This document shows, one piece after another, positions 1 through 64,000 of a stretch of 64,000 nt of DNA. How positions within the stretch are numbered: the stretch's first letter is position 1; each line of letters starts with the position of its first letter. Both the position numbers and the translations under genes were made by a program. The notes beneath the pieces are model-generated. The model did no database searches. It had not been told where the DNA came from and saw only the letters and a program-made list of their open reading frames with translations. The stretch is from the NCBI RefSeq assembly GCF_002095535.1, contig NZ_MLJI01000002.1, positions 71,786-135,785 of the forward strand. Reading direction: 5' to 3'. The DNA is from Pantoea cypripedii (GTDB taxonomy: Bacteria > Pseudomonadota > Gammaproteobacteria > Enterobacterales > Enterobacteriaceae).

Positions 1-23
1 TTCATTGCTCCCTGGCTTTGCTT

Positions 24-37
24 TCTAGCTAGCTAGG
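24..37. other. CTAGCTAGCTAG palindrome, left copy
   Basis: The 14 bases TCTAGCTAGCTAGG contain a perfect 12-bp palindrome with TAG stops in all six frames. It sits exactly where the decayed IS3 OrfB reading frame (minus strand) breaks off. An identical 14-mer lies at 7940-7953, also beside a truncated gene. It may be a contig-joining linker, a scar of an IS that targets CTAG, or an operator; the coincidence with two broken genes favours a junction scar. Confidence 0.6.
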
Positions 38-332
38 CTGCTTTCCTTTACGGCGAAAATTCAGTTTCAGCAGGCAGTAAATCCGGTGGACTCTTTTATG
101 GTTCCAGGAATTGCCTTGTCTGCGGAGTATCTGAAAAAGTTTATTAAATCCATACCGTGGATAGCGCTCAGCCGCTACACGTCAGCGCCACAATCACTGG
201 CTCATCACGCAGTGTATCCGGCTGGTAAAGAAATACCGTACCTGCTCAGCGATAACATCCTGCATGCCCGGCGTATGCTCATCGCAAACTGGGTGGTCAC
301 ATAGCTGACGAGCTCACGTTTTATCGCTGGTT
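38..332 (-). pseudogene. IS3-family transposase OrfB, decayed N-terminal fragment
   Basis: Reading the minus strand downstream of OrfA gives pieces of a DDE transposase OrfB in shifting frames: a QFAMSIRRACRMLSLSR segment, then PDTLRDEPVIVALT, then ERYPRYGFNKLFQILRRQG followed by SWNHKRVHRIYCLLKLN. These are typical of the N-terminal region of IS3-family OrfB (IS2/IS51/IS407-like). In-frame stops and at least two frameshifts separate the pieces, and the catalytic DDE core is missing because the sequence ends at the CTAGCTAGCTAG site. The 72-aa plus-strand frame over the same bases is therefore only a shadow. The fragment is inactive. Confidence 0.75.
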
Positions 333-599
333 TTAAAGCGTTTTTTCGATGACGTCTTTTAACGCACGATTTTCCAGACTCAGATCAGCAAACATTTGTT
401 TCAGCCGGCGGTTTTCGTCCTCAGGATCCTTCATCTTTTTGATATCAGAGGCTTCCATACCGCCATACTTCACTTTCCAGTTGTAATAGCTGGCCTCAGA
501 AATACCGGCTTCACGGCAGACATCCTTGACGGTGCGTCCGGCTTCGACAGACTTCAGAACGGCAATGATCTGGTGTTCGGTGAATCGGGCTTTACGCAT
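333..599 (-). CDS. IS3-family transposase OrfA (orphan)
   Basis: This 88-aa protein has an N-terminal helix-turn-helix (residues about 5-45, with FTEHQIIAVLKSVEAG and VCREAGISEASYYNWK) and a leucine-zipper-like C-terminal helix rich in E, N, R and L. Both are hallmarks of IS3-family OrfA proteins that bind the insertion-sequence ends. It looks full length, but OrfB downstream is broken and truncated, so the element cannot transpose. Terminal inverted repeats were not identified with confidence. A transporter fragment abuts the OrfA upstream side, suggesting that the insertion disrupted that gene. Confidence 0.85.
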   Translation of the reverse strand: MRKARFTEHQIIAVLKSVEAGRTVKDVCREAGISEASYYNWKVKYGGMEASDIKKMKDPEDENRRLKQMFADLSLENRALKDVIEKTL

Positions 600-652
600 G
601 GCGATCTCCTCAGGAAGACATAATCAGTATGTCGGAAGATCTCTAAAAGTGA

Positions 653-769
653 ATGGGCCGGTTTACAGGGATGCTTACACTGGCCGGAACATACTGGCCA
701 TCTTATGCGTGGGGGTCCACTGCGGTCTTCACGTTGCTCATTATCTGGCTGGCCGCCCGGATGAAATAA
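653..769 (+). pseudogene. MFS transporter, C-terminal fragment
   Basis: This 38-codon frame (MGRFTGMLTLAGTYWPSYAW..., ending LLIIWLAARMK) reads like the last transmembrane helix pair of a major-facilitator permease. It starts immediately at the upstream edge of the IS3 remnant and has a stop codon just before it. The simplest reading is the 3' scrap of a transporter gene destroyed by the insertion. Function is lost; the family assignment rests on the hydrophobic pattern and charged end only. Confidence 0.45.
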
Positions 770-1080
770 ATGCTTCTCCTCATCGACCACTGCAGACGAA
801 TAACGCCAGATATAAGCTGACGGCCCACGCAGGCGAGGAAAAAAATGTTACACGTTTGGATTCTGGCTGGGTTGCGGCAGGCCGCAGAAGATCAGTAAAG
901 CGTAGGTCTGTAAGGCTACAGGTCCGCGATCCAGCATCGATTTCCCCAGTTTTCTGGTTCCAGCCGACAGGTGAAGAAGTACAAAAACGCGGTCACTGAT
1001 ACTTTTTTTGCATAACAGAAATGACAATTCATCAATCGTAACCGAGGTGAAACAATTAGAGTGCTTAAAAAGGAGAAAAT
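770..1080. other. intergenic stretch before the aldo/keto reductase
   Basis: I see no convincing gene here. The 157-aa plus-strand frame over 526-999 runs across IS, transporter and noncoding DNA and has no family character. The last 70 bases are AT-rich and probably carry the promoter of the downstream reductase, ending in the strong ribosome-binding site AAGGAGAAAAT just before its ATG. Confidence 0.4.
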
Positions 1081-2079
1081 ATGCGTACCCGAAATTTATC
1101 TCAAAACCTTACTGTCAGTTCTGTCGGCTATGGAGCCATGGGGCTGAGCGAATTTTATGGCCAGACAGACGATCAGGCCTCCCTGCAACTGTTACATAAG
1201 CTCATCGATTTGAATATCACGTTCATTGATACCGCGAACCTTTACGGGCGGGGCCACAATGAGCGCCTGATTGGTCACTTTCTTGCCGGGCTGGATAAGA
1301 CGACGCGTGAGCAGTTCAAAATTGCCACGAAATGTGGAATCGATCGCTCACCCGACGAGTCATATGCCCGTACCATTAACAACCAGCCTGACTATATCAC
1401 TCGCTGCTGTAATGAGTCCCTCAAAAGACTGGGTGTTGAGCGAATCGATTTGTTCTATCTGCACCGGGTCAGTCAGGCCACTCCCATTGAAGAGAGTATG
1501 GAATGCCTGAGCCGTCTCGTCAGTGAAGGTAAGATCAACCACATCGGCCTCTGTGAGGTCTCCGCTCCCACTCTGCGACGGGCCCATGCAGTACACCCGC
1601 TTACCGCGCTGCAGACAGAATATTCATTGTGGACACGCGATATTGAAGATGAAATCCTTCCGGCATTGAAAGAGCTGGGCATCGGCCTGGTGCCTTACTC
1701 TCCCTTGGGAAGAGGCTTCCTGACCGGAAAATACCGCAAAAACAGTGATTTTGGGGAAGGGGATTTCCGTAAAAATAATGAGCGATTCATTCAGTCCAGC
1801 CTCGATCATAACGCCCAGCTTCTTGACGTTATCGAACCGCTGGCTGAAAAATACAGCTGTACCACGGGGCAGGTTGCGCTGGCCTGGCTGCTGGCGCAGT
1901 ACGACAGGCTGGTTCCTATTCCCGGAACCAAGCACACCTGTTATCTGACTGAGAATGCCCGGGCGGCAGATATTCTTCTGGAGAGCTCAGATATTGCCTT
2001 GCTGAACGATATTCACCAGCGCGTTGAGATCTGGGGCGGCCGTTACTCTGAGGAAGGCATGAAAGGCGTTAATGCCTGA
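1081..2079 (+). CDS. aldo/keto reductase
   Basis: This 332-aa cytosolic NADPH-type oxidoreductase is of the YccK/AKR13-like class. The full catalytic tetrad is visible: D50 and Y55 in FIDTANLYG, K84 in IATKCG and H128 in FYLHRV. The C-terminal coenzyme segment (LVPIPGTKHTCYLTENARAA) is present, so it looks complete and active. The start follows a textbook Shine-Dalgarno AAGGAG seven bases upstream. It converges on the AfsA-type operon across a shared terminator, so it is not co-transcribed with it, but it is a plausible carbonyl reductase for that pathway (inference). Its real substrate is unknown. Confidence 0.9.
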   Translation: MRTRNLSQNLTVSSVGYGAMGLSEFYGQTDDQASLQLLHKLIDLNITFIDTANLYGRGHNERLIGHFLAGLDKTTREQFKIATKCGIDRSPDESYARTINNQPDYITRCCNESLKRLGVERIDLFYLHRVSQATPIEESMECLSRLVSEGKINHIGLCEVSAPTLRRAHAVHPLTALQTEYSLWTRDIEDEILPALKELGIGLVPYSPLGRGFLTGKYRKNSDFGEGDFRKNNERFIQSSLDHNAQLLDVIEPLAEKYSCTTGQVALAWLLAQYDRLVPIPGTKHTCYLTENARAADILLESSDIALLNDIHQRVEIWGGRYSEEGMKGVNA

Positions 2080-2092
2080 AATCACCGGGCAT

Positions 2093-2121
2093 AAAAAAAC
2101 CGGGCAATGCCCGGTTTTTTC
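2093..2121. terminator. bidirectional rho-independent terminator
   Basis: The stem AACCGGGC / GCCCGGTT has a 3-base loop (AAT) and is flanked by A-run and T-run. It lies between the convergent aldo/keto reductase and thiolase genes and can serve both strands. Confidence 0.9.
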
Positions 2122-2150
2122 TTTTCAGCGCCGCAGCATGGTTGATTTTC

Positions 2151-3326
2151 TCAGCGGTATACGCTCAGCGCCACACCTTCGCCGCCGCCCACGCATAATG
2201 CCGCTACGCCACGCGTGGCATTATTGCGTACGAGGCTATGGACAAGCGTTACCAGGATGCGGCATCCGGACGACCCGATAGCATGGCCGAGCGCAATTGC
2301 CCCGCCGTAAGGATTAATGCGTTCCGGTAATATACCTGTACGGCTGATGACTGCCAGCGCCTGAGCTGCAAATGCTTCATTTGACTCAAGATGTTCAACG
2401 TCTTCTGGTTTCCAGCCCGATCGGGCAAGGCAGTCTGCAATCGCCTGTACCGGCGCGGCGCCCATTAATGCCGGCCTGATACCCGAGTTGGCGAATTTAC
2501 CCAGCGAGGCGAGAACCTGCAGCCCTCTTGCCGCTGCCGTTTCCCGGGTGCAGAGAAGGACTGCAGCAGCTCCATCGTTAAGCGAAGATGCATTCCCTGC
2601 GGTTACCGTACCGTCCTTTCTGAACACGGGCTTCAGTTGCCCCAGTTTTTTAATAGTGGTTTTACGGGGGCCTTCATCCGTATCGACCCGCAGGGTCTCG
2701 CCTTTTCTGTTCTGCCATTCCACAGGGACAATTTCACGTGCAAAAACGCCCTGCTCCTGCGCGCTTAACGCCTTCATATGGGATAAAAGCGCGAATTCAT
2801 CCTGCGCTTCACGGCTGATACAAAATTCATCCGCAACATTTTCGGCGGTCACTCCCATATGATTATTGTCAAATGCGTCCCAGAGTCCGTCAGACACCAG
2901 GCTGTCCTTCAGATTACTGTCACCCAGCCGCATTCCGGTACGCGACGACATCAGGATATGCGGTGCGCTGGACATGCTTTCCTGACCGCCGGCGATAACA
3001 AATTCTGCCTCCCCCGCCAGAAGCGCCTGCATGCCCAGATGAACCGACTTGAGGCCTGATCCGCAGACCTTATTAATGGTCAGGCACTGCGTCTCAACCG
3101 GCAGTCCGGCATTCAGCGCGGACTGCCGTGCAGGATTCTGGCCGCAGCCTGCGGTCAAAACCTGTCCCATAATAACCTGTGAAATTTCACCGGCCTTCAC
3201 GCCCGAGTCTTCAAGAAGCGCATTAATGACGCAGCTCCCCAGCGCGACTGCGGAATGATCGGACAGGGAGCCCATAAATGCGCCTGTTGCCGTGCGCTTT
3301 GCAGAAACGATCACAACTTCATTCAT
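2151..3326 (-). CDS. acetyl-CoA C-acetyltransferase (thiolase)
   Basis: This 391-aa thiolase is the last gene of the minus-strand operon. It has the acyl-accepting Cys88 in NKVCGSGLKSVH, the NEAFAAQA motif, the catalytic His in GGAIALGHAIGSSG and the C-terminal Cys in LCVGGGEG. A small oddity is GHA where most thiolases have GHP. Family knowledge: it condenses or cleaves beta-ketoacyl-CoAs, typically 2 acetyl-CoA to acetoacetyl-CoA. Its start overlaps the preceding gene by 8 bp, so translation is coupled. In this operon it could supply the beta-ketoacyl donor for the AfsA-type enzyme (inference). Confidence 0.92.
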   Translation of the reverse strand: MNEVVIVSAKRTATGAFMGSLSDHSAVALGSCVINALLEDSGVKAGEISQVIMGQVLTAGCGQNPARQSALNAGLPVETQCLTINKVCGSGLKSVHLGMQALLAGEAEFVIAGGQESMSSAPHILMSSRTGMRLGDSNLKDSLVSDGLWDAFDNNHMGVTAENVADEFCISREAQDEFALLSHMKALSAQEQGVFAREIVPVEWQNRKGETLRVDTDEGPRKTTIKKLGQLKPVFRKDGTVTAGNASSLNDGAAAVLLCTRETAAARGLQVLASLGKFANSGIRPALMGAAPVQAIADCLARSGWKPEDVEHLESNEAFAAQALAVISRTGILPERINPYGGAIALGHAIGSSGCRILVTLVHSLVRNNATRGVAALCVGGGEGVALSVYR

Positions 3327-3735
3327 AAGTTTTTCCCTTAAGGCCGGGTAAAGTATGGCCGGTTGCCGCCATTGCAGCGCGGTAGGCTGTCAGGCCGTTC
3401 ATGCATGCCGGTACGCCGGCGTAAACGGCCATCTGTATTACGATTTCAAGCAGCTCTTCAGGGGTAACGCCGGTGTTAAGCGCTGCTCTCATGTGCAACT
3501 CAAGCTGGGGCATGGCGTTACCCAGCGTCACGAGCGATGCCACCGTGAGCATTTCCCGCATTCTGAGATCCAGCCCCGGGCGGCCTACCACAGCGCCAAA
3601 GGCGTAATCGGTGATCAGGGCGGGCAGGCTGGCGTCAAGATCACTCAGCCGGTCGGTGACCTTAGCGGCCAGACCGGGTTCAAGACGGTCCATAATGTCT
3701 CTGCCATAGCGGGTAAGATCGTTAGTTTGACTCAT
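3319..3735 (-). CDS. carboxymuconolactone decarboxylase-like protein
   Basis: The 138-aa all-helical protein belongs to the CMD/AhpD fold, with the core segment EMLTVASLVTLGNAMPQLE, then the LHMRAALNTGVTPEELLEI helix and the AGVPACMNGLTAYRAA segment containing a single conserved Cys. The start at 3735 (MSQTNDL) is preferred over an upstream frame start that lies inside the transporter gene. It overlaps the transporter stop by 14 bp and the thiolase start by 8 bp. The family includes gamma-carboxymuconolactone decarboxylases and peroxidase-like proteins. Within a lactone-forming operon, a lactone-processing role is attractive but unproven. Confidence 0.8.
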   Translation of the reverse strand: MSQTNDLTRYGRDIMDRLEPGLAAKVTDRLSDLDASLPALITDYAFGAVVGRPGLDLRMREMLTVASLVTLGNAMPQLELHMRAALNTGVTPEELLEIVIQMAVYAGVPACMNGLTAYRAAMAATGHTLPGLKGKTYE

Positions 3736-4942
3736 AAGATTTCTCCAGCACGGTTTGAGCTGAGGCCACGCGCGTCGGGATAACGGCCACGAGCAGCACA
3801 GAAAGGCCGATTGCGGCACCGGCTACGATATAGAGCACAGGAACAGATAAAGCAGATACCATCCAGGCACCGGCAGATGCGCCTATACCGATAGCGGCAT
3901 TGAAAAATGAAACGTAGACAGCAGAAGCCGGGAAGGCTTTATCTTCCGCCAGGCGTAAGACCCACGTCTGAAAGCCCACAAAGATCCCGGATACTGCCAC
4001 ACCCCAGATAACCATCGCGGTGAAAACGGCAGTATCTGAAAGCGCTACACCGGATAATCCCAGCGAAACCAGTACGGTGCTGATAAGCAACACTGAGACA
4101 CAAACCGTGGCCCTGAGGTATTTATCGATAACCATCCCGGTCAGAAAATTACCGGCGAGGCCTGCGATGCCGTACACAAACAGAACCACCGGTATTAGTG
4201 AGGTGGCGAGGGACTGCTGCGTGTGCAGCCAGGGTTCAATGTAGGTAAACGCGGCGAAGTGCGCGGTCACTGCCAGTAACGTGGCCGAATAAATTTTCCA
4301 CAGCGCAGAGGATCTGAGCACGCTTTTCAGCGCGTCCAGACCGATGGCGCTTTTACTGGCTATCTGCGGAACAAGTACGCTCATGCCGGCAAATGCGATT
4401 ATGCTGAGTCCCGCCATCAGCCAGAAGGCCAGCCTCCAGCCGAAGTGAATACCGATATAGTTTGATACCGGCACGCCAAACACGCTGGCTGCGGACACGC
4501 CACCAAAAACAATCGACGTGGCGGCGCCGATGTATCTGGCCGGCACAATGGAAACCGCCGTTGCTCCGATCATCGCCCAGAATGCACCGTGAGCAAGCGC
4601 ACCCAGCACGCGCGCTGCAAGCAGCAACGTGTAAGTGTTTACCGTAGCCGCAAGTACGTTAGACAGAAAAAGGATGACCGTCAGCGCAAGCAGAAGCCGC
4701 TTCTTGGCAACATTGCCCAGGAAGACTGATGCAATGAGCGCGCTCAGGGCACCGACCCAGGCATAAAGCGAGACCGTCATGCCCACCGCTGATTCAGAAG
4801 AGTGAAGTCCTTCCGCCATCGGTGTCAGCAGGCCAACAGGCGCCAGCTCTGTGGTGACGATTGTGAAAGTTGAAAGAGCCAGAATAAACAGGGCAAGCCA
4901 TAACCTTAAGGACATAGCCTTCGGGGCATTATCTGTATTCAT
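3722..4942 (-). CDS. MFS efflux transporter (SotB/AraJ-like)
   Basis: This 406-aa protein has 12 predicted hydrophobic helices of the DHA1 drug/sugar efflux class. The TTELAPVGLLTPMA segment in helix 1 and the ALAHGAFWAMIGATA segment resemble the sugar exporters SotB and AraJ. The start at 4942 (MNTDNAPK) follows an AGAGG ribosome-binding site; a longer frame up to 5026 overlaps the phosphatase gene. In the operon it lies between the phosphatase and the decarboxylase-like gene, suggesting that it exports the operon's product. Substrate not known. Confidence 0.85.
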   Translation of the reverse strand: MNTDNAPKAMSLRLWLALFILALSTFTIVTTELAPVGLLTPMAEGLHSSESAVGMTVSLYAWVGALSALIASVFLGNVAKKRLLLALTVILFLSNVLAATVNTYTLLLAARVLGALAHGAFWAMIGATAVSIVPARYIGAATSIVFGGVSAASVFGVPVSNYIGIHFGWRLAFWLMAGLSIIAFAGMSVLVPQIASKSAIGLDALKSVLRSSALWKIYSATLLAVTAHFAAFTYIEPWLHTQQSLATSLIPVVLFVYGIAGLAGNFLTGMVIDKYLRATVCVSVLLISTVLVSLGLSGVALSDTAVFTAMVIWGVAVSGIFVGFQTWVLRLAEDKAFPASAVYVSFFNAAIGIGASAGAWMVSALSVPVLYIVAGAAIGLSVLLVAVIPTRVASAQTVLEKSYESN

Positions 4943-4962
4943 TTTTTTACCTCTGGGATGAT

Positions 4963-5613
4963 TTAAATAACTGGCCAGCACTTTTCTTTCGCGTGCATGG
5001 CAAGCTCCGTAGATTTTCCCACGCATACGGGATGGCCGACTGACTCGAGCATAGGGATGTCCGACAGATCATCTCCATAGGCATAACAATCATCAGGACT
5101 TATTTTCCTCTGACCGCAAAACTGAATAAGCGCCTCCATTTTCCCTCGACCTATAGTTTGTGGAGTACCTATTTCACCCGTAAGGTACCCCTTATCGGTG
5201 ATTTTCAGTGGCGCACAGAGGATATCTGTTACGCCAAGATATTTTGCAATTGGTGCAAGAACGGGACGCATGGATCCGGAAATGAAGACCGCAGGCATAT
5301 TTTGAGCCTGGTGTTTTTTCAGGAGCGCTACCACGCTGCCAATAAAAAAGCTTGAATAAAGCTTGGTGCTGAACCATTTTTCACCGGCCTCCTCCAGCTT
5401 CTTATAACTGACGCCAGCGAACTGGCGGTAGTATTCTTTGTTGAGCTGCTCGCGGCATGTCCCTTTTTTTATTTCAGACCTGAAATGCGTCATATAACGT
5501 TCAAGTTCTTCATGTTCATTATTTTCACGGCACCAGAAATCGTAAAAATCAAACATGCTTTTGGTCGTTATAATCGTTTCATCAACGTCAAAAAATGCGG
5601 CTGCTTTCTGCAA
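4963..5613 (-). CDS. HAD-IB family phosphatase (SerB-like)
   Basis: The 216-aa cytosolic hydrolase shows all HAD motifs: FFDVDETI (nucleophile D9, acid/base D11), VFISGSMRP, a conserved Lys in GRGKMEALIQF and YGDDLSDIPMLES. Its cap is helical (subclass IB). Such enzymes remove phosphate from small metabolites, and some reduce acyl groups when fused, which this one is not. In Streptomyces A-factor biosynthesis a phosphatase dephosphorylates the butenolide phosphate made by AfsA, and this gene is placed accordingly, four bases after the tautomerase gene. Confidence 0.88.
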   Translation of the reverse strand: MQKAAAFFDVDETIITTKSMFDFYDFWCRENNEHEELERYMTHFRSEIKKGTCREQLNKEYYRQFAGVSYKKLEEAGEKWFSTKLYSSFFIGSVVALLKKHQAQNMPAVFISGSMRPVLAPIAKYLGVTDILCAPLKITDKGYLTGEIGTPQTIGRGKMEALIQFCGQRKISPDDCYAYGDDLSDIPMLESVGHPVCVGKSTELAMHAKEKCWPVI

Positions 5614-5616
5614 GGT

Positions 5617-5841
5617 TTATTCCTCGTAATTCTTTCTCCGGCTTTTTACCGGGAAATCTTTATCATGGCCGGGTACGCCCGCATCAGCCCAGCGAGAGGG
5701 CGGTATCTCGGTAATCACAACAGATATTTTATCCAGCGGCGCGCCAGTGTGTTTATGCACGGCAAAAGTAATGTCTTCCTGCAAACCGAGAATTTCTCTT
5801 TCATTTTTTGCAGGCCATGTGGTGATATGAACAAATGGCAT
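5617..5841 (-). CDS. 4-oxalocrotonate tautomerase family protein
   Basis: The 74-aa protein begins MPFVHITTWPAKN, so the catalytic Pro2 is present, and contains the second-strand motif LDKISVVITEIPPSRW typical of the 4-OT superfamily. Such proteins tautomerise enols and ketones using the Pro amine. It is slightly longer than classical 62-aa 4-OT, with a basic tail. It sits between the unknown 277-aa protein (9-bp gap) and the phosphatase (3-bp gap). A keto-enol step on a butenolide-like intermediate would fit, by inference only. Confidence 0.87.
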   Translation of the reverse strand: MPFVHITTWPAKNEREILGLQEDITFAVHKHTGAPLDKISVVITEIPPSRWADAGVPGHDKDFPVKSRRKNYEE

Positions 5842-5850
5842 ATTTATTTC

Positions 5851-6684
5851 TCACTTTACTGTAATAAATTCGTCGAAAGAGCGGCTTTTCAGTTTCAGTT
5901 GAGCATGAATATCTCCGCCCAGGCCATAAAGTCCTATTGCGCCGCCGTAGCTCTGTCGGGAGCTCATATAGAGCACGACCACGTTAATTATTCGGTTTTC
6001 ATTACGTTCATGCGCGGGAAACGGATCGGGCAATTCTGCCCAGTAGTCTGCATTGCCGTTGTGATCGGTAATGAATACGTTGGGTATGCCCAGCGGCCCG
6101 GGGCGGCTCGGATTTTCGGTCGCCAAATCCTTTTCACGCAGGCTCATGACGGTATAAACACTGTCAGGTACAAGATAGCGAAAAGAAAACTTAAACAGAG
6201 CACGCCTGCTGTCTGCCGAAAGATGTACCTCGAGTATGCCCTCAGCTTGTATCCAGTCGGCCAGATTAACCGGAGGGATATGACGCTTGCCATCGCTGCT
6301 GCGGTAGTCCGCTATGTAGCCTTCATGCAGTGGGAGGCTGGGGCGGCTTTCGGTATTTGCCAGCGGACGCTGCTCGGGCGCGAACACCATTCCGTAGTTG
6401 TTTAACGGGACTGGTAAGGGAAGTGTGTGCAGGATAATATCCCGGCACTCTTCCTGTGACATGTCCTCAATGTCGCGCAGTATCTTATAGGGTGCCGTTT
6501 CTCCAAATGCAGGAAGCGGGCTGTCAGCGGCGACAATGACGCTGCGCCATTCAGGTCCGTTTTCTCCCGGTACCATGCCAACCACCACAAAGTTACCCTG
6601 CTGGTCCATTACCTCCGCAGGGGGATAAAGCGGCCCCTGGGTGGTAGCAGCCAGACGGTATTTCTGGCTGCGTAATTCAGGCAT
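5851..6684 (-). CDS. protein of unknown function in the AfsA-type operon
   Basis: I do not recognise this 277-aa protein. It has no signal peptide or membrane helix. The visible character is beta-rich: VVVGMVPGENGPEWRSV near the N-terminus, SRRALFKFSFRYLVPDSVYT in the middle, then GIPNVFITDHNGNADYWAEL and INVVVLYMSSRQSYGG toward the end. The central-to-C-terminal part resembles a small-ligand-binding beta-sandwich. Its start overlaps the stop of the AfsA-type gene by 8 bp (ATGCCTGA), implying translational coupling and a stoichiometric partner or next enzyme. No function is assigned. Confidence 0.75.
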   Translation of the reverse strand: MPELRSQKYRLAATTQGPLYPPAEVMDQQGNFVVVGMVPGENGPEWRSVIVAADSPLPAFGETAPYKILRDIEDMSQEECRDIILHTLPLPVPLNNYGMVFAPEQRPLANTESRPSLPLHEGYIADYRSSDGKRHIPPVNLADWIQAEGILEVHLSADSRRALFKFSFRYLVPDSVYTVMSLREKDLATENPSRPGPLGIPNVFITDHNGNADYWAELPDPFPAHERNENRIINVVVLYMSSRQSYGGAIGLYGLGGDIHAQLKLKSRSFDEFITVK

Positions 6685-7453
6685 GCGTCACCCCGGGTGT
6701 TGCATCCTGCTGCGCCGCAATTGCTGCCTGCATGGCCGTCTCCGCCAGAGACTTTTCCTTTTCAGAAATCAGCGCTGAAGGGTAAACCGTGAACGACACG
6801 TCCATGGTTGCACAAAGCGTCTGGTGCTGAGTCACGCGAACCTGGGCCCTGAAGCGCCCCCTGCGCTCATTGACGTCCTTTTCAAGATATTCGAAATGGA
6901 CTAGTGCAGGTAAAGGAAACAGGAAGCTTGAAAAATTAATCGCCATGCTGTTGATGACGTAGTAACGTCCTGTTTCCTGCTTGTAAATAAACTCTTCGGT
7001 AACGGCGATAAAAGCCTGACGACTTGCCTCAACCAGAAGCATTCCCTGAATGTGCTGACCGGTCTGATGATCGGCCATGAGCTCACAGCGCTCATCGATC
7101 AGCAGCGACATGGCAAAAAGGTCACTGTTATGTTCAGTCTGCTCCGCTGAGCCAATCAGAACATTCTGCTCAAGCCGCTTATGGCAGTGTGCATTCTTTT
7201 TATCGTTAACCAGTTTTTCCAGAGAGCACATTTTAATCTTATTGCCGTGAGCGGCATTTCTTGACTGATTGGAAATTACCTTTCCCGCAAAATCCTTACG
7301 CACACCCTGCCCGATGATAATTTCATGCTCTTTGTCGATAATATTGGCGGGTATTTGCGTCAATAATTCAAGCTGAGAAATTGTCAGAACATCTTTTCCG
7401 TTTGCAAATTCATTAAACTTATCGCCGACGACAACCAGTTTTTTACAGTTCAT
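6677..7453 (-). CDS. AfsA-type gamma-butyrolactone biosynthesis protein
   Basis: This 258-aa protein carries AfsA hot-dog signatures: HKRLEQNVLIGSA at about 91-103 (the VHK...EVLLT element of AfsA proteins) and DHQTGQHIQGMLLVEASRQ at 128-146 (the DH...GMVLLEAARQA helix). Family knowledge: AfsA condenses a beta-ketoacyl thioester with dihydroxyacetone phosphate to start A-factor-type butyrolactones. The start at 7453 (MNCKKLVVVG, after GAGGGA) is preferred. The extra 26 residues of the longer frame derive from a duplicated tail of the neighbouring gene. The family is best known from Streptomyces, so an operonic copy here is notable. Confidence 0.82.
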   Translation of the reverse strand: MNCKKLVVVGDKFNEFANGKDVLTISQLELLTQIPANIIDKEHEIIIGQGVRKDFAGKVISNQSRNAAHGNKIKMCSLEKLVNDKKNAHCHKRLEQNVLIGSAEQTEHNSDLFAMSLLIDERCELMADHQTGQHIQGMLLVEASRQAFIAVTEEFIYKQETGRYYVINSMAINFSSFLFPLPALVHFEYLEKDVNERRGRFRAQVRVTQHQTLCATMDVSFTVYPSALISEKEKSLAETAMQAAIAAQQDATPGVTHA

Positions 7454-7664
7454 TTGGTTTCCCTCAACAACAACATGCACGATAGATACGGGGGTACAGG
7501 CCTTCATTACCTCCGGTGATATAGTTATCACCAGCCTGCTGGATAAAGTTTTTTACAGTTCATTTAGTTTTCCTCAACAACAACAACATGCAATGCACGA
7601 TAGATACGGGTATACAGACCTTCATTACCTCCGGTGATATAGTTATCACCAGCCTGCTGGATAA
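7437..7664. repeat. abutting imperfect tandem duplication, about 110 bp
   Basis: Bases 7437-7546 and 7547-7664 are near copies. Both begin AGTTTTTTACAGTTCATTT and both end CACCAGCCTGCTGGATAA, differing by small indels and a few substitutions. The copies carry the end of the alpha/beta-barrel gene and the start codon of the AfsA-type gene. In copy 7547-7664 the duplicated AfsA start (ATG at 7563) runs into a stop after 11 codons. In copy 7437-7546 the neighbour's stop TAA has become CAA, fusing leftover codons to the AfsA frame. Confidence 0.9.
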
Positions 7665-7914
7665 TTTCCTGATACCGCGCATTGGTAAATGCCTCTTTGT
7701 AAGCTTCTTTCTCGCCACTGAACGCAGAGATAAACATCACACCCGGCACGCCGCTGATGAGTGAGTGAAATGCCTCGAAGCTTTCAATTTTATCTTTATT
7801 ATCTCTTACCACGTTAAAAATAGTCTCATCACGCCACTGGCGATATTGCTGATAGTTATGCGCCGGGACTTCAACGTGACGCAGCTGAATATACGTTGTT
7901 TCCGGAAGGTGTTT
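7564..7914 (-). pseudogene. dimeric alpha/beta-barrel (antibiotic-monooxygenase-like) protein, start lost
   Basis: The open frame reads KHLPETTYIQLRHVEVPAH and continues through FEAFHSLISGVPGVMFISAF to VVVVEEN and a stop. This is about 116 residues with the length and strand pattern of a one-domain ferredoxin-like dimeric barrel. No ATG/GTG/TTG exists at its beginning, an in-frame TAA lies at 7915-7917, and the CTAGCTAGCTAG site follows 25 bp upstream. An internal GTG at 7812 would give only 82 residues and lose the first strand and helix. I read it as 5'-truncated. It was probably the first gene of the AfsA-type operon. Confidence 0.55.
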
Positions 7915-7939
7915 TTATTGTCGATGGGGATTCAACGAA

Positions 7940-7953
7940 TCTAGCTAGCTAGG
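7940..7953. other. CTAGCTAGCTAG palindrome, right copy
   Basis: Identical to the 14-mer at 24-37. It lies between the truncated barrel gene (minus strand) and the acyl reductase (plus strand). It could be an operator for the divergent genes, but the adjacent loss of a gene start makes an assembly linker or recombination scar at least as likely. Confidence 0.6.
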
Positions 7954-8006
7954 GAATAACGTGGCCGGAATAGCCACTGTTTACACATCATCATTAGATT
8001 AAATCC

Positions 8007-9116
8007 ATGCAAAAAATATTAATCACGGGCGCAACAGGTTTTCTTGGCGGCGCGGTAACAGGTAATCTGTTAAAGAAAGGTCAAATAAATAATCTGCTGT
8101 TGCTTGTCAGGGGAGAAACGCCTGAAGAGGGACTGGAGCGGGTTAAAAAAAATCTGGCGAAGTTCGGGCTGGATAGCACTCTGCTGGACTCTCTGACATC
8201 TCAACAAATCCTGGCTGGCGATCTCTCTGAACCCGAGCATTTTACAGCGGATCCCCGGCTTGATGATGTTACTCACGTCCTGAATTGCGCCGCAGTGGCA
8301 TCGTTCGGGAACAATCCCTGGATCTGGAAGGTAAACGTGGAAGGCACCTTTAAGTTCGCCAGCCGGATGAGCCGGGTCAGTGGACTTAAACGCTTTGTCC
8401 ATGTGGGAACCGCGATGTCCTGTGCTCCGCGTGCCAACAGTCTGGTGACGGAAAGCGAACTGGCAACCTCCCGTCAGCAGCACATTGTCGAGTACACCTG
8501 GAGCAAAGCGACGATTGAAAGAATGATGATGGAGTCCTTACCCACGCTGCCGCTGGTGATTGCACGTCCCTCCATCGTGGTAGGCCATTCGCAATACGGA
8601 TGTGAACCCTCCGCCAGTATCTTCTGGGTGTTCCGCATGGCGCTCATGCTGGGTAAATTTATGTGTGAGCTGGAAGACCGCATTGATGTTGTGCCGGTGG
8701 ATTACTGTGCCGATGCGCTCGAATTGCTGCTGACAGCGGATGAAGTGGAGAAGGATGTGTTCCACATTTCTGCCGGAATGAACAGTAGCGTGACTTTTGC
8801 TGAAATCGACATCGCGATGGCCAAAGCATCTGGAGATTCCCCAGTCTCTGCCAGCTACCAGAAAGTCAATTACAAAGAATTGAGTGCGGATAAGAAAAAT
8901 TTTTCGGCACTTTTTGGTCCCTGCAATGAACGCATCATGCTGCGGGCAATGAACCTTTATGGCCACTTTTCAAAGCTTAATGTGGTGTTCAGTAACGAGA
9001 AGTTGCTTAAGTTAGGTATGCCGCAATCATCAAAATTTACCGATTATCTTGATCGCTGTGTAGCGTCGACTAAGGGTTCTACGATTGCAGAGTTGATGGA
9101 GATTGATTTTAAATAA
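8007..9116 (+). CDS. thioester reductase / fatty acyl-CoA reductase-like, NAD(P)-binding
   Basis: This 369-aa extended short-chain dehydrogenase belongs to the NAD_binding_4 (male-sterility/thioester reductase) group. It has the Rossmann motif ITGATGFLGGAV at residues 6-17, NCAAVASFG in the substrate strand, and YTWSKATIE with the catalytic Tyr-x3-Lys. No carrier-protein domain is fused, so it would act on a free CoA or ACP thioester to give an aldehyde or alcohol, or as an epimerase-like reductase. It is divergent from the AfsA-type operon and a natural candidate for its reductive step, with the caveat of the CTAG junction between them. It ends at a strong terminator. Confidence 0.85.
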   Translation: MQKILITGATGFLGGAVTGNLLKKGQINNLLLLVRGETPEEGLERVKKNLAKFGLDSTLLDSLTSQQILAGDLSEPEHFTADPRLDDVTHVLNCAAVASFGNNPWIWKVNVEGTFKFASRMSRVSGLKRFVHVGTAMSCAPRANSLVTESELATSRQQHIVEYTWSKATIERMMMESLPTLPLVIARPSIVVGHSQYGCEPSASIFWVFRMALMLGKFMCELEDRIDVVPVDYCADALELLLTADEVEKDVFHISAGMNSSVTFAEIDIAMAKASGDSPVSASYQKVNYKELSADKKNFSALFGPCNERIMLRAMNLYGHFSKLNVVFSNEKLLKLGMPQSSKFTDYLDRCVASTKGSTIAELMEIDFK

Positions 9117-9147
9117 GCAGGCCGAACCTTAAATATTACTGACATCT

Positions 9148-9176
9148 AAACAGGCGCAATATATTGCGCCTGTTTC
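9148..9176 (+). terminator. rho-independent terminator
   Basis: A perfect long stem, AAACAGGCGCAAT / ATTGCGCCTGTTT, with a 2-base centre lies 30 bp after the acyl reductase stop. It isolates that gene from the giant gene that starts at 9405. Confidence 0.85.
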
Positions 9177-9404
9177 GTACTTCGTCGAGCGCATCCCCGG
9201 CATCACCCGGTTTATTCCGTCATTTTTCTTCACGCCCCCTGCTGCGAAATTTCTTCTGTTTACTGACCACCCTGATAAAAAGCAGGCTCGCGTATCAGTT
9301 GAGCGAAATCCGAAAGTTCAGGTCTTTTCCCGATAATCCCGCCGGACTGTTACCGGTAATCTCCCCTGATTAATTTTTTAACTTTTTTAACATCAGGGAT
9401 TTCC

Positions 9405-12400
9405 ATGCAAACCAACACAGCCAGAAACATACCTTCTTTAGCCACAGGGGGCATTGCTCCCCACTCAGCGGAATTGAGCACTTCAGGTAAATCCGCCCGG
9501 TCAGATTATTCATTTGTCGATGATGATTCACTGATCCTGCTGGACAGCGCAATGAAAGTGGCCCTGGCGCTTGTGGCTGAGGCTGAAAAAGTGGGTGGGG
9601 ATCTGAATGGCTGGCTGCATGACCCGGATGTCGGCAATTTGTTTAAGGAGGTGATGAAGAACAGTGACATACGTTGTTTTCTGGAGGAAAAGTCTGGCCT
9701 GAAGATAATGACGGACGGCGGAAATACGCTGGCGTCGAGGGTCACCGGTGGCAGCGGGTTACTGACGCGTGAGGAAGGCGAAAAGCTGGGTGACGTGCTG
9801 GTGGACCTGCTGCTCAGGGATGAGCTGCAACACCGCCTTATGGCAGCATGGGAAAAGGAGGAGGAGCCGGCGCAGGCGACGCAGGCGGAGCTGCCGGATG
9901 TACCGGAGCTGCTGGAGCAGCGCGAGATGCTGAAAGAGTTCCGCCGCCTGGGGGAAAACCGTGAATTCCTGGTGGTGGACCGGGAGCGGCTCACGGAGAA
10001 AGCGTCGGAGCTGGAAAAACAGACGTGGACACCTTACACCCCCGCGCTGGCGGGTGCGGCGGAGGCACTGCAAATCCTGTGCCGGAAACTGTCAGCACAC
10101 CCGCCAACCACGCCCGAGCAGAATGTGGGGATGATGAACGCGGTGCTGTCGCTGAGCGACCTGTCGGAGGCACTGATACAGACGGATAAAGTGCTGGCCG
10201 GGGTGGCTGCACATAAAGCCAGCGGGGGAGAAGTTGAGCTGGAAGCCGGGCCGGAAGCGGCGCTGCGCGCGCTGCGGCAGGCACTGTCAAAGAGTGAATG
10301 GAAACACGTCTGGGATGCCGTAAAGAAGACAGGTAAAGGTGAGAAGCTGACGTGGCAGGGCAACCTGCGCGGCACGCTGAAAACGGCCTGGGAGAGCATG
10401 GAGCTGCACTGTAAGGACGTGACGAAAGCCCTGGAAAAAGAACGTGATACCTATCTCAGGGATGTGTCACACGAGGTGAAGTGGCTGGAGGATGAAGATG
10501 AGGCACTGGGTGCGGCTTGCGCCGGCAGCAAAAGCGCAACGGTCCGTGAGGCGCAATGGGCGCTGAGAGCGCTGAGCCGGGAAATCAGGGTTGAACTGGA
10601 GTTGTCAAAAGAGGGTGACACAGGGCTATTAAGGGATTTGAAAAAAGCCACCACAGACCTGTGTGACATGTCCGCGGCCCTGCAGAACATGTCAGCGATT
10701 CAGCAGGCGGTGAAGGACGGGCGGATGGCGAACCCGAAAGACCCTGTGGCGATACTGGCGGGTAAGGCGCTGAAAACAGTGGGGCATGACCTGGAGAAGG
10801 CGCGGGGAAAGCTGGAAAAGCATCTGAAGGAGAGACGCCTGTGCCGCCCGGATAACGGGGCCCTGGCAAAGAAGCTAACAGAAGCCAGTGAAGCGGCAAA
10901 GAAGGCTGCAGGACTGATGGGCCTCAGGCGTGAAATGCTGAAACCGGAGCTGCCAAAGGCGACGCTGGCAATCCTGACGCGCGATCTGAAACACAGCAAA
11001 AGTGTGCATGCCATAGGCCGGACGTGGGCCAGTGCGGGAGAAGTGCTGGCGGCACTGAAGTTTATGGCAGTGAAAGGCTGGTACGGCGTGGAAAACGGCT
11101 GTGCGCACTGGTTCCACGGGGCAAAGCACAGCGTGCATGATCAGCAGATAAGGCTGGCGGCGACCGGTCCGCTGGGGATGATGGTGAATGTCTACCGGGC
11201 GATGGAGGATCTGGCCGCCGCCTCCCTGACGGCATCGTCGAAGAAGGCGGCGGTGACGCGACAGGTGCACGACAATCACAGCCGGCTGAAAGCGGATGCG
11301 CGGACGGAGACGCCGGAGCACTACCGTGCGGCGAAGCTGGCGGAGCTGGATGAGAAACGTCAGGCGGCAGAACTGCAGCTGAAGAATCTGGGCAGCGAGC
11401 TGAGCGCAGCGCAGCAGGAGCTGGACGGGATGTGGTCTCGGGCGGGCAGCTTGCAGCAGAAGAGCGACATCACCCGGCTGCGGGATAAGTGCGGTGAAAC
11501 GGTAAAGGTCTGTCAGAATTCAGCGGCAGAGATGCAGCGGAAACTGGACCAGCTGGTGAATCCGGCCGGAGGCCGGGCAGACATCAAAGCGGATGCGCTG
11601 AACAATAAAGAGTCATTCCAGCAGGCGCTGTACGCCATTCAGGACTGTCAGCGTGATACGTTGCTGGCGATGAAACGGCTGGAGCTGACGGTCGCGCACA
11701 TCACCGGCAAGAGTTTCGCGCTGTTTTCAAAGGACGCGCAGCTGGCGAAATACTTCGCGGGGCCGATTTATCTGTCTGAAACCATGTTGCCGGAAAATCT
11801 GACAGAGACAGAGCGTGATGCGTATCGTCAGCTGCTGGATCTGGCGGCCGAAGAGGCGGGCAGGGCTTTTCCCAAAAAATCGGACCCGCAAGGGGAGGGG
11901 CTGATAAACCGGATAAAACGCGAGGTGAGCCTGCTGCGGTCGGGCAGGGCCCTGAAACCTGAAACGCTGGAGCATGCGACAGCGTTCCGGCAGGGCTGGG
12001 CGCAGAAGCTGGCGAGTAAGTCGACCGGGAAAGCCTCTTCGGATTTCACGAAATGGGTGATGAAATCCGTGTTCAAACAGGCTCTGCCGGAGCTGTTTGG
12101 GGTGTCGTTCCCGGTGGTGAAGGTGCTGAAGCTCGCCTGGGGGGCGACACGACTGCTGGACGCATTCTTTGAGGATATGAAACGTGTGAATGCGACGATT
12201 ACCCCGGGAAATAAACTGCCGGACGAGGTGGTGAGTAGCATCCGGATGGCCGTGGTGCTGGGGCTGGCGGAAAAGCTCATCACTACGGTGGGTGGGACAC
12301 CGGCGAAACTGATAAAGGATATCGCGGGGTTAGCGCTGAAGGTGTACAGCAGCAGCTACGGAGAAACGTTCGCCGCCACGATGAAGGCACTGCCGAAAGA

Positions 12401-15200
12401 GTCGCTGATTAACCTGGGGTTTGAGGGAACTAACCGCGCCGGTGTGGAGGTGGTGCGGAAGGTGCGTGAAGAGCTGAATGAGGTGGCACAGGCATCTGCC
12501 AGCAGTGAAGGAAGGGCAGGTGAAGCGAAAAAGATCCCGGTAGGGAATAGCCGCCCGGCAGAAGCGAACCGGGTAGCGGAGCAGCAGCGGGAGGTTGTGG
12601 CAGCAGCGGAGAAAACACCGGGAGCAGTGAAAACACCGGCCGCAGTGAAAAAGACGGTCCGCTTCGCCGATGAGGAAATGCAGGGAGATGCACCGGCAGT
12701 GGAACCGGAGCAGGAGGTCAAGAGTCGGAGAACACGCAGTACACCGCCCCATATGGAACAGGCGCCATTTGATGCCAGTGCCGTACAAACACCGGTAACC
12801 GGCGCGCCTGAAGCCGCAGAGGATGATACCCTGGAGGGGGCCAGCCAGAGCACTCCCGTTGGCAGCACCGACGCCAGCGAATTCTCGATGACCGAAGAAG
12901 AATATAACGATACGCAAATCGGTATTGACGTGCGGAATAACACCAAAATCAGAACATTTATCGAGAAAGATATTCAGAAAGTCATAGCCAGGCATCCTGA
13001 CGGCCATGGAAAAATAACCTCACCCTATAGCTATGTCGATACAATGAATGACAAAACAAGACCGCCAATTTTTAAGCGCGTGCGGGTGATTGATATTTAT
13101 ACCGGTAACGGTGTTACTGATGATGTAAAGGTATTATGGGAAGGTGGCACGGGCAGGCGTGATTCAACTGACACCAACGAAGCCTTCCGCAGGGATCTTT
13201 TTGGTCATAAGCCGTATAAGTTTGACAAGAACGATCCTTTTAAAATTAATCGCCTTACGCCAGAAGATATCAATCGCTCTCAGCGTTCATACACTAGGCT
13301 GCGTCAGGAATGGACGAGCCATATGGCCGAAATGCGCAAACGAATGCCAGAACTGGCGACCCTGTACCGCAATATATTTAAGCTTGGTTTTACCAATGCA
13401 CTTAATTCTCCGGAAAATGATCTTTCTGAAACTGAGAAAGCAACAATGAGGGACTACTTAAAGGGTGACACCAGCCGTGTTATCACGCTGAGATACAATG
13501 AACAGCGGGTGCCGGACGTTATCGCCCTGGTGGTGCCTGGCACCGGGGAGAATGAAACTCATATATTAATGATGGATTATGATGGCAACTTCAAACGGGT
13601 TAAGGCTACTCGTGAACTGGGTGAGGTCGAGAATAATAGTCCGCGCTACTCATTTAAGCCGGATGAAGAGACTCAGCAATTTATTTCCCGCCGTTTGGTT
13701 GCGGGTGACGAAAAAGAAGCCGAAAAACAGACAACACCAAAAGTAATCATGGATCCATCCAGTCATTACGATACAAAACTGGCAGACAGGCATTTTAATG
13801 CCCAGGAGAGAGAATTCGATCGCGTGGTGGCTGATGCAAGCAGAGAGAGATACGAAATTATAGATAAAGCTCTTGATACCTCCGCAGGATATCTGGGTAT
13901 GGCGTTGGGTATGGCGGGCTTTCCTAAATCTACGCCAATGGGGATGCTTGCTGGTGCAATAATCACCACAGGAAAGGGACTGATAAAATACGTTATAACA
14001 CCGGCTGATGACAAGGTAAGGTTGCGGAATATCCGCAACCAAACCATCAGAGATGTCTTTACGGGTGGTGCTGCTGATCTAATTGGCGCGAAGGTGATGG
14101 ATAATGTGCCAGAGGGTTTTCGGAAGATGTCAAAAGACACTCTGGGCTGGTATCAACGTTCAACATCGATGTCTGGAGATATCGGCAAGGCGTTCAATAA
14201 AGGGGCTGATAAGGTCTATGACTGGATGGGGCTGACCGTAGTAGATACGACGAGAACCGACACCCCCTTTTCAAATGCTGAGCGGGCGTCAGCATCCTCA
14301 GAGGACGCACTGACTGCATCTCCCGATGTCGGAGTGGGTAGTTCAAGAACTGGAAAACTGTGGAACCAGACCACAGCTGATCTTAATAAGGGATTTGACG
14401 AGCTGAGATATAATAAGTTATCAGCAAATACCCTGAAAAACCTGGAAGAATTAGGCATCGATTATAAAAAAATACTGGATAAGCATGCCAGAGATGGTTC
14501 CATTGAAAAAGCGACCGACAACGGCATTACGGATTATAGCCAGGTAGAATATGATCAGCACGGAGTGAATGAATTGTGGGGTGATGTCTCGAAAGCCTAT
14601 AAAAAATGGGAACAGTCTGAGCGTCTTGAGAGAATGATCGGTAAACTGGAAGAGCTGGAGAGTAAAATCTCGGGTGAGCAAACAATCCAGATCCCTTATA
14701 GTTTATTAAAAGACTTTCGTGATGCGGGGTTTGATATAGATGAGTACCTGAAAGGAAATGCTGTCGATGATGATAATAACCCGGAAACTCAATACACCCG
14801 GAAACCTGAACGCGCACGGTTGAATCGCACTGAGTTAAAAAGATTAATATTCATAGCTAAAGCGAAAGAACTGGAACCATCAGATATTAATGGCGCTCTA
14901 AGATTGCTTGATGAAATAAGATATTCTTTGAGTGGTAATGAGAAAACAACCATACCCAATGAGTTGCAGGAAATACTTGAGAAAAATGGAATAAAGATTA
15001 AGGATTATCTCCGTACGCATGGCGACGCCGAACCTGCTCGTAAGGCAGCAACTCAAAAAGGATATGCAGAACCAGAGCAGCATTTATTGTCATCCGATCG
15101 GACCATGGATAAACATCAATTCGGTGATCTGGCGGTCATGGCCCGTCTTAAACTCCTTGAGAAAACGTGCAGGGACCTAAAGATGAGGTTGAATCACTGA
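9405..15200 (+). CDS. giant mosaic protein, candidate secreted effector/toxin (N-terminal fragment)
   Basis: I recognise no characterised family for this 1,931-aa protein. The first 45 residues are Ser/Thr/Ala-rich without a Sec signal, like type III leaders. Residues about 150-880 are helical and charged. Hydrophobic stretches lie near 900-985 (LFGVSFPVVKVLKLAWG and IRMAVVLGLAEKLITT). A Pro/Ala/Glu-rich linker covers about 1040-1155. From about 1160 the DNA becomes distinctly AT-richer and the protein changes character (IALVVPGTGENETHILMMDY, then a Gly/Ala hydrophobic hairpin near 1495-1530). The last 250 residues are repeats that continue in another frame past the stop. The start follows CAGGGA. 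Coding is certain; function is not. Confidence 0.8.
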   Translation: MQTNTARNIPSLATGGIAPHSAELSTSGKSARSDYSFVDDDSLILLDSAMKVALALVAEAEKVGGDLNGWLHDPDVGNLFKEVMKNSDIRCFLEEKSGLKIMTDGGNTLASRVTGGSGLLTREEGEKLGDVLVDLLLRDELQHRLMAAWEKEEEPAQATQAELPDVPELLEQREMLKEFRRLGENREFLVVDRERLTEKASELEKQTWTPYTPALAGAAEALQILCRKLSAHPPTTPEQNVGMMNAVLSLSDLSEALIQTDKVLAGVAAHKASGGEVELEAGPEAALRALRQALSKSEWKHVWDAVKKTGKGEKLTWQGNLRGTLKTAWESMELHCKDVTKALEKERDTYLRDVSHEVKWLEDEDEALGAACAGSKSATVREAQWALRALSREIRVELELSKEGDTGLLRDLKKATTDLCDMSAALQNMSAIQQAVKDGRMANPKDPVAILAGKALKTVGHDLEKARGKLEKHLKERRLCRPDNGALAKKLTEASEAAKKAAGLMGLRREMLKPELPKATLAILTRDLKHSKSVHAIGRTWASAGEVLAALKFMAVKGWYGVENGCAHWFHGAKHSVHDQQIRLAATGPLGMMVNVYRAMEDLAAASLTASSKKAAVTRQVHDNHSRLKADARTETPEHYRAAKLAELDEKRQAAELQLKNLGSELSAAQQELDGMWSRAGSLQQKSDITRLRDKCGETVKVCQNSAAEMQRKLDQLVNPAGGRADIKADALNNKESFQQALYAIQDCQRDTLLAMKRLELTVAHITGKSFALFSKDAQLAKYFAGPIYLSETMLPENLTETERDAYRQLLDLAAEEAGRAFPKKSDPQGEGLINRIKREVSLLRSGRALKPETLEHATAFRQGWAQKLASKSTGKASSDFTKWVMKSVFKQALPELFGVSFPVVKVLKLAWGATRLLDAFFEDMKRVNATITPGNKLPDEVVSSIRMAVVLGLAEKLITTVGGTPAKLIKDIAGLALKVYSSSYGETFAATMKALPKESLINLGFEGTNRAGVEVVRKVREELNEVAQASASSEGRAGEAKKIPVGNSRPAEANRVAEQQREVVAAAEKTPGAVKTPAAVKKTVRFADEEMQGDAPAVEPEQEVKSRRTRSTPPHMEQAPFDASAVQTPVTGAPEAAEDDTLEGASQSTPVGSTDASEFSMTEEEYNDTQIGIDVRNNTKIRTFIEKDIQKVIARHPDGHGKITSPYSYVDTMNDKTRPPIFKRVRVIDIYTGNGVTDDVKVLWEGGTGRRDSTDTNEAFRRDLFGHKPYKFDKNDPFKINRLTPEDINRSQRSYTRLRQEWTSHMAEMRKRMPELATLYRNIFKLGFTNALNSPENDLSETEKATMRDYLKGDTSRVITLRYNEQRVPDVIALVVPGTGENETHILMMDYDGNFKRVKATRELGEVENNSPRYSFKPDEETQQFISRRLVAGDEKEAEKQTTPKVIMDPSSHYDTKLADRHFNAQEREFDRVVADASRERYEIIDKALDTSAGYLGMALGMAGFPKSTPMGMLAGAIITTGKGLIKYVITPADDKVRLRNIRNQTIRDVFTGGAADLIGAKVMDNVPEGFRKMSKDTLGWYQRSTSMSGDIGKAFNKGADKVYDWMGLTVVDTTRTDTPFSNAERASASSEDALTASPDVGVGSSRTGKLWNQTTADLNKGFDELRYNKLSANTLKNLEELGIDYKKILDKHARDGSIEKATDNGITDYSQVEYDQHGVNELWGDVSKAYKKWEQSERLERMIGKLEELESKISGEQTIQIPYSLLKDFRDAGFDIDEYLKGNAVDDDNNPETQYTRKPERARLNRTELKRLIFIAKAKELEPSDINGALRLLDEIRYSLSGNEKTTIPNELQEILEKNGIKIKDYLRTHGDAEPARKAATQKGYAEPEQHLLSSDRTMDKHQFGDLAVMARLKLLEKTCRDLKMRLNH

Positions 15201-16285
15201 TAAACAGTGGAACCCCGGGACGATTAAGTCCGGCGACAATCAATTCTCTGAGGAATAATGGCATAAATATTGACGCTATTGCTGACCGCTATGGTACTGC
15301 GTCTTCAAAAACCGCGGCAATGAGCGGTGCAAGCGAACTGAATGTTGAAGAGGTTGACATTGATGAGACCGGGGCCAGATTGCTCAGAACGAAAATTGAT
15401 CAAAAAATCAGGGAATATAAAATAAGTATAATGATTGAGAGAATAAAATCTCTTAAGAAAACGCCAGATGTTGGCTATCGCCTGCCACATGATATTACTG
15501 ACTTCATTAAACAAGGTCAGGAAACCAGTGATGGTGAACTTTATCTGGAACATCTCAGGCATAAAAACCTCAGCGATTCGCAATTGAAATCACTGCGCTG
15601 GATGTTAGAAGCTGAAGTTGAGTTATCTCCCGACAGTACGTATGAAGAACTCGCTGCATTTGTACACAAAATAGAAAGCGAGACTGCGCCAGGGGAGAAG
15701 GTTACTCTTCCCTCTTCATTAATTCATTATTTAAGAGCGCGTGGTGTGGATATTGATAAATATTTGCAGGAGAAGGGTGACTCAGTGGTTGCGAAAGATA
15801 ATGCCAGAATAAGAGGTGATGAAGAAAATCAATATAACAAGGCAGAAGTTGAGATAAATAAAAGCCAGCTCAAAGAAATAGAGGACATGATTGTTGCGCA
15901 GAAAAGAAAGGCGGAGACTCCTGATATGATGAAGAGGTTGAATGATCTCAGGACGTCAATAGATGAAAATAGCGAAGTTGAGCTGCCTACAGATATAACG
16001 AATTTTGTTCTTGCCAGTCCGGAAGTTGATGATGACAACAAGTATCTGGAAGAGTTGAAAGGGAGGACCGTGACCAAAGCTGAATTGGACTGGCTATACT
16101 GGACATTAAAAGCTGAAAATGAGCTGGGCAAAGACAGTACTCCGGAACAAACCATTGCCTTTATGCGGGAAATGGAAAATTCAATGGTCGGGGATGAGAC
16201 CAGACCGTTACCTCCGCGTTTGATTAACCGTTTGAAGGCCCATGGCATCGACGTTGATGATTATCTTAAACGGTATGGTGATACC
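14432..16285 (+). repeat. about eight degenerate 75-91-aa protein repeats
   Basis: Each unit has a helix, a short polar turn such as GNEKTTIP or GEKVTLP, then a helix ending in a G-I-D-I-D-x-Y-L-like motif and often a Y/H-GD tail. Clear motif positions begin near 14432 (LEELGIDYKKIL), 14705 (FRDAGFDIDEYL), 14965 (LEKNGIKIKDYL), 15239, 15494 (variant), 15719, 15995 (variant) and 16223. Spacings are roughly 273, 260, 274, 255, 225, 276 and 228 bp. The array crosses the frameshift without interruption of pattern, the best evidence that the two frames are one gene. Confidence 0.75.
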
Positions 16286-16615
16286 GGTCCGGCAAAAAAT
16301 TTTGCGAGATTACGAGGAAATGAAAACATTCTCGACTTGGGAGATATTAAACTGAGTAAGCCGAGGCTCACAAAGTTGAGAGAGATGCTTGCCGCTAAGC
16401 CCGGTGCGCGGTTAAGAGAGATACTTACCGGCGATTCAACTACGCAGTTGAGAGGGATACGTGCCCGCAAGCCAGCTGCGAAGCCAGAAGAGATGCCAGC
16501 CGCCAATCCAACTACGCAGCCGGGAGAGATACCTGCCAGCAAGCCAGTAACGCAGCCGAAAAATGACGACAGCATTCCCTTTATGGGAATGTCTGGAGAA
16601 CGAAGGATGTGGTAG
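15167..16615 (+). CDS. continuation of the giant protein after a -1 frameshift
   Basis: This 482-aa frame continues the same repeat family (INSLRNNGINIDAIADRYG, LIHYLRARGVDIDKYL, LINRLKAHGIDVDDYL). It is open only from 15161, overlaps the first frame to 15200, and has no good ribosome-binding site before the GTG at 15167. An A4 run at 15162-15165 is the likely event: one more A would join LLEK to NVQGPKDEVESL in phase with the repeats. It is therefore the C-terminal part of one gene of about 2,400 codons. The break may be a mutation, a sequencing error or programmed slippage. It ends with a Pro-rich 12-aa repeat tract. Confidence 0.8.
   Translation: MQGPKDEVESLINSGTPGRLSPATINSLRNNGINIDAIADRYGTASSKTAAMSGASELNVEEVDIDETGARLLRTKIDQKIREYKISIMIERIKSLKKTPDVGYRLPHDITDFIKQGQETSDGELYLEHLRHKNLSDSQLKSLRWMLEAEVELSPDSTYEELAAFVHKIESETAPGEKVTLPSSLIHYLRARGVDIDKYLQEKGDSVVAKDNARIRGDEENQYNKAEVEINKSQLKEIEDMIVAQKRKAETPDMMKRLNDLRTSIDENSEVELPTDITNFVLASPEVDDDNKYLEELKGRTVTKAELDWLYWTLKAENELGKDSTPEQTIAFMREMENSMVGDETRPLPPRLINRLKAHGIDVDDYLKRYGDTGPAKNFARLRGNENILDLGDIKLSKPRLTKLREMLAAKPGARLREILTGDSTTQLRGIRARKPAAKPEEMPAANPTTQPGEIPASKPVTQPKNDDSIPFMGMSGERRMW
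16379..16558 (+). repeat. five tandem 36-bp (12-aa) repeats
   Basis: Five consecutive 12-residue units are seen: REMLAAKPGARL, REILTGDSTTQL, RGIRARKPAAKP, EEMPAANPTTQP, GEIPASKPVTQP. They form a Pro-rich tail immediately before the C-terminus of the giant protein. The later units are closer to each other at DNA level (shared CAACTACGCAGC-like segments), so copy number may vary between strains. Confidence 0.85.
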
Positions 16616-16914
16616 AGATAGCAATACCTGCAAGACAAGTCATATGGCCTGGGGAAAGCAAAATAGCGTACACTGGCAAGCGGTTCCCGGCCTCGTCATC
16701 TGAGATTGTTCAGCCTGCCTTGTAAGGTGAAGCCAGTCTCGTGAGAGTGAGCTTCCTGGTGTTATTCAACCTGGACAAGGCGGCGGGAGCCATTCTGGAA
16801 ACGAAGTCGCGGTGCCAATGACTTCCGGCGGCGCGCGGATTTCAGGTTGTCGCACAATGTTGCATGGAGGAAGGTGCTGCCGGTAAAAGCAGTGATAACA
16901 CAAAGGAAGTGATT
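16616..16914. other. intergenic stretch after the giant gene
   Basis: About 300 bp with no supported gene on either strand and no clear hairpin terminator. It presumably contains the promoter of the downstream membrane protein, whose ribosome-binding site AAAGGAAG stands at its end. A 93-aa minus-strand frame across the boundary looks like a shadow. Confidence 0.4.
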
Positions 16915-17361
16915 ATGGACAAAACGTTTATGCCCGCTCTGATATGGGGAACCGTTTGCTTTTTGCTGTTGTATTGCACGCTGCCTTCTGACTTTGCTCA
17001 ATGGTGGCAAGTTCACCAGCAGTTCGGCGTTCCCATGCTGCAACTGCTGGCGAATAGCATGATCGCCATCATTCCAGCGCTGATGCCGTTGGTGTGCTAT
17101 GTGATATTAAGTGAACGGGTTACCAGCAATAAAGTCTTTATCCTTGTCATCCCCGTGGTGGCGTGGTTGATCACGAAATTGGTGATTCTGGGGGGACTTT
17201 ATTTTATTGCTGCGAAAACAGGTGATATGCCGCTGTATGCAGAAGGTTTTTTCAGCCTGGTGGGAAGGATTATCACCCTGCACTGGCTGATTAATGCACT
17301 GGCTTATATCCTGACAATTATGGCCTGCAGTTACGCCTTCTGGCGTGAGTGCCGATCATAA
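16915..17361 (+). CDS. four-helix integral membrane protein of unknown function
   Basis: The 148-aa protein has four predicted transmembrane segments: about 6-24 (MPALIWGTVCFLLLYC), 38-62 (LQLLANSMIAIIPALMPLVC), 72-97 (VFILVIPVVAWLITKLVIL) and 112-142 (GRIITLHWLINALAYILTIM). The start at 16915 is chosen over the in-frame 16864 because AAAGGAAG precedes it. It has no recognised family. Lying directly downstream of a giant toxin-like gene on the same strand, it could be an immunity protein to a membrane-active toxin, but a 300-bp gap separates them and that is speculation. Confidence 0.7.
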   Translation: MDKTFMPALIWGTVCFLLLYCTLPSDFAQWWQVHQQFGVPMLQLLANSMIAIIPALMPLVCYVILSERVTSNKVFILVIPVVAWLITKLVILGGLYFIAAKTGDMPLYAEGFFSLVGRIITLHWLINALAYILTIMACSYAFWRECRS

Positions 17362-17367
17362 TAATGA

Positions 17368-17397
17368 GCGCCCTGTCTCTGGCAGGGCGTTCATATT
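17368..17397 (+). terminator. rho-independent terminator
   Basis: The stem CGCCCTG / CAGGGCG with a 7-base loop is followed by TTCATATTTT, seven bases after the membrane protein stop. Confidence 0.75.
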
Positions 17398-17405
17398 TTG
17401 CGGTG

Positions 17406-17666
17406 CTACTCCGGGAAATGTCTGACCGGGACAGGGGTAATTTTCGGACTGGAAATATTGTAGTGACGCCTTTTTAAAATACATTGCGAACAGGGGATGA
17501 CTTTTCTGAAATTATTCCTCGCAATGCCTAATGCGATAACAAGTTGTTCGTAACGACCAATCAGAATCATGTCCTCTTTATTTTCGCTATAAATACGGCA
17601 GGTAGCGTTATGGAGAATATGATTGTCATTAGTTTTAGATATGCTGATGTAGTATGTATTTTTCAT
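17406..17666 (-). CDS. small Cys/His protein of unknown function
   Basis: The 86-aa frame (MKNTYYISISKTNDNHILHN...) carries H-x3-C in LHNATCRIYS and a CSQC motif in RKVIPCSQCILK, spaced as in small conserved bacterial proteins that hold a Cys/His metal-like site near both ends. The middle contains a LIGRYEQLVIALGIAR helix, typical of the region between those sites. No good Shine-Dalgarno is seen, and the neighbourhood is low in GC. It stands alone, convergent with the membrane protein. I rate it a probable real gene of unknown function. Confidence 0.5.
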   Translation of the reverse strand: MKNTYYISISKTNDNHILHNATCRIYSENKEDMILIGRYEQLVIALGIARNNFRKVIPCSQCILKRRHYNISSPKITPVPVRHFPE

Positions 17667-18020
17667 TGTTATTATCTCTGAGGTATTGGGAAGTGGTAGG
17701 ATGACTTAGGTACCCGAAAATGTGTAATTATTTTGTATGTTTTGTGATTGAACGCTTATTACGTTTTGTTACATGATCACCTAACATCATGAAAAGCGAG
17801 CAATCCCGTTTTTCGGTGAAACGAATTTTTCACGATATTGTTATACGAAATTTATATGAATCAAAATTTATGATGGTTGAAGCGATCAGTCAGACAATTA
17901 ATTTGTATTACCATAAAGGCGCTGATTGGCGCGACATCACTTAAACGTCATTCAACTTAAATAATTCCTTCATTATCCCCAGCTAACTTACCGCCATTCT
18001 GATTCCGGGCCAGAGGGCGC
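17667..18020. promoter_or_regulatory. AT-rich intergenic region upstream of the Ugp-like operon
   Basis: About 350 AT-rich bases separate the small Cys/His gene from the ABC operon and must hold divergent promoters. I looked for direct-repeat PHO boxes of the CTGTCAT type, because of the operon's likely phosphorus role, and found none convincing. TTTTGTGATTGAACGC near 17745 is at best half of a CRP-type site. Confidence 0.35.
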
Positions 18021-19121
18021 ATGAGCTACCTTTCTCTTCATCACATCACCAAAGCCTGGGGCGAAAAAGTTGCCCTGAATGACATCAGTTTTACGGCTGA
18101 GGAAGGAACTTTTGTTGCGTTACTTGGGCCATCTGGTTGTGGCAAATCGACGTTGTTGCGGACCATCGCAGGTCTGGAAAACGCCGATCACGGCGAAATA
18201 CATTGCCGCAATACCCTTATTACCCATCTGCCCCCCTCTCAGCGCAAGCTATCCATGGTATTCCAGTCCTACGCCTTGTTTCCGCATCTCAGCGTGCGGG
18301 AAAACCTGCTGTTTGGCCTGAAAGCGCGCGGCGAAGATAAACAGACGTTTGCCGCGCGGCTGGCGGAAGTCAGCAAACTGATGGAGCTGGATAAACTGCT
18401 GGATCGCCAGCCATCGCAGCTCTCCGGTGGGCAGCAACAGCGCGTGGCGCTGGGCAGGGCAGTGATTGCGAATCACAGCCTGTGTCTGATGGATGAACCG
18501 CTTTCCAACCTTGACGCCAAGCTGCGCCAGAGCATGCGTCGGGAAATCCGTGCACTACAGAAGAAGCTGGGTCTGACGATGCTATATGTGACGCATGATC
18601 AGACCGAAGCCATGAGCATGGCCGACAGCATCATTCTGCTCAACGATGGCTGTATCGAACAGCACGCCACGCCGGATGATCTCTACAACAATCCCGCCAG
18701 TGTCTTCGCAGCGCAATTTATTGGTGCGCCACCGATGAACATTCTGCCGTTGCAGCGACGGGGCAGGAGCCATTATTTATCCCAGATGAACTGGCCGGTG
18801 CTGGATGATGATGAATTCGCACTCAGCCTTGGCATCCGTGCCGAGGACATCCAGCTTATCGACATCGCCCATGGCGCGCTGACCGCCCGGGTGATCAGTT
18901 ACGAATATATGGGAGCCGACACTCTGCTGGTGTGCGCGCTGCCGGATATCAATGAACCGTTAACCGTGAAAGTACCGGGCATGAAACGTTTCGATGAAGG
19001 CAGCCGTGTTGGGCTGCAATGGTCCGCCTCAAAGCAATACCTGTTTTCCACCGCTACGGGAAAGCGCTGCCCATCGGCTGAACACGCGCTTTTCGCATCC
19101 GGAAAAAAATACGCTGTTTAA
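18021..19121 (+). CDS. ABC transporter ATP-binding protein (UgpC/MalK class)
   Basis: The 366-aa ATPase has Walker A GPSGCGKSTL (about 33-42), the signature [14 protein letters not shown], Walker B LCLMDEPLSNLDAKLR, the H-loop YVTHDQTEA and a C-terminal regulatory OB-like domain from about 240, as in UgpC and MalK. It energises the importer formed by the next three genes; here the ATPase is first rather than after the permeases. AGAGGG precedes the ATG. The substrate is probably a glycerol-phosphate or glycerophosphodiester-like compound, judged from the binding protein and the phosphoesterase in the operon. Confidence 0.9.
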   Translation: MSYLSLHHITKAWGEKVALNDISFTAEEGTFVALLGPSGCGKSTLLRTIAGLENADHGEIHCRNTLITHLPPSQRKLSMVFQSYALFPHLSVRENLLFGLKARGEDKQTFAARLAEVSKLMELDKLLDRQPSQLSGGQQQRVALGRAVIANHSLCLMDEPLSNLDAKLRQSMRREIRALQKKLGLTMLYVTHDQTEAMSMADSIILLNDGCIEQHATPDDLYNNPASVFAAQFIGAPPMNILPLQRRGRSHYLSQMNWPVLDDDEFALSLGIRAEDIQLIDIAHGALTARVISYEYMGADTLLVCALPDINEPLTVKVPGMKRFDEGSRVGLQWSASKQYLFSTATGKRCPSAEHALFASGKKYAV

Positions 19122-19148
19122 TCTTCATTTTTTGATCAGGGAATAATC

Positions 19149-20426
19149 ATGTCTGCTATCCGTCCTTTACGCCTGGCTTCTGCATTATTGCTTTGTACGG
19201 TTTCCACTGCTTATGCCGCTGACGCGGTCAAACTGCAGATGTATTACCCGATTGCGGTCGGCGGCAAGGTCAGCCACACCGTGGATACGCTGGTGGCCGA
19301 CTTTGAAAAAATTCATCCGGAAATCAGTATCCAGCCGGTTTATACCGGTGACTATGCCACGACAGTCACCAAAGCGCTGACGGCGTTTCGTGGTGGCAAT
19401 GCCCCGCAGATGGCGGTGATTGGCGATATCGAGGCTTATTCTTTGATTGATGCCGGTGCCATCGTGGCTGTCAGCGATCTGGCGAATGATGCTGAAGGGA
19501 AAAAATGGATCGACGGCTTCTACCCGGCCTTTCTGCGCCACATTGATGGCAAAGTCTGGGGCATTCCGTTCCAGCGTTCCACGGTGGTGATGTACTGGAA
19601 CAAGCAGGCATTTGAAAAAGCCGGTCTGGATGGCAACACGCCTCCTGCGACCTGGCAGCAAGTGGTCGATTTCGGTAAGAAGCTGGTGATCAAAGATAAT
19701 AACGGTGTCAGCCAGTGGGGGATCGAGATCCCATCTACGCCAAACGGTTACTGGAACTTCCAGGGACTGTCAGCCACCAACGGCGGCCGTCTGGACAACG
19801 GAAAAGGCACGGCGGTGAACTTCAATACACCGGGCAATATCGAAACGCTGCAATGGCTGACCGACCTCGGTCAGAAAGAAGGCGTGTCACCGAAGGGCGC
19901 TATTGCCTGGGGCACCACACCGCAGGATTTTATCAGTGGCAAAACCGCGATGATGGTCACCACCACCGGCAACCTGACCGGGGTGCGTGAAAACGCGAAG
20001 TTCCCATTCGGTGTTGCGATGCTGCCGGAGAAAACCCAGCGTGGCAGCCCGACTGGCGGCGGCAACCTTTACGTGTTCAAAAATGCTTCTCCGGAGCAGC
20101 AGAAAGCCGCTATGGAATTTATTCGCTGGGTGTCTGCTCCTGAACAGGCCGCGCGCTGGAGCATTGCGACCGGTTACGTCGCCACATCGCCAGCCGCCTG
20201 GGATACCACGGTGATGAAGGATTATGTTAAGGACGTTCCGCAGGCACTGGTTGCCCGCGAGCAGCTGAAGTATGCCCAGCCGGAGCTGTCGACCTACAAC
20301 AGCGTGCAGATTCAGGAAGCGTTGAACCATGCGATCGAAGCGGCTGTGACTCAGGCGAAGACCCCGGCTGATGCGCTGGAGTCGGCGCAGAAGCAGGCCG
20401 ATCGTCTGTTAAAATCGTACCAGTAA
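19149..20426 (+). CDS. ABC transporter substrate-binding protein (UgpB-like)
   Basis: The 425-aa periplasmic protein has a clear Sec signal (ALLLCTVSTAYAADAV, cleavage about residue 23-24). The mature protein has the cluster-B binding-protein pattern, with VADFEKIHPEISIQPVYTGD and later GTTPQDFISGKTAMMVTTTG and SPTGGGNLYVFKNASPEQQ. The MYYPIAVGGKVSHTVDTL opening closely resembles UgpB proteins that bind sn-glycerol 3-phosphate. It starts 27 bp after the ATPase, with an AGGGA site. Substrate identity is inferred from family and operon context. Confidence 0.88.
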   Translation: MSAIRPLRLASALLLCTVSTAYAADAVKLQMYYPIAVGGKVSHTVDTLVADFEKIHPEISIQPVYTGDYATTVTKALTAFRGGNAPQMAVIGDIEAYSLIDAGAIVAVSDLANDAEGKKWIDGFYPAFLRHIDGKVWGIPFQRSTVVMYWNKQAFEKAGLDGNTPPATWQQVVDFGKKLVIKDNNGVSQWGIEIPSTPNGYWNFQGLSATNGGRLDNGKGTAVNFNTPGNIETLQWLTDLGQKEGVSPKGAIAWGTTPQDFISGKTAMMVTTTGNLTGVRENAKFPFGVAMLPEKTQRGSPTGGGNLYVFKNASPEQQKAAMEFIRWVSAPEQAARWSIATGYVATSPAAWDTTVMKDYVKDVPQALVAREQLKYAQPELSTYNSVQIQEALNHAIEAAVTQAKTPADALESAQKQADRLLKSYQ

Positions 20427-20436
20427 GCGACATACC

Positions 20437-21348
20437 ATGAGCACACTACTCACCACGGCACCGGCCACTCGCCCCAGATTCTGGTCGTTGCAGCTGTATG
20501 GCTACCTGCTGATATTACCTGCGCTGGGTTTTTTACTGTTGTTTACCCATTATCCGGCGCTGGCGACGGTGTGGGAGAGTGTGTTCAGTGCCGCGCGTAA
20601 TGGCCATCCAGCTCGCTTTGTCGGGCTGGACAATTATGTCGCGCTACTGGATGACGATGTGTTTATCCAGTCGTTGCTCAATAACCTGTTATATGCGGTG
20701 ATCACCATTCCGCTGGCGGTGGTGCTGTCGCTGATGATGGCGCTGGCGGTTAACCGCCATCTGCGCGGCAATGCGATGGTGCGTGCCGCCTTCTTTATTC
20801 CTTCTCTGTTGCCGATGATTGCCATCGCCAATTTATGGCTGTTCTTTTATACGCCACAACTCGGATTGCTGAATAAGCTGCTGGCGGTGTTTTCCCTGCC
20901 CGCAGTGAACTGGCTGGGTGAGCCGGGTAGCGCCCTGTATTGCCTGATGGCGGTTTCGGTATGGCGCGAAGCCGGATTTTTTATGATTTTCTATCTCGCC
21001 GCCTTGCAGCAAATCGACCCGCGATTGAGTGAAGCTGCTGAAATTGAGGGCGCATCGCGCGGGTACTTTTTCCGCCGCGTGCAGTGGCCGTTGCTGATGC
21101 CTACCACCTTGTTTGTGTTAATCAACGCATCGATGAACGCCTTCCGCATTGTGGACCAGGTGATCGCCATGACCAACGGCGGACCCGATAACAGCAGCAG
21201 CCTGTTGTTGTTCTACATCTACCGTACGGCTTTCAGTTACTGGGACATGCCAGCAGCGGCAGCGATGACGGTGGTGCTGCTGGTGATCCTCGCGTCGATT
21301 GCGCTGATCAAATTCAACCTGCTGGATAAGCGAGCGCATTACCAATGA
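20437..21348 (+). CDS. ABC transporter permease (UgpA-like)
   Basis: The 303-aa inner-membrane permease has six hydrophobic helices and the cytoplasmic EAA loop (EAAEIEGASRGYFFRRVQWP) that docks on the ATPase. The long first periplasmic loop and the MTNGGPDNSSSLLLFYIY end are typical of the MalF/UgpA class. It lies 10 bp after the binding-protein gene and overlaps the next permease by 4 bp (ATGA). Confidence 0.92.
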   Translation: MSTLLTTAPATRPRFWSLQLYGYLLILPALGFLLLFTHYPALATVWESVFSAARNGHPARFVGLDNYVALLDDDVFIQSLLNNLLYAVITIPLAVVLSLMMALAVNRHLRGNAMVRAAFFIPSLLPMIAIANLWLFFYTPQLGLLNKLLAVFSLPAVNWLGEPGSALYCLMAVSVWREAGFFMIFYLAALQQIDPRLSEAAEIEGASRGYFFRRVQWPLLMPTTLFVLINASMNAFRIVDQVIAMTNGGPDNSSSLLLFYIYRTAFSYWDMPAAAAMTVVLLVILASIALIKFNLLDKRAHYQ

Positions 21349-22139
21349 GATTACTCAACCTGGCGATTTGGCTGGCCGCGCTGCTGTGGTTTTTACCGAT
21401 TCTGGTGGCGTTGTGGGTGGCGATCCATCCGGCGTCCGATCAGGGCAGTTTCATCTTGTTTTCACCGCTGACGCTGCAAAACTTCGTCAATGCCTGGCAT
21501 GCCGCGCCTTTTGGTCGTTATTTTCTCAACACCATCCTGCTGGTGCTGATGATTGTGGTGTGCCAGCTGGTGCTGGCGACCATGGCGGCTTACGCACTGG
21601 TACGCTTCCGCCTGAAATATTCCGGCGTGCTGTTTGCTTTGATCCTGCTGCAACTGATGATAAGCCCCGATGTGCTGATTCTGAATAACTACAAAACCAT
21701 CGGTGCACTCGGCCTGCGCGACACGCTGACGGGCATCGCGTTACCCTATTTTGCTTCGGCGTTTGCGATTTTCCTGCTGCGCCAGGCGTTCAAAAGTATT
21801 CCACTGGTGCTGGAAGAGGCGGCGATTATCGAAGGTGCCAGCCGTTTCTATATTCTGCGCAAGATCTATATTCCACTGGCGAAGCCGATTTATGTCGCGT
21901 TTGCGCTGGTGTCGATTAGCTTTCACTGGAATGATTTTCTCTGGCCGCTGGTCATCACCGATTCCGTCAGCGTGCGGCCATTAACGGTAGGTCTGCAACT
22001 GTTCTCCGCGCCTGAACAGGGTGTGCAATGGGCACTGATTGGTGCCGCGACACTGATGACCACCTTGCCGTTGCTGATCCTGTTTTTGGTGTTCCAGCGC
22101 CAGTTTATCCAGTCCTTTATGCGCGCCGGTATTCGTTAA
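21345..22139 (+). CDS. ABC transporter permease (UgpE-like)
   Basis: The 264-aa partner permease has six helices and the EAA loop EEAAIIEGASRFYILRKIYI. It is of MalG/UgpE type, with the SFHWNDFLWPLVIT segment common to that class. It is translationally coupled to the preceding permease by an ATGA overlap. It completes a standard four-component importer. Confidence 0.92.
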   Translation: MRLLNLAIWLAALLWFLPILVALWVAIHPASDQGSFILFSPLTLQNFVNAWHAAPFGRYFLNTILLVLMIVVCQLVLATMAAYALVRFRLKYSGVLFALILLQLMISPDVLILNNYKTIGALGLRDTLTGIALPYFASAFAIFLLRQAFKSIPLVLEEAAIIEGASRFYILRKIYIPLAKPIYVAFALVSISFHWNDFLWPLVITDSVSVRPLTVGLQLFSAPEQGVQWALIGAATLMTTLPLLILFLVFQRQFIQSFMRAGIR

Positions 22140-22151
22140 GGAGTGATACCC

Positions 22152-23048
22152 ATGGCCTTTCCTGTTCCCCTCACGCCGCAGCAGCGTGAATTATTGGGTG
22201 ACATCAGTCAGCTTTATCAACTGCCTGCCTTAGGTCCGGCTACGCAGGATCCCACCCGGGTGCGCTTTGGTTTGATTGCCGATCCACAGTACGCCGATGT
22301 GGAGACGGACTTCGCTAACAACCTCTACTATCGTCACGCGTTGCACAAGCTGCCGGGCGTGATTGCTCAACTTAACCAACAGCCGCTGGATTTTGTGGTG
22401 ACGCTGGGGGATCTGGTCGATCGCCATTGGGAAAGCTACGCCAGGTTATTGCCGCTCTATCAGCAGCTGCAACACCCGCATGCGGTGGTAATCGGTAACC
22501 ATGATGCCCAGACCATCATCGAACATCTGAATGACGCTGCGGCGTTGCCGAAAAGTTATTACGCATTCCGTTTGCAGGGCTGGCGTTTTGTGTTTTATGA
22601 CGGCAATGACATCAGCTTTTATTGTCAGGGTGAGGAGCGCCAGCAGGCCGAATTATGGCTGGCCGATTTAGTGGCGCGTGAACAACCCCAGGCACAGCCG
22701 TGGAATGGTGCCGTTGGCAGCCAGCAGTGGCAATGGATTGAACAACAATTGCAGGATGCGCAGGCCTGTGGCGAGCAGGTGGTGGTGTTTGGTCACTATC
22801 CTCTGGCACCGCATAAGAAACATATCCTGTGGAATGGCACCCAGCTGGCGCAGCTTTTCAGTGATTACGGCGTGCGCGCGTGTTTCGCCGGACATGATCA
22901 TCGTGGGGGTTATGCCCGTAGCGGAAATACGGACTTTATCACCCTGAAGGGGATGCTGGATGGCCCTGATGCTGCACCGTTTGCGGTAGTGGACATCACC
23001 GCGGAGTCATTGACGGTAACGGGGTACGGTGGCGAGATCAGCCGTTAA
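22152..23048 (+). CDS. metallophosphoesterase, ADP-ribose/CDP-alcohol diphosphatase-like
   Basis: The 298-aa cytosolic protein shows dimetal phosphoesterase motifs: FGLIADPQYADVETD (D-x-Q in place of the usual D-x-H), VTLGDLVDRHW, VIGNHDAQ, VVFGHYPLAPHKK and ACFAGHDHRGGY. The Q variant and the YYRHAL segment match the Mn-dependent ADP-ribose/CDP-alcohol diphosphatase group better than GlpQ. The ATG at 22152 is placed eight bases after AAGGAG; an earlier in-frame GTG overlaps that site. As the last gene of the importer operon it probably hydrolyses the imported phosphodiester. It converges with the next gene with a 4-bp overlap. Confidence 0.85.
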   Translation: MAFPVPLTPQQRELLGDISQLYQLPALGPATQDPTRVRFGLIADPQYADVETDFANNLYYRHALHKLPGVIAQLNQQPLDFVVTLGDLVDRHWESYARLLPLYQQLQHPHAVVIGNHDAQTIIEHLNDAAALPKSYYAFRLQGWRFVFYDGNDISFYCQGEERQQAELWLADLVAREQPQAQPWNGAVGSQQWQWIEQQLQDAQACGEQVVVFGHYPLAPHKKHILWNGTQLAQLFSDYGVRACFAGHDHRGGYARSGNTDFITLKGMLDGPDAAPFAVVDITAESLTVTGYGGEISR

Positions 23049-23821
23049 ACGCGTACCGGCATCACCGCCAGTACGCCGAGCAGGGTAAGGTGTCCGGCAT
23101 AAGCATGATAGAAGAAGCGACGCGGCCAGAGTCGCGTGGCTGAGACATGCGGCAGGGCGGCCACTGCCGCAATAATCAGCAACGGCACTGCCAGCGTGGG
23201 AAGCAAATCATACATAAAGGTGTTCTCATAGCCGCTGCCCGGCGTATTCAGCCAGGCCAGCGCCGCCAGCACCAGCAATAAAAACAGCCGGCTTTCCGCC
23301 ACTGCGTTGATGCAGCGGGCAGCCATACACAGCAGGCAAAATACCACGCCGGGAATGCCGTAACTTGCCGGTGTCAGCGGCCACGCCAGCAACAGAAGCA
23401 CCGCCAGCCCGGCCATTGCGCCATTGACTCCCCAGCGGGACGCCCAGCTCAGCATCTGCGTACAACCGGCATAGGCAAACAGAATATTAAGTGCCAGCCA
23501 GGATTGTCCTTTCATCATAAACGCCAGCCAGAATAACGGTTGGGTTGCCATCGCCCATAACCAGAGACGTCTGGCGCGCTGACGCAGCCGTACGGCGTCA
23601 TCCGGCAGATTAGCGGCCCAGATAATGGTGAATAAAGGAAAGGCAATATGGCCGATGGCCGAGAGTAACGCGCTGCGGCCATTTAATAAAATGGTGTTGA
23701 TGTGATCGGCTAACATCGCCGCCAGGGCAATGGTTTTTATGATATCGGCCTGAAACGGGCTTAGCGATTTAACCTGGTCAAAAGGAGAGGGGAATCTAAG
23801 AGAAGTAAGCAGCGCATGCAT
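23045..23821 (-). CDS. TraX family membrane protein
   Basis: The 258-aa protein has eight or nine predicted transmembrane helices. The opening FQADIIKTIALAAMLADHIN is the hallmark of TraX, the F-pilin N-acetylase family related to acyltransferase_3 membrane enzymes. Homologues also occur on chromosomes, apart from conjugation genes. No tra genes are nearby, so the acetyl acceptor is unknown. Its 3' end overlaps the phosphoesterase by 4 bp tail to tail. Together with the H-NS paralogue it hints at plasmid ancestry. Confidence 0.8.
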   Translation of the reverse strand: MHALLTSLRFPSPFDQVKSLSPFQADIIKTIALAAMLADHINTILLNGRSALLSAIGHIAFPLFTIIWAANLPDDAVRLRQRARRLWLWAMATQPLFWLAFMMKGQSWLALNILFAYAGCTQMLSWASRWGVNGAMAGLAVLLLLAWPLTPASYGIPGVVFCLLCMAARCINAVAESRLFLLLVLAALAWLNTPGSGYENTFMYDLLPTLAVPLLIIAAVAALPHVSATRLWPRRFFYHAYAGHLTLLGVLAVMPVRV

Positions 23822-23937
23822 GGATGGTCACCGACTATTTATGTTTATACCGGTCATACTTCAATCTTTCGTTAACCGAAACATTACAATGTGCGCCAGC
23901 GCGAGTAAAGCAGGTAATAATCCTAATCAGCCAGGTA

Positions 23938-23968
23938 AAAAAGTAATGTGGGCAGGGTAGCCCACATT
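23938..23968 (-). terminator. rho-independent terminator of the H-NS-like gene
   Basis: The stem AATGTGGGC / GCCCACATT with a 6-base loop is followed on the minus strand by ACTTTTTTACC. It lies about 30 bp after the H-NS-like stop. Confidence 0.8.
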
Positions 23969-23998
23969 TAATCATTTGAGGATCGACGTGATCGCCAA

Positions 23999-24400
23999 TT
24001 AGATCAGGAAATCGTCCAGGGATTTACCACTTTCGATAGCGGCTTTAATCACCGCAGGGGTACGACCCTGACCCGTCCAGTTTTTCTCCTGACCGTCTTC
24101 GTCAGTATATTTATACTTCGCCGGACGTGGCGCGCGTTTGCTACGTGTTTTACCCGCTGCCTGTAACGCACCCACTAATTCGTTCGGGTCGATACCATCG
24201 CCCAGTAACAGGTCACGATATTTAGCCAGCTTCTCTGCTTTCTCACGAACAGCGGCTTCTTCTGCGTGGCTCTCATCACGACGTTCAGTCACGATAATGG
24301 TGAGTTTCTCCAGCATTTCTTCCAGCTCGCTGAGCAGAAATTCACGCGCCTGAGCGCGCAGAGTACGAATGTTATTTAACGCCTTAAGTGAATCACTCAT
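23999..24400 (-). CDS. H-NS/StpA family nucleoid-associated protein
   Basis: This 133-aa DNA-binding protein has an N-terminal coiled-coil oligomerisation domain (residues about 1-65, [18 protein letters not shown]...), a basic linker [14 protein letters not shown], and the C-terminal AT-hook-like core TWTGQGRTP in the variant form [19 protein letters not shown]. The start at 24400 (MSDSLK) follows GGAGAAG; a longer frame adds 23 unlikely residues. It silences AT-rich, horizontally acquired DNA in family members. Divergence in the oligomerisation region suggests a paralogue rather than the core hns. It may control the AT-rich effector genes in this window (inference). Confidence 0.9.
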
Positions 24401-24853
24401 GGACTTCTCCCAAAAAAATCTGTGTCGTTGAACGAATAAAATTTGGTGACGATAATTTTTACAACGCAATTATAGGTAGAACGCTATCCTTACATTTCTG
24501 TGCAGAGAAGTACAACACAACCTCGCTGTAGAATAAAGCACGGTGAGTGTTAGTTTTAACTTTCGCTGCGAAACATCCTGTAAGTAGTGAGGCAATTTTA
24601 ATGCTAAGTTGATGTGAATTACAACGTTTCAACAGCCGCAGCACAAATTCATCATTTATTGTTGTGAGAAAGTTCAAACGTTAGCGAGGATCTTTAATGT
24701 CAGTTTTGTCAAAAAAGATCCTTGTTGTTTATTGTGATCCACAGAGAAGACGCGGGCTGGCGGGAAGTCTGGAGTAGTGGTTTTAGTTAATGGTTTCGAT
24801 AAATATTAAAAACAGTCTGAAATCATATGAGAAAAATCTATCTGCTGGCGGAT
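24401..24853. promoter_or_regulatory. long AT-rich region upstream of the H-NS-like gene
   Basis: About 450 bp without a supported gene. It is AT-rich, as expected for an autoregulated hns-type promoter region. A 9-bp dyad AGGATCTTT / AAAGATCCT with a 17-base loop spans 24687-24721, followed by TTGTTGTTTATT on the plus strand, possibly a weak terminator or an RNA hairpin. The 72-aa minus-strand frame at 24459-24677 has no protein-like features. Confidence 0.4.
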
Positions 24854-25087
24854 TTAACTACTCACTGTTTCAAGCTGTGCTTTGAATCCAGCACCTTCAA
24901 CATCACGAATAGCAGTTGTTATCGCTTTATTTAACGAGTCTGATTCACGATCGAATTCCAGATAGACGGATGTGCCATTGAAGTAAACCAGGGCATCACT
25001 ACATCCTGCGATAAACAGTGCATCTTCCAATCCCTCGGTTTCAGCAGTCGCATCGGGCAAGGCCAATGTGAAGTTATGAAGTGCCAT
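24854..25087 (-). CDS. small conserved protein, possible antitoxin-like regulator
   Basis: The 77-aa protein MALHNFTLALPDATAETEG... contains LEDALFIAGCSDALVYFNG and VYLEFDRESDSLNKAITTAI followed by RDVEGAGF. I know this pattern (DALxxAGCxDA ... LxFDREAxS ... AIxxAIxDVExAG) from small conserved bacterial proteins often annotated as DNA-binding or hypothetical. GAGAGG stands eight bases before the ATG. It is monocistronic. No biochemical role is established that I can name. Confidence 0.7.
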   Translation of the reverse strand: MALHNFTLALPDATAETEGLEDALFIAGCSDALVYFNGTSVYLEFDRESDSLNKAITTAIRDVEGAGFKAQLETVSS

Positions 25088-25174
25088 ATAGACCTCTCAA
25101 TTCAAGAAAGTTAAGAGCGACTCATGTCGCTTATCGGTTATTTTTGCGAGGAGAGTATAACAACGCTTTAAAGC

Positions 25175-25200
25175 CAAAAAACCCGGTGAGCGGGTTTTTT
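25175..25200. terminator. bidirectional rho-independent terminator
   Basis: The AAAAAACCCG / CGGGTTTTTT stem with a short GTGAG loop lies just beyond the 3' end of the OtnK-type gene and terminates its minus-strand transcript. Confidence 0.88.
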
Positions 25201-25212
25201 GTATGCTTGATC

Positions 25213-26487
25213 TCAAATCAACGCTTTCCCAGCCAGCCTATCCAGCGCATGCTGGAAAAAACTCACCCGGCCAAAGTTGCCGGATTTCAGCGCCAGCGCC
25301 AGTGGTTTTTCTCCCGCAGAGAATAATGCCGGGACGCCGGGATCAATTTCAGCACCGACCCGCAGCTGGCCGAGGTTTAGCGCGCTAACCACCGCGCCCG
25401 AGGTTTCGCCACCACCCACTACCAGGCGTTGTATTCCGGTTGCATAAACCAGTTTTTTCGCGGTTTCGCCAAACAGCTGATCCAGCGCAGCCGATATTGC
25501 GTGCTGACCATAGCGTTGCTGCGCGCTTTTGATGGTGTCGGGATCGCCGGAAGAATAAACCAGCGGGTATTTATCCAGGTTGGCGCTTATAAAGGCCACC
25601 AGGTCATCCGGCCCTGTGTCGCCTGACATGACGGCATCAAGGGCGATTGGCAGCACCGCCCAGTGGCGCTGGTGCTCCGCGATCTGCCCGAGGGTGGCCC
25701 CCGAACAGCTGCCCACCAGAATCGCGCCCGGTCCCGGCAGAGAAGGGGGTTCTGTCTGACCTCCCTGGGCTTTACCTGCCTGAATAAAGTTATGCGGCAA
25801 AGCGGTGGCGATACCGGAACCGCCGCTAACCAGGCGTGTTCCGGCGGCGGCGATACCGATCAATGTTAAATCATGATCGGTGATCGCATCCGTCACCAGC
25901 AGCGCCGGATCGCCGTTATGCAGCGCCTGACGAATCGCTTCACTACCCTGAACGACCTGCTGCCAGCTGATAAAACCCACCGGGGTTTTCGCCTGGCGGG
26001 CCAGCACCCGGCGGATATCGGCATCGGTCATTGGGGTGAGGGGGTGATGCTCCATGCCGGACTCATTCAGCAGACGGTCACGGACAAACAGATGCCCCTG
26101 ATACAGGGTGCGGCCCATGGCGGGAAACGCCGGGCAGACGATCACGCGTTGCGCGTCCAGCCTGGCGACCAGCGCATCCAGCACCGGACCGATATTGCCT
26201 TCATCGGTAGAATCAAAGGTGGAGCAATATTTAAATACGATCTGCTCGCAGCCCTGATCCAGCAGCCAGTTGCAGGCGGCCAGCGATTGCTGTACCGCCT
26301 CTGCGGCAGGCAATGAACGCGATTTCAGCGCGACCACACCGACCTCAACATCCGGTGATGCCGGTTGTTGTTGCAGGCCGAGATATTGCGTGGTGCGCAG
26401 TCCGCCTTCACCCGGCAGACCTTTGGTAAAGGTCACGGCGATATCGCTGGCACCGGTAAAATCATCTGCAATCACACCAATTAACAT
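25213..26487 (-). CDS. otnK: four-carbon acid sugar kinase (OtnK-type, DUF1537)
   Basis: The 424-aa protein is collinear with YgbK/OtnK: N-terminal VIADDFTGASDIAVTF, FKYCSTFDSTDEGNIGPVLD, the GGSGIATAL loop, GSCSGATLGQI, and the C-terminal nucleotide-binding VVGGGETSGAVV and LALKSGNFG. Family knowledge: 3-oxo-tetronate kinases phosphorylate 2- or 3-oxo four-carbon acids at C4 using ATP before OtnC decarboxylation to dihydroxyacetone phosphate. It overlaps the upstream racemase-fold gene by 7 bp, forming a two-gene operon that faces the divergent FMN dehydrogenase. The exact substrate stereochemistry cannot be read from sequence. Confidence 0.85.
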   Translation of the reverse strand: MLIGVIADDFTGASDIAVTFTKGLPGEGGLRTTQYLGLQQQPASPDVEVGVVALKSRSLPAAEAVQQSLAACNWLLDQGCEQIVFKYCSTFDSTDEGNIGPVLDALVARLDAQRVIVCPAFPAMGRTLYQGHLFVRDRLLNESGMEHHPLTPMTDADIRRVLARQAKTPVGFISWQQVVQGSEAIRQALHNGDPALLVTDAITDHDLTLIGIAAAGTRLVSGGSGIATALPHNFIQAGKAQGGQTEPPSLPGPGAILVGSCSGATLGQIAEHQRHWAVLPIALDAVMSGDTGPDDLVAFISANLDKYPLVYSSGDPDTIKSAQQRYGQHAISAALDQLFGETAKKLVYATGIQRLVVGGGETSGAVVSALNLGQLRVGAEIDPGVPALFSAGEKPLALALKSGNFGRVSFFQHALDRLAGKALI

Positions 26488-27149
26488 GATGCTGCTCCTG
26501 TCACCTGCAACTTCATCTTATCGACCGCCGCATGGGGGGCCGTCAGTACCGGTACATTAATGTTACTGCGCACCGCTTCCGCCGCCTGCGAGGTGGAGAA
26601 GTGCGCCAGCATAATCACATCGCAATGGCTGAGCTGAGGAGCGGCGGCGGCCACCAGGCGGTTATGGCTGGCGACATCGCCTTTACGCAGCAGGTCGATG
26701 GCATCGGGCACCAGCACGCTCTCCAGTGTCGCCGTGGATCCGATTAACGACGCGTAGTGATCGAACTCCTGGGTCATGGTGCCGAGTGAAGGGCCAAACG
26801 TTGCCAGCATGCCAATGCGCTGGCCCTGTTGCAGCGCGGCTTCAAACATCGCTTCGTTAGGTTTCAGCACCGGAACCGGTACGCTGGCTGCCAGTGCGTC
26901 GATCGCCGGGCCGAATGCGGAGCAGGTCACCAGAATCCCCTGTGCCTGCATGGCGAAGCCGTAGCGCCCGAAAGCGACAAAGCGGTCGGTCAGAGCTGCT
27001 GACAACTGTTCTTCCTTCGCCCGGTCAAGGGTCAGGCCGTCATCAAGCAGGTTCACTACTTCGGCTTCAGGCCAGTTATCTTTAAACGCGTTCTGTACCG
27101 GAGCCATGGCTACCGGCGTCGCGTGCAGTAAAACAATTCGTGTTGTCAT
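26481..27149 (-). CDS. Asp/Glu racemase-superfamily protein with a single active-site Cys
   Basis: The 222-aa protein has the two-domain aspartate/glutamate/hydantoin racemase fold. The first catalytic Cys is present in GILVTCSAFGPAID. At the second site, where a racemase has a Cys in a GCxG/T segment, this protein reads VIMLAHFSTSQA and has no Cys. Single-Cys members include decarboxylases, while two-Cys members racemise or isomerise. Co-operonic with the OtnK-type kinase, it could replace OtnI (2-oxo-tetronate isomerase), which is absent here. That is a hypothesis. Its promoter region is shared with the FMN dehydrogenase and carries LacI-type operators. Confidence 0.75.
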   Translation of the reverse strand: MTTRIVLLHATPVAMAPVQNAFKDNWPEAEVVNLLDDGLTLDRAKEEQLSAALTDRFVAFGRYGFAMQAQGILVTCSAFGPAIDALAASVPVPVLKPNEAMFEAALQQGQRIGMLATFGPSLGTMTQEFDHYASLIGSTATLESVLVPDAIDLLRKGDVASHNRLVAAAAPQLSHCDVIMLAHFSTSQAAEAVRSNINVPVLTAPHAAVDKMKLQVTGAASC

Positions 27150-27216
27150 CTTTTATTCCCGTCGCGGAAGAGTTGCGCTGAGTCGCTACAACACCATAAC
27201 TTGCGCGATATGAAAA

Positions 27217-27230
27217 TGTAAGGGCTTACA
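27217..27230. promoter_or_regulatory. LacI-type operator, copy 1
   Basis: TGTAAGGGCTTACA is an inverted repeat (TGTAAG-GG-CTTACA) in the divergent promoter between the racemase-fold gene and the FMN dehydrogenase. The same motif recurs at 27318, 30385 and 30417. Confidence 0.6.
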
Positions 27231-27317
27231 AAATTGCGCGTATGGTGACATCGATCACATAAAAAAACTCAATTCCTGTCAGGATTAGCGTGGGATGCAT
27301 TCACCTGAGTGCCAATT

Positions 27318-27331
27318 TGAAATCGCTTACA
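27318..27331. promoter_or_regulatory. LacI-type operator, copy 2
   Basis: TGAAATCGCTTACA matches the shared pattern TGWAAKSGCTTACW, 16 bp before the FMN dehydrogenase start codon, where bound repressor would block transcription. Confidence 0.55.
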
Positions 27332-27346
27332 CGCTGAGAGCGCAAT

Positions 27347-28597
27347 ATGACAACACATGGAGAGACGACATCGTTAGATGCGGTGGTAACCCCACAGGCG
27401 CAAACCCGTCCGGCTAATACGGTGCCACGACCCTTCCGCGACCTGCTGGCTTTGGAAGATTTTGAGCGACACGCGCGCAAGCGCTTACCGAATATGATTT
27501 ATCAGTACGTGGCGGGTGGGGTAGAAACCGGACGCGGTATCGCGGCCTGTTATGAAGCGTATCAGCAGTATGTCTTTGTTCCGCGTATGTTTCGTGACGT
27601 ATCGGGGCGCGACCAGAGCGTCAGCCTGTTCGGCCATAACTGGTCCCATCCGTTTGGCGTTGCGCCGCTGGGTGGTGCTTCATTCGTCAGCTATCGCGCC
27701 GACATCATGCTGGCGCGCGCTGCCCGCGCGATGAACGTGCCGATGATTCTCAGCGCCTCGTCGCTGATCCCACTGGAAGATGTGATCGCTGAGAACCCGA
27801 ACGCCTGGTTCCAGGCGTATCTGGCCGGAGATCAGCCACGTATTGATCGGTTGGTGGACCGGGTCGCGCGCGCCGGTTATCAGACGCTGGTGGTCACTGG
27901 CGATACCCCGATGCTTGGCAATCGCGAGCACAATACCCGCAGCGGCTTCAGTATGCCGATCAAACTCACCCCGAAAGTGATGTGGCAGAGCGTGTTAAGT
28001 CCGCGCTGGCTGCTCGGCACCGTGGCCCAGACCTTTCTGCGTCATGGCGCGCCGCATTTCGAAAACACTGATGCTGAACGCGGGCCGCCGATGATGTCCA
28101 GCAAAGTGCGTAACACCAATTCACGCGACAAACTGAGCTGGAAGCATGTCGAAGCGATCCGCAAAAAATGGCGCGGCAATCTGGTGATCAAAGGGTTGAT
28201 GTCGCCGGACGATGCGTTTATTGCCCGCGACCTCGGCGCGGATGCGGTCATCCTTTCCAACCACGGTGGTCGCCAGCTTGATCATACCGTGCCGCCACTG
28301 CATACCTTAGCGGAAATCGCTGCCGCCAAAGGGGACATGAAGGTGATTATCGACAGCGGCATCCGGCGTGGCACCGACGTGATGAAAGCCATGGCACTGG
28401 GCGCGGATTTTGTCTTTCTTGGCCGCCCGTGGCTGTATGGCGCGGTAATTGGCGCACAGGCGGGTATTGAACATGGCATGCATATTCTGCGCGACGAGAT
28501 CGACCGTGATATGGCGTTAATTGGCGTGACACGTCCGGATCAGCTGGACAAATCATTGCTGCGTCGCGCCCCGTTATTTGCCCGTGAGGAGGGATGA
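27347..28597 (+). CDS. FMN-dependent alpha-hydroxy acid dehydrogenase/oxidase (LldD-like)
   Basis: The 416-aa TIM-barrel flavoenzyme resembles lactate/glycolate/mandelate oxidising proteins: MIYQYVAGGVETG near 50, PFGVAPLGGASF, the VVTGDTPMLGNREHN strand, the Lys in GNLVIKGLMSPDDA, the catalytic His in ILSNHGGRQLD (about residue 305) and IIDSGIRRGTDVMKAMALGA for FMN phosphate. It removes two electrons from C2 of an alpha-hydroxyacid, passing them to O2, quinone or a cytochrome. In this cluster it is well placed to oxidise a tetronate-like acid at C2, replacing the NAD-dependent LtnD enzyme. Its stop overlaps the next start by 4 bp. Confidence 0.9.
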   Translation: MTTHGETTSLDAVVTPQAQTRPANTVPRPFRDLLALEDFERHARKRLPNMIYQYVAGGVETGRGIAACYEAYQQYVFVPRMFRDVSGRDQSVSLFGHNWSHPFGVAPLGGASFVSYRADIMLARAARAMNVPMILSASSLIPLEDVIAENPNAWFQAYLAGDQPRIDRLVDRVARAGYQTLVVTGDTPMLGNREHNTRSGFSMPIKLTPKVMWQSVLSPRWLLGTVAQTFLRHGAPHFENTDAERGPPMMSSKVRNTNSRDKLSWKHVEAIRKKWRGNLVIKGLMSPDDAFIARDLGADAVILSNHGGRQLDHTVPPLHTLAEIAAAKGDMKVIIDSGIRRGTDVMKAMALGADFVFLGRPWLYGAVIGAQAGIEHGMHILRDEIDRDMALIGVTRPDQLDKSLLRRAPLFAREEG

Positions 28598-29289
28598 TGG
28601 TGACCTTGCACATCTACAGCGCGCTGGCACTGAGTGCGCCGTTCGAGCGGCTTGCCCGTTTATGGCAGGCGGCGTATCCGCAGATCGCGCTGCAGTTCCG
28701 CTGGCATCCGAGCACCGTGATTGAGCAGCAGATCAACGCCGGGCAGGGGGCGGATATAGTCATCGCCACGGTGGAGACGCTGGACCGTTTAACCCAATCC
28801 GGACGGGCGGAAACCGCAAGCCGCATCGAGCTGGTGGATTCGCCAATCGGGCTGGCAGTGCTGGCGGGTGCGCCAAAGCCGCCGATTCACGATACCCAGG
28901 CGCTGGTGCAGTCGCTGCTGGCGGCGCGTTCGGTGGCGTGGTCGGAAGCCGGGGCCAGCGGCATTTATTTTTCCGGCCTGCTGAAAACGCTGGGCATTGA
29001 CGACGCGCTCCGCGCCCGGGGCTCGGTGATCCCGGCCGGGTTTACCGCCGAACAACTGGTGAACGGGAAGGCGGATGTGGCGGTGCAGCAAATCAGCGAG
29101 CTGCTGATGGTGGAGGGGATTGAGATCGTCGGGCCGCTGCCAGCGGAGGTCCAGCAACCTATCTCGCTGTCAGCGGCGCTGCTGGCTACGGTGCAACAGC
29201 GCGAGGCGGCAGAGACATTGCTGGCCTGGCTGAAAACACCGGCGGTGACGGATGTTTTCAGCCATTTTGGGCTGGTGAGCCGCAGTTAA
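28594..29289 (+). CDS. leaderless substrate-binding-protein-like (ModA-type)
   Basis: The 231-aa protein has the type II periplasmic binding fold of the ModA/extracellular solute-binding family: LHIYSALALSAPFERLARLW, INAGQGADIVIATVETLDRL and GFTAEQLVNGKADVAVQQIS. No signal peptide or lipobox is present and no transport genes are adjacent, so it should stay in the cytosol. It is translationally coupled to the FMN dehydrogenase (ATGA). It might sense or bind a pathway intermediate, or act as an accessory protein. It ends tail to tail (4-bp overlap) with the LacI regulator gene. Confidence 0.8.
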   Translation: MMVTLHIYSALALSAPFERLARLWQAAYPQIALQFRWHPSTVIEQQINAGQGADIVIATVETLDRLTQSGRAETASRIELVDSPIGLAVLAGAPKPPIHDTQALVQSLLAARSVAWSEAGASGIYFSGLLKTLGIDDALRARGSVIPAGFTAEQLVNGKADVAVQQISELLMVEGIEIVGPLPAEVQQPISLSAALLATVQQREAAETLLAWLKTPAVTDVFSHFGLVSRS

Positions 29290-30323
29290 CGCTCCGCGCG
29301 GGGCACGGAGCCGCTGCTGCCCCGCACAATCAGTTCCGTTTTGATCAGCGTATGCCGTTGTGACGGCTGATTATTCAGCGTTGCCAGCAGGTATTCCGCC
29401 GCGTGGGTGCCAATCGACGCCAGATCGACGCGCATGGTGGTCAGCGGATGTTCCAGATGCTCGGCGTATTCGTAATCGTTGAAACCGACGATGGAGATAT
29501 CGTTAGGAATGCGCAGATAGCGCTCGCTGGCGGCGCGCATCGCACCAAAAGCCAGCAAATCATTACCACAGATGATGGCGGTGGGCGGTTCCGGGCTGTC
29601 CAGCAGACGGAAAACCGCTTTGCGCGCATCGTTCATGCTGTAGGCGTTATCAATCAGATGGCTTTCCGGCAGGGTCAGACCTTGCGCGGCCAGCGCTTTG
29701 CGCGTGCCGTACAGACGATCGGAGATACGATCGTTCGAAGGCGGCGTGCCGACAATCACCCCAAAGCGGGTATGTCCCAGCGCCAGCAAATGGCTGGCAA
29801 TGGTCTGGGCGGCCCCCTCGCTGTCGTACCCTACGCAGGGTTTCTCGCTATCCTGGGAAAAAGTTTGCACGCAGGGCAGATCCTGCGCGTTGATGCGCTC
29901 CCATAACTTCGGATGATGGGTATGGCCCACCAGCATCAGGCCATCGATGCCGTATTCAATCAGTTTGTTAACTTCTTTCAGCTCGGTATCAGGGTCGAAA
30001 TTGGAGTTGGCCAGCAGCAGCGTATAACCCGCGTCGTGGATTAACTGCTGAAATGCTGCCAGCGGACGCGAGAAAGTCTCGGTAGCCAGTGTCGGCACCA
30101 CGGCACCAATCGTCATGCTGCGGCGCGAGGCCAGGGTACGCGCGGCGCGGTTAATCACATATCCCAGTTCTTCACACGCCTTTTCCACCGCCGCCTTGCT
30201 TTTGGCTTTGACGGTGTCGCTGCCATTCAGTACGCGTGATACGGTCGCGGTGGAGACGCCAGACAGGCGTGCGACATCCTCCAGCGAGACGCGTCCAGAT
30301 CCATTCTGCTTTTCACTCATCAA
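29286..30323 (-). CDS. LacI-family transcriptional regulator
   Basis: The 345-aa repressor has an N-terminal helix-turn-helix (about residues 12-35, VSLEDVARLSGVSTATVSRV), a hinge helix at RAARTLASRR and a periplasmic-binding-like sensor domain (GAVVPTLATETFSRPLAAFQ onward; ICGNDLLAFGAMRAA; VGFNDYEYAEHL). The closest named relatives are gluconate repressors such as GntR/IdnR of Enterobacteria. Motif copies just upstream of its start and in the 27.2-27.3 kb promoter imply that it regulates the otnK-, FMN dehydrogenase- and permease-led units and itself. The inducer is probably the acid sugar or an intermediate. Confidence 0.9.
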   Translation of the reverse strand: MMSEKQNGSGRVSLEDVARLSGVSTATVSRVLNGSDTVKAKSKAAVEKACEELGYVINRAARTLASRRSMTIGAVVPTLATETFSRPLAAFQQLIHDAGYTLLLANSNFDPDTELKEVNKLIEYGIDGLMLVGHTHHPKLWERINAQDLPCVQTFSQDSEKPCVGYDSEGAAQTIASHLLALGHTRFGVIVGTPPSNDRISDRLYGTRKALAAQGLTLPESHLIDNAYSMNDARKAVFRLLDSPEPPTAIICGNDLLAFGAMRAASERYLRIPNDISIVGFNDYEYAEHLEHPLTTMRVDLASIGTHAAEYLLATLNNQPSQRHTLIKTELIVRGSSGSVPRAER

Positions 30324-30384
30324 GTCACTCCTGTTGAAACAGTGAGCTTGTCCACAAAATTCGCAGACAAACGCCCTGCAATTT

Positions 30385-30398
30385 TGAAAGCGCTTACT
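30385..30398. promoter_or_regulatory. LacI-type operator, copy 3
   Basis: TGAAAGCGCTTACT in the divergent promoter between the LacI regulator and the permease, 32 bp (about three helical turns) from copy 4. Confidence 0.6.
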
Positions 30399-30416
30399 TT
30401 CGGCTTGACTCCATTT

Positions 30417-30430
30417 TGTAATCGCTTACT
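30417..30430. promoter_or_regulatory. LacI-type operator, copy 4
   Basis: TGTAATCGCTTACT, fourth instance of the shared TGWAAKSGCTTACW motif. Same-face spacing with copy 3 suggests cooperative binding. Confidence 0.6.
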
Positions 30431-30585
30431 TTTTACCTCATGTTATCAGGTTGGGGTGGCCTGCTCACGTTTAATTAACGGTTTTATGACTTTTCACCCC
30501 ATTTGGTAAACAAACAGTCTCTGATGACCGCCGCGCGGCAGCAGAACCTCTTGTTACTCATAAATAAATCATAAAGGAATTCACC

Positions 30586-31908
30586 ATGCGCAGATATCCA
30601 CGTATTCGCTGGCTGATGATCGTGTTCTGCTTTTTCGCCATCGCCATTAACTATATCGACCGTATCAACCTCGCGATCGCCGCGCCGCATATCAAAGCCG
30701 ATCTCGGGCTGGATGATGTCAGCATGGGGCTGATCCTTGGTGCCTTCTTCTGGACTTACGCTCTGCTGCAAATCCCGGCGGGGCGCATTATCGACAAACT
30801 GGGCACCCGGGTCGGACTGGCGCTGGCTGTGGGCTGGTGGTCGCTATTTACCGTGTTTACCGCCTTTGGTAAAGGATTCACCTCAATTTTTGCGGCCCGC
30901 CTGATGTTAGGTGTGGGCGAATCCGGTGGTTATCCGGGTTGCGCCAAGGTGGTCTACAACTGGTTTGCGAAAAAAGAGCGCGCTACCGCCAGCGGCATTT
31001 TTGATGCGGGTCCGCGTGCCGGGAGTGCGCTGGCGCTGCCGCTGGTGGCCTGGCTGATCAGCACCTGGGACTGGGAAACGTCCTTTGTGGTCACCGGGGC
31101 GCTGGGTCTGGTGTGGGTGGTGATCTGGCTGGCGTTTTACCGTGAGCCGGAGGATATGAAGGGGCTGGATGAAACTGAACGTCAGAACCTGCTGGAAGAT
31201 CGCGCCGCGCCGACGGTGAGTGCCAATGCCGATGTGAAGATTGGTGCGCTGTTCCGCTACCGCACGGTGTGGGGCATGATGATCGGCTTCTTCTGCATGA
31301 ACTTCGCCACCTATTTCTTTGTGACCTGGTTCCCGACTTACCTGACCATGGCGCATGGCTTCTCCCTGAAAGAACTGGGTACGCTCGGCGCGATCCCGGC
31401 GCTGATGGGTATTCCCGGCAGCCTGTTAGGCGGAGTGGTGTCCGACTGGTTGTACCGTAAAGGTTACAGCCTGACCACCGCCCGCAAAACCTGCCTGATT
31501 GCCGGGATGCTGCTGTCGTCAGTGATCGCCTTCGCTGCCTTTACCGACAGCATCGCGGTGATCCTGACGCTGTTCTCGCTGACCTATGCCGGTCTGGCAT
31601 TCACCGCCGCCAATATCTGGACCTTACCCGCCGATGTGGCACCGGCTTCCGGTTATGTGGCGACACTCGGCGGCATCCAGAACTTCGCCGGTAACCTCGC
31701 CGGGATTGTCACTGCCTCCTTTACCGGCCTGATGCTGACCCTGAGTCACGGCTCATTCGTGGTGCCGCTGCTGGTGGCGGGCGGTATCTGTGTGCTCGGT
31801 GCCGTTAACTTTATGTTCATCATGGGCAAAATCGAACCCCTCAAACTCACCCCTGCTGACGACGTTGATGTTGTGGCAACCACCAGCAAAAAAGGAGAGC
31901 TGTTATGA
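30586..31908 (+). CDS. MFS permease, anion:cation symporter family (GudP/GarP-like)
   Basis: The 440-aa 12-helix transporter has the ACS family opening MIVFCFFAIAINYIDRINLA, then ASGIFDAGPRAGSALALPL and FATYFFVTWFPTYLTMAHGF. It resembles galactonate, glucarate and galactarate symporters, which import sugar acids with protons. A GGAATTC region precedes the ATG. It is the first gene of a unit with the OtnC-like gene (ATGA overlap) and lies divergent to the LacI repressor. It probably brings the acid sugar produced or present in the periplasm into the cytosol. Confidence 0.9.
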   Translation: MRRYPRIRWLMIVFCFFAIAINYIDRINLAIAAPHIKADLGLDDVSMGLILGAFFWTYALLQIPAGRIIDKLGTRVGLALAVGWWSLFTVFTAFGKGFTSIFAARLMLGVGESGGYPGCAKVVYNWFAKKERATASGIFDAGPRAGSALALPLVAWLISTWDWETSFVVTGALGLVWVVIWLAFYREPEDMKGLDETERQNLLEDRAAPTVSANADVKIGALFRYRTVWGMMIGFFCMNFATYFFVTWFPTYLTMAHGFSLKELGTLGAIPALMGIPGSLLGGVVSDWLYRKGYSLTTARKTCLIAGMLLSSVIAFAAFTDSIAVILTLFSLTYAGLAFTAANIWTLPADVAPASGYVATLGGIQNFAGNLAGIVTASFTGLMLTLSHGSFVVPLLVAGGICVLGAVNFMFIMGKIEPLKLTPADDVDVVATTSKKGELL

Positions 31909-32543
31909 AAAGTGAAAATCAGATCCGTGAGGAGATTGTCCAGGTCGGAGCTGATCTGTTCAACCGCGGCTACACCACCGGAACGGCGGGGAACATTAGC
32001 GCCCGGCTGGAGGATGGCTGGCTGATCACCCCCACCGATGCCTGCCTCGGTCATCTGGAAGCGGCGCGCATTGCCAAAGTCAGTCTGGATGGTGAGTGGG
32101 TGTCCGGCGATAAGCCATCGAAAACCCTGCTGCTGCATCGCCAGATTTATGACCGTAATCCCGAAGCACAGGGGGTGGTGCATACCCATTCGACCCATCT
32201 GGTGCAGCTGACGCTGGCTGGGGTATGGCAACGGGACAGCATTCTGCCGCCGCTGACGCCGTATCAGGTGATGAAAGTGGGACGCATACCGCTGATCGGT
32301 TATCAGCGTCCCGGTCATCCGGCGGTGGCAGAGCAGGTGGCCGGACTGGCGAATGAGGTGCGCGGTGTGATGCTGGAACGCCTGGGGCCGGTTATCTGGG
32401 GCGCATCGGTCTCGGCCGCCAGCTTCGCGCTGGAGGAGCTGGAAGAAACCGCGCGCCTGTGGCTGAACTGCACTGATAAACCCGCCGCGCTGGCTGATGC
32501 AGCGGTGCAGGAGCTTTGCGCCCACTTCAGCACTCGCTGGTAA
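31905..32543 (+). CDS. OtnC-like class II aldolase with altered active site
   Basis: The 212-aa protein is collinear with OtnC/YgbL (RGYTTGTAGNISARL, LITPTDACLGHLEAA, VVHTHSTH, then WGASVSAASFALEELEETAR). Two expected active-site residues are changed. In the GDKPSKE-like segment the catalytic Glu is Thr (GDKPSKTLLLH). The third metal-ligand His of the NHGPV-like segment is Leu (ERLGPVIWG). The first two His of H-x-H are retained. Class II aldolases need the third His for zinc, so this protein may be inactive, use another ligand, or do different chemistry. It is co-transcribed with the MFS permease. Confidence 0.8.
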   Translation: MKSENQIREEIVQVGADLFNRGYTTGTAGNISARLEDGWLITPTDACLGHLEAARIAKVSLDGEWVSGDKPSKTLLLHRQIYDRNPEAQGVVHTHSTHLVQLTLAGVWQRDSILPPLTPYQVMKVGRIPLIGYQRPGHPAVAEQVAGLANEVRGVMLERLGPVIWGASVSAASFALEELEETARLWLNCTDKPAALADAAVQELCAHFSTRW

Positions 32544-32588
32544 CGCACGCTGTACCCTACAACGAGCAGACGATATAAAGAGAAGACC

Positions 32589-33740
32589 ATGAAAAAAACG
32601 CTAATGGCGGCAGGTATGATGCTTTTTGCTACATCACTGATGGCACAGGAAACACCGAGCTACGTCTATGTCTCGAATGGTGACAGCGGTACCGTCACCG
32701 CGTATCAGCTGGATAAGGTTAACCACCATCTGCAACCGATCGGCGAGTATCCGACCGGTCTGAAAAGTATGCCGATGGTGGTGTCGAACGATAAAAAGAC
32801 GCTGTATGTCTCGGTACGCAGCAAGCCATACCACGTCTCGGCATGGCATATCGGCGATGGCGGCAAACTCAGCCATTTTGCCGATACGCCGCTGCCGGAA
32901 GCGATGGCATATGTGGCGCTGGATAAAACTGGTCGCTTTTTGCTGTCGTCATCTTATGGCGGCGATCTGTTTAGCATCAACCGCATCGCAGCGGATGGTA
33001 AAGTGGAAAGTGCCCCGGTGCAGGTGGTGCACACCGGTAAACGCGCGCATGCAATCCAGACCGATCCCAGCAACCGCTTCCTGTTTGTCCCGCTGCTGGG
33101 CGCGGATCAGCTGTTGCAGTTCCGCTTTGACCCGGCCAGCGGCAAGGCCAGCCCCAATTCTCCCGCTTTTGTGAATATCCAGCGCGAAGCCGCCACCGGC
33201 CCACGCCATTTTGTCTTTGCACCCCAGCGCGATCGGGCCGGACAACAAAACATGTATCTGCTGACCGAGATGGCAGGCAATATCTCGCGCCTGACGCTGA
33301 ATAATGACGGCACCATGACCGAGCATGAGGCTACGCCGTCGCTCGTTCCGGCTATTGCCCGCGATATGCAGCGCGGCGAGGCGCGCCCATTGACCGGTGA
33401 CGACGATCTGCCCAAATCGGCAAAACCGCGTCTGTGGCAGGCGGATATCCACATCACTCCCGATGGCCGCTTCCTGTATTCCACCGAACGGACCAGCAGT
33501 CATATCACCGCATTTCGGGTATCGCCAGAAGATGGCCGACTGCAATTGATTAACAGCACGCAAACCGAAACTCAGCCGCGTGGCTTTGCTATTGATAATA
33601 GCGGCCACTATTTAATCGAGTCCGGGCAGAAGTCGGATAAGGTTGCGCTTTATTCCATCGATCAGCAAAGCGGCAAGCTGTCTTTAATTGAGCGCGTTCC
33701 GACCGGTGCCGGCGCGAATTGGGTGACTATCGTCGAATAA
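32589..33740 (+). CDS. periplasmic lactonase-family beta-propeller (Pgl-like)
   Basis: The 383-aa protein has a Sec signal (AAGMMLFATSLMAQE, cleavage about residue 20) followed by a seven-bladed propeller of the 6-phosphogluconolactonase (YbhE/Pgl) family: YVYVSNGDSGTVTAYQLD, YVALDKTGRFLLSSSYGGD, RAHAIQTDPSNRFLFVPLLG, DIHITPDGRFLYSTERTSS and PRGFAIDNSGHYLIESG. Cytosolic Pgl acts on 6-phosphogluconolactone; a secreted one more likely opens non-phosphorylated aldonolactones produced by the periplasmic dehydrogenase encoded just downstream. It begins 45 bp after the OtnC-like gene, so it may share its transcript. Confidence 0.85.
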   Translation: MKKTLMAAGMMLFATSLMAQETPSYVYVSNGDSGTVTAYQLDKVNHHLQPIGEYPTGLKSMPMVVSNDKKTLYVSVRSKPYHVSAWHIGDGGKLSHFADTPLPEAMAYVALDKTGRFLLSSSYGGDLFSINRIAADGKVESAPVQVVHTGKRAHAIQTDPSNRFLFVPLLGADQLLQFRFDPASGKASPNSPAFVNIQREAATGPRHFVFAPQRDRAGQQNMYLLTEMAGNISRLTLNNDGTMTEHEATPSLVPAIARDMQRGEARPLTGDDDLPKSAKPRLWQADIHITPDGRFLYSTERTSSHITAFRVSPEDGRLQLINSTQTETQPRGFAIDNSGHYLIESGQKSDKVALYSIDQQSGKLSLIERVPTGAGANWVTIVE

Positions 33741-33791
33741 ATAAGTTATGTCCGGTTATTAATATTCTCATGCGTTAAACAAGGAGTTCTT

Positions 33792-34499
33792 ATGGCTAAC
33801 ATTCGTCCGGCGCTGCTGTGTGCGGCTTTATTTTCTGCTGCCTTCAGCGCGGGAATGCCGACTTATGCGGCGGAAAAAGTCGTCGCTACCCATCTTGAAC
33901 CATTGCATCACGTTATCCTGGAAAACAAATATGTCACCGTGATGCGCGTGCTTATCCAGCCGGGACAAAGCACCTTATTTCATGAACAACATCTCGATTA
34001 TGTCAATACGCATATCGAAGGCAGCACGGTGAAAATCGAATACCCGGATAAACCGGTGAATAACACCGAAATGAAAAGCGGCAATGTCAAATTCGGTGCC
34101 CATCAGGGTAAATCCGAGACCGATAAAGTCACCAACACCGGGAATAACGTCAATCATCAGGTGGCGTTTGAGATCAATATTCCCGGACCGCAGCATTTTG
34201 GTGGCGCAACCCGTCCCGCCAGTGACGCCTTTCAGCAGGTACTGGATAAACCCACGGTGAAAGGCTGGAAGGTGACGCTGAAACCGGGGGAAAGCACCGG
34301 CGAGTATGTGCAGCACGGTCCGGGCGTCCGGGTGTTCTTCACCGAAGGGCGGATACTGCTGGCCGCTCATGCCCATCCCAACCGGGTTAAGGAGCTTTGG
34401 GTACATGCGGGTGATGCGTTTCTGACCTCTCCGGGAAAAGTCGATATTACCGCCGCCAGCGATCAAAATATTGTGTTCAATGATTATGAGTTGTTGTAG
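33792..34499 (+). CDS. periplasmic cupin-fold protein
   Basis: The 235-aa protein has a Sec signal peptide (LCAALFSAAFSAGMPTYAAE, cleavage about residue 28). It looks like a two-cupin protein: RVLIQPGQSTLFHEQHLDYV in the first half, with H residues spaced as metal ligands, and VTLKPGESTGEYVQHGPGVR in the second. A strong AAGGAG site precedes the ATG. It sits between the lactonase and the dehydrogenase genes, suggesting a role in the same periplasmic oxidation route, perhaps isomerisation or binding of the sugar acid. Function not known. Confidence 0.75.
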   Translation: MANIRPALLCAALFSAAFSAGMPTYAAEKVVATHLEPLHHVILENKYVTVMRVLIQPGQSTLFHEQHLDYVNTHIEGSTVKIEYPDKPVNNTEMKSGNVKFGAHQGKSETDKVTNTGNNVNHQVAFEINIPGPQHFGGATRPASDAFQQVLDKPTVKGWKVTLKPGESTGEYVQHGPGVRVFFTEGRILLAAHAHPNRVKELWVHAGDAFLTSPGKVDITAASDQNIVFNDYELL

Positions 34500-34636
34500 T
34501 TTCGTTTAGGTTTGTTTCGTTCGTGTATAAATAACGTAAGCAAAAGTCTGTTATTGTGTATCCCGGCAGGGAATACCTGTCGGGATGTGCGCATTATTTC
34601 AACAATTCTAATTATTATTTACCGGAAGCAATTAAA

Positions 34637-36043
34637 ATGAAGGCAAGAAAGGTTAGACGGGGTTGTCTGCCTTTCGCGTTGAGCATTCTGCTGTCTGCCA
34701 CATTTTCAGCCCATGCTGAAAATGCGACCGACTCTGCGGCGCTTATTGCGAAAGGCAAGTATCTGGCTATTGCAGCAGACTGTGGAGCCTGCCATACCGC
34801 ACCCGATCATGGTGCAGAAATGGGAGGGGGTTATATTATTTCCTCGCCATTGGGGAATATTGTTTCGAGTAATATCACGCCATCAAAAATCGCAGGAATT
34901 GGTAATTATAGCGAGGCGGATTTTGCTAAGGCAGTAAGAGCGGGTGTAAATAAACAGGGGCAGAATCTTTATCCGGCGATGCCCTATACCTCCTATGCCA
35001 AAATTAGCGATGACGACATTCATGCGTTATATGCTTATTTTATGCACGGAGTGAAACCGGACGATAAGGTTCCTGCACAAACTGATTTGCCTTTCCCGTT
35101 TAATATTCGCGCCAGCATGATGGTGTGGAATTTATTGTTCGCTGATGACCAGCGTTTTACCCCGGACACGGGTAAATCGGCGGCCGTCAATCGCGGTGAT
35201 TATCTGGTGAATGCGCTGGCCCACTGCGATACCTGCCATACGCCACGTAATGCGCTGATGGGGCAGAACAACGACAAGGCACTGTCCGGCGGCAGCCTCG
35301 GCAGTTGGTACGCGCCGAATATCACCCCGGATCGTGAAGCGGGCATTGGTAACTGGAGCGATGCTGAAATCGCGCAATACCTGAAAACCGGTCATGTGGC
35401 AGGCAAAGCGCAGGCGGCAGGTCCGATGGCCGAAGCGATTGAGCATAGCCTGCAATATCTGTCGGATGATGATATCAACGCGATGGTGGCCTATCTGCGC
35501 CAGATCCCGGCTGTCAGCCAGCCTGGCCTCCCGGCACGCGATAATCAGGGTAAGCCAGCGGTCAATGAAGCCGCGCTGCGTGCTTTGCCAAACCCTGATC
35601 CGGGCTGGGCGGTGTACAGCAGCACCTGTGCCAACTGCCATCAGCCGGATGGTGCAGGCAACGCTATCTATCCTTCGCTGTTCCACAACACCGCCACCGG
35701 CGCACCGCAGGCCGATAACCTGATTGCCACCATTGTTTATGGCGTGCATCGCACGGTGAATGGCAAGCCGGTGGATATGCCTGGTTTTGGTCCGGAGGCG
35801 TATTTCACCGATCGTCTGACCGATCAGCAGATTGCCGATGTCAGCAATTACGTGCTGAAAAACTTTGGCAACGCCCAGCTTAACGTCACGCCTGAACAGG
35901 TAAAAACCATCCGTAACGGCGGTGAACCCCCGCTGATTGCCAAACTGGCACAGCCGCTGGCCTGGGGTGGTGCCGTGGTTGTCCTGATCATTATTGTGCT
36001 GGCCGTTTCGATTTCGCGCAGGAGAAAACATCATGGCGCATAA
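34637..36043 (+). CDS. triheme cytochrome c subunit of membrane-bound dehydrogenase
   Basis: The 468-aa protein has a Sec signal (LSILLSATFSAHAENA), three c-type heme sites (CGACH near 53, CDTCH near 200, CANCH near 338) and a C-terminal membrane anchor (GGAVVVLIIIVLAVSISRRRK). This is the electron-transfer subunit of gluconate 2-dehydrogenase/sorbitol/FAD-glucose dehydrogenase complexes, passing electrons to ubiquinone. The start at 34637 follows GGAAG; an upstream in-frame ATG at 34556 would spoil the signal peptide. Gene order here is cytochrome, small, large, the reverse of the common small-large-cytochrome order. Confidence 0.93.
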   Translation: MKARKVRRGCLPFALSILLSATFSAHAENATDSAALIAKGKYLAIAADCGACHTAPDHGAEMGGGYIISSPLGNIVSSNITPSKIAGIGNYSEADFAKAVRAGVNKQGQNLYPAMPYTSYAKISDDDIHALYAYFMHGVKPDDKVPAQTDLPFPFNIRASMMVWNLLFADDQRFTPDTGKSAAVNRGDYLVNALAHCDTCHTPRNALMGQNNDKALSGGSLGSWYAPNITPDREAGIGNWSDAEIAQYLKTGHVAGKAQAAGPMAEAIEHSLQYLSDDDINAMVAYLRQIPAVSQPGLPARDNQGKPAVNEAALRALPNPDPGWAVYSSTCANCHQPDGAGNAIYPSLFHNTATGAPQADNLIATIVYGVHRTVNGKPVDMPGFGPEAYFTDRLTDQQIADVSNYVLKNFGNAQLNVTPEQVKTIRNGGEPPLIAKLAQPLAWGGAVVVLIIIVLAVSISRRRKHHGA

Positions 36044-36557
36044 CATTTCGCTCTCAAGGCGTCGGTTGCTGCAGGGCATGGGTATTCTTTCACTGGGCGC
36101 GATGTGCAACACCATTTTCCCGGCACGCGGACAAGCGGCAGAACTGATGGCCGACAATCCATTTCTGGCGATTTCCAGCTTCCTGGTCAGCCGTTCGGTC
36201 AGTCCGATCCTCGGCCAGCGTTACTATGCCGCGCTGACAAAGCACGATGCACAATTCAGTCAAAAGCTGGATGCGTTGCATACCCTGCTGCAACAGCAGC
36301 ATTTTTCTCATGTTGACGACTTCCTTGCTGCGACCAGCCAGGATAATGCCGACTGGCAAACCGCACGCACCATCATCTCCGCCTGGTATTCCGGGGTGGT
36401 GGGTGATGGCAGCGATCTGGAACTGATCGCCTACGCCGATGCACTGATGTATCTGCCTACGCGTGACGTACTGGTGGTGCCGACCTACGGCGGCGGACCT
36501 TTTTTCTGGGCGGTAACAGAACCGGGTAAAGTGGCAACAGCAGGAGAGCGCGCATGA
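36033..36557 (+). CDS. small (gamma) subunit of membrane-bound FAD dehydrogenase
   Basis: The 174-aa protein has a twin-arginine leader (LSRRRLLQGMGILSLGAM, cut near residue 30) and the gluconate_2-dh3/sugar dehydrogenase small-subunit pattern ISSFLVSRSVSPILGQRYY and IISAWYSGVVGDG. In this family the small subunit carries the Tat signal for the whole pre-folded flavoprotein and is needed for its maturation. The start at 36033 follows CAGGAG and overlaps the cytochrome stop by 11 bp. It overlaps the large subunit start by 4 bp (ATGA). Confidence 0.9.
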   Translation: MAHNISLSRRRLLQGMGILSLGAMCNTIFPARGQAAELMADNPFLAISSFLVSRSVSPILGQRYYAALTKHDAQFSQKLDALHTLLQQQHFSHVDDFLAATSQDNADWQTARTIISAWYSGVVGDGSDLELIAYADALMYLPTRDVLVVPTYGGGPFFWAVTEPGKVATAGERA

Positions 36558-38191
36558 GTGCACAAAATAAAGATGCCGATGTCATCATCATCGGCTCTGG
36601 CGTAATGGGCGGACTGATTGCCACCCAACTGGCGAAAGCGGGTAAATCGGTGATCATTCTTGAGGCCGGTCCACGCGTCTCCAGGCAGGAAATTGTCGAG
36701 CGCTTTCGTAACTCGCCCTTCAAGATGTCGTTAACCAACATCAAATTGCAGGGTGTCGGCTCGCCTTATCCGAATCCGCCGCATATCCCTTCCACCTACG
36801 GTGATTATCTGCAACAGATTGGGCCGGTGAAGTATTCCACCAAGTATCTGCGCGTGGTGGGCGGCACCACCTGGCACTTCGGTTCGGCGCTGTGGCGCAT
36901 GATCCCCAATGATTTCAAACTCAACACGTTGTACGGTCGCGGGCGCGACTGGCCGTTCGGCTATGACGAGCTGGAACCCTGGTACGGCAAAGCAGAACAT
37001 GAGCTGGGTGTGTCCGGCATGGATGGACAGGACGAAAGCGGTCAGGGTGGTAAACCCTGGCCACCACGTTCCACACCGTTCCCGATGCCCGGTCTGCCCA
37101 CCAGCTATATGTTTGACCGCTTGACAGAAATGCTCGGCAAGGGCGGCTATAACCCGGTGCTGGAGCCGAACGGCCGCGCGACTAAGCCGTGGGGTAAACG
37201 CCCGATGTGCGCCGGTAACAACAACTGCAACCCGGTGTGTCCGATTGCCGCCAAGTACGACGGTTCGATGCATATCGACGAAGCCGAACGGCTGGGCACC
37301 AAACTGCTGGATAACGCGGTGGTGTACCGGATCGAAGCCGGAGACGACGGTAAGATTACCGGTGTCTGGTACAAAAAACCGGACGGTTCGGAGCATCACT
37401 TAACTGCCGATTATTTTGTGCTGGCAGCCTACGGCATTGAGTCACCGAAGCTGTTGCTGATGTCCACCTCGGAAAAATATCCCAACGGTATCGCCAACTC
37501 TTCCGATCAGGTGGGACGTAATCTGATGGGGCATACCGGCATCAGTATGAACGTGATGATGTCGGAAGATGTGTGGCCAGGACAGGGACCGACCGAGCTG
37601 CTGGTGTATCTCAATAATCGTGATGGAGCGTTCCGCAAGGATTTCCCCAGCTACAAGATCAAGGTGCGTAACACCGTGCCTACCGCCGATTACACCTCGT
37701 CGCTGATCGCCAAAGGGGTGCTGGGGTCAAAACTCGATGAAGAGATTCGCCGCCAGTCGGCACGTTCGCTGAACTTCGCCATCGATTTTGAAACGCTGCC
37801 GTTGCCGGAAAACCGCGTGACGCCGAGCAAAACCAAAAAGGATGCGATTGGTATTCCGTTACCGGAGATTTATTACAGTGTCACGGATTACTGGCATGCG
37901 GGTAAGGACGAGGGCATCAAGGATTTCCATAAGTTCGCCGAACTGCTGAACGCGGAAATTTTGTCGATCGATACCAAGTATCAGGATCGCCAGCACATTA
38001 TGGGCACCACCATCATGGGCGACGATCCGAAAAACTCGGTGGTGGACAGCGATTGCCGTACCCATGACCACCCGAATATGTGGATTGCCGGGACCAGCGT
38101 GATGCCTTCAGCCTCCTGTATGAACCCGACACTGACCGGTGCGGCACTGAGCCTGCGCCTGGCACAACATATGCTAAAAACTATGGCGTAA
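36554..38191 (+). CDS. GMC-family FAD dehydrogenase large subunit
   Basis: The 545-aa flavoprotein has the FAD Rossmann motif IIGSGVMGGLIATQLA at 11-26, a GMC core (VVGGTTWHFGSALWRM), the cysteine group MCAGNNNCNPVCP near 219-231 matching the 3Fe-4S site of FAD glucose dehydrogenase alpha subunits, the catalytic His in DRQHIMGTTIMG and Asn in CMNPTLTGAAL. It oxidises a sugar or aldonate in the periplasm and hands electrons through Fe-S to the triheme cytochrome. Gluconate, glucose or a related aldose are all possible; the adjacent lactonase favours an aldose. Confidence 0.92.
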   Translation: MSAQNKDADVIIIGSGVMGGLIATQLAKAGKSVIILEAGPRVSRQEIVERFRNSPFKMSLTNIKLQGVGSPYPNPPHIPSTYGDYLQQIGPVKYSTKYLRVVGGTTWHFGSALWRMIPNDFKLNTLYGRGRDWPFGYDELEPWYGKAEHELGVSGMDGQDESGQGGKPWPPRSTPFPMPGLPTSYMFDRLTEMLGKGGYNPVLEPNGRATKPWGKRPMCAGNNNCNPVCPIAAKYDGSMHIDEAERLGTKLLDNAVVYRIEAGDDGKITGVWYKKPDGSEHHLTADYFVLAAYGIESPKLLLMSTSEKYPNGIANSSDQVGRNLMGHTGISMNVMMSEDVWPGQGPTELLVYLNNRDGAFRKDFPSYKIKVRNTVPTADYTSSLIAKGVLGSKLDEEIRRQSARSLNFAIDFETLPLPENRVTPSKTKKDAIGIPLPEIYYSVTDYWHAGKDEGIKDFHKFAELLNAEILSIDTKYQDRQHIMGTTIMGDDPKNSVVDSDCRTHDHPNMWIAGTSVMPSASCMNPTLTGAALSLRLAQHMLKTMA

Positions 38192-38203
38192 GGAGCAATG
38201 ACC

Positions 38204-38238
38204 GTCGCGGTGCGATGTGGCAGACATCGTGCCGCGAC
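38204..38238. repeat. intergenic inverted repeat
   Basis: Arms GTCGCGGTGCGATGT and ACATCGTGCCGCGAC pair with two central mismatches around a 5-base loop, just after the dehydrogenase operon. It shares the GTCGCGG and GCGAT elements with larger hairpins at 49744 and 54680, and could terminate or stabilise transcript ends. Confidence 0.6.
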
Positions 38239-38350
38239 AACTCATGATTTTACCCTGATAAAAGCAGGAATATTTAGCATGTCACGGAGGTAAGCAGTAA
38301 GGTTCTGGCAATGGATTTCCTGTACCCAGGCTAAAAATCAAGGAGTGACT

Positions 38351-39772
38351 ATGCCGATAGAATCGATTGCGAAAGGTTCTTTGCTGGCTGTTATTGACCA
38401 GGTAGCGGAAGACGAGATCAGTATCCCTGCTACCGGCGTTAAAAATGTCAATGATAAACCTTCCCTTTATACGCACTCACCTCAGCCGATAATTTCCCGG
38501 CTGGATATCGTTAAAGCAAAGTTTAATGATGACTCGGCGTTTTTTTTAAATTCAGCCACTCCGGTAAAATGCAATAATTTTGCCATGAATTTTATTGATG
38601 TATTTCTTGCAAATACACCTGATGTTGCACAGGTTATAAAATCGCTGAGTTTATCGACGCAAGATGCAGGATCCATCGCGAATAAAATATCTGAAAATAC
38701 CCAGGAAAGAACATTAGCGATTCTTGCTTACGGACAGGAAAATCATCTGGTTGATTATCAGTTGTGGGGCGAGTTTTTTTATTCGGAATTGCGTAAGATG
38801 CAGAGTGATAAGGTTTTTATTAAACCCTTCCTCATTTACTCTCGCCCACATATGATTAAGGAAAATCTGCATGAATTCACCGTTGCGATGCACCATACCA
38901 TGGCGGCAGTGCTTTCCTGCCACAAAGATCTCTGCCAGATAGTGGTTTACGACCCGACGCACACCACAGGGTACTTTGCCACTGAGCTGCAGGAGATAGC
39001 AGAAATACGAAAATGCGATATATTTTCCTTCATTAATAAAGGGGATAGCATCGAGTTTTTGACCGATGAACCGGAAAATACCTTGTCATATTTTACGGCT
39101 GTCCCAGGGCGCTGGGATGGCAGCCATTTTTCTCTTTTGCATGAAAGAAAAGATCAAAGGGATATTCGTAATGCTTTCCTGACGGTTAAAACACGTATTT
39201 CGCAACCGGAAATCTTCTATGCGGCGCTTACAGGGATGTCACTTAACCATTTTGTCTTCTTTCTCAGACATGTTCCGGCAAATGAACGGGTTGAATTCCT
39301 GACAATAAAAGGTGAGTCGGGAAAAACCATTATAAGTTTTCTGGCGGGCTTACCGGATAAAGACGGTCATCTGCTGACTAACTATTTTTCTTTTATTAAG
39401 GAAGCATTGAGGGCAGGTCTGCTGGATAAACAGGAGATGATTAAGCAACTCAGCGATAAAGTGGTTGAAGATGTAGGATATGCCTGGTTCGAAGTTACGC
39501 TCTTTGGCCGCACTTTGTTGCGTGCCAATACCGGCAAGATAGCGGGTGTTTTTGCTGCTGAAGTTATCAATCTGATTAAGGAACACAGATTAACGGAGGA
39601 TGAGGGAAAAACAATCCTGGACGATATGATCGTCATAAAAGAAAAAGAGGGAGGGATCATGTCGGAATATCCGGCTTTTGAGTTTGCTAAGATTAAACAT
39701 CATGTCCATGCCAGCGCCGCAGGGGAGATGATTCAAAAGAATTTCCCGGCATGGGAGATTGGTGAGCAATAG
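38351..39772 (+). CDS. ShET2/OspD/EspL-like cysteine protease effector
   Basis: The 473-aa protein lacks a Sec signal and resembles Shigella OspD2/OspD3 (ShET2) and EPEC EspL. Aligned elements are VKCNNFAMNFIDVF (Cys74, like CRHLA...), AMHHTMAAVLSC (His182, like HNMALGL), QIVVYDPTHTTGYF (Asp201, like IQLYDPNHT) and PEIFYAALTGMSLN. The Cys-His-Asp order and the 19-residue His-Asp gap fit the necroptosis-targeting cysteine protease triad of EspL/OspD3. The C-terminal half retains degenerate helical repeats. It is AT-richer than its neighbours, a sign of transfer. The start at 38351 follows AAGGAG; an in-frame GTG at 38345 overlaps it. No HrpL-type promoter was found. Confidence 0.72.
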   Translation: MPIESIAKGSLLAVIDQVAEDEISIPATGVKNVNDKPSLYTHSPQPIISRLDIVKAKFNDDSAFFLNSATPVKCNNFAMNFIDVFLANTPDVAQVIKSLSLSTQDAGSIANKISENTQERTLAILAYGQENHLVDYQLWGEFFYSELRKMQSDKVFIKPFLIYSRPHMIKENLHEFTVAMHHTMAAVLSCHKDLCQIVVYDPTHTTGYFATELQEIAEIRKCDIFSFINKGDSIEFLTDEPENTLSYFTAVPGRWDGSHFSLLHERKDQRDIRNAFLTVKTRISQPEIFYAALTGMSLNHFVFFLRHVPANERVEFLTIKGESGKTIISFLAGLPDKDGHLLTNYFSFIKEALRAGLLDKQEMIKQLSDKVVEDVGYAWFEVTLFGRTLLRANTGKIAGVFAAEVINLIKEHRLTEDEGKTILDDMIVIKEKEGGIMSEYPAFEFAKIKHHVHASAAGEMIQKNFPAWEIGEQ

Positions 39773-39829
39773 CATTGTCCCGTCGCGGCGCTACAGAGGG
39801 GAAACCTGGCTTTGTATTGAATTATTGCT

Positions 39830-40138
39830 TCACACACTCGCCAGATGTGAGAACTGGAATCCTGTCGCATTCACCACGCTGCGTAACGTTTTTAGGGTAG
39901 GGTTTCCCGCTGGGGATAATGTTCTATAGAGAGTCTCACGTGATACGCCAGCTTTCTTCGCGATAACGGCCATTCCACCTCTGGCTTCCACAATATGACG
40001 TAATGCCATCAGGAATGCTTCCTGGCCTCCGTCTTCATCGATGTCAAGAAAAGCCTGGTGCAGATATTCCTGAGCGAAACCTGGGTCTTCACGCAGGATT
40101 TCAACCATCGCATCATCATGTAAACGGGCTTTAGCCAT
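39830..40138 (-). CDS. HigA-type antitoxin (addiction module antidote)
   Basis: The 102-aa protein has a C-terminal helix-turn-helix with IAKKAGVSRETLYRTLSPAG followed by NPTLKTLRSVVNATG, and an N-terminal EYLHQAFLDIDEDGGQEAF segment typical of the putative addiction module antidote family (TIGR02684 type). It neutralises the toxin encoded three bases upstream and represses the operon. Toxin-first order is usual for this group. It lies directly after the ShET2-like effector, convergent with it. Confidence 0.87.
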   Translation of the reverse strand: MAKARLHDDAMVEILREDPGFAQEYLHQAFLDIDEDGGQEAFLMALRHIVEARGGMAVIAKKAGVSRETLYRTLSPAGNPTLKTLRSVVNATGFQFSHLASV

Positions 40139-40141
40139 ACA

Positions 40142-40459
40142 TCACCTCATTCTAAAATCTTTGAGGCACCAAATTGCCTCATCAATATCTGCGTCCTGTG
40201 TGCGTTTATCACCCGCAAGGAGTAATATCACTACTTCACCATCAACCAAACTGTAATAAACGCGATATCCCACACCCTGGTCAATTCTAAGCTCCCAAAC
40301 ACCTTCACGGCAGGGTTTATGGTCACCAAAATTTCCAGTGGCCATCCGGTTCACCCTCGAAGCAATTTTTGCTTTAGCAATCGGATCACGTAACTTCTTA
40401 AAATAACTGGTATATAAGTCCCTACCTTCTGCAGTTACGTAGTGTATTATCGTTTTCAT
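40142..40459 (-). CDS. HigB/RelE-type toxin (addiction module killer protein)
   Basis: The 105-aa RelE-superfamily protein begins MKTIIHYVTAEGRDLYTSYF and contains KAKIASRVNRMATGNFGDHK, then GVWELRIDQGVGYRVYYSLV and VVILLLAGDKRTQDADIDEA, the standard pattern of the small killer proteins (TIGR02683 type) that cleave mRNA on the ribosome. Catalytic Arg/Lys residues of the family are retained. It is followed three bases later by its antitoxin. A palindromic operator lies immediately upstream. Confidence 0.87.
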   Translation of the reverse strand: MKTIIHYVTAEGRDLYTSYFKKLRDPIAKAKIASRVNRMATGNFGDHKPCREGVWELRIDQGVGYRVYYSLVDGEVVILLLAGDKRTQDADIDEAIWCLKDFRMR

Positions 40460-40468
40460 TTTTCATCA

Positions 40469-40488
40469 TTGTAGCCTTTAGGCTACAA
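40469..40488. promoter_or_regulatory. operator of the toxin-antitoxin operon
   Basis: TTGTAGCCTTTAGGCTACAA is a perfect 8+8 inverted repeat around TTTA, 10 bp upstream of the toxin start codon. This is the place and form expected for autoregulation by the HigA-type antitoxin. Confidence 0.7.
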
Positions 40489-40616
40489 CCCTTCAATGAT
40501 TCTCTTTGTTTCAGATGAAAAGGCAGTACTTACTTTTCATTTTTTTAACTTCAGTCGAACCCGATAATACTGCGCTTTTAGTTTGTTAACTATACTTTGG
40601 TATATTGAGGGGGTGT

Positions 40617-42047
40617 TCAACCCTCAATCCGGGGCAGCAACAACGTAAACCGGGTGGATACCGCATCGGAGGCGACGTGAATCTCCCCCTGATGGGCGGT
40701 GACGATTGATTTGACGATGGCCAGCCCAATGCCGCTGCCTTCGCCTTTTCTCTGGCGTGATGGGTCAACACGATAAAACCGGTCAAAAAGGCGTGCCAGA
40801 TGCGTCGGGGAAATAGGTACACCGGGATTTTCGACCCTCAGCTCCACCCAGGCATCGCGCTGCTGGAGATGGACGGTCACTGACTTACCCGCAGGCGTAT
40901 GGCGAATCGCATTGGAGAGTAAGTTGTTGATGACGCGACGCAGCATCAGCGGATCACCCTGAACCAGCGCCGCGTCGCCTGTCAGCGTCAGGCCAACCTG
41001 CTGTTCTTCCGCCCAGGCTTCAAAAAACTCAAACACCTTGATGGTTTCAGTGCGCAGATCGAGTGGGACGCGCTCCGGGATCAGCTGATTATTATCCGCC
41101 TGCGCCAGAAACAGCATATCGCTGACCATTTTCGCCATCCGGTTGTACTCTTCCAGGCTGGAATACAGGACATCCTCCAGTTCTTTCACCGTACGCGGCT
41201 GGCTGAGGGCAATTTCCGTCTGTGTCACCAGATTGGTGATGGGGGTTCTGATTTCATGGGCGATATCGGCGGAGAAATTGGCCTGGCGGGTGAAGACATC
41301 TTCAATACGTTCAATCATATGGTTGAAGGACATCACCAGCTGTTGCAGCTCAATCGGCACGTTATCCGGTTCCAGCCGGACATCCAGATTTTTCGAGGTG
41401 ATGTTGTTTATTTGCTGGCTGACGTTGCGTAACGGCAGATAACCCTGGTGAACCGCAAACAATACGATCAGGATAATCAACAGGCTAATGGCTGAGGCGA
41501 TGATGAGCAGATTATGTTTCAGCGCGTCCAGGTAGTGCAGGTGGAAATCAATCGACAGTGCGATCAGCAGCCGGTCAGTGCTGGTGTGCCCGTTGTACGG
41601 TGAACTGACGGCAGTGGCCATCACCCGGTAACTGCGATTGCCGTTGTGGGCAGCATGCGCGCCCATCGGGTCTGACCACAAAAATACCTCACCGGAATCC
41701 ACTGCTGTGCTGTGGACCAGCGACATCAGGTCTGGTCCGTCTGCCGAGCGGTATAAAACCTGATTTTCCGGGCTGAGCAGCATCACCGAGATATAACGGT
41801 AGCTGTCGAGAATGGAGTCGATTTTCGCCACTTTTTGCTGTTCTGTCTCGGCGGGATTTTTCAGGATGGCCGTCAGCGTGCTGTTGATTTGCTTAAGGTT
41901 AGTCACGTCCTGTTCGGCAAAGTGATTCTGGACTGAATGCAGCATAATCCAGGCTGCGGTGGCGAAGGCAATAATGGTGGCAAGGCTGATAAAGAAGGTA
42001 AGCCGGATCTCAAGCGACACAGGACGGCGCAGCCGCTTAATCTTCAT
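40617..42047 (-). CDS. cusS: copper/silver sensor histidine kinase
   Basis: The 476-aa inner-membrane kinase has transmembrane helices at about 15-37 and 180-205 flanking a periplasmic metal-sensing loop, then HAMP, the H-box [17 protein letters not shown]-box [12 protein letters not shown] and G-box [15 protein letters not shown]. It resembles CusS/CopS. The start at 42047 (MKIKRL) overlaps the response-regulator stop by 11 bp; a longer frame start is unlikely. It pairs with the regulator encoded before it to control the divergent cusCFBA genes. Confidence 0.9.
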
Positions 42048-42720
42048 CCGGCACCTCAAGCACATAACCGACACCGCGCACGGTCTGGATCAGTTTGGGG
42101 GAGAAGTCGTTATCGATTTTGGCACGCAGCCGTTTCACCGCAACATCGATGGCATTGGTATCGCTGTCAAAATTCATATCCCACACCTGCGAGGCGATCA
42201 GCGAACGGGGCAGGACTTCACCGCGATGGCGGATAAAGAATTCCAGCAAGGTGAATTCTTTGCTGGTCAGGGTGATACGAGTACCCGCGCGGCTCACTTT
42301 ACGTGACACCAGGTCAAAGCTGAGATCCGCCAGCTGGAACTGGCTCTCCGGAATAATATTGGCCCCGCGGCGCAGCAGCGTTCTGACACGCGCCAGCAAC
42401 TCGGCAAAGGCAAAGGGTTTGACCAGATAATCATCGGCACCCAGCTCCAGTCCCATCACGCGATGTTCAATGGTGCCCAGCGCGGTCAGCAGCAGAATGG
42501 GCATCCCTTTGCTGGCGGCACGCAGCATACGTACGATATCCCAGCCGTTGACATCGGGCAGCATAATGTCCAGGACGATCAAATCGTACTCAGCGGTCAT
42601 CGCCAGATGGTAACCGGTGAGACCGTTGTCGGCGCGATCAACCACAAACCCCGCCTCGGTCAGCCCTTTGCTGAGGTATTCCCCTGTTTTCACCTCGTCT
42701 TCGACAATCAGTATCTTCAT
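42037..42720 (-). CDS. cusR: copper/silver response regulator
   Basis: The 227-aa OmpR-class regulator has a receiver domain ([13 protein letters not shown], phosphoacceptor D51 in [10 protein letters not shown]) and a winged-helix DNA-binding domain ([20 protein letters not shown]). It is highly similar in layout to CusR/CopR. The start at 42720 is set by the conserved MKILIVEDE opening; the frame extends 47 residues upstream, into the promoter region that carries the CusR box. Confidence 0.92.
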
Positions 42721-42788
42721 TTTCTCACCCATCACCTCATCGGATGCCATTCTAGTGGGCCAAAGGACGATATCAACGACTTCGACCG

Positions 42789-42810
42789 AAAATGACAGCT
42801 TTGTCATTGT
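42789..42810. promoter_or_regulatory. CusR/CopR box
   Basis: The arms AATGACA and TGTCATT face each other across a short centre, matching the E. coli CusR box (AAAATGACAA-N2-TTGTCATTTT) at 19 of 20 or nearly so in the defined positions. It lies between divergent cusR and cusC and probably activates both. Confidence 0.8.
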
Positions 42811-42900
42811 TGGGTCACGCTGCCAACAGAGTCGCTTCGTTACAGTGTCCGCCGTCATCATCTGGAAACAATGGGCAGGCAGGCCCTGGCGGTTAGCGAT

Positions 42901-44286
42901 ATGGTCAAATTAACATTACCGGTGGTGGGTACGGTGCTTTTGCTGACGGGATGTGTCTCGCTGGCCCCCGAATATCAGCCCCCTGAACTCCCGGTGCCAC
43001 AACAATTCTCTCTCTCCCGCAACACGCTGGTGCCGGTTACCGCAGGCTATCAGGATACCGGCTGGCGCACCTTCTTTGCCGATCCTCAGGCAAGGCAGTT
43101 TATTGATGTGGCGCTACGCAATAACCGTGATCTGCGTATGGCGGCGTTGAAAGTGCAGGAAGCACGCGCGCAGTACCGGGTAACCAACGCCGATCGCTAC
43201 CCGCAGCTAAACGCTGCTAGTGAAGCGAGTTACAGCGGTGGCCTGAAACGCGGTGACCTGACGGAAAAACAGTTTCAGGCCGGGCTGGATCTGAGCTTTG
43301 AGCTGGATTTTTTCGGCAGATTGAAAAATCTGAGCGAAGCCGACCGGCAAAACTACTTTGCCAGTGAGGCTGCCCAGCGCGCGGTGCATATTCTGCTGAT
43401 TTCCAGCGTTGCTCAGAGCTACTTTAGTCAGCGACTGGCGGCTGCACAGCTACGTATTGCCCAAGAGACATTACAGAATTATCAGCAATCTTATGCCTTT
43501 GTGGAGCAGCAACTGATTACCGGCAGCAGCAATGTGCTGGCAGTGGAGCAGGCGCATGGCCTGATTGAAAGCACCCGCGCGGAGATTGCCAGCCGGGAAG
43601 GACAACTGGCACAGGCGAACAATGCCTTGCAGCTGGTGGTGGGCAGCTGGCAGGGACTGCCGGATGATCAACGCCGCGTAGCGGGAGATCTTAACCCGGT
43701 CAGGCTACCGGCCGGACTTTCCTCGGAAATCCTGCGTCAGCGTCCGGATCTGATGGAGGCTGAACACCAGCTGATGGCGGCCAATGCCAATATCGGTGCG
43801 GCCAGGGCTGCGTTCTATCCGTCGATTAGCCTGACCAGCGGCTTGTCGGGCAGCAGCGATGACCTGTCAAATCTGTTTTCCGCAGGCAGCGGCATGTGGA
43901 ATTTTGTGCCAAAAATCGACATCCCGATTTTTAATGCCGGTCGTAACCAGGCCAGCCTGACGCTTGCTGAAGTGCGCCAGCAGCAATCGGTGGTGAATTA
44001 CGAGCAAAAAATTCAAAACGCGTTTAAGGACGTTGCCGATGCGCTCGCGCTGCGCGACAGCCTCAGCAACCAAATTGCGGCGCAACAGCGTTACCTTGCT
44101 TCCCTGCAAATTACGCTGCAACGCGCACGCGGATTATATGCCAGTGGAGCGGTGAGTTATATCGAAGTGCTGGATGCTGAGCGCTCATTATTCAGTACCC
44201 GGCAAACGTTACTTGATTTGCAATATTCCCGGCAGGTCAATGAGATCAATCTGTTCACTGCCCTGGGGGGCGGCTGGACGGAATAA
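42901..44286 (+). CDS. cusC: CusC outer-membrane efflux lipoprotein
   Basis: The 461-aa TolC-class channel has a lipoprotein signal ([10 protein letters not shown], lipid-modified Cys about 18), two repeats of the outer-membrane-factor helices and the conserved [18 protein letters not shown] and [14 protein letters not shown] segments. It forms the outer-membrane exit of the CusCBA pump. I chose the start at 42901 because it gives a compact lipoprotein leader; an in-frame ATG at 42871 adds ten residues. Ribosome-binding signals are weak for both. Confidence 0.92.
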
Positions 44287-44318
44287 TCCTTCCATTACAT
44301 TTTTCAGGAGTCGATATT

Positions 44319-44672
44319 ATGCGTCAGTTAATTAAAGTGGCTTTATTCGGTATTTTTCCGGCACTGATTGCCGCGGGTGCCCAGGCCAGTGAACAGCATC
44401 AGAGCATGATGTCACATGCGGAGATGGCGGTTCAGCAGCCGGTGATCAACGCCACGGGGGTGATTAAGCAGATTGATTTAGCGAATAAAAAAATCACTAT
44501 CGACCATCAGGCGATCCCGGCGCTTGGCTGGCCGGCCATGACCATGCGCTTCACCTTTACCACGCAGGACGACAGCATCAACGCGTTAAAAGTGGGCAGC
44601 CCGGTTAACTTTTCTTTTATTCAGCAGGGAAATATCTCACTGCTCCAGGAAATAAAAGTCAGTCATTCTTAA
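44319..44672 (+). CDS. cusF: CusF periplasmic Cu/Ag chaperone
   Basis: The 117-aa protein has a Sec signal (FGIFPALIAAGAQASE) and a small OB-fold. The metal-binding residues typical of CusF are visible: His in TIDHQAIPAL, Trp in GWPAMTMRF and the two Met of AMTM. It captures Cu(I)/Ag(I) in the periplasm and passes it to CusB. It lies between cusC and cusB as in E. coli cusCFBA, with CAGGAG before its start. Confidence 0.95.
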   Translation: MRQLIKVALFGIFPALIAAGAQASEQHQSMMSHAEMAVQQPVINATGVIKQIDLANKKITIDHQAIPALGWPAMTMRFTFTTQDDSINALKVGSPVNFSFIQQGNISLLQEIKVSHS

Positions 44673-44698
44673 TTAACGGATGGTTGTCAGGAACAATT

Positions 44699-45934
44699 AT
44701 GGCATCGTTAAAATTAAAATACGCGGCGGTGATGGTCAGCAGCCTGATAATGGGTGGACTGATTGTGACAACGGCTTTTCATTATCTGCCTTCTGCCAAT
44801 AAAACGTCAGCGCCGGAGCGCAAAATTTTATTCTGGTATGACCCGATGAAACTCGATACCAAATTCGATAAACCGGGTAAATCACCGTTTATGGATATGG
44901 ACCTGATACCCAAATACGCGGATGAAGGCGAGGCGGACAATAGCCAGGGCATGCGTATCGATCCGGTGCTGGTGCAGAACCTCGGTCTGAAGACCATCAA
45001 GGTCAGCAAAGGGCGATTGCAATATAGCCAGACCATTCCGGCCAACGTCAGTTTTAACGATTACCAGTTCGTGATTGTGCAGGCACGTTCGGAGGGTTTT
45101 GTCGAAAAAGTCTACCCATTGACCGTCGGCGACAAAGTCGGCAAGGGCACACCGCTGATCGATATCACCATCCCGGAGTGGGTGGAGGCGCAGAGCGAAT
45201 ATCTGTTGCTGTCAGGCACCGGGGGATCAACCACCCAGGTGAAGGGCATTCTCGAACGGCTGCGTCTTGCCGGAATGCCGGAAGAGGATATTCAGCGTCT
45301 GCGCAGTTCCCGCACGGTACAGACTCGATTCACCATCAAAGCCCCTATTGATGGGGTGATCACCGCATTTGACCTGCGCAGCGGTATGAATATCTCCAAA
45401 GATAAAGTGGTGGCCCAGATTCAGGGCATGGACCCGGTGTGGATCAGCGCTGCGGTGCCGGAATCGATTGCCGGATTGCTCAGCGACCGATCGCACCTGT
45501 CCATTTCAGTGCCGGCATATCCGGGTCACAGCTTCACCATCGAAAAATGGAGCATCCTGCCGAGCGTTGACCAGACCACCCGCACGTTGCAGGTGCGTCT
45601 CCAGGTGGCGAATCGCGATGAATTGCTGAAACCCGGTATGAATGCGTATCTGCATCTGAACAGCCAGAGTGAGGAGATGCTGCTGATCCCGTCTCAGGCG
45701 GTGATTGATACCGGTGATGAGCAGCGCGTGATTGCCGTGGACAGCGAAGGGCGTTTTGCGCCCAAGGCCATCCGCATACTGGCGGAATCGCAGCGCCAGA
45801 GTGGTGTGGCGAGCGGCCTGCGCGAAGGGGAATCGGTGGTGGTCAACGGGTTGTTCCTGATCGACTCGGAAGCCAATATTACCGGGGCGCTGGCGCGGAT
45901 GCGTCAGGCTGATAACGCGCATTCCGATCACTGA
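44699..45934 (+). CDS. cusB: CusB membrane-fusion protein
   Basis: The 411-aa periplasmic adaptor has an N-terminal anchor/signal, the heavy-metal-binding [12 protein letters not shown]...[12 protein letters not shown] segment with Met residues for Cu/Ag, a beta-barrel/lipoyl core ([20 protein letters not shown]) and a helical hairpin. It links CusA to CusC. The start at 44699 follows CAGGAA; a TTG at 44684 is a less likely alternative. Confidence 0.93.
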
Positions 45935-45944
45935 GGGAACGACG

Positions 45945-48900
45945 ATGATTGCATGGATTATCCGGCGCTCGGTCGCCAACCGTTTTCTGGTGATGATGGG
46001 GGCACTGTTTCTCAGCGTCTGGGGGGCCTGGACCATCATCAACACCCCGGTTGATGCCCTGCCGGACCTCTCTGATGTGCAGGTGATCATTAAAACCAGT
46101 TATCCCGGCCAGGCACCGCAGATTGTGGAAAATCAGGTCACTTATCCGCTCACCACCACCATGCTTTCTGTGCCGGGTGCTAAAACGGTGCGCGGCTTCT
46201 CGCAGTTTGGTGATTCCTATGTCTATGTGATTTTTGCTGACGGCACCGACCTCTACTGGGCGCGCTCCCGCGTGCTGGAGTACCTCAACCAGGTGCAGGG
46301 TAAATTACCGGCCGGGGTCAGTTCCGAAATCGGCCCCGATGCCACCGGGGTGGGCTGGATCTTTGAGTACGCGCTGGTGGATCACAGCGGTAAGCACGAT
46401 CTGGCGGAGCTGCGATCCTTGCAGGACTGGTTTCTGAAATATGAACTGAAAACTATCCCTGACGTGGCAGAAGTGGCCTCGGTGGGGGGAGTGGTGAAGC
46501 AGTACCAGATTCAGGTCAACCCGCTGCAACTGGCGCAGTACGGCATCAGTCTGGCAGAGGTGAAATCCGCCATTGCATCCTCCAATCAGGAGGCGGGTGG
46601 GTCTTCGGTGGAAATCGCTGAAGCGGAATATATGGTGCGGGCCAACGGCTATCTGCAGACCCTGGATGATTTCAACAACATCGTACTGAAAACCGGCAGC
46701 AACGGCGTGCCGATCACCCTGCGCGATGTCGCCCGCGTGCAGATTGGACCGGAAATGCGGCGTGGCATTGCCGAGCTGAATGGCGAAGGCGAGGTGGCCG
46801 GTGGGGTGATTATCCTGCGTTCCGGCAAAAACGCCCGCGAGGTGATCACTGCGGTGCGGGATAAGCTCGATAGTTTGAAAAAGAGCCTGCCGGAGGGGGT
46901 TGAAGTGGTGACCACCTATGACCGCAGCCAGCTTATCGATCGGGCGATTGCTAACCTCAGCCACAAGCTGCTGGAAGAGTTTGTGGTGGTGGCGCTGGTT
47001 TGTGCGCTGTTTCTCTGGCATGTGCGTTCGGCGCTGGTGGCGATTATCTCGCTGCCGCTGGGGTTGTGTATCGCGTTCATTGTGATGCAATTCCAGGGGC
47101 TGAACGCCAATATCATGTCGCTCGGTGGCATCGCCATTGCCGTCGGGGCAATGGTGGATGCGGCAATCGTGATGATTGAAAACGCCCATAAACGGCTGGA
47201 GGAGTGGCAACATCAACATCCTGATGAACGCATCGACAACGATAGCCGCTGGCAGGTGATCACCGATGCGGCGGTAGAGGTCGGTCCGGCGCTGTTTATC
47301 AGCCTGCTGATTATCACCCTGTCGTTTATTCCCATTTTCACGCTGGAAGGCCAGGAAGGGCGGCTGTTTGGCCCGCTGGCGTTCACCAAAACCTGGTCGA
47401 TGGCGGGCGCTGCCGTGCTGGCGATTATCGTGATCCCCATCCTGATGGGATGGTGGATCCGTGGGAAAATCCCGGCGGAAAACCACAACCCGCTGAATCG
47501 TTGGCTGATCAGGATTTATCACCCGTTGCTGCTGAAGGTGCTGCACTGGCCGAAGCTGACCTTACTGGTGGCGGCACTGTCGATCTTCACGGTGTGGTGG
47601 CCGCTGAGTCAGGTGGGTGGCGAGTTCCTGCCAAAAATCAATGAGGGGGATCTGCTGTATATGCCCTCAACCTTGCCTGGCGTCTCGCCAGGACAGGCGG
47701 CGGCGTTATTGCAGACCACGGATAAACTGATCAAAACCGTACCGGAAGTGGCCTCGGTGTTTGGCAAAACGGGCAAAGCGGAAACCGCGACCGATGCGGC
47801 ACCGCTGGAAATGGTGGAAACCACCATTCAGCTGAAGCCTGAAGTCGAGTGGCGGCCTGGCATGACAATCGACAAAATTATCGATGAACTGGATGCCAGG
47901 GTGCGTCTGCCGGGGCTGGCTAATCTGTGGGTGCCGCCGATCCGTAACCGTATCGATATGCTCGCCACCGGGATTAAAAGCCCGATTGGGATAAAGGTCT
48001 CTGGCAGCGTACTGGCGGATATCGATATCACCGCCCAGCGCATCGAAGAGGTGGCAAAAACCGTGCCTGGCGTGGTTTCGGCACTGGCGGAACGTCTGCA
48101 AGGGGGGCGTTACATCGATGTGGATATCAACCGGGAGAAAGCGGCGCGCTACGGTATGACGGTGGGGGATGTCCAGCTGTTCGTTTCATCGGCGATTGGT
48201 GGCACCACGGTCGGCGAAACCGTGGAAGGCGTGGCGCGTTACCCGATCAATATCCGCTACCCGCAGGGGCTGCGTGACAGCCCGGAAGCACTGCGGCAGT
48301 TGCCGATACTCACGCCGATGAAGCAGCAGATCACCCTGAGCGATGTGGCTGACGTGCGTGTGGTGTCAGGTCCCAGCATGCTGAAAACCGAGAATGCCCG
48401 TCCGACCAGCTGGATTTATATCGACGCCCGTGGTCGTGACATGGTGTCAGTGGTCAATGACCTGAAAACGGCGATTGCAGACCAGGTGACGCTCAGGCCT
48501 GGCACCAGCGTGGCGTTTTCCGGGCAGTTCGAACTGCTGGAACATGCCAATAAAAAGCTGAAGCTGATGGTGCCGATGACGCTGATGATTATCTTTATCC
48601 TGCTGTATCTGGCGTTTCGCCGCGTAGATGAAGCGCTGCTGATTTTGATGAGTCTGCCTTTCGCGCTGGTGGGGGGCATCTGGTTTCTCTACTGGCAGGG
48701 ATTCCATCTGTCGGTCGCCACCGGTACCGGATTTATCGCGCTGGCCGGGGTGGCCGCAGAGTTTGGCGTGGTGATGCTGATGTATTTACGGCACGCGATA
48801 GAAAATGAACCCGCGCTGTCACGCCCTGAGACGTTCACACCGCAGAAACTGGATGAGGCGTTGTACCACGGCGCAGTGCTGCGTGTGCGCCCCAAAGCGA

Positions 48901-49079
48901 TGACGGTGGCGGTGATTATTGCCGGTCTGTTGCCGATTTTGTGGGGCAGCGGGGCGGGTTCCGAAGTGATGAGTCGCATTGCGGCACCGATGATTGGCGG
49001 CATGATCACCGCGCCGCTGCTGTCGTTATTTATCATCCCGGCGGCTTACAAACTGATCTGGCTGCGCCGCCATCGGTAA
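45945..49079 (+). CDS. cusA: CusA heavy-metal RND efflux pump
   Basis: The 1,044-aa RND transporter of the HME class has 12 transmembrane helices and two large periplasmic loops. The [17 protein letters not shown] opening, [20 protein letters not shown] in helix 4 (proton-relay Asp) and [16 protein letters not shown] are characteristic of CusA/SilA. It exports Cu(I)/Ag(I) by proton antiport. It starts ten bases after cusB and is the last gene of cusCFBA. No copper ATPase or sil/pco genes are adjacent. Confidence 0.95.
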
Positions 49080-49083
49080 GCGT

Positions 49084-49686
49084 TTATGCCTGTTGCCAGC
49101 TGTGGGTCAGCGGACCGGCCTGACCGGCCACCGGATCGCTGTCCGGGAACGGCAGCTGGCTGATACGTTGCAGCATCTCTGGCGTCGGGGCCGCCCGGCA
49201 GATATCCCATTGCTGCTGGGGAGGATAGGCTCCCACCACCTGGAAATCATCGCTGCTGCCGTCGTTAAAATGCCCGGTTCCGGCGGGCAGCAGCGCCACA
49301 TCACCCGCTGCCATGTTAATCACATGGCCAGCTGGGCCACCCAGCATCACTTTTGCGTTACCGCTGACACATCCCAGCACCTCATGCGCGGTACTGTGAT
49401 AGTGATGGAAGGTAAAAATCGAGGCGACCCACTGTGGTGGCCAGCTGTTTTTCTCGAATAAGGATTCGGTGGGTGAGGTCATTTCAGCCGTTTTCGGCAG
49501 AACGTTTTGGTAAATAATCACCGGAAGATGGGGATTGTTTGGCACCCAGCCATTACGTTCCAGGCGCAGCAGCTGAACGTTTTGCGCCGTCGGGGCAGCG
49601 GTGGCGTAACGGCTGAACAGGGCCGGTGCGGTCAATGCCAGACCGGACATGACGCGCATAAAGTGGCGACGTGATAAATCATTCAT
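49084..49686 (-). CDS. Tat-exported cupin protein
   Basis: The 200-aa protein has a twin-arginine leader (LSRRHFMRVMSGLALTAPAL) and a cupin barrel with TFHHYHSTAHEVLGCVSG and MAAGDVALLPAGTGHFNDGS supplying His/Glu/His metal ligands. Tat export implies that the metal is loaded in the cytosol. It ends four bases from cusA, convergent with it. It may be a periplasmic dioxygenase or isomerase of unknown substrate. Confidence 0.8.
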   Translation of the reverse strand: MNDLSRRHFMRVMSGLALTAPALFSRYATAAPTAQNVQLLRLERNGWVPNNPHLPVIIYQNVLPKTAEMTSPTESLFEKNSWPPQWVASIFTFHHYHSTAHEVLGCVSGNAKVMLGGPAGHVINMAAGDVALLPAGTGHFNDGSSDDFQVVGAYPPQQQWDICRAAPTPEMLQRISQLPFPDSDPVAGQAGPLTHSWQQA

Positions 49687-49743
49687 CCTTTCCTCCAGGC
49701 GTTAAATGAGATGCAGATCACGTTTTAAGCGTAATGCAGATAT

Positions 49744-49819
49744 CGTAGCGACGCGATTTATCGCGCGGGTTTTATCCCGCAGATGCTGCCAAAGATGCGC
49801 GATAAATCGCGCCGCTACG
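49744..49819. repeat. long intergenic inverted repeat, copy A
   Basis: Left arm CGTAGCGACGCGATTTATCG pairs with right arm CGATAAATCGCGCCGCTACG around a loop that itself contains GCGGG/CCCGC-like pairing. A diverged copy is at 54680-54755 and a smaller relative at 38204. This is the type of REP-like hairpin scattered between genes in Pantoea/Erwinia genomes. Confidence 0.75.
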
Positions 49820-49830
49820 GGGTAAGCGTC

Positions 49831-50937
49831 TTAGCCAAACCGCTCAGGCCGGAAGGTCGCCAGCATCGGGTGTTTCGTTCCGGTGATCATCTCCTGCGCC
49901 AGTAATTCACCGACAATTAACGCCAGCGTGGCACCGGAATGGGTAAAGGCGACAAAACAACCCGGTACCTGTTGCAGCTCACCCAGCACCGGCTCGCCGT
50001 CGCCAGGAATCGGTTTGTAGCCCATCTTCCAGCTCTGTGCCTGCAAAGGGGCACTGTTCAGCAGCAGCTTATCGGCTTCCTGCACCAGTTGGTTCACCAC
50101 CTTCTCATCGATAGTAAAACCACCGTCGGGCAGTGGCTGGATATCGTTCTCGTACCAGTCGTGATCCAGCGCCAGGGTATTCCCCGGATTGGGACGCACT
50201 GCGGCGCGCGGCGTATTCAGCACCGCTGTGAGTTTTTGCTCAGCGGGTTGGGTGATCACCAGCATCGACAGCGGCGAACCGTTGGGGAGGGTGACGCCGA
50301 GCGGGGCCACCACATCCGGGGTAGAAGGGCCGCAGGCCACCAGCACCTTGTCGGCAGGCAGTTCGCCTTTCTCCCAGCGCACGCCACAGGCGCGGCCCTC
50401 GGCGGTGATGACTTCCGCTTGTCCGGCAAACTCAATAATTTCCCCACCCAGCGCGCGCAGCTGCTGAGCCAGATGTTCGACCAGATGCGGCAGGCTGACC
50501 CAGCCTTCACCCGGATTGAAGATTGCCTCACCGCTTAGCGCGGCGGGATCGATCTGTAGCTCCGTTACCGTGTCACGGCTTCGCAGGTGTGAATCATAAC
50601 CGTGCGCGTTTTCATACGCATGGCGGGCGTGCAGGGTGGCGGGGGTAGCGGCGGTCCAGAATAACCCACCATCAAAGCGCAGCCAGTCACGGGAAGGATC
50701 GTCGGCAAACAGCGTCCGGTAACGATCGATGCCCGCCATACGCAGCGCATGGTAAGGTTTCGAACGCTCACCGGAGGAGTTCAGCCACGATAGCGAACGA
50801 CCAGAAGCGCCGGAACACAGCTCAGCTTCTGTCACCAGCGTGACCGCCGCACCGCGCTTCGCCAGCTGCAGCGCGCTGGAAACCCCCAGCACGCCGCCCC
50901 CCAACACCACCACACGAGCCTGATTTTCTACAGCCAT
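49831..50937 (-). CDS. FAD-dependent amine/amino-acid oxidoreductase (DAO family)
   Basis: The 368-aa flavoenzyme has the N-terminal dinucleotide motif VVLGGGVLGVSSALQLAKRG, the DAO-family GASGRSLSWLNSSGERSKPY (flavin site) and the C-terminal FAD closing segment GCFVAFTHSGATLALIVGEL. It oxidises a D- or N-substituted amino acid or an amine. It is the last gene of the amino-acid ABC operon, 14 bp after the ATPase, implying that the imported amino compound is its substrate. Confidence 0.88.
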   Translation of the reverse strand: MAVENQARVVVLGGGVLGVSSALQLAKRGAAVTLVTEAELCSGASGRSLSWLNSSGERSKPYHALRMAGIDRYRTLFADDPSRDWLRFDGGLFWTAATPATLHARHAYENAHGYDSHLRSRDTVTELQIDPAALSGEAIFNPGEGWVSLPHLVEHLAQQLRALGGEIIEFAGQAEVITAEGRACGVRWEKGELPADKVLVACGPSTPDVVAPLGVTLPNGSPLSMLVITQPAEQKLTAVLNTPRAAVRPNPGNTLALDHDWYENDIQPLPDGGFTIDEKVVNQLVQEADKLLLNSAPLQAQSWKMGYKPIPGDGEPVLGELQQVPGCFVAFTHSGATLALIVGELLAQEMITGTKHPMLATFRPERFG

Positions 50938-50951
50938 ATTCAGTTCCTTGT

Positions 50952-51695
50952 TTACAGCACTTCAGAAAGAAAACGTTGCAGACGCGGCGACTGTGGATCA
51001 TCGAACAGCGCGGCAGGCGTGCCGACCTCGATAATCTCGCCTTCGTCCATAAACACCACCTGATCGGCGACCTTGCGCGCAAAACCCATTTCATGGGTCA
51101 CCACCACCATCGTCATGCCACGACGGCATAAATCGGCCATCAGGGTTAGCACCCCCTTTACCAGCTCCGGGTCGAGCGCCGAGGTGGCTTCGTCAAACAG
51201 CATCACCTCAGGGTCCATCGCCAGCGCGCGGGCAATGGCCACACGTTGCTGCTGACCACCGGAGAGGTCGCGCGGATGATGATCGGCACGTTGGCCGAGT
51301 CCGACCTCTTCCAGCCGCTGGCGGGCGATCGCCATCGCCTGAGATTTCGGCAACCCTTTCACTTTCCACGGAGCCAGCGCGACGTTCTCCAGCGCGCTAT
51401 GGTCGGGAAACAGGTTGAAATGCTGAAACACCATGCCGATGCGCAGGCGCAGGGCATCTGGCTTATCGCGCAGCACCGACCGCCCGGCCAGCAACACATC
51501 GCCGGATTTCGGTTCGTGCAGCCGGTTGATGCCGCGCAGCAGGGTGGATTTACCGGACCCCGACGGCCCGATAATGCAGGTGGTGGTGCCCGGAGCGACG
51601 CTGAGCGACACCCGCCGCAATACCTCAATCGGACCGTAAGCCAGCGACAGATCGCGTAGCTCCAGGCTGGCCCCTTTCCAGCTCGCTTCAGTCAT
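50952..51695 (-). CDS. polar amino-acid ABC transporter ATP-binding protein
   Basis: The 247-aa ATPase of the GlnQ/HisP class has [11 protein letters not shown] (Walker A), [17 protein letters not shown] (signature), [14 protein letters not shown] (Walker B) and [14 protein letters not shown] (H-loop). It overlaps the permease stop by 8 bp. It energises the uptake of a polar amino acid or opine-like compound. Confidence 0.93.
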
Positions 51696-52503
51696 GATGG
51701 CCTCCCGCGCTTTCCAGCAGTGCCTTGTTGGTGGGTTTCTGTACTTCCTCCACCTCTTTCAACCCGCTCTGCGGCGCGGTGAGGCGGCGGCGTCCGGTGC
51801 GGTAACGCACGTCGACGTAGTTCACCATATGCGTCAGCGGTACGGTGATGATCAGATAGAACACCCCGGCCAGCATCAGCGGCGACAGGTTACCGGTCAG
51901 TACCGCCGCATCCTGACCGACGCGAAACAGCTCACGCTGGTTGGTCATCAATCCCAGCAGATAAACCAGCGAGGAATCTTTGATGATGGCGATGAACTGA
52001 TTAACGATAGCGGGCAGCACGCGGCGAATGCCCTGGGGGATCACCACCAGCCGCATCGCCCGGCTATAGCTCATGCCCAGCGCCCGGCAGGCCTCCATCT
52101 GTCCGCGTTCCACGCTCTGGATGCCGGAGCGGAAAATCTCACCCATATAGGCGCTGGCGATCAGGCTAAGAGCAAAAATACCCAGCGGGTAAGGTGAGGG
52201 GCCAAACAGCTGGTAACTGAAACGCGCCAATCCCTGACCGATCAGCAGAATGGTCAGAATGGACGGCAATCCGCGAAACAGATCGGTATACATACGCGCA
52301 GGCAGACGCAGCCAGCGCGAGGGCGAAATTCCCAGCAGCGCCAGTGCCAGTCCGAGCAAGGTACCGAGCACGGTCGCCGCCAGGGAGATGATCAGGGTGT
52401 TGACCAGGCCGGTTGTCAGCAACTGCGGTAACACTTCGAGCATCGATGGAACATCAAAGAAGGTACGGGAAAGAATTGTCAGCAGGTCCATCGCCGTCTC
52501 CAT
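51688..52503 (-). CDS. polar amino-acid ABC transporter permease
   Basis: The 271-aa HisM/GlnP-type permease has five hydrophobic helices and the EAA-like loop [20 protein letters not shown] followed by [16 protein letters not shown]. Only one permease is encoded, so it probably works as a homodimer. A second ATG (52491) is an alternative start. It sits between the binding protein and the ATPase. Confidence 0.92.
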
Positions 52504-52559
52504 TCAGTGCGGGTGATGAGCGCGCTCATCACCGGTGAAAAGACAAACCCTAAGCCGCG

Positions 52560-53372
52560 TTACTGGCCGCCAGGCAGGTACTGTTTTGGCATCGGTGAGC
52601 CGGGAAACCATTTCTGGTACAGCTGTTTCCAGGTGCCATCCTGCATGGCCGCTTTGATGGCTTTATCCAGCGCAGCTTTAAATGCCGGTTTGTCTTTAGC
52701 GATGGCAACGCCAGCAGGGGCGTTGAAGGAGGGGATATCGGCGGCCGAGACCAGTTTGAAGCGTTCGGCATAGCTTTTCGCCGCTTCGTAATCGAGGAAC
52801 ACCGCATCCAGCGTGCCGTTATTCATCGCCGATACCGCGGTGTTGTTATCCGGGAAACGCACGATATCGGTCTGGGTAAAGTGCTCCACGGCATAGTTCT
52901 CCTGCAACGTTCCCTGAATCACCCCAAGGCGATGTTTCGCCAGGGTGGCAACGTTTGTTACGCCGCTGTCGCTGCGCGTCAGCACCGTCAGATAACCGGC
53001 GAGATAGCCGGTGGAGAAATCGACGGTTTTTTGCCGCGCCGGGGTGATCCCGATTGCCGCCACGCCCGCATCAAACTGGCCGTTGGCGACGGCGGGCAGG
53101 ATGGCGGAGAAATCCTGTCCAACAAAATCCACCTTGTCGATACCCATACGGTGGGCCACGTTCTTAAAGAACTCCACATCGAACCCGGTGAACTGCCCGC
53201 TGGCGTCGGTGAAGGTATAGGGTTTGGAGTCGCCGACGCTGGCGACGCGCAGTTGACCGGGTGTCAGCAGGCCATAGGGGTTGTCATTACTGGCAGCAAA
53301 CGATGGGAAGGAAAGCGAACACAGGGCGATGGCAGCGCCGAACAAGGCGTGCAGGTGTTTATGCGATTTCAT
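52560..53372 (-). CDS. polar amino-acid ABC substrate-binding protein
   Basis: The 270-aa periplasmic protein has a Sec signal ([18 protein letters not shown], cut near 27) and the SBP_bac_3 pattern: [60 protein letters not shown] and [18 protein letters not shown]. It is the first gene of the four-gene operon with permease, ATPase and FAD oxidase, under the double LacI-type operator upstream. Confidence 0.92.
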
Positions 53373-53434
53373 AGCTCGTCCGTTTTTGCAGGTTTAAACA
53401 TCAGAGACTGTTGAGCCGGCGGATGTAATGTTTT

Positions 53435-53448
53435 TGAGACCGGTCTCA
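53435..53448. promoter_or_regulatory. LacI-type operator O1
   Basis: TGAGACCGGTCTCA, a perfect 14-bp palindrome in the divergent promoter between the amino-acid ABC operon and the LacI gene at 53571. An identical copy lies 45 bp away. Confidence 0.85.
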
Positions 53449-53479
53449 ACGCAGGTGGCTTCCTGAGCGACAGTGATTG

Positions 53480-53493
53480 TGAGACCGGTCTCA
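53480..53493. promoter_or_regulatory. LacI-type operator O2
   Basis: A second perfect copy of TGAGACCGGTCTCA. The pair allows a repressor tetramer or two dimers to control both divergent promoters. Confidence 0.85.
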
Positions 53494-53570
53494 GGGAGTT
53501 ACAATGAGTTTAAGCACACACGTTTTTCAGCGTCAATCTTCCTGTCATCAACCTGTGATTCGAATTAATT

Positions 53571-54644
53571 ATGACCAACCAGAAAGTGCGTTCTAAAGCG
53601 CCCACCGTGGCCGATGTCGCGCGAGCAGCAAAAGTATCAAAAGCGCAGGCTGCACGCGCGCTGGGTGGCTATGGCGCGGTGAGCGAAGAAGTGCAGACCC
53701 GCGTCAGTAGCGCAGCCGCAGCGCTCGGTTATCGCCCCAATGAACTGGCACGCAGCATGAATACCGGACGTTCCAACACCATCGGCGTGATCGTTGGCGA
53801 TATTGAGAACCCGCACTTTGGCCTGGCGCTGCGCGGTATGGCAGACGTCACCCGGCAGGCCGGTTATCAGTTGCTGCTGAGCAACAGTGACGAGAAGTGG
53901 CAGGCGGAGCAGGACGCGGTGCGGGTGATGCTGGAAAAACAGGTGGATGGCATCATCGTTACCCCCTGTTGCTCGGAGCTGGACAAAAACGCTCACCTGA
54001 TGCAGGTGCTGGCGGAAGGGCGTGCGTTGAAGTTATTCGATCGCGCGGTCATTGATCTGAATGTTGAAGCGATTTGCTGTGATTTCACTGATGTTGCGCA
54101 GCAGGCGACCCAGGCATTGATCGCCGCCGGGCATCGTCAGGTGGCTTACGTCACCAGCATGATGTTGGCAGGGGAGTTTACGCAGCTCAGTGATTTTGGT
54201 CTGACGCCGGTCGCACAGCGTGTCGGTGGCATGATGCAGGCGTTTACCGCCGCCGGGTTGCCATTTGATCCAACGCTGGTGCAGGTCAATGCCGACAGCG
54301 ATGAACAAATCCAGCAAATCGTCGCAAGGCTGTGGCAACGCGAACAACCGCCTACCGCGCTGATCGCCTCCGACAGCGTGGTGGCAATGTCACTGCTGCG
54401 CGAAGTGATGCGCCGGGGTCTGCGTATTCCGCAGCAGTTGTCGTTTGTGATGTACGATAATTTCCCGTGGAGCGAGATTGTATCGCCGCCGCTCACGGTA
54501 GTGGCACAGCCGGTATATGAAATGGGACGCGAAGCGGCACGGAGGTTGATTGCGGAAATTCGTGGCGAGGTGCTTGATCCGTTACCCCGGTTCAGTGCGG
54601 AATTGATTGAACGCCAGTCGATTGGGGTGATAACAGCCAGTTAA
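53571..54644 (+). CDS. LacI-family transcriptional regulator
   Basis: The 357-aa repressor has the DNA-binding helices APTVADVARAAKVSKAQAAR and the hinge PNELARSMNTGRSNTIGVIV, then a sensor domain (NPHFGLALRGMADVTRQAG, ALIASDSVVAMSLLREVM). Its recognition helix SKAQAARAL differs from the common TxxTVSR pattern, consistent with its unusual GAGACCGGTCTC operators. It is divergent to the amino-acid importer/oxidase operon, which it presumably represses until the imported substrate is present. Confidence 0.9.
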   Translation: MTNQKVRSKAPTVADVARAAKVSKAQAARALGGYGAVSEEVQTRVSSAAAALGYRPNELARSMNTGRSNTIGVIVGDIENPHFGLALRGMADVTRQAGYQLLLSNSDEKWQAEQDAVRVMLEKQVDGIIVTPCCSELDKNAHLMQVLAEGRALKLFDRAVIDLNVEAICCDFTDVAQQATQALIAAGHRQVAYVTSMMLAGEFTQLSDFGLTPVAQRVGGMMQAFTAAGLPFDPTLVQVNADSDEQIQQIVARLWQREQPPTALIASDSVVAMSLLREVMRRGLRIPQQLSFVMYDNFPWSEIVSPPLTVVAQPVYEMGREAARRLIAEIRGEVLDPLPRFSAELIERQSIGVITAS

Positions 54645-54679
54645 TCCGAGGTTTCTCCTCTTGCATATTTGCCCGGACC

Positions 54680-54755
54680 CGTCGCGGTGCAATTTATTGT
54701 GCGCCTTTTGGCCGGGGCACCGCTGAAAACAGCGCGATAAATCGCGCCGCCACGG
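54680..54755. repeat. long intergenic inverted repeat, copy B
   Basis: Left arm CGTCGCGGTGCAATTTATTG and right arm CGATAAATCGCGCCGCCACG (within 54732-54755) form an imperfect long stem with an inner CGGGGCACCGC hairpin. It is related to copy A at 49744-49819 and lies between the LacI gene and fecI. Confidence 0.7.
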
Positions 54756-54780
54756 ATCCATGCTGTCATCTGAAAGGTTG

Positions 54781-54811
54781 TAATGATAACTATTCGCAGT
54801 TAGTATCATTA
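54781..54811. promoter_or_regulatory. Fur-box-like dyad upstream of fecI
   Basis: TAATGATA and TATCATTA form a perfect inverted repeat, and TGATAACTATTCGCA inside matches the usual Fur box style. It is placed 32 bp before the chosen fecI start codon, consistent with iron repression of fecIR. Confidence 0.7.
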
Positions 54812-54842
54812 CACTTTTCACCTTTTGACATACTTTGACATC

Positions 54843-55364
54843 ATGTTGCCTGCTGCTGAATCCTCTGCTGCGCCGTCTCTGGCGCTGTTCTATGCCAACA
54901 ACCATCGCTGGCTCAGGCACTGGCTGACGGGCAAGCTGCGTTCGGCCTTTGATGCGGATGATGTCACTCAGGACACCTTTCTACGGGTGATGTCCGGCGA
55001 TCATCTGGCCGACATCCGTGATGCCAAATCCTTCCTCTGCACGCTGGCGAAGCGCGTGATGGTGGATCGTTTTCGCCGCAACGCGCTGGAAAAAGCCTAT
55101 CTGGAATTACTCAGCCAGCTGCCGGAAGCCGTTGCCCCGTCGCCGGAAGTGCAGCAAAGCCAGCTGGAAATCCTGCAATTGATCGACCGCATGCTGGACG
55201 GGCTGGGCTTCAAAGCGCGTCAGGCTTTCTTGCTGTCACAGCTGGATAACCTGACCTATGCCGAGATTGCTGTGCAGCTGTCGGTGTCGGTCAGTTCGGT
55301 GAAAAAATACATGGCGAAAGCCACCGAACATTGCCTGTTGTTCCGTCTTGAGCAGGGGCTGTGA
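54843..55364 (+). CDS. fecI: FecI-type ECF sigma factor
   Basis: The 173-aa ECF sigma factor has region 2 (DADDVTQDTFLRVMSGD, then AKSFLCTLAKRVMVDRFRR) and region 4 (LTYAEIAVQLSVSVSSVKKY). It directs RNA polymerase to the fecA promoter after a signal from FecA via FecR. I chose ATG 54843; the frame could begin at a TTG at 54825. A Fur-like dyad lies just upstream. It is separated from fecR by one base. Confidence 0.92.
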   Translation: MLPAAESSAAPSLALFYANNHRWLRHWLTGKLRSAFDADDVTQDTFLRVMSGDHLADIRDAKSFLCTLAKRVMVDRFRRNALEKAYLELLSQLPEAVAPSPEVQQSQLEILQLIDRMLDGLGFKARQAFLLSQLDNLTYAEIAVQLSVSVSSVKKYMAKATEHCLLFRLEQGL

Positions 55365-55365
55365 C

Positions 55366-56319
55366 ATGAGCGCGCCGCTGTCAAATGCGCAACGGGAAGC
55401 ACTGCGCAGCGCGTCGCACTGGTACGCGGTGCTGAGCGGTGAACGGGTCAGCCCGCAGCAGGAATTAAAATGGCAGCGCTGGGTCGATGCGCATCAGGAT
55501 CATCAATGGGCATGGCAACAGGTGGAGAACCTGCGCCAGCAAATGCAGGGGATGCCGGGCGAGGTCGCCAGCAAAGCGCTGCGCGATTCGCAGATGACAC
55601 GCCGCCATGTGCTGAAAGGCTTGCTGCTGGCGGTGGGTATGGGCGCGGGATGGCAGCTGTGGCGGACTGATTACGTAACGGGGCTGCGCGCCGATTACCG
55701 TACGGCACGCGGCGAGATTCGGCAGCATCAGCTGGCGGATGGCAGCCTGCTGACCCTCGACACCGCTTCAGCGGCCAATGTCACCTTCAGCGCCAGCGAA
55801 CGACGCATCGATTTACTCACCGGCACCCTCGCTATCACCACCGGCAAAGATGTGCAGCAGCGTCCGTTGCGGGTTTACACCCGGCAGGGGCAACTGACCG
55901 CACTCGGTACCGCTTTTAGCGTACAGCTACAGGATGATGCCACGCTGTTACGCGTCAGCCAGCACGCGGTGGCGGTGCGTCTTGCCAGCGATTCGCAGCA
56001 GAGCGTTACCGTACAGCAGGGGCAGATGCTGCGTTTCTCAGCCGACCACTTCGGTGCGATTAGCACGGATGCGCAGCCTGAACCGGGCTGGATCAACGGC
56101 TGGCTCAGCGTCAGCGATCGGCCGCTGGGCGAAGTGATTACCCAGCTGGCGCGTTATCGTCAGGGCGTGCTGCGCTGCGATCCGGCGGCCGCCAGCCTGC
56201 GCGTCAGCGGCACCTTTCCGTTACGCGATAGCGACCAGGCGCTGCACGCGCTGGAGCAAACCCTGCCGATTGCGGTACATCGCGTCACCCGCTACTGGGC
56301 CACGGTCCAGCGTCGTTAA
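55366..56319 (+). CDS. fecR: FecR-type anti-sigma/transmembrane sensor
   Basis: The 317-aa protein has an N-terminal cytosolic sigma-binding part ([20 protein letters not shown]), one transmembrane segment near 85-100 ([18 protein letters not shown]) and a periplasmic FecR domain ([33 protein letters not shown]), then the C-terminal STN-like region that contacts FecA. The start at 55366 follows AGGGG. It transmits ferric-siderophore binding to FecI. Confidence 0.92.
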
Positions 56320-56405
56320 ATTTTTTTTCACCGCCATTGTCCCTTTTGCCCCGGTCATACGACTTATCTCTGAAAACCACAAAAATTATCTTCTTTGGAG
56401 ACGTT

Positions 56406-58745
56406 ATGACCGCTTCACGTCCACATGCGCTGCGGGTATTACCGCTGGTGACGGCAATCCGCTTCAGCCTGCTTCCTGCCTTACTTTTCACCTCGGGAAT
56501 GGTGGTGGCTGCTGCGCCTGCCACCACGCATTACACTATCGCCGCCGGTCCGCTGGATAACGCGTTAAATCAGTTTGCAGCAACCGCAGGTATTACCTTA
56601 TCGATGGACGCCAGCCTGACACGCGGTAAGCAAAGCGCGGGACTACAGGGCGAATATTCGGTGAATGAAGGGCTGGCAGCGCTGTTGCAGGGGTCACAGC
56701 TGGAGGCCAGTGCGCTCGGTAGCAATCTGTGGACGGTAAAACCGCAACCGACTGAGCAGAGCCTGACCGTGGTGGGCGACTGGCTGGGTGAAGCGCGAGA
56801 AAGTGACGTATTTGAACATCCGGGAGCGCGTGACGTGATCCGCCGTGCCGATTTTGCCAAAAACGGCGCGACCACCATGCGTGAAGTCCTTAACCGTATT
56901 CCCGGCGTCAATGCCCCGGAAAACAACGGCACCGGCAGCCATGATCTGGCGATGAACTTTGGCATTCGCGGCCTGAATCCGCGTCTCGCCAGCCGCTCCA
57001 CGGTATTGATGGATGGCATCCCGGTGCCGTTTGCGCCATACGGCCAGCCGCAGTTGTCGCTGGCCCCGATCTCGCTCGGCAATATGGATGCGGTGGATGT
57101 GGTGCGTGGCGGCGGAGCGGTACGTTATGGGCCGCAAAGCGTGGGCGGGGTGGTCAACTTCGTGACGCGCGCCATTCCTAAAGATTTCGGGATTGAAGCG
57201 GGGGTGGAAGGGCAGCTCAGCCCGACATCTTCACAGAACAACCCAAAAGAGACTCATAACCTGCTGGTGGGCGGCACGGCAGATAACGGCTTTGGTAGCG
57301 CCATCCTTTACTCAGGCACGCGAGGCAGCGACTGGCGTGAACACAGCGCCACCCGCATCGACGATGTGATGCTGAAAAGCCAGTACGCGCCTAACGAAGT
57401 GCATACCTTCACCAGCCTGCTGCAATATTACGACGGCGAAGCGGATATGCCGGGCGGGTTGAGCCGCGCCGATTATGATGCGGATCGCTGGCAGTCAACG
57501 CGTCCTTACGACCGCTTCTGGGGCCGCCGTCAGTTAGCCAGCCTCGGTTATCAGTTCCAGCCGGATCAGCAGCATAAGTTTAATATCCTCGGCTTCTATA
57601 CCCATACGCTGCGCAACGGCTATCTGGAACAAAAATCTATCGTGACACTGTCACCGAGAGAATATTGGGTGCGGGGCATCGAACCGCGCTATAGCCAGAG
57701 TTTTAACCTCGGTCCGACTGCGCATGAAGTGGGTGTCGGTTATCGCTATGTCAGCGAGTCCGGTCACGAAATGCGTTACTACACCCCAACGGCAAGCGGC
57801 GAGTTACCGTCCAGCGCCAGCCCATATGACCGTAATACCCGATCTGGCACCGAGGCCCATGCCTGGTATCTGGATGATCGCATCGATATCGGCAACTGGA
57901 CCATTACGCCGGGGATGCGTTTTGAACACATTGAGTCGTTCCAGCGCAACGCGATTCGCGGCACACGCCAGGATGTCAGCTATAACGCGCCACTTCCGGC
58001 GCTTAACGTGCTGTATCACCTCACCGACAGCTGGAATCTGTATGCCAATACCGAAGGTTCCTTCGGTACCGTGCAGTACAGCCAGATTGGCAAAGCGGTG
58101 GAAAGTGGCAATGTTGAGCCGGAAAAGGCCCGCACCTGGGAAGTCGGCACCCGTTACGATGATGGCGGGCTGACGGCCGAAGTGGGCCTGTTCCTGATTA
58201 ACTTTAATAACCAGTACGACTCGAACCAGACCAACGACACTGTCACCGCGCGCGGCAAAACACGTCATACCGGGCTGGAGAGCCAGGTACGTTACAACCT
58301 CGGAGGGCTGACGCCGCAGCTTGAAGAGGTGTCGGTGTACGCCAGCTACGCCTATGTGAACGCTGAAATTCGTGAAAAAGGCGACACCTATGGCAACCAG
58401 GTGCCGTTCTCTCCGCGCCAGAAAGGCACTCTTGGGGTGGATTACCATCCCGGCAGCTGGACTTTCAACCTCAACAGCGAATTCCAGTCGAGCCAGTTCG
58501 CCGATAACGCCAACACCGTGCAGGAAAGCGCCGACGGCAGCACCGGCCGCATTCCCGGTTTTATGCTGTGGGGCGCGCGTGCCAGCTATGATTTCGGCCC
58601 CAGCCTCGCCAACCTGAATCTCGCCGTGGGGGTGAAAAACCTGTTTGACCAGGCCTACTTCACCCGCTCCTACGACGATAACAACAAAGGCATTTATGCC
58701 GGGCAGCCGCGTACCTTCTATGTGCAGGGTGCACTGAAATTCTGA
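56406..58745 (+). CDS. fecA: FecA-type TonB-dependent outer-membrane transducer
   Basis: The 779-aa receptor has a signal peptide, an N-terminal signalling (STN) domain ([20 protein letters not shown]), a plug domain ([38 protein letters not shown]) and a 22-strand barrel ending in a terminal Phe (YVQGALKF). The signalling domain shows that it activates FecIR. In E. coli the ligand is ferric dicitrate; the same is likely here. The start at 56406 follows GGAG; the frame extends 23 residues further upstream. Confidence 0.93.
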
Positions 58746-58759
58746 CGGGAGACATAAGT

Positions 58760-59626
58760 ATGCGCGTTCTGTTTTTGCTGCTGGCGTTGATGGGGTCAGC
58801 CAGCGCCGTGACGGTGCAGGATCAGCACGGCACCTTTACTCTGGAGGAAGTACCACAACGGATTGTGGTACTGGAGCTGTCGTTTGCCGATGCGCTGGCT
58901 GCGGTGGATCTCAGCCCGGTTGGCATTGCTGACGATAACGATCCGCAACGTTTACTGGAGGAGGTGCGGGCGCACCTCCAGCCCTGGCAATCAGTCGGGC
59001 TACGCGGGCAGCCCAGCCTGGAGGCGATCAGCAGCCTGCATCCCGATCTGATCATCGCCGATAGCAGTCGCCATGCCGGTATTTACAACGCGTTGCAGCG
59101 CATTGCACCGGTGCTGCTCCTCAAATCGCGTAATGAAACGTACCAGGAAAATGTGCAGTCTGCGGCCATCATCGGTGCGGTGGTGGGTAAACAAACGGAG
59201 ATAGAGCAACGGCTGGCGTTACATCGGCAGCGAATGGCTGCCGCCGCCGCACAGCTGCCACAGGGAACCCGGGTGATGTTCGGCACGTCGCGGGAAAATC
59301 AGTTCACGCTGCATTCGCGTGACAGCTACACCGGCGGGGTGCTGAGTGCGCTGGGATTGCAGGTGACGGAGCCGATTAACGGTGCACCGATGACGCCGAT
59401 CGGCCTGGAAACCCTGCTGGCACAAAACCCCGACTGGTTGCTGGTGGCGCACTATCGGCAGGAAAGTATCGTGAAGCGCTGGCAGGCCGATCCACTGTGG
59501 ACCATGTTGAAAGCCGCGCAGCAACATCACGTCCGCGAGGTCGATAGCAACAGCTGGGCGCGCATGCGCGGATTGTTCGCCGCGGAAAAGATCTCGCGTG
59601 ACGCTGTCACGTTATTTGCACCATGA
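58760..59626 (+). CDS. fecB: FecB-type periplasmic ferric-siderophore-binding protein
   Basis: The 288-aa protein has a Sec signal (LFLLLALMGSASAVTVQ) and the BtuF/FecB fold with RIVVLELSFADALAAVDLSP, LIIADSSRHAGIYNALQRIA and NPDWLLVAHYRQESIVKRW. It delivers the ferric ligand to FecCD. It overlaps fecC by 4 bp. Confidence 0.92.
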   Translation: MRVLFLLLALMGSASAVTVQDQHGTFTLEEVPQRIVVLELSFADALAAVDLSPVGIADDNDPQRLLEEVRAHLQPWQSVGLRGQPSLEAISSLHPDLIIADSSRHAGIYNALQRIAPVLLLKSRNETYQENVQSAAIIGAVVGKQTEIEQRLALHRQRMAAAAAQLPQGTRVMFGTSRENQFTLHSRDSYTGGVLSALGLQVTEPINGAPMTPIGLETLLAQNPDWLLVAHYRQESIVKRWQADPLWTMLKAAQQHHVREVDSNSWARMRGLFAAEKISRDAVTLFAP

Positions 59627-60588
59627 CACGCTGGATTTTAACGGTGGCGTTGTTGCTATGCGCCTTCTGGTTCAGTCTGACCAGCTTCTCAGCGGTGCCG
59701 ATCGCGCCGCAGGCGGCTCTGCATGCGTTATGGCCGGGCCAGCCTGCCAGTATTGGTGAGGCGCTGGTATTTAATCTGCGCTTGCCGCGCGCGCTGGTGG
59801 CGGTGCTGCTGGGGGCTGCACTGGCGCTGGCGGGCGGTCTGTTGCAGGCGCTGACGCATAATCCGCTGGCTTCGCCGTCGGTGCTGGGCATCAACAGCGG
59901 CGCGGCGCTGGCCATTGCGCTGGTGTCAGCCTTTGCCCCGGTGCAACTGGAGGGCTATCCGCTGGCATTAATCGCCGCCGGTGGCGGTGGGCTGAGCTGG
60001 GTCTGTGTGACGCTGGCGGCACGCAGCCATGACCGGCAGCGGCTGATCCTCGCCGGTATCGCGTTATCGGCATTCTGCATGGCAATGACGCGCATCGTGT
60101 TGTTGCTGGCGGAGGATCACGCTTACGGCATTCTGACCTGGCTGGCGGGGGGCATTGCCCAGGTGCGCTGGCAGGAAGTGTGGCAATTGCTGCCGGTGAT
60201 GGTGGTGATCATCCCGCTGGTGCTGACCCAGACGCGCGCCCTGAACCTGCTGACGATGGGCGACAGTGCGGCGCATAGCCTTGGTGTCAATATCGTTGTG
60301 CTGCGTATCGGCTTGAGCATCGCGCTGTTGTTGCTGGTGGGCGCGTGCGTCAGTGTGGCAGGTCCGCTGGGCTTTATTGGCCTGCTGGTGCCGCATCTGG
60401 CGCGCGCGTGGATCGGCCACGATCTGCGCATCATGTTACGAATGGCGATGCTGCTCGGCGCAACCTTGCTGTTGATCGCCGACATTGCTGCGCGTGGACT
60501 GGGATGGCCCGGTGAATTGCCTGCCGGGGTGGTGCTGGCGCTGGTGGGCGCTCCCTGTTTTGTCTGGCTGGCAAGGAGGCAACGATGA
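59623..60588 (+). CDS. fecC: FecC-type ferric-siderophore permease
   Basis: The 321-aa BtuC-family permease has about nine or ten helices, with LPRALVAVLLGAALALAGGL, NPLASPSVLGINSGAAL and GPLGFIGLLVPHLARAWIGH, all diagnostic of FecCD/BtuC proteins. It pairs with FecD and is coupled to it by an ATGA overlap. Confidence 0.93.
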   Translation: MTRWILTVALLLCAFWFSLTSFSAVPIAPQAALHALWPGQPASIGEALVFNLRLPRALVAVLLGAALALAGGLLQALTHNPLASPSVLGINSGAALAIALVSAFAPVQLEGYPLALIAAGGGGLSWVCVTLAARSHDRQRLILAGIALSAFCMAMTRIVLLLAEDHAYGILTWLAGGIAQVRWQEVWQLLPVMVVIIPLVLTQTRALNLLTMGDSAAHSLGVNIVVLRIGLSIALLLLVGACVSVAGPLGFIGLLVPHLARAWIGHDLRIMLRMAMLLGATLLLIADIAARGLGWPGELPAGVVLALVGAPCFVWLARRQR

Positions 60589-61544
60589 TGTCTGCACGTT
60601 ATCTGCTGCCGCTGATGCTGATTGGGCTGGCGGTCGTCGCGATTATCAGCCTGAAACTGGGCGTGCAGTCCTTCGCCTGGTCAACGCTCTGGACGGCGTG
60701 GCAACCCGCTAACGAGGCACATTTTGTGGTGATGGAATACCGGTTGCCACGGGTGGTGCTGGCACTGATGGTGGGGGCGGCGCTGGCGGTGTCCGGCGTG
60801 CTGGTGCAGGGGGTGATCCGTAATCCGCTGGCATCGCCCGATATCCTCGGCGTCAATCATGCCGCCAGCCTGGCCTCGCTGGTGGCGCTGCTGCTGTTTC
60901 CCGCTTTTCCGCTGCTATGTCTGCCGCTGGTGTCATTTGTCGGGGGCTGTTGTGCGTTGATATTGCTGCGCTGGCTTACCGGTACCTCGTCGCCGCTGCG
61001 GCTGGCCGTGGTGGGTGTCGCACTTGCGGCCTGTTTTGCCAGCGTCACCGATTATCTGTTGCTGTCGCGTCCGCAGGATATCAACACCGCGCTGCTGTGG
61101 CTGACAGGCAGCCTGTGGGGACGCGACTGGCAGATGGTGCTGCTGGCGTTACCGCTGCCCCTCTTGCTGCTTATCAGCCTGAGCGTTTGTCGCGATCTCG
61201 ACCTGCTGGCGCTGGGGGATGAACGTGCGGCGACCCTCGGGGTGGCTTTACGCCCCTTCCAGCGTGGCGTGCTGCTGCTCGGCGTGGCGCTGGCAGCGCT
61301 GGCGGTGGCGGTATGTGGGCCAATCAGCTTTATCAGCCTGGTGGTGCCGCATCTGGCACGCCGTCTGGTCGGCGGGCGTCATGCCCGTCTGCTGCCGTTT
61401 TCCGCCTTACTCGGGGCGCTGGTGTTGCTGCTGGCCGATATGCTGGCGCGCACCTTGTCTCCACCGATGGAGTTACCCGCCGGTGTCATCACCGCGCTGA
61501 TCGGCGCTCCGTGGTTTTTCTGGCTATTAATCAGGACACGATAG
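60585..61544 (+). CDS. fecD: FecD-type ferric-siderophore permease
   Basis: The 319-aa partner permease has LPRVVLALMVGAALAVSGVL, NPLASPDILGVNHAASLASL and GPISFISLVVPHLARRLVGG. It forms the heterodimeric channel with FecC. Its TAG stop abuts the fecE start directly. Confidence 0.93.
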   Translation: MMSARYLLPLMLIGLAVVAIISLKLGVQSFAWSTLWTAWQPANEAHFVVMEYRLPRVVLALMVGAALAVSGVLVQGVIRNPLASPDILGVNHAASLASLVALLLFPAFPLLCLPLVSFVGGCCALILLRWLTGTSSPLRLAVVGVALAACFASVTDYLLLSRPQDINTALLWLTGSLWGRDWQMVLLALPLPLLLLISLSVCRDLDLLALGDERAATLGVALRPFQRGVLLLGVALAALAVAVCGPISFISLVVPHLARRLVGGRHARLLPFSALLGALVLLLADMLARTLSPPMELPAGVITALIGAPWFFWLLIRTR

Positions 61545-62318
61545 ATGCAACTGAGGGTTGAGAATCTGGCTGCGGGCTACGCGGGAAAACGCGTGCTTCA
61601 GGATGTCAGCGTCAGCTTTGCCTCCGGGCAAATCACCGCGTTACTCGGGCCTAATGGTTGCGGTAAATCAACGCTATTAAAAACCCTGGCGCGTCTGCTG
61701 ACGCCCACAGAGGGACAGGTGTTTATCGGTGATCAACCGCTGGCGCGTTTTTCCTCTCGTCAGCTGGCCCGGCGTCTGGCGCTGTTGCCGCAGCAGCATC
61801 TGACGCCGGAAGGGGTCAGCGTGGCGGAGCTGGTAGCTTATGGCCGCCATCCCTGGTTACCGCTGTGGGGGCGGTTGTCGGCGCACGACAGGGAACAGGT
61901 GCAGGCGGCAATGGAACGCATGGGGATTGCTCCGCTGGCACAGCAGCGTGTTAGCGATTTATCGGGCGGCCAGCGTCAGCGGGTGTTTCTGGCAATGCTG
62001 CTGGCGCAGGACACGCCGGTCATCCTGCTGGATGAACCCACCACCTGGCTGGACATCAATCATCAGATTGAACTGATGAAGCTGATGGGGGAGCTGAAAG
62101 CGCAGGGTAAAACCGTGGTGACCGTGTTGCACGACCTCAATCAGGCCAGCCGCTATTGTGATCAACTGGTACTGTTGGCGGAAGGTGCGCTGGTCATCCA
62201 GGGAACGCCGACGCAGGTGTTGCAACCGGAGATACTTAAACGCGTATTTCAGGTTAATGTGGCGGTGGTACCAGAACCGCTGAGCGGGGCGTTGATGTGC
62301 GTTCATCACGATGATTAG
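61545..62318 (+). CDS. fecE: FecE-type ATP-binding protein
   Basis: The 257-aa ATPase has Walker A GPNGCGKSTLLKTL, signature LSGGQRQRVFLAML, Walker B VILLDEPTTWLDINHQ and the H-loop TVLHDLNQASRYCD, all typical of FecE/FepC. It is the last gene of fecIRABCDE and completes the uptake system. Confidence 0.94.
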   Translation: MQLRVENLAAGYAGKRVLQDVSVSFASGQITALLGPNGCGKSTLLKTLARLLTPTEGQVFIGDQPLARFSSRQLARRLALLPQQHLTPEGVSVAELVAYGRHPWLPLWGRLSAHDREQVQAAMERMGIAPLAQQRVSDLSGGQRQRVFLAMLLAQDTPVILLDEPTTWLDINHQIELMKLMGELKAQGKTVVTVLHDLNQASRYCDQLVLLAEGALVIQGTPTQVLQPEILKRVFQVNVAVVPEPLSGALMCVHHDD

Positions 62319-62460
62319 CCCGCAGTTGAAATCGTGGAAATTCGTTGGCGAAATGATATAAGACAATGATTTTTAGATAGATACAGAATACTCTGTCGCA
62401 CGGAAGTCGATGGAAATTAATACATAAAATCAGAATGTTTTTTAAATGGAAATTAAAAAC

Positions 62461-63828
62461 ATGTCAAAAAAAACACTACTCATCATCTCTGCTTTATTTT
62501 CAACAACACCAGTAGCCTATGCCTGGGATTCGTCTGGTTATTATCCTGACTGTCGCGAGAATATTCATTTCACCCGCGCGTCAGAGAAACAACCTGAATT
62601 AATATGGAGAAATGATCATAATATTTTATGGCGTGGCGATACCAATAATGAAGGACTGGATGCATTCAAAAACGGGACGGTGCCGAAAGGCGTGACCCGA
62701 GGGTATCCCGAAGCAGAACGCGATCATGACTGGCGTTGCCATAAAGAAGATTCATTTCGTTCGGTCTTCGTCAGTACCACAGAAAATTTAAAAACGGCAA
62801 TCTACTTTATTGATATTTCCCGTCCGGGAAGTGAAGGCTGGGTATATGAAATTCATGCGCCTGGCGGAATTAATCAGCAGTTATCCATTGGCGGTGAAGC
62901 CGGGAGCTATGAATCAGAGATTTCTTTCCCAGGTGGCGTAAAAGGGAGATTTATTAAGCAGGCATGTTATTACATTAAAAAGCAGCTGCAGCGTTGTGAG
63001 GACAACCCAAACTTTCAGGAGCCGTCATGGAAAGAAAGCCCTGAAGAAGTGGCAGCCGCAGTGACCAACCTGGCCCGGGTGGTGCCCAAAGGCAACTGCG
63101 AAACAACGGACTCTTCAGAGACGGTGCCTGCAAAGTTATGCCCACTGCCAGATATGGCCACCACACAGTATTTTCAGGAAGGGAATACTATCGCCAAAGA
63201 GGGTATGTATATTCATTATGATGTCTCTGATCGTGGTCCGGAAAAGCCTGAACGCTGGATTATCTTGATGGCTGGGGACGAAAAGTCAGATCTGAGTCAT
63301 ATTGCTGCAAAAATCCCGGTAACAGAAAGTATGCCGGACACAGGCAACGTTTATATTTCTCCTGACAAATTGTCATCACCGTCTTATCCATGGCAAAAGA
63401 AATTTCAGCGATGGTCGCTGGGTGTGACACACGCAGCGGATAATAATCAGATTGCCGGGCCAGTATCTTACATGCATACAAGCTATCTTCCGCTACGGGG
63501 TGATGTTCTGCTGGATGAAATGGCGCCAAACACCATGACAGTAGCAGAGGCTGAAAAAGGGTTTCGCGTCACGGTTAACGCCCCTGCGGACCGTGATTCA
63601 TGGCTCTTTACTCAGATAAAAAATCCGGCGACAGGCCAGTGGGGCAAATTTGGTGGTTATCAGAAAATAAAGGCAGGAGCCAATAGAACCGTTGACGCCA
63701 AAATAATCCGCAGCTGGCACCCGGAGGGCGGTATTTTTCGTATCGGCTTATCAGACAGCGTCAGCACCACAGAGGATGTCAAACCGCTGGGTAACACGCC
63801 TTATATCGAAGTGACTGACAAACCGTAA
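62461..63828 (+). CDS. secreted ADP-ribosyltransferase toxin, enterotoxin A/pertussis S1-like
   Basis: The 455-aa protein has a Sec signal (LLIISALFSTTPVAYA, cut near 21). The R-S-E-type ART motifs are in order: R58 in ILWRGDTNNEG (NAD-binding Arg), S105-T106-T107 in SVFVSTTENLKTA and E151-S-E153 in YESEISFPGGV (catalytic ExE), with WVYEIHAPGGINQQ between. These match the A subunits of heat-labile and pertussis toxins. Residues about 240-455 are an unassigned beta-rich C-terminal region, with no B-subunit gene visible. The ATG at 62461 has GGAA nine bases upstream; 62446 is an alternative. The 5' half is AT-rich compared with fecE. Confidence 0.82.
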   Translation: MSKKTLLIISALFSTTPVAYAWDSSGYYPDCRENIHFTRASEKQPELIWRNDHNILWRGDTNNEGLDAFKNGTVPKGVTRGYPEAERDHDWRCHKEDSFRSVFVSTTENLKTAIYFIDISRPGSEGWVYEIHAPGGINQQLSIGGEAGSYESEISFPGGVKGRFIKQACYYIKKQLQRCEDNPNFQEPSWKESPEEVAAAVTNLARVVPKGNCETTDSSETVPAKLCPLPDMATTQYFQEGNTIAKEGMYIHYDVSDRGPEKPERWIILMAGDEKSDLSHIAAKIPVTESMPDTGNVYISPDKLSSPSYPWQKKFQRWSLGVTHAADNNQIAGPVSYMHTSYLPLRGDVLLDEMAPNTMTVAEAEKGFRVTVNAPADRDSWLFTQIKNPATGQWGKFGGYQKIKAGANRTVDAKIIRSWHPEGGIFRIGLSDSVSTTEDVKPLGNTPYIEVTDKP

Positions 63829-63837
63829 CGCAGGGGT

Positions 63838-63861
63838 AAGGCGTGACGTCTGTCACGCCTT
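63838..63861. terminator. bidirectional terminator hairpin
   Basis: A perfect 10-bp stem AAGGCGTGAC / GTCACGCCTT with a GTCT loop lies between the convergent ADP-ribosyltransferase and response-regulator genes. It lacks a clear T-run. Confidence 0.7.
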
Positions 63862-63863
63862 GA

Positions 63864-64000
63864 TCACCCGCCCCAGCGATACATCCTTCTCGGGTGTCCA
63901 ATCTTGCCGTACTGCATTTCAACGGCCAGAAAGCCCGCATCCACGCAGTGCTCCAGATAACGTCGGATGGTGGTTTTACTCAGCCCGGTTTCGTTCACCA
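63864..64000 (-). CDS. CitB-family response regulator, C-terminal part (runs off the window)
   Basis: The minus strand encodes VNETGLSKTTIRRYLEHCVD followed by AGFLAVEMQYGKIGHPRRMY and RWGG, then TGA. This is the C-terminal helix-turn-helix of DpiA/DcuR/CitB-type response regulators, which control di- and tricarboxylate metabolism with a paired sensor kinase. Only the last 45 codons are inside the window. A citrate or dicarboxylate sensor next to a fec system would be sensible but cannot be confirmed here. Confidence 0.75.
   Translation of the reverse strand, partial: VNETGLSKTTIRRYLEHCVDAGFLAVEMQYGKIGHPRRMYRWGG

Follow-up and report, generated by a model that had tools for sequence, protein, structure and literature searches.

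An AfsA-type gene cassette in Pantoea cypripedii, its split in this assembly, and its relation to a killing cluster of Ruegeria pomeroyi

The presence of an AfsA-type condensing enzyme within a compact enterobacterial operon raises the question of what such a gene set might make, and whether the copy in this genome is still whole. On balance, we favour the view that the locus forms the end portion of a conserved cassette for biosynthesis, related to a cluster of Ruegeria pomeroyi DSS-3, whose product would be a small exported metabolite, controlled by a LysR regulator and directed chiefly at competitors.

Gene content of the locus

The features of the relevant part of the window (the entire stretch of 64,000 nucleotides that was analysed) are as follows.

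1081..2079, plus strand: aldo/keto reductase (AKR), a cassette member that converges on the operon (PF00248, E 7.9e-76)
2151..3326, minus strand: short-chain thiolase of the acetyl-CoA C-acetyltransferase type (PF00108/PF02803; TIGR01930 over cut-off)
3319..3735, minus strand: CMD-family protein (PF02627, E 6e-19; ATG start set from the relatives' start)
3722..4942, minus strand: MFS exporter, SotB/Cmx-like (PF07690, E 2.3e-34; start set from relatives)
4963..5613, minus strand: HAD-IB phosphatase (PF12710; TIGR01490 at 134.2 bits, cut-off 98.3; TTG start)
5617..5841, minus strand: 4-oxalocrotonate-tautomerase-like (4-OT) protein (PF01361 at 26.9 bits, cut-off 22)
5851..6684, minus strand: 'U277', a conserved 277-aa protein without a Pfam match; its DSS-3 homolog is probably SPOA0341
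6677..7453, minus strand: AfsA-type enzyme of 258 aa, putative phosphorylated butenolide synthase (PF03756)
7464..7559, minus strand: short duplicate of the 3' end of the truncated first gene (open 31-aa frame; 88 of 101 positions alike)
7564..7914, minus strand: 'U204', the first gene of the operon, truncated to its C-terminal part (ORF with start 7564-7812, 82 aa)
7944..8006: junction (cassette homology over by 7943; unrelated gene from 8007)
8007..9116, plus strand: NAD_binding_4 reductase, outside the cassette

The original prediction of a seven-gene minus-strand operon is borne out in its spacing, since the seven successive genes between 7453 and 2151 either overlap or are separated by gaps of at most 20 bases (with the MFS and CMD starts set from relatives), but it left the 277-aa gene at 5851-6684 unnamed and missed the eighth, truncated gene. 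Its family assignments for the HAD, 4-OT, CMD, thiolase, MFS and AKR proteins all lie over the Pfam cut-offs. Between positions 900 and 9300, seven promoter-like and 13 terminator-like sites were counted, against 9.1 and 9.0, respectively, in shuffled sequence.

Individual features agree with these assignments. The thiolase carries the motifs NKVCGSG, GHAIG and CVGGGEG, and its closest solved relatives include acetyl-CoA acetyltransferases and a biosynthetic thiolase, which supports the short-chain type implied by the original prediction. The AKR contains DTANLYG, ATK and YLHR (closest solved relative, perakine reductase), the HAD phosphatase contains FDVDET and YGDDLSD, the 4-OT-like protein has a proline at residue 2, and the CMD protein (scanned, as in all scripts, with a start at 3732 rather than 3735) has one cysteine and lacks a CxxC motif. 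The exporter, whose reading frame extends to 5026 and which was analysed with a start at 4948, matches the NCBIfam models PRK03545 and cmx_cmrA, in both cases under their cut-offs.

The AfsA assignment itself passed the profile check, with 52.6 bits (E 6.4e-14) against a PF03756 cut-off of 24. When the whole 6.55 Mb genome was searched this was the sole match at E up to 0.001 (55.1 bits), and none of 14 control genomes contained one. The hallmark of the family is a conserved Glu and Arg-Gln (central helix); here E142, R145 and Q146 are invariant in all 29 aligned rows (the window protein included; for both AfsA and U277, rows were chosen from 120 listed hits), and residues 128-146 form the motif DHQTGQHIQGMLLVEASRQ. 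The predicted model contains a hot-dog domain by the fold test applied. A plain FabZ-type dehydratase, the alternative raised alongside the original prediction, is not borne out at profile level: at E up to 0.1 only PF03756 (over its cut-off) and 4HBT_2 (under it) matched, and no dehydratase or FabZ family did. FabZ dehydratases and thioesterases are nevertheless the nearest solved folds to the model, FabZ being nearest by fold alone, and a sequence search of solved structures at E up to 1 returned no relative. Because of these folds, an identity of 38% to the DSS-3 protein and a score of 25 bits against the ScbA/BarX model NF041195 (far under its equivalog cut-off of 200), the donor, the acceptor or even the reaction could differ from an AfsA-type condensation.

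Two members of the cassette lack a Pfam assignment. U277 is a conserved 277-aa component without a Pfam match; a Cu,Zn superoxide dismutase was considered and rejected, the likeness being in fold only and the histidine metal ligands not being conserved. Outside the family, a class sample of 369 genomes gave matches to it in 8, full-length only in G000 and G689 and as the C-terminal barrel alone in the remainder (G535, G570, G588, G592, G605 and G714), and in a phylum sample in 2 of 398 (G000 and, in part, G714). For U204, a Pfam search gave no family over cut-off; its matches to MethyltransfD12 (18.1 bits, cut-off 22) and GGDEF_2 (14.9 bits, cut-off 24.5) were taken as chance.

Conservation in relatives and the split in Pantoea cypripedii

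The co-occurrence of these genes across genera, which had been proposed as a check, was found in a neighbourhood survey of six loci from Erwinia, Cedecea, two Enterobacter, Lelliottia and Buttiauxella, chosen through near-identical AfsA words and hence close relatives by selection. All six carry the AfsA, U277, 4-OT, HAD, SotB/Cmx-like exporter, CMD, thiolase and AKR genes together, and all six (L034-L039) have a complete U204 of 201-203 aa and a LysR gene beside the operon. Across these loci of about 20 kb, LysR and the members of the cassette are the only genes shared by every one of the six (ORFs of at least 70 aa). The convergent AKR (83-91% amino acid identity to the relatives) is thus a member, as predicted, even though it lies beyond the range originally drawn around the operon. 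The divergent 'acyl reductase' at 8007-9116, by contrast, had been placed in the pathway and was rejected, having no match in the six loci; among the matches listed it occurs on Pantoea plasmids, in one of which (L003) no cassette gene adjoins it by annotation. A plasmid search gave 760 matching records, 655 of them from Escherichia and none covering 80% of the query, and a search of 5,426 genomes for E. coli carriers gave no DNA-level match to window positions 4963-7812.

In this assembly neither the LysR regulator nor the head of the first gene lies with the operon. U204 residues 92-200 were located in the window by a search of the organism's own genome, with one TAA within them, and DNA homology of this region to the relatives extends to 7928-7943. 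The LysR gene (C2:1142442) and the head of U204 (C2:1140012) lie about 1.06 Mb away, and an IS21-type insertion accompanies them. An assembly fault could in principle explain the split. Cut off from LysR and the U204 head, the window operon may be silent or may be driven by another promoter.

Whether the window copy is a non-functional relic, whatever its ancestral role, we judge to be an even call. The truncated first gene, the loss of LysR and of the native upstream region and the 3' duplication all point that way, as do decayed copies in Enterobacter hormaechei (L002) and in a second genome (G138/L072), so that three of nine enterobacterial copies examined are broken, and as does the occurrence of AfsA, U277 or U204 in none of four sampled genomes of the same genus. 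Against it, the eight remaining genes are open, full-length and constrained, and another promoter may serve them. Values of dN/dS for pairs with these eight window genes run from 0.011 to 0.185, indicating purifying selection, with dS saturated (up to 6) in some pairs; these come from four of the six relatives (three for CMD), with the window MFS start two codons early and the CMD start one codon late.

The killing cluster of R. pomeroyi and the proposed product

The absence of any described system with this gene set, as originally asserted for enterobacteria, does not stand in its broader sense: the 'GBL' cluster on the megaplasmid of R. pomeroyi DSS-3 (NC_006569.1, L065) has all of the gene types except the thiolase (PMC7426152). 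Homologs of AfsA, U277, 4-OT, HAD, AKR, CMD, MFS and U204 lie together there, along with LysR genes. Identities to the window proteins are 54% for U277, 52% for AKR and CMD, 47% for HAD and 4-OT, 43% for MFS, and 60% over 67 aa for the U204 fragment. The DSS-3 MFS, CMD and AKR genes, however, are on the strand opposite AfsA, its LysR1 shares only 33% identity over 97 aa with the enterobacterial LysR, and no thiolase is listed. For the enterobacterial set itself, no description was found in the open-licence literature, although Table S1 of PMC7426152 (35 organisms) may name some of the genera. What is new is the thiolase added in the enterobacterial version and the broken state of the cassette in this genome.

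The DSS-3 cluster is active by genetics, whereas the window cassette is split. Diffusible killing is abolished by transposon insertions in AfsA, in SPOA0341 (the 277-aa gene) and in SPOA0344 (a regulator gene), and self-protection as well as killing maps to the cluster; in the afsA mutant, transcripts of 10 cluster genes fall 4- to 60-fold (PMC7426152). The equation of SPOA0341 with U277 and of SPOA0343 with U204 is drawn from gene order and the text of that report. By homology and gene content, the window cassette appears to be an enterobacterial branch of this killing cluster family, for which no report of a product was found.

The conserved cassette runs in the order divergent LysR, U204, AfsA, U277, 4-OT, HAD, MFS, CMD, thiolase and convergent AKR, and its genes suggest a candidate route. 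The thiolase would supply acetoacetyl-CoA, which AfsA would condense with dihydroxyacetone phosphate, yielding a phosphorylated 2-acetyl-3-hydroxymethylbutenolide. HAD would then take off the phosphate, AKR would reduce and 4-OT isomerise the product, and CMD, U277 and U204 would perform cluster-specific steps or confer self-protection. The MFS protein would then export the small metabolite, for use mainly against competitors when LysR allows. A small lactone-like or butenolide-derived compound is probably made and exported by the gene set, and an antibiotic-like role is more probable for it than that of a dedicated signal; the C7-C8 lactones originally proposed would be candidates.

Pathways of the beta-ketoadipate type typically contain CMD, 4-OT and LysR families, and this set, with the thiolase and with PcaC- and tautomerase-like NCBIfam matches (under cut-offs), could be read as an operon that degrades or neutralises an aromatic or lactone compound. 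That reading is very improbable: neither an AfsA-family protein nor a SotB/Cmx-like exporter would be expected in such an operon, and killing is lost in the DSS-3 transposon mutants (PMC7426152). An exported butyrolactone- or butenolide-type autoregulator, sensed by the cell and switching on other genes, is unlikely, if less so. Autoregulators are among the AfsA-family products described in the consulted part of PMC7756379, and signalling retains some plausibility because the DSS-3 afsA mutant lost transcription of most of its cluster. The changes in that mutant, though, were confined to 21 of 4,252 genes, 10 of them within the cluster (PMC7426152), to which killing and self-protection map; moreover, beyond the cassette genes, LysR is the sole regulator-type gene common to the loci of the six relatives, and no gene for an ArpA-like (TetR-type) receptor recurs with the synthase across those loci of about 20 kb.

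These findings connect the enterobacterial operon with a killing cluster that includes AfsA and is known by genetics, and the added thiolase narrows the likely substrate to acetoacetyl-CoA. Complete cassettes in relatives, such as Buttiauxella and Cedecea, are places to seek the compound, and U277 represents a conserved family without a Pfam match, which gene order, through the DSS-3 genetics, associates with killing and self-protection. Should the product prove to be an antibiotic, it would represent an unlisted class present in several enterobacterial genera, and the decay of some copies would be consistent with a costly trait.

Other AfsA-type systems

A plasmid locus of Streptomyces sp. 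YIM 121038 (L066) resembles the window in its AfsA, HAD, U204-like, U277 and AKR genes, but has a KAS III, an ACP and a TauD-like dioxygenase in place of the thiolase; no CMD, tautomerase or MFS is annotated in the stretch fetched, whose gene table is incomplete. With KAS III and ACP next to AfsA on the Streptomyces plasmid and a thiolase in the enterobacteria, both branches carry a possible source of the ketoacyl unit. In L040, too, a thiolase lies next to AfsA and HAD genes, a distant pair. It is conceivable, if speculative and rather doubtful, that this cassette, patchily inherited among enterobacteria, a roseobacter and a streptomycete, directs the synthesis of very short butenolide antibiotics of a new class, derived from an acetoacetyl unit that the thiolase supplies in enterobacteria and KAS III plus ACP in the streptomycete. 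U277, a protein with a superoxide dismutase-like barrel that belongs to no known family, would then be its signature enzyme or would confer self-protection.

ScbA is a two-domain form; the window AfsA, unlike it, is a single hot-dog with an alpha/beta N-terminus, and its locus shares no ArpA-type receptor gene. The AfsA/phosphorylated butenolide synthases of the A-factor, MMF, SRB/SAB and gladiostatin systems have PF03756 in common and in several cases a phosphatase partner, and a proteobacterial PF03756 domain condensed 3-ketothioesters with dihydroxyacetone phosphate in vitro, according to the portion of PMC7756379 consulted. In methylenomycin biosynthesis (mmy, S. coelicolor SCP1), a butenolide synthase is proposed to join an acetoacetyl thioester to a sugar on the way to an antibiotic; MmyD is called AvrD-like and thought to take a pentulose, and the likeness to the window cassette is one of description (PMC12593393, in part). 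The putative metabolite locus of Pantoea ananatis ICEPan places an AfsA ortholog in an enterobacterium with a proposed role in antibiosis, but its neighbours, which resemble phosphonate, amidotransferase, ACP and dehydrogenase genes, form a different set by description, and 'tautomerase', 'carboxymuconolactone' and 'thiolase' do not occur in the available part of that text (PMC4458695).

The other AfsA types present in the family sample, L043 among them, belong to a different system. At other enterobacterial loci, a single frame carries two PF03756 matches, and a Streptomyces violaceusniger plasmid record, absent from the two U277 plasmid records, matches AfsA over 57% of the query. Outside actinomycetes, the sources seen in part also describe antiSMASH butyrolactone calls in Klebsiella and Enterobacter and a Pseudomonas Ps664 'A-factor-like' set of AfsA-like, hydrolase, P450 and MFS genes (PMC8719888, PMC9453069, PMC13348353). 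By eye, L043 looks like the Ps664 set.

Cassette membership and the described killing cluster

A genome collection of 84,980 species was searched for close relatives of the AfsA protein, which returned 24 pattern-matching stretches; six of these were relatives, and their loci were compared with the window operon (minus strand, ~2151-7914):

Erwinia rhapontici
Cedecea sulfonylureivorans
Enterobacter wuhouensis
Lelliottia nimipressuralis
Buttiauxella warmboldiae
Enterobacter genomosp. O

All six loci carry the set running from U204 (their first operon gene) to the thiolase, together with the aldo/keto reductase (AKR), at 65-93% on the amino acid level, and in all six a divergent LysR gene lies upstream. 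Values of dN/dS for window-relative pairs in eight genes were 0.011-0.185 (four of the six relatives, three for CMD; some dS saturated). The operon put forward in the original prediction is real and its AfsA reading correct; overlooked there was U277, a conserved 277-aa protein without a Pfam match. The divergent reductase (8007-9116), which had been counted as a member, does not belong: it has no match in the six relatives’ loci, and its own relatives sit on Pantoea plasmids, without cassette genes in the one plasmid read by annotation. In three loci (L036, L037 and L039, from Enterobacter and Lelliottia) the cassette has a DUF1198-like gene on one side and, on the other, a gene for a NepI-like MFS protein (names by eye).

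Nor is the gene set undescribed, as had been thought, since the system is a variant of the killing cluster of Ruegeria pomeroyi DSS-3, where every gene type (AfsA, U277, U204, 4-OT, HAD, LysR, AKR, CMD and MFS) is present except the thiolase, which the window cassette possesses. Apart from LysR, each DSS-3 cluster protein has a homologue in the window, with identities of 38-60% (U204 over 67 residues only). Among 72,556 plasmid records searched by tblastn, U277 was found in two, those of DSS-3 and Streptomyces sp. YIM 121038. In both an AfsA relative lies close by, and one further record gave a partial AfsA match. In the open-licence literature, no publication was found that describes the enterobacterial form with a thiolase and its complete set of genes (LysR, U204 and AKR included).

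Division of the window copy

The window copy of the cassette is broken. U204 measures 201-203 aa in all six relatives; the window retains its C-terminal part only (open frame 7564-7914, with DNA homology reaching 7943 at most), next to a short duplicate of the gene’s 3' end. A search of the window’s own genome located, on contig C2, a LysR gene of 84% identity (C2:1142442-1143341) and U204 residues 1-37, interrupted by two stops (C2:1140012-1140125), the two being separated by an IS21-type pair, one an integrase-core protein and the other IstB. These pieces lie ~1.06 Mb from the window operon on the same contig, or ~0.35 Mb the other way if the contig is circular. Because the U204 head and LysR are located elsewhere and the window U204 is cut, the window operon has lost its native upstream region. 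Mis-assembly could possibly have produced the split, but alone it would leave unexplained both the 3' duplication and the U204 codons (~38-82) that DNA alignments show to be missing from both pieces. Within the open-licence literature, no publication was found on this split or on the decay pattern of the cassette. Other features of the window are as follows:

333-599, minus strand: HTH_Tnp_1-type transposase OrfA (PF01527), left of the cassette
9405-15200 and 15167-16615, plus strand: very large pair of proteins, 1931 aa and 482 aa long, with zero Pfam matches at E up to 0.01
38345-39772, plus strand: protein of 475 aa that weakly resembles the N-terminal region of ShET2, scoring below the cut-off (PF07906, 17.3 bits against 25)
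62446-63828, plus strand: Scabin-like ADP-ribosyltransferase domain protein (PF22596, E 1.4e-17), N-terminus signal-peptide-like by eye

Distribution and decay

The cassette is rare and patchy among the sampled genomes. Within the window’s family, PF03756 is present in 21 of 392 genomes, U204 in four and U277 in three; AfsA adjoins U277 in all three, two of which (Cedecea and Erwinia) were already counted among the six relatives. AfsA, U277 and U204 are absent from all four same-genus genomes sampled, and window 4963-7812 is unmatched at the DNA level in 5,426 E. coli genomes. The class sample yielded U277 matches in 8/369 genomes, full-length only in the window’s own genome and in G689, where relatives of U277, AfsA and HAD stand side by side (41, 30 and 32% identity), with an MFS relative ~5 kb away and the remaining cassette proteins unmatched in the 19 kb compared. 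In the phylum sample, U277 occurred in 2/398 genomes (the window’s own and one partial match).

An Enterobacter hormaechei record retains LysR, 4-OT, MFS and AKR, parts of U204 and HAD, and a remnant of the thiolase, with AfsA, U277 and CMD unmatched when it is compared with the cassette; this decayed copy is flanked by genes annotated as DUF1198-like and NepI-like MFS. In another sampled genome (G138), U204 is partial and AfsA shortened, and a LysR gene of 53% identity is kept. With the window included, three of the nine enterobacterial copies looked at are broken, a decay compatible with a costly trait.

Proposed pathway and role

According to the available text of PMC7756379, enzymes of the AfsA family, a Burkholderia PF03756 domain among them, condense a 3-ketothioester with DHAP. 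A cluster-encoded supply of a short beta-ketoacyl unit, most simply acetoacetyl-CoA, is suggested by the thiolase here, by KAS III and ACP in the AfsA cluster of the Streptomyces branch, and by a thiolase beside a distant AfsA-HAD pair in locus L040; DSS-3, lacking the gene in its cluster, would have to borrow a thiolase. AfsA would join this thioester to DHAP, after which HAD would dephosphorylate the product, AKR reduce it, 4-OT isomerise it and MFS export it. The U277 model resembles the barrel of Cu,Zn-SOD, with the His ligands absent, so that the protein may be either an enzyme or a protective binding protein.

According to the available text of the DSS-3 study (PMC7426152), six of seven non-killer transposon mutants had insertions in this cluster: afsA was hit three times, SPOA0341 (judging by gene order, U277) twice and the regulator SPOA0344 once. 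The SPOA0341 and SPOA0344 mutants were also sensitive to the parent, the afsA mutants were still immune, and transcription of 10 cluster genes depended on afsA. By analogy with this phenotype, killing is favoured over pure signalling as the role of the enterobacterial product, the molecule itself being left open by the DSS-3 authors in that text, where gammaproteobacteria and actinobacteria are said to comprise most organisms with such homologs.

Other AfsA loci were also observed. In L040 (7875-16355), HAD and thiolase relatives lie on either side of the distant AfsA. Two AKRs, one MFS gene, a LysR relative and a FAD-monooxygenase-like protein (by eye) accompany them, and the locus is possibly another short-chain butenolide cluster. 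L043 (8980-13370) holds a different AfsA system from the window’s bacterial family, in which a single open frame with two PF03756 matches is followed by genes that look by eye HAD-like, P450-like and MFS-like, a set resembling that of Ps664 as it appears in the available text of PMC8719888.
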